From contig JAEULC010000161.1 of the NCBI GenBank assembly GCA_016792605.1, positions 1 to 38,724 of the forward strand: 38,724 nucleotides of DNA. The letters run 5' to 3'. Each line of letters starts with the position of its first letter. Positions within the stretch are counted from its first letter, which is position 1. The position numbers and the translations under genes were made by a program. The DNA is from Rhodospirillales bacterium. GTDB taxonomy: Bacteria > Pseudomonadota > Alphaproteobacteria > JAEULC01. Shown here piece by piece: positions 1-38,724 of the stretch. Below the pieces are notes generated by a model that saw only the letters and a program-made list of their open reading frames with translations, searched no databases and was not told where the DNA came from.

Positions 1-521
1 TGGATCAGGTCGCCCGACTTCACCACCATGCCGGCGACGCAGATCTCGTGGCCGAAATCGACCACGTCGGCATAGGCGTGCGACGGGGTGATGCGGCCGG
101 CGATGAACTGGAAGCCCGGCGCCACCGCGTGCAGGTCGCGCACGCCGCCGTCGGTCACCACCCCCAGGCAGCCGAGCGACTGGTGGATGGTCGAGTTCAC
201 CTCGCCCCAGAAGGCCCCGAAGCCGCGCCGCGCGCCGTCGAGGTCGGCGATGGTGACGACGCGGGGCGCAGGGACGCTCGCCACGTACTCGTAGTATTTC
301 AGCCGGTTCTCCTTTCCGGGCTTGCCGGGCTGGGTCGAGCGCAGCGTCGCGGTGCAGGCGAACCCCACCATCGACGGCAGTTCGGGGAACGCGCAGACCA
401 GCGGCTCCTGGGTCCAGAACTGGGTGCGGTACTTGCTGTCGATCATCTCCAGCGCGTTGCAGATCGACGGCGTGTCGAGCTTCACGAGCGCGTCGAACTG
501 CTCCTTGGTCACGGCAGGCAT
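1..521 (-). CDS. RraA-like family protein (3' end outside window)
   Basis: The first 173 codons of a minus-strand gene are visible; it runs off the left edge. The protein begins MPAVTKEQFDAL and carries the RraA / HMG-CHA aldolase signature LGVVTDGGVRDL followed by a GRITPSHAYADVV stretch and a C-terminal V..GDL motif. RraA-fold proteins include RNase E inhibitors, but most family members outside enterobacteria are class II pyruvate aldolases or oxaloacetate decarboxylases, where the Arg-Asp pair binds substrate and metal. The ATG (521-519) is preceded by a strong GGAGGAG ribosome site at about 527-533. It is divergent from the TPR gene at 629. Given the hydroxy-acid genes downstream, an aldolase or decarboxylase role is more likely than an RNase E regulator, but that is inference. 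Family assignment is firm; substrate unknown. Confidence 0.85.
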   Translation of the reverse strand, partial: MPAVTKEQFDALVKLDTPSICNALEMIDSKYRTQFWTQEPLVCAFPELPSMVGFACTATLRSTQPGKPGKENRLKYYEYVASVPAPRVVTIADLDGARRGFGAFWGEVNSTIHQSLGCLGVVTDGGVRDLHAVAPGFQFIAGRITPSHAYADVVDFGHEICVAGMVVKSGDLI

Positions 522-590
522 CGGAACTCCTCCAGGAAGATTCGGACGGAACGGCGAAGTCGGCGGCACTGTAGCAACGCCGCCGGGATA

Positions 591-619
591 TGGACAGCGC
601 GCGACCGCGCCGCTAGCGT
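591..619 (+). promoter_or_regulatory. Candidate promoter for the TPR/glycosyltransferase gene
   Basis: TGGACA (591-596) and TAGCGT (614-619) are separated by 17 bases. The -10 sits inside GCTAGCGT, close to the GCTANA-type -10 of alphaproteobacterial housekeeping promoters. A start about seven bases downstream would fall almost on the ATG at 629, and no Shine-Dalgarno sequence lies between, so the message may be leaderless. Confidence 0.4.
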
Positions 620-628
620 GCGGCCCGC

Positions 629-2941
629 ATGACCGGGACCGTGCCGCAGGCCGACACCGCGCTGCTCGCCCAGGGCGAACGGCTGCTGGCGCGCGGCCAT
701 GCCGAGGCTGCGCTGGCCGCGTTTCGCGCCGCGCGCGGGCCCCTGGCCGAGGACGGGCTGGCGCGCGCCTGGCTGGCGCTCGATGACGCCGCGCGCGCGC
801 TGGCGCACGCCGACGCCGCCGTCGCCGCGCTTCCGATCGCAGCGATCCACGCCAACCGGGCGACCGTGCTGCTGCGGCTCGATCGCCTCGACGCCGCGCG
901 CGAAGCGGCCGACAAGGCCCTGGCGCTGCATCCCTCGCAGCCGCGCGCGCGCGCCGTGGTCGCGGCGATCGACGGCGTGCCCTGGGCCCCTGCGGCGGAA
1001 AAGCCGGCGTTGCCGCCGGGCGCCGAGGCGATGCTGGCGCAGCAGGGCGGCGCGCTGCTGGTCGGCGTCGCCTGGCGGTCGGATCGCGCGCGCGATCCCG
1101 TGCTCGACGATCCGCCGGGAACCCCCGGCGCGGCGCGCGTCGACGTCCCGCTGTCGCTCTGCCTGCGGTTCCTGGCACTCTACGGGGCGCGGCTGGTCCT
1201 GTTGCGCCGCGGGCCGCCCGATCCCGCGACGATGCGCCTCGCGACCCTGGGAATCGTGGTCGATCCTTGCGGGCCGCTGGGGCTGGACGAGGCCCAGCTC
1301 GCTGGCCTGATCGCGCGCCTGCACCTGGTCGTGTCGGTCGATGGGCGTGCCGCCGAGCTGGCCGGGCTGCTCGGCCGTCCGGGCCTGGTGCTGTTGCCCA
1401 GCGGCATGGCGGCGCGCTGGCCGGAAAATGCCGATGGGCCCGAGCGCCGGTCGGTGCGGGCGATCCGCCAGCAGAAGCCCGGCGAATGGGAGCCGGTGCT
1501 GCACCAGGCGGCCCAGGCGGTCATGGCCCTGCTGAAGCAGCGCCCAGCCGAGATCCGCAAGGCGGCCGGGCCGGCCGAGGCGGCGCAGGCCCAGGCAGCG
1601 ATGGCCGAGGGGCATCGCCGCCACGCCGCGGGCGACGCGAACGGTGCTGCCCTGCTGTGGAGCCGCGCGCTGCTGCTCGATCCCGGCCAGGCCGCGGCCT
1701 GGGCCAATCTCGGCGTCATGATGCGCACCATCGACGATCCCGCCGCCGCGATCGCCTGCTACCGCCAGGCGATCGGCATCGGCGGCGTGAACCCCGGCAC
1801 GCTCGGCAACCTGGCGAACGCGCTGAAGGACCTGGACCTGCTGCCCGAGGCGATCGCGGCGCACGAGCAGGTGCTGGCGATGGAGCCGGGCAAGCCGTCG
1901 CACCACCACAATTACGGCATCGCGCTGCGCCAGGCCGGGCGCTATCGCGACGCCATCGCGGCGTTCGAGCGCACGCTGGCGATCAGCCCGGGGCTCAAGA
2001 CCGTGTGCTGGGACCTGGCCTTGGCGCGGCTGCAGGTCGGCGATTTCGCCCAGGGCTGGCCGCTCTACGAGTCGCGCTGGGACCTCGGCGACATTTCTCT
2101 CCCGGCTCTCGCCGCGCCGCTCTGGCGCGGCGAAGACCTCAGCGGCAAAACGATCCTGCTGCACAGCGAGCAGGGCTTCGGCGACGCCATCCAGTGCGTG
2201 CGCTACGCCGGGGCACTGAAGGCGCGCGGCGCCGCGCGGGTGGTGCTGGACTGCAAGCCGCCCCTGGAGCGGCTGTTCGCGACCGTGCCCGGCGTCGACG
2301 CGATCGCGCCGCGCGGCCAGGCGCTGCCGCCGCACGACGTCCATTGCCCGCTGAACAGCCTGCCCGGGCTCTTTGGCACCGACACGACGAACATCCCCGG
2401 CGCGATCCCCTTCCTGCGCGCGCCGGAGGACGGCGCCGGGAAGTTCGCAACGGCGCTGGCGCTGGCCGGCACGCGCCTCAAGCTCGGCATCGTCTGGTCG
2501 GGCAGCGTGACTTTCAAGGACAACCACCACCGCGCGACGACGCTGGCGCGCTTCCTGCGCCATTTCGCGCTGCCCGAGGTCTGCCTGTTCAGCCTGCAGA
2601 AGGGGCCGCCCGAGGCAGAGCTGCGCGCGCTCGGTCCCGACGCGCCGCTGGTCGACCTGGCGCCGCTGATCGACGACTTCGCCGACACGGCGGCGGTGAT
2701 CGGCCAGCTCGACCTGGTGCTGATGACCGACAGCTCGGTCGCGCATCTCGCCGGCGCGCTCGGGGCGCCGGTGTGGGTGCTGCTGCCGCACCACGCGCAC
2801 TGGCTCTGGCTCGAGAACGACCGCGACGCGACGCCCTGGTACCCGTCGATGCGCTTCTTCCGCCAGGCGCGCGCCAATGACTGGGACGCGCCCTTCGCCG
2901 CGGCGGGCGAGGCGCTGGCATCGCTCGCCCGCAGCCGGTGA
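629..2941 (+). CDS. TPR protein with degenerate and intact GT9-like (heptosyltransferase-type) domains
   Basis: A 770-residue protein. Residues 1-120 are TPR-like helices rich in Ala and Leu. Residues about 145-300 resemble a glycosyltransferase family 9 C-terminal half (GVAWRSD, then IARLHLVVSVDGRAAELAG, then GRPGLVLLPSG). Residues about 310-470 hold clearer TPR units (AAAWANLGVMMRTIDD; HHHNYGIALRQAGRYRDAI). Residues about 475-770 form a complete GT9-like domain with LHSEQGFGDAIQ, LGIVWSGS near 620 and MTDSSVAHLAGALGAPVW near 699. The two GT9-like parts align with each other, including the end (IRQQKPGEWEP against FRQARANDWDA), so the protein looks like an internal TPR-GT duplication whose first copy has decayed: the conserved TDSS is SVDG there. 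TPR-GT9 proteins are thought to modify proteins or surface glycans in the cytoplasm; the acceptor is unknown. No signal peptide. No clear ribosome site before the ATG. Confidence 0.85.
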   Translation: MTGTVPQADTALLAQGERLLARGHAEAALAAFRAARGPLAEDGLARAWLALDDAARALAHADAAVAALPIAAIHANRATVLLRLDRLDAAREAADKALALHPSQPRARAVVAAIDGVPWAPAAEKPALPPGAEAMLAQQGGALLVGVAWRSDRARDPVLDDPPGTPGAARVDVPLSLCLRFLALYGARLVLLRRGPPDPATMRLATLGIVVDPCGPLGLDEAQLAGLIARLHLVVSVDGRAAELAGLLGRPGLVLLPSGMAARWPENADGPERRSVRAIRQQKPGEWEPVLHQAAQAVMALLKQRPAEIRKAAGPAEAAQAQAAMAEGHRRHAAGDANGAALLWSRALLLDPGQAAAWANLGVMMRTIDDPAAAIACYRQAIGIGGVNPGTLGNLANALKDLDLLPEAIAAHEQVLAMEPGKPSHHHNYGIALRQAGRYRDAIAAFERTLAISPGLKTVCWDLALARLQVGDFAQGWPLYESRWDLGDISLPALAAPLWRGEDLSGKTILLHSEQGFGDAIQCVRYAGALKARGAARVVLDCKPPLERLFATVPGVDAIAPRGQALPPHDVHCPLNSLPGLFGTDTTNIPGAIPFLRAPEDGAGKFATALALAGTRLKLGIVWSGSVTFKDNHHRATTLARFLRHFALPEVCLFSLQKGPPEAELRALGPDAPLVDLAPLIDDFADTAAVIGQLDLVLMTDSSVAHLAGALGAPVWVLLPHHAHWLWLENDRDATPWYPSMRFFRQARANDWDAPFAAAGEALASLARSR

Positions 2942-2948
2942 ACGCGTT

Positions 2949-2977
2949 TTGACCCTTCCAGCGCGCTTTGCTAAGCA
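2949..2977 (+). promoter_or_regulatory. Candidate promoter for the NTF2-like/GNAT pair
   Basis: TTGACC (2949-2954), a 17-base spacer and TAAGCA (2972-2977) lie in the 72-base gap after the TPR gene. The -35 is good; the -10 is weak against TATAAT but sits in GCTAAG, which fits the alphaproteobacterial GCTANA form. Confidence 0.4.
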
Positions 2978-3013
2978 GGCGCCGCCGTTTCCACCACGCA
3001 GGACTGCACCCAG

Positions 3014-3424
3014 ATGCGCGCCCGGACCGAGACGCTGATCAAGGCCTATTACGACCGCTTCAATGCCCGGGACGTCGACGGATTCCTCGATCTGCTCGCC
3101 GGCACGGTGGTACACGAGATCAGCCAGGGCGGGACGGAGAAGGGCAAGCCCGCGTTCCGCAGGTTCCTGGGTCACATGAACGAGTGCTACCGCGAAAAGG
3201 TGAAGAACCTCGCGGTCATGACCTCGCCCGACGGCAGGCGCGCGGCGGCGGAGTTCGACCTCGCCGGCACCTACCTCAAGACCGACGGCAAGCTGCCCAG
3301 GGCGAAGGGCCAGCGCTACAAGCTGCGCGTCGGCGCCTTCTTCGAGGTCAAGCGCGGCAAGATCGCGCGCGTCGCGAACCACTACAACATGAAGGACTGG
3401 CTGAAGCAGGTCGGCGGGAGATAG
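3014..3424 (+). CDS. SnoaL/ketosteroid-isomerase-like (NTF2-fold) protein
   Basis: A 136-residue protein of the size and pattern of single-domain NTF2-fold proteins: an N-terminal helix (LIKAYYDRFNARDVDGFLDLL), then strands containing VVHEISQGG, GTYLKTDG and a final strand pair GAFFEVKRGKIARVANHYN. The family covers isomerases, cyclases, dehydratases and many proteins of unknown role; conserved His and Asp residues (HEI, NHYN) could line the pocket. The next gene, a GNAT acetyltransferase, starts 7 bases after its stop, so the two are probably co-transcribed. The ATG was chosen because it gives the normal family N-terminus; the ribosome site is weak (AGGA, about 10 bases upstream). Substrate cannot be predicted. 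Confidence 0.8.
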   Translation: MRARTETLIKAYYDRFNARDVDGFLDLLAGTVVHEISQGGTEKGKPAFRRFLGHMNECYREKVKNLAVMTSPDGRRAAAEFDLAGTYLKTDGKLPRAKGQRYKLRVGAFFEVKRGKIARVANHYNMKDWLKQVGGR

Positions 3425-3431
3425 GCCCGCC

Positions 3432-4040
3432 ATGGCCCTGCGCATCGTCCGCCTGCGCGGGTCCGAGATCCTGGCGCGCCAGGACGACCTCGCGCGGCTG
3501 CGCATCGAGGTGTTCCGCGACTTCCCCTATCTCTACGAGGGCAGCCGGGAATACGAGGCCGCCTACATCCGCACCTATGTCGAGGCCAGGGACTCGGTGC
3601 TGGTCGCGGCGATCGACGGCGACCGCATCGTCGGCGCGTCCACCGCCCTGCCGATGGCGGAGGCGATGGAGGAATGCATCCGGCCCTTCGCTGAGAACGG
3701 CTACGACATCGCCCGGATCTTCTATTTCGGCGAATCGGTGCTGCTGAAGCCCTATCGCGGCCAGGGCATCGGCGTGCGCTTCTTCGCGGAGCGCGAGGCG
3801 GCCGCGCTGGCGCATCCCCAGGTCGAGATCACCGCGTTCTGCGCCGTCGAGCGCCCGTCGGACCACCCGATGCGCCCGGCCGGCTACGTGCCGCTGGATG
3901 CGTTCTGGGCGCGGCGCGGCTACGCGAAGCATCGCGAGCTGGTCGCCCGCTTCCATTGGCGCGACCTGGGCGAGCGCGAGGAATCGACCAAGCCGCTATC
4001 CTTCTGGCTCAAGCGCCACGAGCGCCGGCCTCAGGCGTAG
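3432..4040 (+). CDS. GNAT family N-acetyltransferase
   Basis: A 202-residue protein with the GNAT fold. The acetyl-CoA pyrophosphate loop is visible as LLKPYRGQGIGVRFFAERE (R/Q-x-x-G-x-G/A form) near residues 112-130, preceded by the strand IARIFYFGESV. The N-terminal half (LRIEVFRDFPYLYEG, YVEARDSVLVAAIDGDRIVGAST) is like a GNAT subgroup found beside metabolic genes in proteobacteria. A GGAGA ribosome site lies just before the ATG, overlapping the end of the upstream NTF2-like gene. Its last 10 bases overlap, tail to tail, the minus-strand methionine synthase gene. The acceptor amine is unknown. Confidence 0.85.
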   Translation: MALRIVRLRGSEILARQDDLARLRIEVFRDFPYLYEGSREYEAAYIRTYVEARDSVLVAAIDGDRIVGASTALPMAEAMEECIRPFAENGYDIARIFYFGESVLLKPYRGQGIGVRFFAEREAAALAHPQVEITAFCAVERPSDHPMRPAGYVPLDAFWARRGYAKHRELVARFHWRDLGEREESTKPLSFWLKRHERRPQA

Positions 4041-5047
4041 CGTTCCCGGGCCAGCTTGGCGCCGGCGCCCAGCGCCTCGAGCTTCTTCAGCGCGATCTCC
4101 CGGTCCATCGGCGCCAGGCCGCAGTTCGTGCAGGCGAAGATGCGGTCCTTCGGCACGAACTTCATCGCCAGGCCGATCGTGTCGGCGACCTCCTGCGGCG
4201 TCTCGACGATGTTGGACGCGACGTCGATCACGCCCACCAGTACGTCCTTGCCCTCGAGCAGCCTCATCATGTCGGGCGGGACGTGGGAGTGGATGCATTC
4301 CAGCGAGACCTGCTTCACGCGGCTCTTGGCCAGCGCCGGGAAGAACTCCTCGTACTGGCGCCATTCGCCGCCCAGCGTCTTCTTCCAGTCCAGGTTCTGC
4401 TGGATGCCGTAGCCGTAGCAGATATGCACGGCCGTGGTGCATTTCAGCCCGTCGATGGCGCAGTGCAGGCAGTCGATGCCCCAGGTGCCGGCCTCCTTGG
4501 TGAAGGCGTTGAAGGCCGGCTCGTCGAACTGGATCACGTCGACCCCGTCGGCCTCCAGCGCGCGCGCCTCCTTGTTCAGCAGCTCGGCGAAGGCCATCGC
4601 CATCTTCACGCGGTCGCCGTAGTGGCTGTCGGCGACCGTGTCGACGATGGTCATCGGACCGGGCAGGGTGAACTTCAGCTTCTTCTTGGTGTGCGCGCGG
4701 GCGATCTTCGCCTCGGGATGGGCGCGGCCCTTGAGCGACAGCTTGCTGACGACCTGGGGCACCATCGCGTCATAGCGGTTGTTGCGGATGCCCATCTTCA
4801 CCTTGTGCTCGCGGTCGATGCCGTCGACGAACTCCAGGAAGCCATGGACGAAGTGCTGCCGCGACTGCTCGCCGTCGCTGACGATGTCGAGGCCGGCGTC
4901 CTCCTGCGCCTTGAGCCAGAACAGGGTCGCGTCGCGCTTGGCGATCTCGCGCTCCTTGCCCTCGGACTTCCACTGCGGCCACAGCTTGTCGGTCTCGGCC
5001 AGCCAGAACGGCTTGGGCAGGCTGCCGGCGAGCGTCGCTTCGAACAT
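4031..5047 (-). CDS. Cobalamin-independent methionine synthase, short MetE-like form
   Basis: A 338-residue protein corresponding to the C-terminal catalytic barrel of MetE only; full-length MetE is about 750 residues. Zinc ligands of the family are present as HIC (in AVHICYGYG), E in SLECIHSH and C in FACTNCGLAP. The N-terminus FEATLAGSLPKPFWLAE and the segment DIVSDGEQSRQHF are typical of stand-alone MetE-like proteins. These transfer a methyl group to a thiol acceptor such as homocysteine; donors differ between subfamilies and may not be methyltetrahydrofolate. An in-frame extension to 5191 exists, but the ATG at 5047 has a strong GGAGAAGG ribosome site and gives the family N-terminus. The gene diverges from the DeoR-type regulator and could share its control region, so a role in the neighbouring catabolic cluster is possible. 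Confidence 0.88.
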   Translation of the reverse strand: MFEATLAGSLPKPFWLAETDKLWPQWKSEGKEREIAKRDATLFWLKAQEDAGLDIVSDGEQSRQHFVHGFLEFVDGIDREHKVKMGIRNNRYDAMVPQVVSKLSLKGRAHPEAKIARAHTKKKLKFTLPGPMTIVDTVADSHYGDRVKMAMAFAELLNKEARALEADGVDVIQFDEPAFNAFTKEAGTWGIDCLHCAIDGLKCTTAVHICYGYGIQQNLDWKKTLGGEWRQYEEFFPALAKSRVKQVSLECIHSHVPPDMMRLLEGKDVLVGVIDVASNIVETPQEVADTIGLAMKFVPKDRIFACTNCGLAPMDREIALKKLEALGAGAKLARERYA

Positions 5048-5150
5048 GGTCCTTCTCCCCCCTTGTGCTTTCGTTGGTCCGCAGCCTGCCTGCCAGTGTG
5101 GCGACAGACAATACACGTCCTGTTGTTGCAGCGCGAAGCACGCAATGAGC

Positions 5151-5176
5151 GTTTCTGCGCGTTTTCGACAGGTTTT
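5151..5176 (+). promoter_or_regulatory. Candidate DeoR-type operator (helically phased GTTTT repeats)
   Basis: GTTTC (5151), GTTTT (5161) and GTTTT (5172) recur at 10- and 11-base spacing, that is, on one face of the helix. Short T-rich direct repeats of this kind are typical of DeoR/GlpR-family operators. The third copy overlaps the -35 TTGACA, so bound repressor would block the promoter of its own operon. The assignment is inferred from position and spacing. Confidence 0.4.
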
Positions 5177-5204
5177 GACAAATTCTGGCACCCCTGCCTA
5201 GGAT
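5175..5204 (+). promoter_or_regulatory. Promoter of the DeoR/acid-sugar operon
   Basis: A perfect TTGACA (5175-5180), 18-base spacer and TAGGAT (5199-5204) precede the TTG start of the regulator by about 20 bases. The -35 overlaps the last phased GTTTT repeat. Confidence 0.55.
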
Positions 5205-5224
5205 CGTCCAGGGGAGAGCACCGC

Positions 5225-6052
5225 TTGGCCGCAACCACGAGCGCTGAGGTCGCACCGGCGCGGGACCTGATCCCGGCGCAGCGCCGCGCGCTGATCCTGG
5301 ACCTGATCCGCGACCGCAACGGCGCGTCGATCGCCGAGCTGGCGGAGCATCTCGCCGCGTCGGAATCGACCGTGCGCCGCGACCTCGACTACCTGACCGA
5401 CCAGGGCTACATCGAGCGCAGCCATGGCGGCGCCATGGTCAAGGACGCGCCGCGCACCACCTTCGAGCCGCAATACGAGATCGGCTCGCGCACCCACCAG
5501 GCCGAGAAGGCGGCGATCGGCGCCGCGGCGGCGACGCTTGTCGAGCCGGGGCAGAGCGTGATCTTCGACTCGTCCTCGACCGTGCTCGAGGCGGCCCAGG
5601 CGGTGGCGCGGCGCGGGATCGCGCTGACCGCCGTCACCAACGACCTCAACATCGCCAGCGCGCTGGCGGCCCAGCCGCAGGTCAGGGTCATCGTGCCGGG
5701 CGGCACGCTGCGTCCCGGCTCGTTCTCGCTGGTCGGCGAGCCGGGCATGGACTTCCTCGGCGGACTGCATGTCGACCTGGCGCTCATCGGCATCCAGGCG
5801 CTTTCCGGGCTCAAGCTCGCCGACAGCTCGATCGAGATCGCGGCGATGAAGCGGCGCATGATCGACGCCGCGCGGCAGGTCGTGCTGCTGGCGGATTCCT
5901 CGAAGTTCCAGCAGACCTCGTTCCGCGAGGTCTGCGACATGGGCAAGGTGTCGCGAGTGCTGACCGACGAGCGCCTGCCGGCGCGCGACCGCAAGGCGCT
6001 CGACAAGGTCGGCGTCGCGGTGACGGTCGTGGCGGCGGGCAAGCGGCGATGA
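5225..6052 (+). CDS. DeoR/GlpR family transcriptional regulator
   Basis: 275 residues, the usual family length. Residues about 16-70 form the DeoR winged helix: PAQRRALILDLIRDR, then IAELAEHLAASESTVRRDLD and the wing YIERSHGGAM. The C-terminal DeoR sensor domain (residues about 90-260) has IFDSSSTVLEA, VTNDLNIASAL, VPGGTLRPGS and ADSSKFQQTSF, typical of regulators that sense phosphorylated sugars or acids. The open frame continues far upstream, but no ATG fits; TTG at 5225 is the best start, with an AGGGGAG ribosome site and the promoter just before it. The stop overlaps the kinase start (ATGA). As first gene of the operon it is probably autoregulated, and its likely inducer is a phosphorylated intermediate made by the kinase next door. 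Confidence 0.9.
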   Translation: MAATTSAEVAPARDLIPAQRRALILDLIRDRNGASIAELAEHLAASESTVRRDLDYLTDQGYIERSHGGAMVKDAPRTTFEPQYEIGSRTHQAEKAAIGAAAATLVEPGQSVIFDSSSTVLEAAQAVARRGIALTAVTNDLNIASALAAQPQVRVIVPGGTLRPGSFSLVGEPGMDFLGGLHVDLALIGIQALSGLKLADSSIEIAAMKRRMIDAARQVVLLADSSKFQQTSFREVCDMGKVSRVLTDERLPARDRKALDKVGVAVTVVAAGKRR

Positions 6053-7191
6053 AGACCTCGGTCACGCCCCTGGTGCGCCGTCGCGTGGCGCTGGTCGCCG
6101 ACGACCTTACCGGCGCGCTCGATGCCGCGGCGCCGTTCGCCGACGCCAAGGCACCGGTGGCGGTGCAGCTCGCCGGTGCGCCGCTGCCGGCAGCGCGCGG
6201 CTCGATCGCCATCGACGCGGCCACACGCGGCGGCACGCCGGCGCAGGCGGAAGCCGCGGCGATGCGGGCCGCGCCGTTGCTCAGGATGGCCGATACGGCG
6301 TTCCGCAAGATCGATTCCCTGCTGCGCGGCCACGCCGCCGCCGAGATCGCCGCCACAGCACGGGCCGGGGGCTTTGCCAGCGTGATCGTGGCGCCGGCTT
6401 TCCCCGCCCAGGGACGGATCATGCTGCAGGGCCGGCAATATGCGCGGCACGCCGACGGTGCATGGCGCCTGGTCGACCGCGACCTGATGGCCGAGCTGGG
6501 CGCCTGCGGCCTCGCCCCGCGATCGGCGATCGCGGCCGATCTCGCGGGCGGCGGCGTCTTCGTGTGCGATGCCGAGTTCGACTCGGACCTCGCGGCAATC
6601 GCTGCCGCCCGGTCGCGCCTGAAGCTCCCTGTCCTGTGGTGCGGCACATCAGGCCTGGCGCGGGCATTGGCGCACGACCTGGCGGGGCCGGCCCCGCTGC
6701 CGACCGGGCCGACGCTCGGCGTCATTGGCTCGCCGCATCCTGTCACGGCGGCGGAGATCGCCGCGCTGGAAGCGGCCGATCCTGCAGCCGTCGTCCGCGT
6801 GGCGTCGGCGGATGCGATCGACGGTGCGGTCGCGCAGGCGGCCCATCGCCTGGCGCAGGGCGCTTCGGTGCTGGTGACGCTGGCGCTGGCCCCACAGTCC
6901 GCGGCCGAGGCCCTGGCCGTGCTGCATCGCCTGGCCGCGGGGGCCATTGCGCTGAAGCCGGCGTCGCTGTTCGCCAGCGGCGGCGACACGCTGGCGGCGC
7001 TGGCGCGGGCGGCCGGGGCGGACCATCTCGCCGTGACCGGCGAGGCGATGCCCGGCCTGCCGCTGTCCAGACTTGTCGGCGGCGGCTGGGACGGGCTCGC
7101 CGTGCTCTCCAAGTCGGGCGCCTTCGAGGGCGCCGACATCCTGTTGCAGCTCTTTTCCGGTTCGAAGGAGGCCAAGCGTGCCCGCGCATAG
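6049..7191 (+). CDS. Four-carbon acid sugar kinase family protein (DUF1537, OtnK/DtnK-like)
   Basis: A 380-residue two-domain kinase. The N-terminal substrate domain has VADDLTGALDAAAPF near residues 15-30 and RKIDSLLRGH near 86-95. The C-terminal nucleotide domain has ASGGDTLAALARAAG and GLPLSRLVGGGWDGLAVLSK, both standard for the family. Characterised members phosphorylate D-threonate, L-threonate, D-erythronate or related acids at the 4-position. It is a little shorter than the usual 400-430 residues, with short loops rather than a lost domain. It overlaps the regulator by 4 bases and the PdxA2-like gene by 14. A kinase followed directly by PdxA2 is the known D-threonate/D-erythronate arrangement (phosphorylation, then oxidative decarboxylation to dihydroxyacetone phosphate). 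Exact substrate unproven. Confidence 0.88.
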   Translation: MKTSVTPLVRRRVALVADDLTGALDAAAPFADAKAPVAVQLAGAPLPAARGSIAIDAATRGGTPAQAEAAAMRAAPLLRMADTAFRKIDSLLRGHAAAEIAATARAGGFASVIVAPAFPAQGRIMLQGRQYARHADGAWRLVDRDLMAELGACGLAPRSAIAADLAGGGVFVCDAEFDSDLAAIAAARSRLKLPVLWCGTSGLARALAHDLAGPAPLPTGPTLGVIGSPHPVTAAEIAALEAADPAAVVRVASADAIDGAVAQAAHRLAQGASVLVTLALAPQSAAEALAVLHRLAAGAIALKPASLFASGGDTLAALARAAGADHLAVTGEAMPGLPLSRLVGGGWDGLAVLSKSGAFEGADILLQLFSGSKEAKRARA

Positions 7192-8239
7192 ACCCCGCAT
7201 TGCCTTGACGATGGGCGACCCGGCCGGGGTCGGTCCCGAGCTCTGCCTGAAGGCCACGGCGAAAATGGCATCGCGCGTCAGGGCGCGCGAACTTGACCTA
7301 GTGACGATCGGAACCCAGGCATCGATCGACATGGCGCGCGAGCGATTGATCGCGAAGGGCCAGCGCCGCTATGCGCCTCACATCGACGTGATCGAGGCGA
7401 CGCAGAGCCAGGGCAAGGTGAAGTTCGGCCAGACCAGTGCCGAGGCCGGACGCCAGGCCTTTCGCGCCATCGAGACCGCGATCGGCCTGGCGATGAAGGG
7501 CGAGATCGACGCCATCGCCACCGCGCCGATCAGCAAGGAGGCGATCAATGCCGCCGGCTTCCACTACGCCGGCCACACCGAGATCCTGGCCGACCTGACC
7601 AGGAGCAAGGGCTCGGTGCTGATGCTGGTGCATGACCGGCTGCGCGTCAGCCACGTGTCGGCGCATGTGCCGCTGGCCAAGGCGACCTCGCTGGTGACGC
7701 CGGAGCGGCTGACCTTCGTCATCGACCTGACCTACGACGCGCTGAAGCGCCTGGGCTTCAAGAAGCCCAAGCTCGGCATCGCCGCGGTCAACCCGCATGC
7801 CGGCGAGGGCGGCATGTTCGGGCGCGAGGACATCGACATCGTGACGCCGGTGATCGAGAAGTACCGCGCCCAGGGCATGGACATAACCGGCCCGGTGCCG
7901 GGCGACACGGTGTTCGTGAAGGCGCTGGGCGGGCAGTTCGACGGCGTCGTGGCGATGTTCCACGACCAGGGCCATGTGGCGGTGAAGCTGCTCGGCTTCA
8001 AGATCGACCGCAAGACCGGGAAGTGGGTGGGGCTCAGCGGCGTCAACATCACGCTCGGCCTGCCGATCGTCCGCACCTCGGTCGACCACGGCACGGCGTT
8101 CGACATCGCCGGCAAGGGCATCGCCAATCCGCAGAGCATGATGGAAGCGATCGACCTGGCGATGAAGCTGTCGGCTGCCCGCAAGAAGACCGCCAATCCG
8201 CAGAAGGCCAACACGCATAAGGAAAGAAAGAGCGCATGA
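7178..8239 (+). CDS. pdxA2: PdxA2-like 4-phospho-threonate/erythronate dehydrogenase (decarboxylating)
   Basis: 353 residues of the PdxA family: ALTMGDPAGVGPEL at the N-terminus, metal-binding His residues in AGHTEIL, VSAHVPL and HDQGHVAVK, the NPHAGEGGMFGRED loop and SVDHGTAFDIAGKG near the end. PdxA itself makes pyridoxine precursor from 4-phosphohydroxythreonine; PdxA2 paralogues oxidise and decarboxylate D-threonate 4-phosphate or D-erythronate 4-phosphate with NAD to give dihydroxyacetone phosphate. The DUF1537 kinase upstream argues for PdxA2. GTG at 7178 was chosen because AAGGAGG lies at 7165-7171; the next in-frame start (ATG 7211) would remove the first strand. It overlaps the kinase by 14 bases and the Ldh-family gene by 4 (ATGA). 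Confidence 0.88.
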   Translation: MPAHRPRIALTMGDPAGVGPELCLKATAKMASRVRARELDLVTIGTQASIDMARERLIAKGQRRYAPHIDVIEATQSQGKVKFGQTSAEAGRQAFRAIETAIGLAMKGEIDAIATAPISKEAINAAGFHYAGHTEILADLTRSKGSVLMLVHDRLRVSHVSAHVPLAKATSLVTPERLTFVIDLTYDALKRLGFKKPKLGIAAVNPHAGEGGMFGREDIDIVTPVIEKYRAQGMDITGPVPGDTVFVKALGGQFDGVVAMFHDQGHVAVKLLGFKIDRKTGKWVGLSGVNITLGLPIVRTSVDHGTAFDIAGKGIANPQSMMEAIDLAMKLSAARKKTANPQKANTHKERKSA

Positions 8240-9309
8240 CGACGACCAGGGTTGCCCCGGCCAAGCTCGCGACGACCGTGGCGGGCATCTTTGCCAAGGC
8301 GGGCAGCGACGCGACGGAATCGAAGGCCGTCGCCGACCATCTCGTCGAGGCCAACCTGATGGGCCACGACTCGCACGGTGTGATCCGTGTCGCCAAGTAT
8401 ATCGACTGGCTGAAGCAGGGCATGGTCGTCACCAACCAGCACGCCAAGACGCTGCGCGACGACGGCGTGCTGCTGATGCTCGACGGCCAGTTCGGGTACG
8501 GCCAGGTGATCGGCATCGACGCGATGAAGGCCGGCATCGCCAAGGCGAAGAAGCACGGCGTCGCCCTGGTCGCGCTGCGCAACACCGGGCATCTCGGGCG
8601 CATCGGCGCCTGGGCCGAGATGGCGGCGGCCGAGGGGCTGGTGTCGATGCACTTCGTCAACACCTCGGGCTTCGGCATGCTGGTGGCGCCGCATGGCGGC
8701 AGCGACCGGCGCCTGTCGGCCAACCCGATCGCGGCCGGCGTGCCGGTGAAAGGCGCCCAGCCGATCATCCTCGACATGTCCACCTGCATCATCGCCGAGG
8801 GCAAGATCCAGGTTGCGCGCAACAAGAAGGAGAAGCTGCCGGAAGGCGCCGTGCTCGACGGCAAGGGCAAGCCAACGCGCGAGCCCGACGAGTTCTACGC
8901 CAGCCCGCCCGGCGCCATCCTGCCGATCGCCGGCCACAAGGGCTCGGGCCTGTCGATCATCTGTGAGGTCATGGCCGGCGCGCTCACCGGCGGCGGCTCG
9001 ACGCATCCGGACAACCCGACGGCCAAGCGCCTGGTCAACAACATGCTGTCGATCCTGATCGACGCCGACAACGTGGCGGGCTCCGCGGCCTTCGCGGCGG
9101 ACATCGCGCGGCTGAAGTCCTGGGTCAAGGCGTCGCCGCCGATCAGCGCGGGCGGCGAGGTGCTGGTGCCGGGCGAGGTCGAGCGCAGGGTCCGCGCCGA
9201 GCGCGAGAAGAATGGCGTGCCGCTGGACGACGCGACGCGCGAGCAGATCGCAAAAGCGGCCGTGGATGTCGGCCTGCCCAGGGCGGAGATCGAGGCGGCA
9301 CTGGGCTGA
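8236..9309 (+). CDS. Ldh family oxidoreductase (malate/L-lactate/ureidoglycolate dehydrogenase-like)
   Basis: A 357-residue member of the NAD(P)-dependent Ldh_2 family, unrelated to classical Rossmann lactate dehydrogenases. The catalytic region LMGHDSHGVIRV (residues about 47-58), NTGHLGRIG (about 118), HFVNTSG and the later GHKGSGLSI loop are all present. Family members oxidise 2-hydroxy acids such as malate, sulfolactate, ureidoglycolate or reduce 2,3-diketogulonate. It overlaps the PdxA2-like gene by 4 bases, and the HpaI aldolase starts 27 bases later. In this operon it could make a 2-keto acid that the aldolase then cleaves; the substrate is not decidable from sequence. Confidence 0.88.
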   Translation: MTTTRVAPAKLATTVAGIFAKAGSDATESKAVADHLVEANLMGHDSHGVIRVAKYIDWLKQGMVVTNQHAKTLRDDGVLLMLDGQFGYGQVIGIDAMKAGIAKAKKHGVALVALRNTGHLGRIGAWAEMAAAEGLVSMHFVNTSGFGMLVAPHGGSDRRLSANPIAAGVPVKGAQPIILDMSTCIIAEGKIQVARNKKEKLPEGAVLDGKGKPTREPDEFYASPPGAILPIAGHKGSGLSIICEVMAGALTGGGSTHPDNPTAKRLVNNMLSILIDADNVAGSAAFAADIARLKSWVKASPPISAGGEVLVPGEVERRVRAEREKNGVPLDDATREQIAKAAVDVGLPRAEIEAALG

Positions 9310-9336
9310 AGGAAGAAGACCGGGGGGAAACGTCCG

Positions 9337-10110
9337 ATGATCGATACGGGGCTGCGCGCCAGGCTTTCCAAGGGCGGCACGGTGCTGGGACAGATGGCGT
9401 TCGAGTTCTTCACGCCGGGCCTCAGCCAGATCATGGCCAATGCCGGCTGCGACTTCGTGATCCTGGACACGGAACACGCCGGCGTCGGCATCGACACGAT
9501 CAAGAGCCAGGTCGCCTATGCCCGCGGATCAGGCCTGGCGCCGCTGGTGCGCGTGACCGGCACGCACTACCACCTGATCGCGCCGATGCTGGATGCGGGC
9601 GTGCACGGCATCATGGTGCCGATGGTCGAGACGGCGGAGCAGGCGCGCAAGATCGCGTCCTGGTGCCGCTACCGGCCCGAGGGCGTGCGCGGCCTCGCCT
9701 TCGGCATGCCGCATGACGACTACACCGGCGGCAACCACGTGCCGAAGATGAAGGCGGCGAACCAGCGCACAGTCACGATCGCGCTGATCGAGACCGTGGC
9801 CGGGATCGACAATGTCGACGCGATCATGGCGACGCCGGGCATCGATGTCGGCTGGATGGGCCACTACGACCTGACCAACGCCATGGGCATCGACGGACAG
9901 TTCGATCATCCGCGCTACAAGGCGGCGGTAAAAAAGCTTGTCCAGGCTTGCACCAAGCACAAGAAGGCCGCGGGCTTCCTGTGCGGCGACGTCAAGACGG
10001 GCAGGCAGTACCTGAAGGCCGGATTCCGGATGCTCTGCTACGGCACGGATATCGGCGTGTTCCAGGGCGCGCTGGCCGCGGGGATTTCGGGCTTGAAGGG
10101 GAAAAAATAG
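9337..10110 (+). CDS. HpcH/HpaI-type class II aldolase
   Basis: 257 residues, normal for the HpaI / 2-keto-3-deoxy acid aldolase family. Visible features: catalytic region VILDTEHAGVGIDTI (about 45-59), the Arg of LVRVTG, the metal-ligand Glu in TIALIETVAGIDNVDAI and the loop GWMGHYDLTNAMG, equivalent to the GPNDLS-type loop of HpaI. Such enzymes reversibly cleave 2-keto-4-hydroxy acids to pyruvate and an aldehyde. The ATG has a GGGGGGAAA ribosome site. It follows the Ldh-family gene by 27 bases and precedes the ABC importer genes by 84, so it is probably part of the same transcript. Confidence 0.9.
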   Translation: MIDTGLRARLSKGGTVLGQMAFEFFTPGLSQIMANAGCDFVILDTEHAGVGIDTIKSQVAYARGSGLAPLVRVTGTHYHLIAPMLDAGVHGIMVPMVETAEQARKIASWCRYRPEGVRGLAFGMPHDDYTGGNHVPKMKAANQRTVTIALIETVAGIDNVDAIMATPGIDVGWMGHYDLTNAMGIDGQFDHPRYKAAVKKLVQACTKHKKAAGFLCGDVKTGRQYLKAGFRMLCYGTDIGVFQGALAAGISGLKGKK

Positions 10111-10194
10111 GGTTTCGGCCCGGAGGGCCGGAGCGGTCACCGACCAAAAAGGCGGGGCCGAGGTCAGAACGATAACCAGACGGAGGAAACGACC

Positions 10195-10986
10195 ATGAGA
10201 CTTTCGCATCTGCTGGCGGCCGGCGCCGCCGTGCTGGCCTTGACGCTGGGATCGGGCGCGGCCGACGCCCAGGCGCTCGATCGCATCCTGAAGGACAAGA
10301 AGATCCGCATCACGGCGCAGGTCGACTCGGCGCCGTTCGGCATTCTCGGCAAGGACAACAAGCCGACCGGATCGGAGATCGAGACCGCGCGCCAGCTCGC
10401 CAAGGACCTGGGCGTGGAGCTGGAGCTGATCCAGGTCTCCGGCGCCCAGCGCATCCCGGCGCTGCTGTCGGACCGGGCCGACCTTGCGATCTCCTCGCTG
10501 TCGATCACGTCGGAGCGCGCCAAGTCGGTCTGGTTCTCCAGCCCGCATGGCGCGCTGTCGATCGTGATCGGCGGCCCGAAGAGCGTGAACATCAAGTCGG
10601 CCGCCGACCTCGCCGGCAAGAAGATCGGCATGAGCCGCGCGACCCTGGAAGAGCAGGAAGTGCCGAAGATCGCGCCGCCCGGCACCAACATCGTGTTCTT
10701 CGACGAGCACGCGGCGACGCAGCAGGCGCTCTTGACCGGCCAGGTCGACGCGATCGGCTCGGCCGCCTTCCTGATCAACGACCTGTCGAAGAAGGCCCCG
10801 GACAAGCAGCTCGAGGTCAAGTTCACGGTCGTCACGGCCTATTACGGCATCGCCGTGAAGCCGGGGAACTTCGATCTGCTGCAGTGGGTCAACTCCTGGG
10901 TCTTCGTCAACAAGCACAACGGCGTGCTGGCCAAGATCTACGAGACGCACACCGGCGTGAAGCTGGTCGATCTGCCGGCGATGTAG
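10195..10986 (+). CDS. ABC transporter substrate-binding protein, amino-acid type (SBP_bac_3)
   Basis: 263 residues. A Sec signal peptide covers about residues 1-25 (MRLSHLLAAGAAVLALTLG... ending ADA before QALD). The mature part starts LDRILKDKKIRITAQVDSAPFG and has the family blocks GSEIETARQLAKDLGV, LLSDRADLAISSLSIT and LAGKKIGMSR. This periplasmic receptor belongs to the polar amino acid / His-Gln-opine group, which also binds organic acids and amines. GGAGGAAA precedes the ATG. It is followed by a strong hairpin and then two permease genes. A ligand related to the hydroxy-acids handled by the upstream enzymes is inferred. Confidence 0.92.
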   Translation: MRLSHLLAAGAAVLALTLGSGAADAQALDRILKDKKIRITAQVDSAPFGILGKDNKPTGSEIETARQLAKDLGVELELIQVSGAQRIPALLSDRADLAISSLSITSERAKSVWFSSPHGALSIVIGGPKSVNIKSAADLAGKKIGMSRATLEEQEVPKIAPPGTNIVFFDEHAATQQALLTGQVDAIGSAAFLINDLSKKAPDKQLEVKFTVVTAYYGIAVKPGNFDLLQWVNSWVFVNKHNGVLAKIYETHTGVKLVDLPAM

Positions 10987-10994
10987 GTTCGAAT

Positions 10995-11026
10995 GCGCCC
11001 GATCCTCGTTCGCGAGGGTCGGGCGC
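10995..11026 (+). promoter_or_regulatory. Strong stem-loop (UUCG loop) after the binding-protein gene
   Basis: Two 14-base arms (10995-11008 and 11013-11026) pair with a single G-U wobble and enclose TTCG, the especially stable tetraloop. No T-run follows, so it is not a classic terminator. It lies 8 bases after the binding-protein stop and 23 bases before the permease start. It probably protects the upstream mRNA from 3' decay and lowers permease expression, as known for the malE-malF type of intergenic hairpin. Confidence 0.65.
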
Positions 11027-11048
11027 CCTCCTGTGCCGCGAGTCCTGC

Positions 11049-11717
11049 GTGACCTACGTATTCCAGTTCGGCATCGTCTTCGACCGCTTCCACGAGCTGC
11101 TGCAAGGCGCCTGGCTGACGGTCCAGCTCTCGGCGATCTCGATGGCGCTCGGCCTGTCGCTGGCGATCGTCTGCGCCTTCCTGCGCACGACAGGGCCGCG
11201 CCCGGTGCGCTGGATCGTCGCGGCCTATGTCGAGATGATGCGCAATACGCCGTTCCTGGTGCAGATCTATGTGATCTTCTTCTCGCTGCCGGCGATCGGC
11301 CTGCGGTTCGAGGCGAACCAGGCCGCCGTCGTGGCGATGGTGGTCAACCTTGGCGCCTACGCGACCGAGATTATCCGCGCCGGCATCCAGTCGGTGCCGA
11401 TCGGCCAGATCGAGGCGGGCCGCGCCCTCGGCCTCACCCGCATCCAGGTATACCGCAAGATCGTGCTGTTCCCGGCGGTGAAGGCCGTCTTTCCGGCGCT
11501 CGCCAGCCAGTTCATCCTGCTCCTGCTCGGCTCTTCGGTGGTCTCGGCGATCTCGGCCAAGGAGCTGACGGCGATCGCCAACACGATGCAGTCCACGACG
11601 TTCCGGGCCTTCGAGGTCTATATCGTCGTCACCGTCATGTACCTGGCGATCGCGGTGGCGTTCCGCGGCTTCTTCGCCGCGGTCTACTGGCTCGTCTTCG
11701 TGCGCGGGCGGGCGTGA
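11049..11717 (+). CDS. Amino-acid-type ABC transporter permease
   Basis: 222 residues with about five hydrophobic segments. The HisMQ-family features are LQGAWLTVQLSAISM near the N-terminus, AAYVEMMRNTPFLVQIYVIFF, and the EAA loop YATEIIRAGIQSVPIGQIEAGRALGLTR, where the ATPase subunit would dock. GTG at 11049 was chosen as the start that gives the usual short N-terminus before the first helix; the ribosome site is weak (GCGAG), and a longer frame upstream would run through the hairpin. The second permease starts 5 bases after its stop. No ATP-binding subunit is encoded in this cluster. Confidence 0.88.
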   Translation: MTYVFQFGIVFDRFHELLQGAWLTVQLSAISMALGLSLAIVCAFLRTTGPRPVRWIVAAYVEMMRNTPFLVQIYVIFFSLPAIGLRFEANQAAVVAMVVNLGAYATEIIRAGIQSVPIGQIEAGRALGLTRIQVYRKIVLFPAVKAVFPALASQFILLLLGSSVVSAISAKELTAIANTMQSTTFRAFEVYIVVTVMYLAIAVAFRGFFAAVYWLVFVRGRA

Positions 11718-11721
11718 GGAG

Positions 11722-12387
11722 ATGCGCACTTTCTCCTCCAACGAGTTCATGTTCCTGCTCGGCGCGATGCGCTGGACGGTCGTCCTGTCGCTGATCGCCT
11801 TCGCGCTCGGCGGCGCGCTGGGCGGGCTGATCGCGATCCTGCGCATCTCGTCACTGCTGCCGGTGCGCCTGGTGGCGACGGGCTACATCCAGCTCTTCCA
11901 GGGCACGCCGCTGCTGATGCAGCTCTTTCTCGTCTATTACGGCCTGGGCCTGTTCGGGCTCCGGCTCGACGCCTGGACGGCGGTCGTCATCGCCTATGCC
12001 GCCTATGCCGGCGCGTTCCTGGGCGAGATCTGGCGCGGCTGCATCCAGGCCGTGCCGCGCACCCAGTGGGAGGCCTCGGAGTCCCTGGCGCTCAGCTACC
12101 TGCAGCAACTCCGCTACGTGATCCTGCCCCAGGCCGTGCGTATCGCCATCCCGCCGACCGTGGGATTCCTGGTGCAGCTCGTGAAGGCGACGGCCGTGGC
12201 CTCGATCATCGGCTTCGTCGAGCTGACGCGCGCCGGGCAGCTCATGAGCAACGCCACCTTCCAGCCGATGATCGTCTACCCGGTCGTGGCCGCTCTCTAT
12301 TTCGTCCTGTGCTGGCCCCTGTCGCTATGGGCGCAGCACCTGGAATCCAGGCTACGCGTCGGCGCGGCGATCGGCCGGGCCAAGTAA
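11722..12387 (+). CDS. Amino-acid-type ABC transporter permease (second subunit)
   Basis: 221 residues, paralogous to the preceding permease: MRWTVVLSLIAFALGGALGG, IQLFQGTPLLMQLFLVYYGL and an EAA loop at GEIWRGCIQAVPRTQWEASESL. It should pair with the upstream subunit as a heterodimeric inner-membrane channel for the binding protein at 10195. A GTGAGGAG ribosome site overlaps the previous stop. The EAA loop implies that an ATPase is needed, so one must be supplied from elsewhere in the genome. The dehydrogenase gene starts 19 bases downstream. Confidence 0.9.
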   Translation: MRTFSSNEFMFLLGAMRWTVVLSLIAFALGGALGGLIAILRISSLLPVRLVATGYIQLFQGTPLLMQLFLVYYGLGLFGLRLDAWTAVVIAYAAYAGAFLGEIWRGCIQAVPRTQWEASESLALSYLQQLRYVILPQAVRIAIPPTVGFLVQLVKATAVASIIGFVELTRAGQLMSNATFQPMIVYPVVAALYFVLCWPLSLWAQHLESRLRVGAAIGRAK

Positions 12388-12405
12388 CGAGAGGAACAGC
12401 AGAGC

Positions 12406-13308
12406 ATGTCGAAACCGAAGATCGGCTGGATCGGCGCCGGGCTGATGGGCCACGGCGCGGCCAAGAACATCCTGGAGAAGGGCTATCCGCTCGCGGTCAT
12501 GGGCAACCGCAACCGCCCGCCGATCGACGACCTGGTGAAGCGCGGGGCGAGGGAGGTCAAGACCGCCGCCGAGATGGCGCGAGCGAGCGATATCCTGTTC
12601 ACCTGCGTGCCGTCCTCGGTCGAGGTCGAGGCGCTCGTCTTCGGCCCCGGCGGCATCCTGGAAGGCGCACATCCCGGTCTGATCGTCGTCGACAGCACGA
12701 CCGCCGATCCCAACTCGACGCGCAAGATCGGTGCGGCGCTGAAGGAAAAGGGCGTGCGCATGGCGGACTCGCCGCTCGGACGCTCGCCCAAGGAAGCCGA
12801 GGCGGGGACGCTGTCGACCTATATCGGCGGCGACCCCGATGTCGTCGCGGCGGTCAGGCCGGTGCAGCAATGCTTCGCCGACACGATCGTCGAGGTGGGC
12901 GCGCTCGGTGCCGGCCACACGCTGAAGCTCATCAACAACTTCATGTCGATCGGCAATTGCGCGATCATCGCCGAGGCGGCGACGACGGCGGCCAAGATGG
13001 GCGTCGACATGGCGAAGTTCCACGCCGTGATCTCGGCCGGCGGCGCCAACAGCAAGATGTTCCAGATGGTGGCGCCCTGGCTGCTCGAGGGCGACGACAG
13101 CCACCTGAAGGGCCCGCTGCGCATCGCCGGCAAGGACCTGCGCTTCTACAACAAGCTGGCCGAGCAGGCCCAGGTTGCTTCGTTCATCGGCCAGGCGGTA
13201 AACCAGTGGCTGCAACTGTGCAACGCGCGCGGCCATGGCGAACGCTACCTGCCGGTCCTGCCCGGCATCCTGGCCGAGCTCAACGGCACCAAGATCCGCG
13301 ATCTCTAG
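12406..13308 (+). CDS. NAD(P)-dependent beta-hydroxyacid dehydrogenase (3-hydroxyisobutyrate/L-threonate dehydrogenase-like)
   Basis: 300 residues. The Rossmann motif GWIGAGLMGHGAAKN is at residues 7-21, the substrate-binding region MADSPLGRSPKEAEAGTLS near 125-145 and the catalytic lysine in HTLKLINNFMSIGN near 172. Family members oxidise 3-hydroxyisobutyrate, tartronate semialdehyde, 6-phosphogluconate or L-threonate (LtnD). With a DUF1537 kinase in the same operon, an LtnD-like oxidation of a four-carbon acid is a reasonable guess, but the usual partners OtnI and OtnC are absent here. GAGAGGAA precedes the ATG. The EamA gene follows after 18 bases. Confidence 0.88.
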   Translation: MSKPKIGWIGAGLMGHGAAKNILEKGYPLAVMGNRNRPPIDDLVKRGAREVKTAAEMARASDILFTCVPSSVEVEALVFGPGGILEGAHPGLIVVDSTTADPNSTRKIGAALKEKGVRMADSPLGRSPKEAEAGTLSTYIGGDPDVVAAVRPVQQCFADTIVEVGALGAGHTLKLINNFMSIGNCAIIAEAATTAAKMGVDMAKFHAVISAGGANSKMFQMVAPWLLEGDDSHLKGPLRIAGKDLRFYNKLAEQAQVASFIGQAVNQWLQLCNARGHGERYLPVLPGILAELNGTKIRDL

Positions 13309-13326
13309 CAGCCGAGATCGACGCCG

Positions 13327-14172
13327 ATGAGCGCGACGACGCTCGCCGCGCTGGCGGTGCTGGGCGCGTCGCTGCTCAGCGCGCTCTACAACACGCTCAT
13401 GAAGGTCGGCGAGGACCGGCTCGTCGTCGGCGCCATGGCCGGCGGCGTCGCCGCGTTCCTGGCGGCGCTGGCGATCCCGTTCTTCGCCCCGCCGCCGCCC
13501 GCCGCCTGGCCGTGCCTGGCGATCTCGGTCCTGGCCCAGACCGTCTACTACTTCGTGCTGGTCGAAGCCTACCGCGAGGGCGACCTGTCGCTGGTCTATC
13601 CGGTCATGCGCGGCACGTCGCTGGCGGTGATCGTGTCGGTCTCCGTGCTTGGCGCCGGCGAGACCCTGACCTGGGCGAAAGGAGCGGGGCTGGCGTTCCT
13701 GTTCGCCGGCATGGTCCTGGCGGCAGACCCGGGCGCCTGGCGCCGTCCGGAGACGCGCCGGCCCGCGCTCTATGCGGCGCTGACCGGCGTGTCGGTCGCC
13801 GTCTACCTGCTGGCGGACGGCATCGGGGCTCGGCGGTCGCCGGAGCCGTTCGGCTATGTCGCCTGGATGTTCTTCCTGAGCGGCCTGCCGGTGGTGACGG
13901 TCGTGATGTTCCTGCGCGGCCGCGGCCTGTCGCGCGCCTGGCGGCGGAACTGGCGCCTGGGCTTCGGCAGCGGCGTCGTGATGGCCGCCGGCTATGGCGC
14001 CGTCGTCTGGGCGCTGTCGCTCGGCACCTTCGCGTCGGTGGCGGCGCTGCGCGAACTGACGACCGTGTTCACCGCGCTGATCGCGCGGTTCCACCTCGGC
14101 GAGAGCCCGCCGCCGCGGCGCTGGATCGCGATCGGCCTGATCGTCGCGGGCGCGGTCGTGATCACGGCCTGA
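13327..14172 (+). CDS. EamA/DMT family membrane transporter
   Basis: 281 residues with about ten hydrophobic segments arranged as two EamA repeats (residues about 5-138 and 150-280). The second repeat ends with LRELTTVFTALIARFHLGESPPPRRWIAIGL, split here as the typical ALRELTTVFTALIA helix and a GES..RRW loop that closes EamA domains. These proteins usually export metabolites or amino acids in exchange for protons. It is the last gene of the acid-sugar cluster; a promoter for the next cluster lies directly after its stop. It may vent a pathway intermediate or provide a second route for substrate. Confidence 0.85.
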   Translation: MSATTLAALAVLGASLLSALYNTLMKVGEDRLVVGAMAGGVAAFLAALAIPFFAPPPPAAWPCLAISVLAQTVYYFVLVEAYREGDLSLVYPVMRGTSLAVIVSVSVLGAGETLTWAKGAGLAFLFAGMVLAADPGAWRRPETRRPALYAALTGVSVAVYLLADGIGARRSPEPFGYVAWMFFLSGLPVVTVVMFLRGRGLSRAWRRNWRLGFGSGVVMAAGYGAVVWALSLGTFASVAALRELTTVFTALIARFHLGESPPPRRWIAIGLIVAGAVVITA

Positions 14173-14183
14173 CGTATTCCCCT

Positions 14184-14213
14184 TTGACATTTCCACAATG
14201 GACTAGGCAGAAT
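14184..14213 (+). promoter_or_regulatory. Candidate promoter of the Rieske oxygenase/ABC cluster
   Basis: A perfect TTGACA (14184-14189) is followed after 18 bases by CAGAAT (14208-14213). It lies in the 97-base gap between the EamA stop and the oxygenase start, leaving a leader of about 50 bases. Confidence 0.45.
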
Positions 14214-14240
14214 TGCCGGGTCTGAGAACGTCTGAAAACA

Positions 14241-14253
14241 AGACAATTTGTCT
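14241..14253 (+). promoter_or_regulatory. Palindromic operator candidate in the oxygenase leader
   Basis: AGACAA-T-TTGTCT is a perfect 6+1+6 palindrome, located between the promoter and the ribosome site (AGGGGA) of the oxygenase. Short copies of TCTGA(A/G)AAC lie just before it at 14221 and 14231, 10 bases apart. Position downstream of the -10 suits a repressor site. The regulator gene is not in this window. Confidence 0.4.
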
Positions 14254-14269
14254 CTGAACAGGGGACTTC

Positions 14270-15361
14270 ATGAACGACCTGCCGGCGCGCCCGCGGGTTT
14301 TTGCGCCTTTGGGCGAAACGCTGCCGGCGTCGTGGTACGCGGATCCGGGAGTGTTCGTTAAGGAGCGCGCCGCCATCTTCGCGCGGCACTGGCAGCTCTT
14401 TGCCCACGAGAGCCGGCTGCCGGCCCCGGGCGACTACGTTGCCGGCGTCCTGGCGGGCTATCCGATCGTCGTGATCCGCGGCCGCGACGGCCAGGTGCGC
14501 GGCTTCCATAATGTCTGCCGCCACCGCGCCGCCCAGCTCGTGCCGGACGGGGTGGGGCATGCGAAGTCGCTGGTCTGCCCCTATCACGGCTGGTCCTATG
14601 ACGGCGACGGCCGGCTGATCAAGGCGCGCGACTTCGGCGAGGACCCCGGCCTCGACCCGGCGGCGATGGGGTTGTTCGCGCTGCGCACCGAGACCTGGAA
14701 GGGCTTGGTGTTCGTCTGCATCGACCGCAACGCGCCGTCCCTCGTGGACTGGCTGGGCCCGATCGCGGTTATGGCCAGGGACTATCCGCTGGAGAAGTAC
14801 CGCTTCTACCGCGACAAGATCCGCGAGGTCGATGTCGACTGGAAGGCCTATGGCGACAACTATCTTGAGGGCTACCATCTCGAGCTGATGCATCCGGCGC
14901 TGTGCGCCGCGATCGACGTCGACCGGTACACGATCGACGTCCACGACCGGCACGAGTTCTTCCACCTTTACGGGCCGCGCCGCGACGGCGGGCTGACGCA
15001 GGGGCTCTATTTCTACCGCTTTCCGGTCCTGATGCTGAACCTCTACGACTGGGGCGCCTCGATCGCGACTATCGACGCGCTCGGGCCCGGGCGGATGCGC
15101 CATACCAACTGGTACCTGTTCGAGGACCTGTCGCCCGAAGGCAAGGCCGAGCGCGACCGCATCGTCGAGTGGGCGATCGAGATCGTCAGCGAGGACATCG
15201 CGATCGTCACCGGGGTGCAACGAAACCTGAACACGGGTGTCTACGACCGCGGGCGACTGTCGCCCAAGCACGAGCACGGGCTGAAGGGGTTTCACGACAT
15301 GGTCCGGCGCGGCGTCGCCGAGTACGATTCGGGCTGGCGCCCGACCGTGCGGGCGGGGTGA
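14270..15361 (+). CDS. Rieske non-heme iron oxygenase, alpha subunit
   Basis: 363 residues. The N-terminal Rieske domain binds a 2Fe-2S cluster through C83-R-H85 and C103-P-Y-H106. The catalytic domain has GDNYLEGYHLELMH: iron ligands H203 and H208, with D309 in SEDIAIVTG as likely third ligand and D196/N197 at the bridging position. The length and the NYLEGYH form resemble single-component alpha-type oxygenases that demethylate or hydroxylate quaternary amines (choline, glycine betaine, carnitine, stachydrine) rather than the larger ring dioxygenases with beta subunits. No ferredoxin or reductase gene is adjacent, so electrons must come from a partner encoded elsewhere. The following importer genes of the polyamine/quaternary amine type support an amine substrate. 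Its exact identity is unknown. Confidence 0.9.
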   Translation: MNDLPARPRVFAPLGETLPASWYADPGVFVKERAAIFARHWQLFAHESRLPAPGDYVAGVLAGYPIVVIRGRDGQVRGFHNVCRHRAAQLVPDGVGHAKSLVCPYHGWSYDGDGRLIKARDFGEDPGLDPAAMGLFALRTETWKGLVFVCIDRNAPSLVDWLGPIAVMARDYPLEKYRFYRDKIREVDVDWKAYGDNYLEGYHLELMHPALCAAIDVDRYTIDVHDRHEFFHLYGPRRDGGLTQGLYFYRFPVLMLNLYDWGASIATIDALGPGRMRHTNWYLFEDLSPEGKAERDRIVEWAIEIVSEDIAIVTGVQRNLNTGVYDRGRLSPKHEHGLKGFHDMVRRGVAEYDSGWRPTVRAG

Positions 15362-15385
15362 GTCGCCGGGGCATGGGTATTGCAC

Positions 15386-15391
15386 TATAAT
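15386..15391 (+). promoter_or_regulatory. Candidate -10 element (TATAAT) before the binding-protein gene
   Basis: A perfect TATAAT, rare in this GC-rich sequence, lies in the 102-base gap between the oxygenase and the binding-protein gene. No good -35 is found 16-18 bases upstream, so it may be weak or activator-dependent. It would give an extra transcript starting near 15398 for the importer. Confidence 0.35.
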
Positions 15392-15463
15392 TCGAAATAA
15401 ACGCGGGGGCGGGAAGCCCTGCCGCGGGAGGCGTTCGTCAATCTGCAACAGAGGAGACTTGGG

Positions 15464-16606
15464 ATGATCCTGTTCGACAAGAAAACGGTTACGCGCCGCT
15501 CGGTGCTCAAGAAGGCGGTCGCGGCCGGCGCCGTGGCGTCCGTCGGCCCCTGGTTCGTGCGCGACGCGCTGTCGTCCTCGGGCGAACTCAACTGGTTCAC
15601 CTGGGAGGACTATGCGCCGAAGCCCTTGATGGACAAGTTCACCAAGGACACCGGCATCAAGATCAACGTGACCCTGTTCGACTCCAACGAGACCCAGCTC
15701 AACAAGCTGCGCGCCGCGCGCGGCGAGGGCTTCGACATGTGCACGCCCACGGTCACCTGGGTTGGCGCGCATATCGACGCCGGCAACATCCAGCCCGTCG
15801 ACTGGGCCAAGATCAAGACCCTGAACAACGTCCAGAAGACCTTCCAGGGCCTGCCGGCCGACCAGGGCGCCCAGCGCGACGGCAAGTACTACTGCATGCC
15901 GTACAAGTGGGGCACCGAGGCGCTGACCTTCAACACCAAGGCGATGACCCTGGAGTACGGCAAGGCCAGCTTCGGCGACCTGTGGGATCCGAAGTGGAAG
16001 GGCAAGATGACCTGCCGCCCGCGCTCGATCATGCTCGGCACCGGGCTGTGGCTCGAGGGCAAGGGCGATATGCCGGCCGGGTCGATGAAGAAGTCCTACA
16101 CGGACGAGGCGACCATGGTGAAGTACTACGGCCAGGCGCTGGAATACTGCATCAAGAACAAGGCGCAGATTGCCAAGTTCTGGCAGGGCACCAACGACAC
16201 CGTGCTGGCCTATCGCCAGGAAGGCTGCGTCATCGGCCAGACCTGGGACGGCCCGCCCAACACCATGCGCAACGAGGGCGACGCGGTGAAGTACCTGGCG
16301 CCGAAGGAAGGCGCGCTGACCTGGTGCGACACGCTGTCGATCACCAAGGGGGCCAAGAACATCGAGCAGGCCTATGCGTTCATGGCCTGGGCGCTGCAGC
16401 CCGAGGTCGGCGGCCTGATGGCGAACGAGACGGGCTACAACAGCATCGTCATCGGCGCCGAGAAGCACACCAACCCGAACTACCAGCGCAACTTCAGCGA
16501 AGCCTATCCGGGCGACGCGATCGAGAAGCTGTGGTTCCAGGGCGAAGAGAAGCCCTGGTTCATCGCCAAGCGCCAGGAATTCGCCGCCAAGCTCCAGGCG
16601 GCCTGA
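15464..16606 (+). CDS. ABC transporter substrate-binding protein, polyamine/quaternary-amine type, Tat-exported
   Basis: 380 residues. The N-terminus has a twin-arginine signal (TRRSVLKKAVAAGAVASVG, residues about 10-28), so the protein is exported folded. The mature start LNWFTWEDYAPKPLMDKFTKDTG is the usual opening of PotD-like receptors, followed by FDMCTPTVTWVG, YYCMPYKWGTEALTFN, VIGQTWDGPPNT and SITKGAKNIEQAYAFM. Aromatic residues (W, Y, F) are plentiful, which suits a cation-pi cage for amines. GAGGAGA precedes the ATG. A strong terminator-like hairpin follows the stop, separating it from the ATPase gene. Ligand inferred to be the amine oxidised by the upstream oxygenase. Confidence 0.92.
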   Translation: MILFDKKTVTRRSVLKKAVAAGAVASVGPWFVRDALSSSGELNWFTWEDYAPKPLMDKFTKDTGIKINVTLFDSNETQLNKLRAARGEGFDMCTPTVTWVGAHIDAGNIQPVDWAKIKTLNNVQKTFQGLPADQGAQRDGKYYCMPYKWGTEALTFNTKAMTLEYGKASFGDLWDPKWKGKMTCRPRSIMLGTGLWLEGKGDMPAGSMKKSYTDEATMVKYYGQALEYCIKNKAQIAKFWQGTNDTVLAYRQEGCVIGQTWDGPPNTMRNEGDAVKYLAPKEGALTWCDTLSITKGAKNIEQAYAFMAWALQPEVGGLMANETGYNSIVIGAEKHTNPNYQRNFSEAYPGDAIEKLWFQGEEKPWFIAKRQEFAAKLQAA

Positions 16607-16637
16607 TCCCGGCGACCCGCTGAAGGGGTGAAGCGAC

Positions 16638-16673
16638 GGAGCGCCCGCGAAACGGGCGCTCCGCCCTTCTTTT
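16638..16673 (+). terminator. Rho-independent (probably partial) terminator after the binding-protein gene
   Basis: Perfect 10-base arms (16638-16647, 16653-16662) enclose CGAAA and are followed by GCCCTTCTTTT. It would end most transcripts after the binding-protein gene; readthrough or the downstream promoter candidate would supply the ATPase and permeases. Confidence 0.75.
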
Positions 16674-16702
16674 CATCATCGAACCGCCGGCGCGACGGCG
16701 GA

Positions 16703-16724
16703 CCGGAAATTGCCCGGAAATTGC
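16703..16724 (+). repeat. Perfect tandem 11-base repeat upstream of the ATPase gene
   Basis: CCGGAAATTGC occurs twice with no gap (16703-16713, 16714-16724). One helical turn per unit suggests binding of a protein dimer or two protomers on one face. The second unit runs into TTGCAT (16721-16726), which with GATAGG (16743-16748, 16-base spacer) could form a promoter for the ATPase gene. Confidence 0.45.
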
Positions 16725-16781
16725 ATCGCCGGGACATGCATCGATAGGGCAGGGCGACGCCGCTTTGCGGCTGGGGGCGCA

Positions 16782-17897
16782 ATGGCGAATGATCTGGAAC
16801 TAGTCGACGTCGTGAAGAAGTTCGGCGCGTTCACCGCCGTTCACGGCGTCAACGTGGCGATGCCGCAGGGCGAGTTCTTCTCCTTCCTCGGCCCATCGGG
16901 CTGCGGCAAGACAACGATCCTCAGGATGATCTCGGGGTTCATCGACCCCAGCGCCGGCGCGATCCGGCTGGCCGGGCGCGACCTGAACGGCATCGGCCCG
17001 AACAAGCGGCCGACCGCGCTGATCTTCCAGAACCTGGCCCTGTTCCCGCTGATGAGCGTCGCTGACAACATCGGCTACGGCCTGATGGTGCGCGGCGTCG
17101 CGGCGTCGGAGCGGCGCAAGGTCGTCGACCGGATGCTCGAGCTGATCGCGCTCAAGGGCTACGGCGACAAGCGCATCGACGAGCTGTCGGGCGGCCAGAA
17201 GCAGCGCGTGGCGATCGCCCGTGCGCTGGCGGTCGAACCCAAGGTGCTGCTGCTCGACGAGCCGCTTTCCGCGCTCGACCTCAAGCTGCGCCAGCACATG
17301 CGTCACGAGTTGCGTGCGCTGCAGCGGCGCACCGGCGTCACCTTCATCTACATCACCCACGATCAGGGCGAGGCGCTGGCCATGTCCGACCGCGTGGCTG
17401 TCATGAGCCAGGGCCGGATCGAGCAGATCGGCACCTCGACCGAGATCTACAACAACCCGCAGACCGCCTTTGTCGCCGCCTTCGTGGGCGAGAACAACGC
17501 GCTCGCGGGAAAGGTCACCGCCGCCGACTACGGCTACGGGGCGATCGAGACTGCCTTCGGCAAGCTGCGCGCCGCCAATCCGCGCGGCATGAAGCCGGGC
17601 GAGGCGTCGGTGCTGTTCGTCCGGCCCGAGCGCGTGCGCCTGGCCGAGGCCAAGGCCGAGACCGGCAGCGACAACGTCATCGAGAGCCCGGTGCTGGACG
17701 GCGTGTTCGAGGGTCCGGTCGCCAATATCCTGCTGGAGAACCTGGGCAGCGAGCGGCCGATCACCGTGACGCTGGCCAATGACGGCGCCACGCCCCGGGT
17801 CAGCCGCGGCGAGCGCCGGCGGGTCCGCTTCTCGCCCGACGACGCGATCCTGCTGCCGCCGGCCGGCGCCGCGCACGGCGCGGGAGGCCACGCTTGA
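16782..17897 (+). CDS. ABC transporter ATP-binding protein, polyamine type
   Basis: 371 residues. Walker A is GPSGCGKTT (about 38-46), the Q-loop lies in LIFQNLALFP, the signature is LSGGQKQRVAIARAL (about 135) and Walker B is VLLLDEPLSALD, followed by ITHDQGEAL with the switch His. The C-terminal third (about 245-371) is a TOBE-type regulatory domain, as in PotA. The ATG at 16782 gives the usual ANDLELVDVVKKFG start; an earlier in-frame ATG (16710) would run through the tandem repeat and is not favoured. It overlaps the first permease by 4 bases. It energises the permeases at 17894 and 18775; whether it also serves the ATPase-less importer at 11049-12387 is doubtful, because the families differ. 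Confidence 0.93.
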   Translation: MANDLELVDVVKKFGAFTAVHGVNVAMPQGEFFSFLGPSGCGKTTILRMISGFIDPSAGAIRLAGRDLNGIGPNKRPTALIFQNLALFPLMSVADNIGYGLMVRGVAASERRKVVDRMLELIALKGYGDKRIDELSGGQKQRVAIARALAVEPKVLLLDEPLSALDLKLRQHMRHELRALQRRTGVTFIYITHDQGEALAMSDRVAVMSQGRIEQIGTSTEIYNNPQTAFVAAFVGENNALAGKVTAADYGYGAIETAFGKLRAANPRGMKPGEASVLFVRPERVRLAEAKAETGSDNVIESPVLDGVFEGPVANILLENLGSERPITVTLANDGATPRVSRGERRRVRFSPDDAILLPPAGAAHGAGGHA

Positions 17898-18778
17898 GCG
17901 AGGCGATCCGGCGATTCGGCGCGGGCGGGGTCGCGGCGATCCTGGCCGGCGTCGCCTTCTGGGCGATCATGCTGATCGCCGGGCCGATGCTGCTGATGGT
18001 CGACCTGGCGTTCCGGCCCTACCTGCCGAATCCGGCCGACGTCGGCGGCCCGCTGGACGTCCACACCGTCAGCAACTTCGCCAAGGTGTTCCTGGACGAC
18101 CTGAACTGGCGCGTCTTCGTGAAGACGATCTACGCCAGCATCACGGTCACGATCATCTCGCTGCTGATCGGGTATCCGCTGTCCTACATCCTGGTGCGCT
18201 CGACGAAGTCGGGCTGGGTCGGCATCCTGATGATCGGCCTGTTGATCCCGTTCTGGGTCAACGAGATCCTGCGCACCTTCGCCTGGCAGCTGCTGCTGGC
18301 GCGCTACGGCTTCATCAACACCACGCTGACCGCGATGGGCCTGATCGACGAACCGATCCAGTTCACCAATACCGATTTCGGTGTCCAGGTCGGCCTGATT
18401 TACGCCTACATCCTGTTCATGATCTTCCCGCTCTACAGCACGATGGAGAGCCTCGACCCGAACCAGGTCGACGCCGCGCGCGACCTGGGCGCGCCGTTCT
18501 GGCGCATTCACTGGGACATCGTGATCCCGCACACCAAGCCCGGCATCGCGTCGGGCTGCATCGTCACTTTCATGCTGGCCGCGGGCTCCTATGTCGTGCC
18601 CGAGCTGCTGGGCGGCACGCGGGCGATCTGGTTCACCAAGCTGATCTACCTGCAGTTCGAGGCGATCAACTGGAACCTGGCCTCGGCCTATGGCTTCACC
18701 CTTGTGGTGCTATGCCTGCTCTTCATCCTGCTGATGATGGCGGTGTTCCGCGTCAGCCTGAAGGACATCGCGCGATGA
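17894..18778 (+). CDS. ABC transporter permease, PotB-like
   Basis: 294 residues with about six membrane segments. Features are the first helix FWAIMLIAGPMLLMVDLAF, the periplasmic NFAKVFLDDLNWRVF, the INTTLTAMGLIDEPI segment and the EAA loop at LDPNQVDAARDLGAPFWR. The start is TTG at 17894, overlapping the ATPase stop as TTGA, with GGGAGG at 17882-17887; no ATG gives the full first helix. The stop overlaps the next permease (ATGA). It forms one half of the inner-membrane channel. Confidence 0.92.
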   Translation: MSEAIRRFGAGGVAAILAGVAFWAIMLIAGPMLLMVDLAFRPYLPNPADVGGPLDVHTVSNFAKVFLDDLNWRVFVKTIYASITVTIISLLIGYPLSYILVRSTKSGWVGILMIGLLIPFWVNEILRTFAWQLLLARYGFINTTLTAMGLIDEPIQFTNTDFGVQVGLIYAYILFMIFPLYSTMESLDPNQVDAARDLGAPFWRIHWDIVIPHTKPGIASGCIVTFMLAAGSYVVPELLGGTRAIWFTKLIYLQFEAINWNLASAYGFTLVVLCLLFILLMMAVFRVSLKDIAR

Positions 18779-19674
18779 GCGCCACGACGATCGCCGCGCC
18801 GGCCGCTCCGGCCAAGCCCTGGCTGACCTCGGACCAGGTGCTGCAGATCAGCGTCGCATTGTTCCTGACGCTGTTCTTCCTCTACCTCTTCCTGCCGCTG
18901 ATCTACATGATGCTGGTGACGTTCAACGACAGCCGCATCCCCACGCTCACCCCCTGGCGCGGCTTCACGCTGCGCTGGTTCGTGTCGATGTGGGAAGACC
19001 AGCGCATGTGGCAGGCGGTCTGGAAGAGCGTGGTCATCGGCGTGGCGGTGATCGTGCTGGCGGTGCCGCTGGGCCTCGCCGGCGCGGTGTTCATGACCCG
19101 GATGCGCGTGCCCGGCCAGTCGCTGATCTACGCCGTGATGATCTCGCCGATCCTGATGCCCGGCATCATGATCGGCCTGTCGACCCTGATCTTCTGGGAC
19201 CGGCAGTTCGGGATCGGCGGGCGCTGGCAGCTTTCGGTGCTTGGCCAGACCAGCTTCATCGCTGCCTACTGCATGCTGATCTTCATGGCGCGCCTGACGC
19301 GGTTCGACCAGACGCTGGAGGAAGCGGCGCTCGACCTCGGCGCCACGCCGGCGCAGGTGTTCCGCACCATCATGGTGCCCTACATGCGTCCTGCGATCCT
19401 GTCGGCGGCGACGCTGGCGTTCCTCCAGTCGCTGGAGAACTTCAACACCACGCTGTTCACGATCGGCAACGACATCACGCTGACGATGTACATCGCCGGC
19501 AAGATCCGCTCCGGCACGACTCCGGCGCTGAACGCGCTCGCCTTCGTCATGGTGGTGTTCACCGTGATCGCCGGGATCGTCTACGAGGTGCTGCGCCGGC
19601 GCGAGGTGCGGGCGGCGGCGGCCCGGGCGCGGGCGGCGCAGGAAGCCGAGCTGGCCGTCGGCGCGGCGGACTGA
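18775..19674 (+). CDS. ABC transporter permease, PotC-like
   Basis: 299 residues, six membrane segments. The N-terminal helix is ISVALFLTLFFLYLFLPLIY, then the periplasmic stretch FTLRWFVSMWED, a helix MISPILMPGIMIGLSTLIF, and the EAA loop at LEEAALDLGATPAQVFR. The C-terminus has an Ala/Arg/Glu-rich cytoplasmic tail after the last helix. The ATG overlaps the stop of the first permease. It is the last gene of the cluster; its stop lies 12 bases from the end of the convergent hypothetical gene, with no obvious terminator between them. Confidence 0.92.
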   Translation: MSATTIAAPAAPAKPWLTSDQVLQISVALFLTLFFLYLFLPLIYMMLVTFNDSRIPTLTPWRGFTLRWFVSMWEDQRMWQAVWKSVVIGVAVIVLAVPLGLAGAVFMTRMRVPGQSLIYAVMISPILMPGIMIGLSTLIFWDRQFGIGGRWQLSVLGQTSFIAAYCMLIFMARLTRFDQTLEEAALDLGATPAQVFRTIMVPYMRPAILSAATLAFLQSLENFNTTLFTIGNDITLTMYIAGKIRSGTTPALNALAFVMVVFTVIAGIVYEVLRRREVRAAAARARAAQEAELAVGAAD

Positions 19675-19686
19675 TCGGCCGCGACG

Positions 19687-20163
19687 CTACTTGCTGGCTG
19701 CTTCCTTGCGCGCCTTCGCCGCGGCGGTGGCGATGACCGCCGGCACTTCCTTCACCATCTGGCGGCGCGCCTCGACGTCGTCGTCCTCGTAGCGGATCGA
19801 TCCCGTATCGGTGCTGGGCGCCTTCGCGGCCAGGTTGAGCGTGGTCAGGAGGGCGATCTGGTCGCCGACCAGTTCCAGGCGCTTGCTGGCGCGGGTCGCC
19901 AGCGGGATGCGCCGGTTGCGGCAGAACAGCACCAGGGCGCCCAGAATGTCGGCGTTGTCGAAGTCGACGGAAAAGCCGGGCTTGGCCTTGGACTTGCCGA
20001 CGATCATCGCGGAAACGCCGTGCTTGTCGGACCGCAGCTTAATCGTGGCCACCGCATCGTGCGGCAGCTTTTCGGCGCGCGTCGCCTGGAAGCGGACCAG
20101 GGCGTCGAAAACCTCCTCCCGCGTGAACAGGAAGTAGTGGATTTCCTTGGGCATTTTCGTCAT
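19687..20163 (-). CDS. Conserved-looking hypothetical protein, 158 residues
   Basis: I do not recognise this protein as a named family. It starts MTKMPKEIHYFLFTREEVFDALVRF, has a central beta-rich part (ATIKLRSDKHGVSAMIVG, GFSVDFDNADILGALVLFCRN) and then RRIPLATRASKRLELVGDQIALLTTLN, ending in a charged Lys/Ala-rich tail. There is no signal peptide and no membrane segment. The base composition and codon use match the neighbours, and the frame is well structured, so it is probably a real cytoplasmic protein. It lies alone, convergent with the permease gene and divergent from thrC. The basic tail and the KR-rich middle could bind nucleic acid, but this is speculative. The fourth codon is a second possible ATG start. 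Confidence 0.75.
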   Translation of the reverse strand: MTKMPKEIHYFLFTREEVFDALVRFQATRAEKLPHDAVATIKLRSDKHGVSAMIVGKSKAKPGFSVDFDNADILGALVLFCRNRRIPLATRASKRLELVGDQIALLTTLNLAAKAPSTDTGSIRYEDDDVEARRQMVKEVPAVIATAAAKARKEAASK

Positions 20164-20281
20164 TTACCTATGATCGGCCGCGGCGGATCAGTAGCATCGG
20201 CGGTTAAGTGTCGCAATGGATTCCGGCCATCAACAGCCATGCGCGACGCGCTGGGCGACCCCGACAACGCAGCCGGCCGGG

Positions 20282-20311
20282 TTGCTCCGGCCCCGGCCGC
20301 GCCGCTAGTGT
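20282..20311 (+). promoter_or_regulatory. Candidate thrC promoter
   Basis: TTGCTC (20282-20287), 18-base spacer, TAGTGT (20306-20311) inside GCTAGTGT. The same GCTAGTGT occurs upstream of the malyl-CoA lyase gene. It lies about 30 bases before the thrC start. Confidence 0.35.
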
Positions 20312-20341
20312 AGTCGTCCGCAGCAACCGAGGTTTATCGCA

Positions 20342-21760
20342 GTGCGCTATGTCAGCACCCGCGGCGAGGCTCCCGTCCTTGCCTTCGACGACGTCCTCCT
20401 TACCGGCCTGGCGCGCGACGGCGGGCTCTACGTGCCCGAATCCTGGCCGCAGGTCGGGGCGGACGAGTGGCGGGCGATGCGCGCCCTCTCCTATGGTGAG
20501 CTCGCTTACCGGGTGATCCGTCCCTTCGTCGCCGGGCGGGTCGACGACCAGACCCTGGCGCGCCTGGCGCGCGAGGCCTATGCCGGCTTCGGCCACCAGG
20601 CCGTGGCGCCGCTGAAGCAGCTCGACCACGGGCTGTGGCTGATGGAGCTGTTCCACGGGCCGACGCTCGCCTTCAAGGACATGGCGATGCAGCTTCTGGG
20701 CCGGCTGTTCGACCATGTGCTGGCCCAGCGCGGGCAGCGGATCACGATCGCCGGCGCCACCTCGGGCGACACCGGCTCGGCCGCGATCGAGGCCTGCCGC
20801 GACCGCGCGAGCATCGAGATCTTTATGCTCCACCCGCATGGCCGCGTGTCGGAGGTACAGCGCCGGCAGATGACCACGGTGCTGTCGCCCAACGTGCACA
20901 ACATCGCGATCGACGGCAGCTTCGACGACTGCCAGGACCTGGTGAAGGGCCTGTTCAACGACCTGCCCTTCCGCGACGAGGTCGGCCTGTCGGCGGTCAA
21001 TTCGATCAACTGGGCGCGGATCATGATCCAGATCGCCTACTATGCGCACGCCGCCCTGTCGCTCGGCGCGCCCGAGCGCAAGGTGTCGTTCGCCGTCCCC
21101 ACGGGCAATTTCGGCAACATCTACGCGGCCTACGCGGCGCGCGCCATGGGCCTGCCGATCGAGCGGCTGATCGTGGGCTCGAACAGCAATGACATCCTGA
21201 CGCGGTTCTTCGGGTCGGGCGAGATGAAGATCGGGACGGTCCACCCGACCTTGAGCCCCAGCATGGACATCCAGGTATCGAGCAACGCCGAGCGCCTGCT
21301 GTTCGACCTTTACGACCGCGACGGCGCGGCGCTGGCCAAGGCGATGCATGGCTTCCGCAAGGACGGCCGGCTCGACGTCGGCCGGGACCGGCTCGAGCGC
21401 GCCCGCAGGCTGTTCTCGGCCACGCGCTACGACGATGCCGAGACGACCGAGATCATTCGCCGCGAATACGCCGCGACGGGCGAGATCCTGGATCCCCACA
21501 GCGCCATCGGCGTGGCCGCGGCCCGGGCTGCCGGCCGCACCGACGACACGCCGGTCGTGGCGCTGGGCACGGCGCACCCCGCCAAGTTCCCCGACGCGGT
21601 CGAGAAGGCGGTCGGCAAGCGCCCGGCCCTGCCGGACCGCATGAAGGACCTCTACACGCGCGAGGAGCGCTGCATGCGCCTGCCGAACGACCTCGGCGCG
21701 CTGCGCGCCTTCATCCAGGCCCGGGTCGGCGCACCGGGCGGCAAGCGGAGCGCGGCATGA
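20342..21760 (+). CDS. thrC: Threonine synthase
   Basis: 472 residues, the long (class with N-terminal extension) proteobacterial form. The N-terminus VRYVSTRGEAPVLAFDDVLLTGLARDGG, the PLP-lysine motif GPTLAFKDMAMQLLG (Lys near residue 112), the glycine-rich SGDTGSAAIEAC loop and VPTGNFGNIYAAYAA are diagnostic. It converts O-phosphohomoserine to threonine with PLP in the cytoplasm. The start is GTG at 20342, with CGAGG nine bases upstream. The stop overlaps the M16 peptidase start (ATGA); thrC next to this peptidase gene is a common alphaproteobacterial arrangement. Confidence 0.96.
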   Translation: MRYVSTRGEAPVLAFDDVLLTGLARDGGLYVPESWPQVGADEWRAMRALSYGELAYRVIRPFVAGRVDDQTLARLAREAYAGFGHQAVAPLKQLDHGLWLMELFHGPTLAFKDMAMQLLGRLFDHVLAQRGQRITIAGATSGDTGSAAIEACRDRASIEIFMLHPHGRVSEVQRRQMTTVLSPNVHNIAIDGSFDDCQDLVKGLFNDLPFRDEVGLSAVNSINWARIMIQIAYYAHAALSLGAPERKVSFAVPTGNFGNIYAAYAARAMGLPIERLIVGSNSNDILTRFFGSGEMKIGTVHPTLSPSMDIQVSSNAERLLFDLYDRDGAALAKAMHGFRKDGRLDVGRDRLERARRLFSATRYDDAETTEIIRREYAATGEILDPHSAIGVAAARAAGRTDDTPVVALGTAHPAKFPDAVEKAVGKRPALPDRMKDLYTREERCMRLPNDLGALRAFIQARVGAPGGKRSAA

Positions 21761-23013
21761 CGGTCCGTGTCACGACGCTCGGCAACGGCCTGCGGGTCGC
21801 GACCGACTACATCCCGACGGTCGAATCCGCGACGGTCGGCGTATGGTGCGACGTCGGCACGCGCGACGAGCCGGCCGCGGTCAACGGCGTCGCCCATCTG
21901 CTCGAGCACATGGTATTCAAGGGCACGCGGCGGCGCAGTGCCACCGCCATCGCCGAGGAGATCGAGGCGGTCGGCGGCCACATGAACGCCTACACGGCGC
22001 GCGAGCAGACCGCCTACTACGCCCGGGTCCTGAAGGACGACGTGGCGCTGGCGGTCGACATGATCGCCGACATCCTGCAGCACTCGCTGTTCGATCCGGC
22101 CGAGCTCAAGCGCGAGCGCGCCGTGGTCCTGCAGGAGATCGGTCAGGCCAACGACACGCCGGACGACATCGTGTTCGACTATTTCCAGGCCGCGGCCTTC
22201 CCGAAGCAGGGCGTCGGCCGGCCGGTGCTGGGCAAGGCCTCGGTGGTGCGGCGGATGCAGCGCGACTCGGTGCGCGGCTTCCTCGCCGACCACTACGCGC
22301 CGAACCAGCTCGTGCTCGCCGCCGCCGGCAATATCGACCATGACAAGCTGGTGCGGCTCGCACGAAAGAAGTTCGACGCCCTGCCGAAGCCGTCGAAGCA
22401 GCGGCGCGACCCGGCGCGCTACCGCGGCGGCGAGCATCGCGAGAAGCGCGACCTCGACCAGATACACCTGGTGCTTGGCTTCGAGGGCGTCGGCAACCAC
22501 GACGTCGACTATTACCCGCTGCAGGTCATGTCGACGCTGCTCGGCGGCGGCATGTCCTCGCGCCTGTTCCAGGAGGTGCGCGAGAAGCGCGGCCTCGCCT
22601 ACAGCATCTACAGCTTCGCCGGACCCTTGCGCGACGGCGGCCTGTTCGGGATCTACGCCGGCACCGGCGACAGGCAGGTGACGGAGCTGCTGCCGCTGGT
22701 GTTCGACGAGGTGACCAAGGTCGCGACCAGGGTCACGGCGGAGGAGGTCGGCCGCGCCCGCGCCCAGCTCAAGGCCGGCACGCTCATGGCGCTGGAAAGC
22801 ACCTCGTCGCGCTGCGAGCAGCTGGCCCAGCAATTGCTGGTGTTCGGGCGGCCGATCCCGACGGCCGAGATCGTGCAGAAGATCGAGGAGGTCGACGGCA
22901 CGGCGGTGGTCAGGGTGATGCAGCGCCTGATCGCGACGCCCCTGACACTGACCGCGCTTGGGCCGATCAAGCATGTCGAGTCCTACGCCGCCGTGTCGGC
23001 CAGGGTGCAGTAG
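21757..23013 (+). CDS. M16 family zinc peptidase (mitochondrial-processing-peptidase-like)
   Basis: 418 residues. The inverted zinc motif HLLEH is at residues 47-51 (in VAHLLEHMVFKGT), with the distal Glu in ERAVVLQEIGQ near 125. The glycine-rich MSTLLGGGMSSRLFQEVREKRGLAYS segment near 250-275 marks the second M16 domain; here it reads LLGGGMSSRLFQ then REKRGLAYS. Alphaproteobacterial homologues are the closest bacterial relatives of the mitochondrial processing peptidase beta subunit. There is no signal peptide, so it is probably cytoplasmic and degrades peptides. It overlaps thrC by 4 bases and precedes the RimJ-like gene by 27. Confidence 0.94.
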   Translation: MTVRVTTLGNGLRVATDYIPTVESATVGVWCDVGTRDEPAAVNGVAHLLEHMVFKGTRRRSATAIAEEIEAVGGHMNAYTAREQTAYYARVLKDDVALAVDMIADILQHSLFDPAELKRERAVVLQEIGQANDTPDDIVFDYFQAAAFPKQGVGRPVLGKASVVRRMQRDSVRGFLADHYAPNQLVLAAAGNIDHDKLVRLARKKFDALPKPSKQRRDPARYRGGEHREKRDLDQIHLVLGFEGVGNHDVDYYPLQVMSTLLGGGMSSRLFQEVREKRGLAYSIYSFAGPLRDGGLFGIYAGTGDRQVTELLPLVFDEVTKVATRVTAEEVGRARAQLKAGTLMALESTSSRCEQLAQQLLVFGRPIPTAEIVQKIEEVDGTAVVRVMQRLIATPLTLTALGPIKHVESYAAVSARVQ

Positions 23014-23040
23014 AGGACGTGCGTTGACGGGGAGCGCGGA

Positions 23041-23658
23041 TTGAGCGGTTCGCTGGTTTTCTCCTCGCTGTGGCAGCGGGCCTTCGGCGATCCGCCGGCC
23101 ACGGCCGTCGCGATGGGCAAGCGGCTCTACCTGCGCCGTCCCCGCGCCGGCGATTTCGACCAGTGGTCCCAGCTCCGCGCGCAGAGCCGCAGCTTCCTGA
23201 CGCCCTGGGAACCGTCGTGGCCGCGCGACGCGCTCACCGTCGATTCCTTCCGCCGCCGCGTGCGCCGCGCCGCGCAGGAATGGCGCGAGGAGACCGGCTA
23301 CGGCTTCTTCCTGGTGCGCCTCGCCGACGACGCGCTGCTCGGCGGCATCACGCTCGGATCGGTCCGCCGCGGCGTGGCCCAGACCGCGACGCTCGGCTAC
23401 TGGCTGGGCGCGCCCTACGCCCGCCAGGGCCTGATGACCGAGGGGGTGCACTGCGTGCTGGGCTTCGCCTTCGAGCGCCTGGGCCTGCACCGGGTCGAGG
23501 CGGCCTGCCTGCCGCAGAACGCGGCCAGTCGCGGCCTGCTGCTGAAATGCGGCTTCCGCGAGGAAGGCTTGGCGCGCGAGTACCTCAAGATCAATGGCCG
23601 CTGGACCGACCACGTGCTGTTCGGGATTCTCGCGACCGACAACCGGCCGCGGGGCTGA
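23041..23658 (+). CDS. RimJ/RimL-type GNAT acetyltransferase
   Basis: 205 residues. GNAT features are LYLRRPRAGDFDQWSQLR at the N-terminus, SFLTPWEPSWP, the strand ATLGYWLGAPYARQGLMTEG with the acetyl-CoA loop, and LGLHRVEAACLPQNAASRGLLLKCGFREEG, which is the RimJ-type C-terminal signature (shown here in parts). Relatives acetylate the N-terminus of ribosomal protein S5. TTG at 23041 is chosen since GGGGAG lies six bases upstream and alphaproteobacterial relatives have a similar extension; ATG at 23113 is an alternative. The stop overlaps the xerD start as TGATG. Confidence 0.88.
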   Translation: MSGSLVFSSLWQRAFGDPPATAVAMGKRLYLRRPRAGDFDQWSQLRAQSRSFLTPWEPSWPRDALTVDSFRRRVRRAAQEWREETGYGFFLVRLADDALLGGITLGSVRRGVAQTATLGYWLGAPYARQGLMTEGVHCVLGFAFERLGLHRVEAACLPQNAASRGLLLKCGFREEGLAREYLKINGRWTDHVLFGILATDNRPRG

Positions 23659-24629
23659 TGCGCGGCAGGCCCGCCCAGCCGACCCTGCCGGTGCCCGCGG
23701 CGGCGGAAGTATTCCTAGAAATGATGGCCGCCGAGCGCGGCGCCGCCGACAACACCCTCGCCGCCTATCGCCGCGACCTGGCCGATGTCGAGGATTTCCT
23801 GAAGCGCCGCAAGGCAAGCCTCGCCCAGGCGTCGACCGAGGACCTGCGCGCCTACCTGAAGCGCCTGGACGGGCAGGGGATGGCGGCGCGCACGGCGGCC
23901 AGGCGCCTGTCGACGCTGCGCCAGTTCTACCGCTTCCGGCTCAGCGACGGACAGCGCCGCGACGATCCGACCGCGGCGCTGGACGGGCCGCGCCTCGGCC
24001 GCTCGCTGCCCAAGCCGCTGGACGAGGGCGACGTGACCCGGCTGATCGACGCGGCGGCGAGGCACGGGACGCCGGAAGGGCTGCGCCTGGCGGCGGCCCT
24101 GGAGCTGCTCTACGCGACCGGGATGCGCGTCTCCGAGCTGGTGGCCCTGCCGCTGGCGACCGTACTGCGCGATCCCCAGGCGATCCTGGTCCGCGGCAAG
24201 GGGAACAAGGAGCGCCTGGTGCCCCTGGGCGAGCCCGCTCGCCGGGCCGTCGCCGCCTACCGGGAGGTCCGCCAGCGCTTCCTGCCCGGGGCTGGCAAGG
24301 GCAAGGGGGCGAGGCGCAAGGAGTCGCCCTTCCTGTTCCCGTCCTCGGGCGCCCAGGGGCACCTGACCCGGCACCGGCTGGGCCAGCTCCTGAAGGACCT
24401 GGCGGTCCAGGCGGGGGTCGAACCGTCCAAGGTCAGCCCCCATGTCCTGCGCCACGCCTTCGCCACCCACCTGCTCGACCACGGAGCAGATTTACGCAGT
24501 GTTCAGAAGATGTTGGGCCATGCCGATATCGCCACCACGCAGATCTACACCCATGTGGTCAAGGAGCGGCTGGTGCGCACGGTGAAGGACCACCACCCCC
24601 TGGCCCGGGGCGGGCGAGGGCGCGGTTGA
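23658..24629 (+). CDS. xerD: Site-specific tyrosine recombinase XerD
   Basis: 323 residues. The N-terminal SAM-like core-binding domain spans about 15-100 (AAERGAADNTLAAYRRDL). The catalytic domain has R157 (TGMRVSEL), K181 (RGKGNKERLVP), H262 and R265 (PHVLRHAFATH), H288 (GHADIATTQ) and the nucleophile Y297 (IYTHV), so all catalytic residues are present. XerD with XerC resolves chromosome dimers at dif under FtsK control. The nearness to accA supports XerD over XerC. It is slightly long owing to a basic insert GAGKGKGARRKE near 211-222. ATG at 23658 overlaps the previous stop. I saw no dif-like site nearby. Confidence 0.92.
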   Translation: MRGRPAQPTLPVPAAAEVFLEMMAAERGAADNTLAAYRRDLADVEDFLKRRKASLAQASTEDLRAYLKRLDGQGMAARTAARRLSTLRQFYRFRLSDGQRRDDPTAALDGPRLGRSLPKPLDEGDVTRLIDAAARHGTPEGLRLAAALELLYATGMRVSELVALPLATVLRDPQAILVRGKGNKERLVPLGEPARRAVAAYREVRQRFLPGAGKGKGARRKESPFLFPSSGAQGHLTRHRLGQLLKDLAVQAGVEPSKVSPHVLRHAFATHLLDHGADLRSVQKMLGHADIATTQIYTHVVKERLVRTVKDHHPLARGGRGRG

Positions 24630-24653
24630 CTTCCCGGCCCGGCCGGCTAGTGT
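24626..24653 (+). promoter_or_regulatory. Candidate promoter for the malyl-CoA lyase/accA genes
   Basis: TTGACT (24626-24631) overlaps the xerD stop; TAGTGT (24648-24653) follows after 16 bases, within GCTAGTGT. It would give a leader of about 40 bases carrying the TTGCA-C-TGCAA palindrome near its start. Confidence 0.4.
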
Positions 24654-24664
24654 CGGCCGATCTA

Positions 24665-24675
24665 TTGCACTGCAA
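24665..24675 (+). promoter_or_regulatory. TTGCA-C-TGCAA palindrome upstream of the lyase gene
   Basis: A perfect 5+1+5 palindrome just downstream of the promoter candidate. TTGC/GCAA palindromes are typical of several acyl-CoA and central-carbon regulators in Alphaproteobacteria (for example the ScfR/PccR type), so a carbon-source repressor site is plausible. No regulator gene is adjacent. Confidence 0.35.
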
Positions 24676-24702
24676 CAACCAAGAATGCAGGCGGGGAGCC
24701 GG

Positions 24703-25686
24703 ATGAGCTTCACCAACGTCGAGCCGGTGCGCGCGCGGCTGAACCGCAGCGAGCTGGCCGTGCCCGGCAGCCGGACCGAGCTATTCGCCAAGGCCGCCAG
24801 GTCGGCCGCCGACGTCATCTTCCTCGACCTCGAGGACGCGGTGGCGCCGGACGACAAGCCGCAGGCACGCCGGAACATCGTCCAGGCGCTGAACGAGGTC
24901 GACTGGGGCGCCAAGACCGTCTCGGTCCGGATCAACGGGCTGGACACCCACTACATGTACCGCGACGTGGTCGAGGTGGTGGAGGATGGCGGCGGCCGGC
25001 TCGACCTGATCATGATACCCAAGGTCGGCACCGCGGCCGATGTCTATGCGCTCGACATGCTGGTGACGCAGATCGAGCAGGCCAAGGGCTGGACGCGCCG
25101 GATCGGCTTCGAGCTGATCATCGAGAGCGCGCTGGGCATGGCCAATGTCGACGCCATCGCCGCGGCCAGCAGGCGCAACGAGTCGCTGCATTTCGGCGTC
25201 GCCGACTACGCCGCCTCGACCAAGGCCAGCACCACCTCGATCGGCGGCGCCAACCCGAACTACGCCGTGCTGACCGACAAGGACGCCGACGGAAACCGCG
25301 CCGTGCATTGGGGCGACATGTGGCACTACGCCCTGTCGCGCATGGTCGTGGCCGCGCGCGCCCATGGCCTGCGGCCGGTCGACGGGCCGTTCGGCGATTT
25401 TTCCGACCCCGAGGGCTTCAAGGCGCAGGCGCGCCGCGCCGCCGTGCTGGGCTGCGAGGGCAAGTGGGCGATCCACCCGAGCCAGGTGGCGCTCGCCAAC
25501 GAGACCTTCAGCCCGTCGGCGGCAGAGGTCGAGAAGGCCAAGCGCATCCTGGCCGCCATGGCCACGGCCCAGAAGGAAGGCAAGGGCGCGGTCGCGCTCG
25601 ACGGCAAGCTGATCGACATCGCGTCGATCCGGCAAGCCGAGGTACTGGTCAAGAAAGCGGAGCAGATAGGCGCCCATGCCGGCTGA
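24703..25686 (+). CDS. mcl1: L-malyl-CoA/beta-methylmalyl-CoA lyase (Mcl1-like)
   Basis: 327 residues of the CitE/HpcH superfamily. It closely matches the Mcl1 pattern: [15 protein letters not shown], the metal-site region [66 protein letters not shown] and [15 protein letters not shown], then [15 protein letters not shown]. Mcl1 cleaves L-malyl-CoA to acetyl-CoA and glyoxylate and beta-methylmalyl-CoA to propionyl-CoA and glyoxylate, steps of the ethylmalonyl-CoA pathway. ATG at 24703 follows GGGGAG; an in-frame ATG six codons earlier is less well placed. It overlaps accA by 11 bases, so carboxylase supply is translationally coupled to it. Confidence 0.92.
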
Positions 25687-26677
25687 CACGCAAGCCCAAC
25701 AAGAACAACCGCGCCGGCCTGCCCGGCACTTCCTGGACTTCGAGAAACCGATTGCCGAGCTGGAAGGCAAGATCGAGGAGCTGCGCCATCTGTCCAAGAC
25801 CGGCGACGTGTCGATCGCCGACGAGGTCTCGAAGCTGCAGGCCAAGGTCGAGCGCCAGATCCGCCAGGCCTACGCCAAGCTGACGGCGTGGCAGAAGGTA
25901 CAGGTCGCGCGGCACCCCGAGCGGCCGCACGGCATCGACTATGTGCAGGGCCTGGTAGAGGAGTTCACGCCGCTTGCCGGCGATCGCGCCTTCGGCGAGG
26001 ACGCGGCGATCGTCAGCGGCATCGGCCGATTCCGCGGCCGTTCGGTCATGGTGCTGGCGAACGAGAAGGGGGCCACGACCGAGGAGCGCGTTAAGCGCAA
26101 TTTCGGCATGGCGCGGCCCGAGGGCTACCGCAAGGCCAGGCGCCTGATGGAGCTGGCCGAGCGCTTCAAGCTGCCGATCGTGACGCTGGTCGACACGCCG
26201 GGCGCCTACCCGGGCATCGAGGCCGAGGCGCGCGGCCAGGCCGAGGCGATCGCGCGGTCGATCGAGACCTGCCTCGACGTGCGCGTTCCCTTCGTCAGCG
26301 TGGTGATCGGCGAGGGCGGCTCGGGCGGGGCCATCGCGCTGGCCGCCGCTGATCGCGTGCTGATGCTGGAGCACTCGATCTACTCGGTGATCTCGCCCGA
26401 GGGCTGCGCCTCGATCCTGTGGCGCAGCGCCGAGAAGGCGAAGGAGGCGGCCGAGGCCCTGAAGATGACGGCGCAGGACTTGCTGCGCCTCGGCGTGATC
26501 GACGGCATCGTGCGCGAGCCCCTGGGCGGCGCCCATCGCGACAAGGGCGCGATGGTGGCGGAGGTCGGCGACGCGATCGACGACGCGCTGCGCGAGCTGG
26601 TAAGCGTCGAGGGCGGCACGCTGCGCCAGCGCCGCCGCGAGCGCTTCCTGGCCATGGGACGGCAGGGGATCAACTAG
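25676..26677 (+). CDS. accA: Acetyl-CoA carboxylase carboxyltransferase subunit alpha
   Basis: 333 residues, about 15 more than usual because of an N-terminal extension ([17 protein letters not shown]) before the conserved [19 protein letters not shown]. Other landmarks are [63 protein letters not shown] and [12 protein letters not shown]. With AccD it transfers the carboxyl group from biotin to acetyl-CoA in the cytoplasm, the first step of fatty acid synthesis. ATG at 25676 overlaps the lyase gene; starting at a later codon would restore normal length, but no later ATG precedes the conserved block. Confidence 0.96.
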
Positions 26678-26812
26678 CCAACATCGCGGCGTTCGGGGAC
26701 GGCGCGATGACGGTCTTGTTGCGCCAGCATTATTTTGTCGGCCACGCCGAACTGACATACATCGCGTGGTAGGGCTCGCTCGCCGAAGACACTAGGCGAG
26801 GTTCAGCTCCCT

Positions 26813-28030
26813 ATGACCCATCGTATGATCGCCGAGGCGGTCGAGTCCCAGTCGCCCGCGAGCATCGACGGCGTGCGCCAGCGTGCCTTCTCCTTCTGGT
26901 TCCGTCGGCTCGTCTACACCCAGATCTGGGAAGACCCGCGCGCCGACCTGTTGGCCATGGAATGCAGCCCGACGACGCGGATCGTCACCATCGCGTCCGG
27001 CGGCTGCAATGCGCTCAACTACCTGGTCGCCAATCCGGCCTCGGTCGACGCGGTCGACATCAACCCGGCGCAGATCGCGCTCACCCGGCTGAAGCTGGCC
27101 GCGGTGAAGCGCCTGCCGGATCACGATGCGCTGTTCCGCTTTCTCGGCCGCGCCGACGCGACGGGCAACGCGATCCTCTACAACGCCTTCATCCGATCCG
27201 GCCTCGACGCCGAGACACGCGACTACTGGGAAAGGGCGCTGCCCTGGCGCAAGCCGCGCATCGCCGCCTTCACCGAGGGCTTCTACCGCCACGGCCTGCT
27301 CGGCCGCTTCATCGGCTTCGCGCACTGGCTGGGGCGGCTCGCCGGCGGCGATCCGAAGCCCCTGCTCGCCGCCAGGACGCTCGGCGAGCAGCAGCGCCTG
27401 TTCGACCGCCACATCGCGCCGGCCTTCGACCACCCACTGTTCAAGCTGGGCTGCGCCATGCCCAGCGTGTTCTACAGCCTGGGCATCCCGCCGCAGCAGT
27501 TCGAAGCGATGAAGGAGGACGCGGGGCCGGGCGGCGCGATGGCGGCGCTGATCCGCGAGCGCGTCCGGCGGCTGGCCTGCGACTTCCCGCTGCAGGACAA
27601 CTACTTCGCCTGGCAGGCCTTCGCCCGGCGCTATCCCGGCGACCCCATGGGCGCGGTGCCCGACTACCTGAAGCCCGCCCATTTCCGCACCATGCGCGAC
27701 GGCGCCGACAAGATCCGGGTGCACTTCTCGTCGATGACCGATTTCCTGGCGGCCAAGCCCGACCAGAGCCTCGACCGCTACCTGCTGCTCGATTCGCAGG
27801 ACTGGATGACCGGCGGCCAGCGCGACGCGCTGTGGACCGAGATCGACCGCACGGCGTCGCCGGGCGCGCGGGTCGTTTTCCGCACCGCCGGCCAGGAATC
27901 GCCGCTGGAACGCGGGTTGCGGTTGGACGCGCTTAAGCACTGGAAGCGCGACGCGCTGCTCTCCGCCGCGGCGTTCCGGCGGGATCGCTCGGCGATCTAC
28001 GGCGGTCTGCACGTCTACATCAAGGCGTAG
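26813..28030 (+). CDS. btaA: BtaA-like S-adenosylmethionine:diacylglycerol 3-amino-3-carboxypropyltransferase (DUF3419)
   Basis: 405 residues. The DUF3419/BtaA signature RRLVYTQIWEDPRADL is near residues 32-47, followed by a SAM-fold strand IVTIASGGCNALNYL and VDAVDINPAQIALTRLK. Later blocks include ALPWRKPRIAAFTEGFYRHG (shown in part), FFYSLGIPP-like VFYSLGIPPQQF and LLLDSQDWM. BtaA moves the aminocarboxypropyl group of SAM onto diacylglycerol to make diacylglyceryl-homoserine at the membrane. BtaB, which trimethylates it to the betaine lipid DGTS, begins 3 bases after the stop. ATG at 26813 is used; GAGG lies about 12 bases upstream. Expression is usually induced by phosphate starvation, but no convincing Pho box is seen upstream. 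Confidence 0.93.
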   Translation: MTHRMIAEAVESQSPASIDGVRQRAFSFWFRRLVYTQIWEDPRADLLAMECSPTTRIVTIASGGCNALNYLVANPASVDAVDINPAQIALTRLKLAAVKRLPDHDALFRFLGRADATGNAILYNAFIRSGLDAETRDYWERALPWRKPRIAAFTEGFYRHGLLGRFIGFAHWLGRLAGGDPKPLLAARTLGEQQRLFDRHIAPAFDHPLFKLGCAMPSVFYSLGIPPQQFEAMKEDAGPGGAMAALIRERVRRLACDFPLQDNYFAWQAFARRYPGDPMGAVPDYLKPAHFRTMRDGADKIRVHFSSMTDFLAAKPDQSLDRYLLLDSQDWMTGGQRDALWTEIDRTASPGARVVFRTAGQESPLERGLRLDALKHWKRDALLSAAAFRRDRSAIYGGLHVYIKA

Positions 28031-28033
28031 GCG

Positions 28034-28690
28034 ATGAGCGCCGTGGACGCCACGCTGCGCATGGACCGGATCTACCGGCGCCAGCGGCATTTCTACGACC
28101 TGACGCGCAAGTACTTCCTGTTTGGCCGCGACGCGCTGATCGACCGCCTGGAGCCGCCCTCGGGCGCGCTGGTGTGCGAGGTCGGCTGCGGCACGGCGCG
28201 CAACCTGGTACGGATCGCGCGCCGCTATCCCTGGGCCAGGCTCTACGGTCTCGACGCCTCGGGCGAGATGCTGAAGACCGCCGAGGCGAAGGCGGCGCGG
28301 GCCGGCCTCGCCAACCGCATTGCGCTGCGCCAGGGCCTGGCCGAGCAGCTCGACGCGCGGGCGATGTTCGGCGTGGCGCGCGGCTTTGACGTCGTGGTGC
28401 TGTCCTACGTCCTGTCGATGGTGCCGGACTGGTCGGGCGCGCTGAAGGCGGCATTGGCGGCCGTGCGGCCCGGCGGGGCGGTGGAGATCGTCGACTTCGG
28501 CGATATCGGGCGGCTGCCGGCGGGGCTGGGCCGGCCGCTCGGCGCCTGGCTGCAGAAGTTCGAGGTAACGCCCCGGCCCGAGGTCCCGGGCATGCTGCGG
28601 GCCTTCGAGCGCGCCGGGCGGGGGCGGGCGGAGCTGCGGGACGTTCTCGGCGACTACGCTTTTCTTGCGCGGTTCGTTCGGGCAGATTGA
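28034..28690 (+). CDS. btaB: BtaB-like methyltransferase for betaine lipid synthesis
   Basis: 218 residues. Class I methyltransferase with motif I LVCEVGCGTARNL near residues 47-59, motif II YGLDASGEMLKTAE, and VVVLSYVLSMVPDW. The N-terminal MDRIYRRQRHFYDLTRKYFLFGRD is characteristic of BtaB. It adds three methyl groups to the homoserine nitrogen of the BtaA product, giving DGTS. Coupled tightly to btaA (3-base gap). The UPF0114 gene follows after 48 bases. Confidence 0.93.
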   Translation: MSAVDATLRMDRIYRRQRHFYDLTRKYFLFGRDALIDRLEPPSGALVCEVGCGTARNLVRIARRYPWARLYGLDASGEMLKTAEAKAARAGLANRIALRQGLAEQLDARAMFGVARGFDVVVLSYVLSMVPDWSGALKAALAAVRPGGAVEIVDFGDIGRLPAGLGRPLGAWLQKFEVTPRPEVPGMLRAFERAGRGRAELRDVLGDYAFLARFVRAD

Positions 28691-28738
28691 GGGGCGCCGG
28701 ACGGCCTCCGCCGTCCATCCGTTGAGGGTGCGCTCCCC

Positions 28739-29242
28739 ATGATCGAACGCGTCGTCGAATGGCTCGTCTTCACCAGCCGCTGGCTCCTGGTGCCGCTCTA
28801 TCTCGGGCTGGCCATGCTGCTGCCGGTGTTCGTGATCAAGTTTTTCGAGGAATTCTGGCATATCGCCGTTTCGGTCTTGCGGGCCGGCGAGGCCGATTTC
28901 GTGCTGGCCGCGCTGGCGCTGATCGACCTGGTGCTGGTCGCGAACCTGCTGGTGATGATCGTGATCAGCGGCTACGAGACCTTCGTGTCCAAGATCGACG
29001 CCGTCGACGACAAGAACAAGCCGAGCTGGCTCGGCAAGCTCGATGCCGGGACGCTCAAGATCAAGGTCGCGGCGTCGATCGTCGCGATCTCCTCGATCCA
29101 CCTGCTGCGCGCATTCATGAACATCAACAGCTATACCAACGACAAGGTGATGTGGCTGGTCATCATCCACATCGCCTTCGTCATCTCGGCGCTGCTGCTT
29201 GCCTATGTCGACAAGATCGCCTTCAAGGAGAAGGGGCGCTGA
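28739..29242 (+). CDS. UPF0114 (YqhA-like) membrane protein
   Basis: 167 residues with four hydrophobic segments: WLLVPLYLGLAMLLPVFVI (about 15-33), ALALIDLVLVANLLVMIVI (about 60-78), IKVAASIVAISSIHLLRAF (about 105-125) and VMWLVIIHIAFVISALLLAY (about 136-156). The RWLLVPLYLGL opening and SGYETFVSK loop identify the UPF0114/TIGR00645 family, whose function is unknown. The gene converges with secA; a hairpin covers its stop codon. It follows btaB and could be co-transcribed, but no link to lipid synthesis is known. Confidence 0.92.
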   Translation: MIERVVEWLVFTSRWLLVPLYLGLAMLLPVFVIKFFEEFWHIAVSVLRAGEADFVLAALALIDLVLVANLLVMIVISGYETFVSKIDAVDDKNKPSWLGKLDAGTLKIKVAASIVAISSIHLLRAFMNINSYTNDKVMWLVIIHIAFVISALLLAYVDKIAFKEKGR

Positions 29243-29251
29243 CGGCCCCTT
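29231..29251. terminator. Possible bidirectional stem-loop between UPF0114 gene and secA
   Basis: AAGGGGC (29231-29237) and GCCCCTT (29245-29251) pair perfectly around a 7-base loop and include the UPF0114 stop. The two genes end 17 bases apart. Tails are T-poor on the plus side and CTTCTCCTT on the minus side, so termination would be moderate. Confidence 0.4.
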
Positions 29252-29259
29252 CGGCGGTC

Positions 29260-32028
<2,769 letters not shown>

Positions 32029-32076
32029 TAATGTCCTCGACAATAAGCGGGGGTCCGGGCGTGCTTGCCCACACGC

Positions 32077-32105
32077 TAGATAGGGGCTGGGACCGGCCCT
32101 GTCAA
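32077..32105 (-). promoter_or_regulatory. secA promoter
   Basis: On the minus strand, a perfect TTGACA (32105-32100), 17-base spacer and TATCTA (32082-32077) lie about 50 bases upstream of the secA start. Best -35 in this intergenic region. Confidence 0.6.
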
Positions 32106-32246
32106 CGAGGCCCCGGCGACTTCCCGCATGGCGGCTAACCCCCGGGCCGGGGCTGGCGAATCCCAGCCGGTATGCTATGGATCAGCCCCAGAAACCCGCC
32201 TGCCGGGTACGCCCACAACCATACTGGACCAAAGGGAGCGCGTCGG

Positions 32247-33155
32247 ATGCGCAATTCGTCACTTCGGGCCGCCCACCTGGCTGCCGCTATGGGCCTGGGC
32301 GCGGCCCTGCTCGGCGCGCTGTCCGCCCCGGGCTTCGCCCAGACCGCGGCGCCCGCCCAGGCTGCGACCGCCAAGCCGGCCGACAGCAAGGACCAGATCC
32401 TGGCGACGGTAAACGGCCAGCCGATCTACATTTCCGAGGTCACGGACGAGATCCAGAACCTGCCCGAGCAGTATCGCGGCATGCCGGCCGACCGGCTGAT
32501 GCCGCTGATGCTGAACCAGCTCATCACCAATAAGCTGCTGCTGGCCGAGGGCAACCGCCAGAAGCTCGGCGACACCGACGACGTGAAGAAGCGGGTCGAC
32601 CGCTACCGCGAGCGCGCCGTCCAGCAGGTTCTGCTGCAGCAGGTCGTGGCCAAGTCGGTCAACGACCAGGCGTTGCAGGAGCTCTACAAGAAGTACGTCG
32701 CCGAGAATCCAGCCAAGGAAGAGGTCAGCGCCCGTCACATTCTGGTGAACAGCGAGGCCGAGGGCACCGCCATCATCGCCCAGATCAAGGGCGGCGCGGA
32801 CTTCGCCACGCTGGCGAAGCAGAAGTCGAAGGACCCGGCGGCGCAGAACGGCGGCGACCTGGGGTTCTTCTCGAAGGAGGACATGGTGAAGGAGTTCGCC
32901 GACGCCGCCTTCGCGATGAAGAGCGGCGAGGTATCGGCGAAGCCGGTCAAGACCCAGTTCGGCTTCCACGTCATCAAGGTCGAGGACCGCCGCACCGCCA
33001 ACCCGGTCAGCTTCGACGAGGCCAAGGAAGACCTGCAGTCGCAGCTTTCGCAGCAGGCGGTCAGCCAGTACATCGAGGGCCTGCGCGCCGGCGCCAAGGT
33101 CGAGCGCTTCGGCCCCGATGGCAAGCCCCTCGTCGAGGAACCGAAGAAGCCCTGA
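32247..33155 (+). CDS. Parvulin-type peptidyl-prolyl cis-trans isomerase (periplasmic)
   Basis: 302 residues. A Sec signal peptide spans about residues 1-31 (ending APGFAQ). A SurA-N-like chaperone part follows ([37 protein letters not shown]). The parvulin domain is at about 165-255: [45 protein letters not shown] and [11 protein letters not shown]. Such proteins help outer-membrane and periplasmic proteins fold after Sec export, which fits the position next to secA. An in-frame start at 32172 exists, but ATG 32247 has AAAGGGAG upstream and begins the signal peptide properly. ArgJ follows after 19 bases. Confidence 0.92.
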
Positions 33156-33174
33156 GCCCGAGAGTAGAGACACC

Positions 33175-34410
33175 GTGGAACTAGCCCGCTCGCCGCTCGC
33201 CCCGGCGCACACCCAGGATTGCCCGGCCATCGCCGGGGCCCGCATCGCCACCACGAACAGCGGCATCCGCTACAAGGGCCGCGACGACCTGCTGCTCTTG
33301 GAGCTGGCGCCGGGCAGCACGGTGGCGGGCGTGTTCACGCGCTCGCTGGCGTCCTCGGCGCCGGTCGACTGGTGCCGCAAGGCGCTGAAGGGCGGCAAGG
33401 TCCGCGCCATCGTGGTCAATGCCGGCAACGCCAACGCGTTCACCGGCAAGGCCGGCGACCGTATCGTCGCCGACACGGCGAAGGCGGCGGCGAAGGCGCT
33501 GAAGTGCAAGCCGGCGGAGGTGTTCGTGGCCTCGACCGGCGTCATCGGCCAGCCCTTCGACGCGACCAAGATCACCGGCAAGCTCGGCGGCCTGATCGGC
33601 GTGCTCGATGGCGGCGCCTGGGGCAAGGCGGCGGCGGCGATCATGACCACCGACACCTTCGCCAAGACCGCGACGCGCACGGCGAAGATCGGCCCGGCGA
33701 TGGTGACGATCAACGGCATCGCCAAGGGCTCGGGCATGATCGCGCCCGACATGGCGACGATGCTCGCCTTCGTGGCGACCGACGCCGCCCTGCCGGCCAA
33801 GGTGCTGCAGGCTCTCTTGTCGAAGGCGAACGAGCAGAGCTTCAACTGCACGACGGTCGACGGCGACACGTCCACCAGCGACACGCTGATCCTCGCGGCA
33901 ACCGGCCAGGCGAAGGGCCAGCCGAAGATCGCGTCGGCCGGCGACAAGCGCCTGGACGGGTTCCGCCGTGCGCTCGACGACCTGATGCGCGACCTGGCGA
34001 TCCAGGTGGTGCGCGACGGCGAGGGGGCAGAGAAGTTCGTCCAGATCAAGCTAACCGGCGCCGCCAGCGACAAGGCGGCCAAGGCGATCGCGCTCGCCAT
34101 CGCCAATTCGCCTTTGGTCAAGACCGCGATCGCGGGCCAGGACGCCAACTGGGGCCGCATCGTGATGGCCGTCGGCAAGGCGGGCCAGAAGGCCGACCGC
34201 GACAAGCTCAAGATCAGGATCGGCGGCACGCTGGTAGCGACCAGGGGCGCGGTCGCGCCGGGCTACGACGAAGGCCCGGTGGCGGCGCACATGAAGGGCC
34301 GCGACATCGACATCGAGGTCGATGTCGGGGTGGGCAAGGGCAAGGCCACGGTGTGGACCTGCGACCTGACGCACGGCTACATCCGGATCAACGGTGATTA
34401 TCGCAGCTAG
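33175..34410 (+). CDS. argJ: Bifunctional ornithine acetyltransferase / N-acetylglutamate synthase
   Basis: 411 residues. The ArgJ self-cleavage site is visible as [16 protein letters not shown] near residue 190: cleavage before the Thr gives alpha and beta chains and a new catalytic N-terminal Thr. Other blocks are [35 protein letters not shown] and [15 protein letters not shown]. It recycles the acetyl group from N-acetylornithine to glutamate in arginine synthesis and may also use acetyl-CoA. GTG at 33175 gives the conserved N-terminus LARSPLAP; the in-frame extension to 33118 lies inside the parvulin gene. The GNAT-MutT fusion gene overlaps its end by 17 bases. Confidence 0.96.
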
Positions 34411-35404
34411 GCGCCAGGGCGCGCAGTTCGCGCCGCTGCAGTCAGAGCGCCTGGCGCTGCGCCGCCTGACCATGGCGGACGCGGACACGATCGCGCGCCT
34501 GGTCGACGACTGGGACATCATCAAGAACCTGTCCGATGCGCCCTATCCCTATCCGCACGGGCTGGCGCAGCGCTGGATCCAGTCGACCCAGCGCGGCATC
34601 GACGAGCGCCAGGACTTCGCGCTCGCCATCGCGCCCAAGAACATGGACCAGCCGATCGGCGCGGTGCTGCTGCGCCAGAGCCAGGCCGAGCCTGTCGTGA
34701 TCGGCGCCGAGGCGCGGCCATCGGTGAATTCGGCCGAGATCGGCTACTGGATCGGCCGCGCCTACTGGGGCCAGGGCTTCGCGCCCGAGGCGGTGGCACG
34801 GGTCGTGCGCTTCGGCTTCGACGAGCTGGGGCTCGACCGGATCTGGGGCGCGGTGCTGGTCGACAACGTCGCGTCGTGCCGCGTGCTGGAACGCAGCGGG
34901 TTCACACGGCTCGGCGAGGCCGAGTACGACTTCCCGGCGCGCGGCGGCATGCGGCGCGTCTATCTCTACGCCCTCGAGCGCCGCACGCTGGCGGCCAAGC
35001 GCCCGGTCAAGACCGTGCTGGTCAGCGCCGTGGCGCTGGTCGACGGCGACGGCCGCGTGCTGCTGGCGCGCCGTCCCGCCGGCAAGGCGATGGCCGGTCT
35101 CTGGGAGTTCCCCGGCGGCAAGGTCAATCCCGACGAGACGCCCGAGCGCGCGCTGATCCGCGAGCTCGCCGAGGAGCTGGGCATCGACGTGGCCGAGAGC
35201 TGCCTCGCGCCCTTCACCTTTGCCTCGCACCACTATCTCGATTTCGACCTGCTGATGCCGCTCTATGTCTGCCGCGTCTGGAAGGGCAACCCGACGCCGC
35301 GCGAGGGCCAGAAGCTCGCCTGGGTCGAACCGGGCCGCCTCGCCGACTACCCGATGCCGCCGGCCGACAAGCCGCTCGTCGCGATGCTCAGGGATTTCCT
35401 GTAG
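34394..35404 (+). CDS. GNAT acetyltransferase - MutT Nudix hydrolase fusion
   Basis: 336 residues with two domains in one frame. Residues about 15-195 are a RimJ-type GNAT ([54 protein letters not shown]). Residues about 207-336 are a MutT domain: [26 protein letters not shown] and a complete Nudix box (GKVNPDE, then RELAEELGI), ending [21 protein letters not shown]. MutT hydrolyses 8-oxo-dGTP, keeping oxidised guanine out of DNA. In related bacteria the two genes stand side by side after argJ; here they are fused without an intervening stop. GTG at 34394 overlaps argJ and depends on coupling. GNAT substrate unknown. Confidence 0.88.
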
Positions 35405-35439
35405 GCGGCGCTAGGCGCAATCGCTGGCTGCCCCTTTTT

Positions 35440-35527
35440 CGTCATGGCCGGGCTTGACCCGGCCATCCACGCCGAACGCCGCGGCACGCTGAAGCGTGGA
35501 TGGCCGGCTCGGAGGCCGGCCATGACG
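35440..35527. repeat. REP/BIME-like double palindrome
   Basis: Two arms (35440-35472 and 35494-35527) are near-complete inverted copies of each other around a 21-base loop. Each arm is itself a hairpin: ATGGCCGGG with CCCGGCCAT around CTTGA, and ATGGCCGGC with GCCGGCCAT around TCGGAG. Such REP doublets are scattered between convergent genes in many alphaproteobacterial genomes. It probably also terminates or stabilises transcripts from both sides (fusion gene and cytochrome gene). It fills the only noncoding gap between 34394 and 37535 of any size. Confidence 0.75.
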
Positions 35528-35550
35528 GCGTAGGACCAAGAGGAGCGCGT

Positions 35551-35847
35551 CTACCTCTTCACCCCCGCGATGAACGCCGCCAGGTCGTCGATGTCTTTCT
35601 GCGACAGGCGGAACAGCGGCTGGGCGGGGTGCGGCTTCTGCAGGAACGTGCGGACCTGGTCCGGCGTGCGCGTCCGGGCGATGTCGGGGAAGGGCGGCAC
35701 GTCGAGCATCGGCGCTTTCTTCTCGTCGCCCACCAGGTGGCAGCCCACGCACCACGAATCCGCGACGCGGCGGCCCGCGGCGGCGTCGCCCGCCGCAAGC
35801 GCGGGAACGGCGGCGAACATGGCGGCGATGAAAGCGATGGTGCGCAC
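35551..35847 (-). CDS. Small c-type cytochrome lacking the usual Met ligand
   Basis: 98 residues. A Sec signal peptide covers about 1-19 (FIAAMFAAVPALA). The haem motif is C33-V-G-C36-H37, so it should be a periplasmic mono-haem protein. In relatives a HPPMP motif provides the distal methionine; here the matching stretch is KPHPAQPLFRL, with Gln76 in that place. The only Met in the mature part is in KKAPMLDV, soon after the haem site, where it is not expected to bind iron. The C-terminal helix SQKDIDDLAAFIAGVK is intact. GTG at 35847 is the start (GGAGAG upstream). Potential 19-base leader to the hydrolase gene upstream (35866), so it may be the last gene of that operon. Confidence 0.88.
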   Translation of the reverse strand: MRTIAFIAAMFAAVPALAAGDAAAGRRVADSWCVGCHLVGDEKKAPMLDVPPFPDIARTRTPDQVRTFLQKPHPAQPLFRLSQKDIDDLAAFIAGVKR

Positions 35848-35865
35848 CCTGCGAGACTCTCCGAC

Positions 35866-36600
35866 TTAGAACTCGACGATCTTGCCGTCCTCGGCCGTGT
35901 CGTAGCCGAGGGTCGCGCGCTGCGCCAGCATGTCGTCGCTCATATGGGTCAGCACCAGCTTGCGCGGACGGATGCGCGGCAGGTGGCGTTCAAGCGTCGC
36001 CAGGTCAAGATGGGTGCGCACCGTTTTGTCGCGGAAATAGGCCTCGGCGATGAACAGGTCGACGTCGTGGGCGGCGTCGACCAGCGTCTCGGTCCATTCC
36101 GTGTCGCCGGTATAGGCGACGGACTTGCCCTCGGCCTCGACGCGCAGCGCGAAGAACGGGCCGCCCGGCCCGTGCTCGACGATCTGCGGCGTCACCTGCA
36201 TGCCGGCGACCTCCGCCGTCTCGCCGGGCTGCAGTTCGCGCAGCTCCAGCGCGAAGCGCTGCTTCGTCGCGCTCGATCCCGGAAAGCTTGTCTCCATCAC
36301 CCGCTCGAACCACTTGGGCAGGCCGGGCGGGCCGGCGATGATCAGAGGCTCGGCGCGCTTGGTGAAGAACTGTGCGTCGAGCAGGAAGAAGGGAATGCCG
36401 CCGAAGTGATCGGCGTGAAAATGCGTGATCAGAACAGCCTGGATCGCGTTGCGGTCGATGCCCAGCTTCTTCAGCGCGATCAGCGACGAGGCGCCGCAGT
36501 CGATCAGCGCGTTGGTCGTCTCGCCGGTCAGGTGGAAGCAGGTGTTGAAGCGGCCGCCGCTGCCGAAGGCATCGCCGCATCCGACGAACTGCAGGCGCAT
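35866..36600 (-). CDS. Metallo-beta-lactamase-fold hydrolase
   Basis: 244 residues. The metal-binding THFHADHFGG motif is near residues 59-68, followed by an aspartate in AYTGDTEW and the final His in LVLTHMSDDML. The N-terminus MRLQFVGCGDAFGSGGRFNTCFHL and the layout resemble RNase Z/PhnP-type phosphodiesterases, but the substrate is unknown. It has no signal peptide. The start overlaps the stop of the upstream methyltransferase (ATGA), so the two are coupled; the cytochrome gene follows 18 bases after its stop. Confidence 0.92.
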   Translation of the reverse strand: MRLQFVGCGDAFGSGGRFNTCFHLTGETTNALIDCGASSLIALKKLGIDRNAIQAVLITHFHADHFGGIPFFLLDAQFFTKRAEPLIIAGPPGLPKWFERVMETSFPGSSATKQRFALELRELQPGETAEVAGMQVTPQIVEHGPGGPFFALRVEAEGKSVAYTGDTEWTETLVDAAHDVDLFIAEAYFRDKTVRTHLDLATLERHLPRIRPRKLVLTHMSDDMLAQRATLGYDTAEDGKIVEF

Positions 36601-37535
36601 CAGGGTTTCTCGCCGGTCTTGTGTTCGGCGACGCCGAGCGCGTCGGCGAGCCGGCTGCGGGCGGAGCCGGGCTTCAACGCCTTGGGCTGGTCGGGCGCCG
36701 GCGCCCAGCCGGTCAGGTAGATCACCTGGAACCGCGCCGGCACGCGGCCCTCGGAGTCGCCGTGGCGCTCGCCGTAGAGCTGGGCGGCGCGCAGCAGCGT
36801 CGCGCGGCGCAAGGGGCGGCGCGGCCGGGCCACGGTCGCGTTGGCCTCGCCCATGCGGACGAGCTCGCGCATCAGGGCGAGCGCGTTGGGATAGGTGACG
36901 GTGATCGTGTCGGCATCGGCGACCGGCAGGGCGAAGCCCGCGCGCTGCAGCAGCGCCGCGCCGTCGCGCAAATCGGCGAAGGGCGACAGCCGCGGCCCCG
37001 CGCCGCCGGCGATCTCGATCTCGGCCTCGAGCAGCGCCTGGCGCAGCTCGCCGAGCGTGCCGAGGCCGAACAGCGCGGCGAGGAAGAGGCCGTCGGGCTT
37101 CAGCGCGCGCCGGACCTGGATCACCGTGCCGGGCAGGTCGTTGACCCAGTGCAGCGACAGGTTCGACAGCACCAGGTCGAAGCGCCCGTCGGCGAAGGGC
37201 AGGGCCTCCTCGTCGGCGACCACGGCCGGCCCGCGGCGCGCCGCGTCGCGGGCGAGGCGCGGCGACAACTCGGCCTGCACCAGGGTCTCGATGCCGCCGC
37301 TGGCCCCAAGCGTCTCGGCGAGAATCCCGGAGCGCGCGCCGAGGTCCAGCGCCAGCGGAAACCGCCGCGTCACGTCGCCCAGACGGTCGGCCAGCCGGTC
37401 GGCGACCTCGCGGAACAGGAAGTCGTGCTGGCCCAGGACCGAAGCCCAGCGGTCGCGCCGCGCGCGCACAAGGCGGCGGTCGAAGATGCGCGCACCCTCG
37501 GGCAGATCGGTCGGGAACGGAGGAGGATCGGCCAT
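36600..37535 (-). CDS. SAM-dependent methyltransferase, BioC/NDUFAF5-like
   Basis: 311 residues. Motif I is ALDLGARSGILAETLG near 62-77, where the usual DxGxGxG is altered to DLGARSG; the acidic and later motifs LPFADGRFDLVLSNLSLHWVNDLPG (in parts: FADGRFDLVLSNLSLHW) are typical of the BioC-like group. The N-terminal PEGARIFDRRLVRARRDRWA and C-terminal FQVIYLTGWAP match the alphaproteobacterial family related to the mitochondrial complex I assembly factor NDUFAF5, an arginine hydroxylase/methyltransferase-fold protein. It may thus act in respiratory assembly or on a small molecule. ATG at 37535 has GGAGGAGG-like sequence inside the gene's reverse strand downstream, not upstream; the ribosome site is weak. 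Divergent from the gene at 37609. Confidence 0.85.
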   Translation of the reverse strand: MADPPPFPTDLPEGARIFDRRLVRARRDRWASVLGQHDFLFREVADRLADRLGDVTRRFPLALDLGARSGILAETLGASGGIETLVQAELSPRLARDAARRGPAVVADEEALPFADGRFDLVLSNLSLHWVNDLPGTVIQVRRALKPDGLFLAALFGLGTLGELRQALLEAEIEIAGGAGPRLSPFADLRDGAALLQRAGFALPVADADTITVTYPNALALMRELVRMGEANATVARPRRPLRRATLLRAAQLYGERHGDSEGRVPARFQVIYLTGWAPAPDQPKALKPGSARSRLADALGVAEHKTGEKP

Positions 37536-37608
37536 TGCCGGCGAGTCTAGCAGCGATTTGCGCCGCGCCAAGTCGCACGCCATGATCGGCCCGGATGCGG
37601 GGGATTCC

Positions 37609-38724
37609 ATGCAGGTGACCGAACAGGCGCTCCATCGCGGGGCGATGGTCATCGTCGCGTCGGCCGCGGCCGGGCTGGTCTGGAGCACGGGCTTCAAGGG
37701 CTTCATGCCGCTGGACCAGTCGATCGTGTGGGACGGCGCGTGGCGCGTCCTGCAGGGCCAGGTGCCTTTCGTCGACTTCGCCCTGCCGGCCGGCCTGACC
37801 CCGATCGCGATCCAGGCCGCGATCTTCAAGCTCGCGGGCGTCGCCTGGACGAGCTACGTGGCCCATGCCGCGCTGGCCAACGCCGTCTTCGCTCTGGCCG
37901 TCTACACCACCCTGGTCCGGCTGATGGGCCGGATCGGCCCGCCCTTCGTCTACGGCCTCGCCTCGGGCCTCGCCCTCTACCCGCCGATGGGCACGCCCTA
38001 TGCCGACCTCCACGCGGTGCTGTTCCTGTCGCTGACGCTGCTGCTGATTCTGCGCGACCGGCTGTTGCCCCGGCGGTCCGTCCTGCTGTGGCTGGCGGCG
38101 TTGGCCTGCCTGTTGCTGGCGCTGTTGGCGAAGCCGTTGCCGGGATTGCTGGCGGCGCCGCTGTTCTGCCTGCTGCTGATCGCCGGGCCGGGGACGTCCC
38201 GGGTCGCGGGCATGCTGACCTTCCTCCTGAGCGCCGCGACCGTGGCCGGGCTGGTCGGGGCCGAGATGCTGCGGATCGACCCGGAGGTCCTGGTCCGGTC
38301 GTTCTGGACCCTGCCGGGCGAGACCGGCGCCGCGCGGATCACGCCCGAGTTCGCCGGGGCGCGGCTCAAGGACCTGTTCAAGCCCGGGCTGATCGCGGTG
38401 CTCCTGGCGCTCGCCTATTGCGGCCCCGTCCTGGCGCGGCCGGGCGAGGCCAGGGCCTGGGCCAGCCATGTCGCCGCCCTGGGCCTCGCCCTAGCCGCGA
38501 TCGCCTATGTGCTCCTGTCCGACAACAGCCCCTGGTTCGGCTACGGCGCCCTGCCGCTCGCGGCCGGGCTCGTCCACTACCTCCTCGACCGGCAAGGCCA
38601 TCGCCGCGCGGCCTGGACGGTGGGCGCGGCGGTGGCGATCCAGGCCGGGGTGACCCATCTCGACGTGTCGATGACCCGCGCCGCCAACGAGCTGCGCCAT
38701 TCCGGCTGGATCCGCGCCCAGGAC
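37609..38724 (+). CDS. Multi-pass membrane protein, GT-C-like (3' end outside window)
   Basis: 372 codons are open to the right edge. The protein starts MQVTEQALHRGAMVIVA and has at least seven or eight hydrophobic segments. The segment DGAWRVLQGQVPFVDF followed by ALPAGLTP, after the first helix, matches the first periplasmic loop of polytopic GT-C-type glycosyltransferases (a D-G-x-x-x-x-x-G-x-x-P-x-x-D-F pattern), which use lipid-linked sugars. Later come LYPPMGTPYADLHAVLFLS and SDNSPWFGYGALPLAAGLVHY. ATG 37609 has GGGGGAT just upstream; an in-frame ATG at 37582 is the alternative. Enzyme class is tentative, because catalytic identification needs the missing C-terminus. Confidence 0.7.
   Translation, partial: MQVTEQALHRGAMVIVASAAAGLVWSTGFKGFMPLDQSIVWDGAWRVLQGQVPFVDFALPAGLTPIAIQAAIFKLAGVAWTSYVAHAALANAVFALAVYTTLVRLMGRIGPPFVYGLASGLALYPPMGTPYADLHAVLFLSLTLLLILRDRLLPRRSVLLWLAALACLLLALLAKPLPGLLAAPLFCLLLIAGPGTSRVAGMLTFLLSAATVAGLVGAEMLRIDPEVLVRSFWTLPGETGAARITPEFAGARLKDLFKPGLIAVLLALAYCGPVLARPGEARAWASHVAALGLALAAIAYVLLSDNSPWFGYGALPLAAGLVHYLLDRQGHRRAAWTVGAAVAIQAGVTHLDVSMTRAANELRHSGWIRAQD

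Follow-up and report, generated by a model that had tools for sequence, protein, structure and literature searches.

Gene content and layout of the cluster

The window analysed here, a stretch of 38,724 nucleotides from a Rhodospirillales bacterium, comes from a 4.2 Mb assembly that is 79% complete. It contains 10 co-directional genes on the + strand (5225-14172), and neighbouring genes either overlap or stand at most 84 bp apart. A preliminary description had reported such a co-directional set with overlaps or short gaps, and we found all the genes it named, at about the coordinates it gave. Families were assigned from Pfam matches and from curated NCBIfam models with their own bit-score cut-offs, as follows:

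5225..6052, + strand: DeoR-family regulator (DeoRC 6e-44, HTH_DeoR; TTG start, ggggagag upstream)
6049..7191, + strand: DUF1537 four-carbon acid-sugar kinase, 380 aa, short form (SBD_N 3e-25 and NBD_C 6e-12)
7178..8239, + strand: PdxA2-type 4-phospho-tetronate dehydrogenase (PdxA 5e-102; GTG start)
8236..9309, + strand: Ldh_2-family 2-hydroxyacid dehydrogenase, YbiC/HcxB type (Ldh_2 3e-102; PRK10098 passed)
9337..10110, + strand: HpcH/HpaI class II pyruvate aldolase (HpcH_HpaI 3e-36)
10195..10986, + strand: SBP_bac_3 periplasmic binding protein (SBP_bac_3 2e-26)
11049..11717, + strand: amino-acid-type ABC permease 1 (GTG start; BPD_transp_1; HEQRo_perm_3TM over cut-off)
11722..12387, + strand: amino-acid-type ABC permease 2 (BPD_transp_1; HEQRo_perm_3TM over cut-off)
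12406..13308, + strand: beta-hydroxyacid dehydrogenase (HIBADH) family reductase (NAD_binding_2/11 6e-36; GR[ST]-P and KL[ILV]NNxxS motifs)
13327..14172, + strand: EamA-family transporter, possible exporter (EamA 5e-19; TIGR03340 102 bits, cut-off 288 not reached)

The first three junctions are overlaps: the deoR stop (6052) with the kinase ATG (6049), the kinase stop (7191) with the PdxA2 GTG (7178), and the PdxA2 stop (8239) with the ldh2 ATG (8236). From ldh2 onward the gaps are, in gene order, 27, 84, 62, 4, 18, and 18 bp. The best start for deoR is the TTG at 5225 behind ggggagag, not 5151.

Enzymes of the cluster

The preliminary description placed an acid-sugar kinase and PdxA2 at the core of the cluster, and Pfam domains, motifs, and nearest structures agree that both are present and adjacent. 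In the kinase, SBD_N and NBD_C are both over cut-off, and the motifs ADDLTGALD, KxDSxLRG, and GGxTL are kept and invariant in five homologues. It does not pass its nearest NCBIfam model, NF047819 (D-threonate kinase; 117.7 bits, cut-off 450). The kinase is also the fastest-evolving gene (pairwise dN 0.37-0.47, versus 0.09-0.12 for PdxA2), while still under constraint. The nearest solved structures to PdxA2 are the D-threonate 4-phosphate dehydrogenases 2hi1 and 6e85; its score against the stricter PRK03371 model is 303.5, short of the cut-off of 583.

The Ldh_2-family enzyme passes PRK10098 (YbiC/HcxB; 387.6, cut-off 336). Its nearest solved structure is 2g8y and its second-best solved match is L-sulfolactate dehydrogenase, the model for which it does not pass (206, cut-off 500). 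The aldolase is a PF03328 protein nearest to GarL (1dxe) among solved structures, and it keeps the columns aligned to the His, Arg, Glu, and Asp that we take to be the catalytic residues of GarL.

The HIBADH-family reductase had been called LtnD-like. We dropped this identity: the protein scores 137 against NF043037 (cut-off 350), the SGG motif is missing, and the tree places it away from LtnD. In alignment it carries GR[ST]-P in place of the SGG of GarR and LtnD, and KL[ILV]NN instead of KLANQ or KIIHQ; its GR[ST] and NNxxS motifs align with those of YihU, the reductase of a sulfonated aldehyde (PMC9594981). The protein does not pass the model for sulfolactaldehyde reductase YihU (NF012005; 154, cut-off 348), and in the tree its clade is separate from LtnD, GarR, and YihU alike. 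Across the wider clade, xR[ST]-P is also common in relatives from the class whose genes have different neighbours; the motif is thus the mark of a broad subfamily and not of a proven sulfonate enzyme. AlphaFold models, built from 3-4 closely related input rows, had a mean pLDDT of 56.7 for the reductase and 30.5 for the binding protein.

The importer

Aligned with HisJ and ArgT, the binding protein still has SSLSIT...R on the carboxylate side. The Asp at the position of HisJ D161, the residue that binds the alpha-amino group of the ligand, is absent in 6/6 orthologues aligned, across a local gap. Because this Asp is missing, the ligand is likely a non-amino acid. No HisP-type ATPase was found among the cluster genes or in the module B loci that we read (see below). 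The only ATPase match nearby, at 16788, is 33% identical and part of another ABC set, and the genome encodes five HisP-type ATPases at other loci. The earlier remark that an amino-acid-type ABC importer replaces the usual TRAP or MFS carrier is apt, as the related loci L034 and L044 have TRAP-TAXI carriers, with the correction that the importer genes of the cluster include no ATPase subunit.

Conservation of the fused operon

The taxonomic order of the window is represented in our collection by four genomes, all of one genus. Two of the three same-genus relatives, G001 and G003, have the complete cluster up to their contig ends, in the order deoR-kin-pdxA2-ldh2-hpaI-sbp3-perm-perm-hibdh and with protein identities of 53-95% (77-81% for the regulator). 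Both contigs stop in or shortly after hibdh, so the comparison covers the genes from deoR to hibdh. Since the gene order is kept in these two genomes, the cluster is not a chance arrangement, and its neighbours are indeed conserved together. The exception is the third relative, G002, which keeps only kin-PdxA2-HpaI; a Rieske oxygenase and an SBP_bac_8 gene come next, as they do in the window. No close HIBADH was found in this genome.

Similar sets occur in two further loci. L034, from a Rhodospirillales MAG, has DeoR-kinase-PdxA2-ALDH-Ldh_2-HpaI-HIBADH (HIBADH partial) and a divergent TRAP-TAXI carrier. L044, from an Albidovulum MAG, has DeoR, kinase-PdxA2-Ldh_2, a decayed ALDH, TAXI, TRAP, and HIBADH, and HpaI is absent from the locus. 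In a tree of close relatives, a 100/98 branch separates the PdxA2 proteins of the genus (the window and L014-L016), L034, and L044, six in all, from the others. With outgroups the placement of L034 and L044 is unsure (80/51), and possible long-branch joining of the two was flagged; we therefore do not claim that the fused operon arose only once.

Two modules

We searched the class Alphaproteobacteria with the reductase and the aldolase and read the neighbourhoods of the matches. Plasmid sequences searched with these two proteins by themselves yielded many remote members of their families but hardly anything more. The cluster is a fusion of two modules: (i) module A, DeoR-kinase-PdxA2; and (ii) module B, Ldh_2-HpaI-SBP3-permease-permease-HIBADH. 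Outside the genus, module B loci belong to other alphaproteobacterial families: G129 has PhyH-HIBADH-Ldh_2-HpaI-SBP3-permease-permease, G124 has HIBADH-Ldh_2-HpaI-SBP3-permease-permease, G351 has HpaI-SBP3-permease-permease-HIBADH (76-90% identical to the window), and G059 has SBP3-permease-permease-HIBADH. No DUF1537 kinase was found in G351, G124, or G059, which are each 94-95% complete and all carry module B. The kinase-PdxA2 pair, in turn, occurs on its own in the Rhizobium tropici group. That module B occurs by itself supports the earlier suggestion that the extra enzymes form a second branch. In the reductase tree the window protein and that of G351, which belongs to a different family, group together within a supported clade, a sign that module B may have been exchanged.

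Kinase-PdxA2 pairs beside pyruvate aldolases

Among the PdxA2-centred neighbourhoods that we scored, 76 have the kinase. A BNR_2 sialidase-like protein is encoded in 19 of these 76, together with an iron-dependent alcohol dehydrogenase (Fe-ADH) in 18 of the 19. Such operons occur in Azospirillum, Methylobacterium, and Burkholderiales/Rhodocyclales, with annotated examples in Azospirillum brasilense and Methylobacterium nodulans; their hosts are plant-associated and freshwater bacteria. Our literature search found no described operon that combines a sialidase-like protein with a four-carbon acid sugar kinase. Of the 76 kinase loci, 13 have a DapA-type pyruvate aldolase and 18 an HpaI-type one, and none has both. 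On the PdxA2 tree, just two changes suffice to explain the swap between them, so this exclusivity is suggestive, not overwhelming. The window HpaI is just ~33% identical to that of Burkholderiales, and the parallel is therefore functional, not orthologous.

Two unrelated aldolase folds, DapA and HpaI, thus stand repeatedly beside a tetronate kinase-PdxA2 pair. This suggests that a longer route frequently ends in this pair, which would then not be a stand-alone tetronate module; if so, the annotation of many DUF1537/PdxA2 loci would change.

A candidate pathway and its alternatives

The gene content and order, their conservation, the independence of module B, and the motif changes described above are observed. 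The reading of them that we favour, with confidence somewhat short of even, is one operon of two modules, in which D-tetronate derived from module B, or imported, would pass through module A to DHAP and CO2. Module B would import an organic acid, with an ATPase borrowed from elsewhere in the genome. Ldh_2 would oxidise the C2 hydroxyl of this acid, and HpaI would split the resulting 2-oxo-4-hydroxy acid into pyruvate and an aldehyde with an anionic group. The HIBADH-family enzyme would reduce this aldehyde to a hydroxy acid. Where this hydroxy acid, or one imported as such, is a D-tetronate, phosphorylation by the kinase and oxidative decarboxylation by PdxA2 would give DHAP and CO2. The reactions themselves, the passage of the module B product into module A, and the kind of substrate, a 3-deoxy sugar acid or diacid, are inferred. 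Import, oxidation, retro-aldol cleavage, reduction, kinase, and PdxA2 make up the simplest scheme that uses all the enzymes.

Several observations support this linear route: gene order and overlaps are kept in two further genus members; L034 and L044 each combine PdxA2, Ldh_2, and HIBADH (L034 also has HpaI and ALDH), and the PdxA2 proteins of these loci and of the genus share one side of the 100/98 branch; kinase-PdxA2 elsewhere adjoins DapA- or HpaI-type pyruvate aldolases; the binding protein keeps the carboxylate Arg and lacks the amino-binding Asp; and the reductase motifs resemble those of YihU. HpaI relatives are, moreover, paired with 2-hydroxyacid dehydrogenases of two folds, Ldh_2 in L034, L157, L158, and L159 and the D-isomer type (recognised from sequence only) in L160 and L102, which is what oxidation at C2 followed by aldol cleavage predicts. 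Counting against the route, G002 has kinase-PdxA2-HpaI without a close HIBADH, L044 lacks HpaI, the HpaI/DapA swap comes down to two changes, and the likeness of the window HpaI to the Burkholderiales enzyme is functional, not orthologous. What speaks most strongly against one linear path is that module B stands in three kinase-free genomes, so its product need not be tetronate.

This last observation favours two parallel routes in one operon, a substantial possibility that we nevertheless do not expect to hold. Here the kinase and PdxA2 would serve D-tetronate and Ldh_2-HpaI-reductase an unrelated 2-hydroxy acid, e.g., a saccharinic-type 3-deoxy acid; the two acids would co-occur in the environment and share no common intermediate. 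The solitary kinase-PdxA2 pair of the Rhizobium tropici group also speaks for such a division, as does the nesting of the reductase gene with G351, as if module B had moved independently. Against it, pdxA2 and ldh2 overlap translationally, the modules co-occur in the genus and in L034 and L044 despite different transporters, and in other operons, too, pyruvate aldolases and an aldehyde reductase recur next to kinase-PdxA2.

Within the linear route, one specific substrate can be named, although we consider it doubtful: a C7 3-deoxy-2-ulosaric acid such as Dha, both for the window operon and, as a parallel solution, for the sialidase-like/Fe-ADH operons. A C7 2-ulosaric acid fits because the classic HpaI substrate, 4-hydroxy-2-oxoheptanedioate, is C7. 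Aldol cleavage of Dha would give pyruvate and 2,3-dihydroxy-4-oxobutanoate, reduction of the latter D-threonate, and the kinase and PdxA2 DHAP and CO2. In Fischer projection Dha (3-deoxy-D-lyxo) has C5 left and C6 right, so that cleavage, reduction, and turning of the chain would place C3 right and C2 left, as in D-threonate. Dha occurs in rhamnogalacturonan-II and as a green-algal sugar. Dha and Kdo are described as structural relatives of sialic acid (PMC12168206), and a sialidase-like protein in the parallel operons would be in keeping with that. We rate the reading low because Dha is already a 2-keto acid, so that Ldh_2 needs another role, and because the window has no sialidase-like protein. 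In our literature searches we found no bacterial pathway that breaks down Dha; if the reading is true, it offers an assayable candidate route for deoxy sugar diacids.

An organosulfonate route is unlikely. HpaI would act as a KDSG-type aldolase yielding sulfolactaldehyde, which a YihU-like enzyme would reduce to dihydroxypropanesulfonate; Ldh_2 would act on sulfolactate, and EamA would export the product. The KDSG aldolase is indeed of the PF03328 family and DhpA is a YihU homologue (PMC9594981), and the YihU-like motifs and the second-best solved match of Ldh_2 point the same way. However, the reductase and Ldh_2 score far under the sulfonate-enzyme cut-offs given above, the reductase clade is separate from YihU, and no sulfogluconate dehydratase, sulfoquinovosidase, or desulfonating enzyme was found in the cluster. 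The route would also leave the kinase and PdxA2 without a role.

We consider C2 epimerisation very unlikely. In this scheme HIBADH and Ldh_2, with opposite stereospecificity, would convert a tetronate through its 2-oxo form to the epimer used by the kinase, and HpaI would be a side activity. The two dehydrogenases do occur together in 5/5 window-type PdxA2 loci that have either (the window, L014, L016, L034, and L044), one of them without HpaI. Yet the HIBADH is not of the LtnD type, module B occurs without the kinase, and PdxA2 enzymes are understood to accept both C2 epimers. Least probable of all is an ordinary D-threonate/D-erythronate utilisation locus with unrelated passengers: the published D-tetronate route needs just a kinase and PdxA2, but the order and overlaps of the whole set are conserved and module B is itself a conserved unit.

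Comparison with known systems

The cluster consists of known enzyme families in a conserved fused operon, and we found no description of their combination. PMC10971088 gives a summary of DtnK and DenK, the kinases of the D-threonate/D-erythronate modules; the 2016 work on DUF1537 is cited here through this paper and PMC10580937. The window shares with these modules an adjacent DUF1537 kinase and PdxA2, here with DeoR. In contrast, its kinase is shorter and far under the DtnK model cut-off, and the pair is fused to Ldh_2-HpaI-HIBADH and an ABC importer.

The L-threonate module (LtnD-OtnK-OtnC-OtnI; E. coli ygbJKLM) likewise combines a DUF1537 kinase with an HIBADH-superfamily dehydrogenase in one cluster. 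The window has PdxA2 in place of OtnC/OtnI, neither of which has a family member among the cluster genes at 5225-14172, as first described, and its HIBADH differs in type from LtnD. The GarL/GarR arm of glucarate/galactarate breakdown resembles the window in its class II pyruvate aldolase and HIBADH-family semialdehyde reductase, whereas the window lacks an aldarate dehydratase and glycerate kinase, has Ldh_2 in addition, and has a reductase without SGG. With sulfoglycolysis (KDSG aldolase, YihU/DhpA) the cluster has in common an aldolase of PF03328 and a reductase that carries YihU-like motifs; it differs in having the kinase and PdxA2, and sulfonate-specific partner genes were not found in it. 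Finally, the kinase-PdxA2-sialidase-like-FeADH-(DapA or HpaI)-SDR operons differ from the window in their Fe-ADH reductase fold, their sialidase-like protein, their Bug, SSS, or other ABC carriers, and their lack of Ldh_2, while sharing with it the kinase and PdxA2, a pyruvate aldolase, and an enzyme of the aldehyde reductase type.

Gene neighbourhoods of the acid-sugar cluster and its relatives

The features discussed here are as follows.

Window 14270-19674: Rieske oxygenase, SBP_bac_8 and PotA-type ABC set, downstream of EamA
L156 5707-6858: enzyme of the enolase superfamily (MR/MLE), preceding a copy of module B
L044 (Albidovulum MAG) 12081-13113: remnant of a decayed aldehyde dehydrogenase, with ldh2 on one side and the TAXI gene on the other
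G000, contig C324, 9204-10460 (L194): second DUF1537 kinase, full-length (418 aa, 266 bits)
L097, L099, L041, L047-L049, L055, L058, L059, L061, L064-L067, L069: kinase-PdxA2-BNR_2 sialidase-like-Fe-ADH operon

In the window, 97 bp separate EamA from the oxygenase and second ABC set. A Rieske-SBP_bac_8 pair also lies downstream of HpaI in the same-genus genome G002 (L009), and PhyH or TauD-type oxygenases neighbour module B (Ldh_2 through HIBADH) in L158, L156 and L159. No ATPase gene lies beside the amino-acid-type importer genes in the window (10195-12387), L156, L159 or L161. The module B copy in L156 lacks Ldh_2; the 2-keto acid at this locus could come from an acid-sugar dehydratase, for which the MR/MLE enzyme is a candidate.

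The L044 remnant matches the intact aldehyde dehydrogenase of L034, a Rhodospirillales MAG locus; in Mesorhizobium ciceri (L098), a 70% identical aldehyde dehydrogenase lies downstream of PdxA.

Kinases and operons elsewhere

The sialidase-like operon recurs in Azospirillum, Methylobacterium and Burkholderiales/Rhodocyclales, continuing after Fe-ADH with DapA or HpaI, SDR and Bug/ABC/SSS, and is possibly a route for a deoxy-ulosonic/ulosaric acid.

Within the genus, the window kinase (6049-7191) diverges about four times as fast as its partner PdxA2 at the protein level. No catabolic genes neighbour the L194 kinase on its contig. The relative of this kinase in G184 is oriented divergently to a class II aldolase-like gene, which we read from sequence as OtnC-like, OtnC being an enzyme of the L-threonate module.
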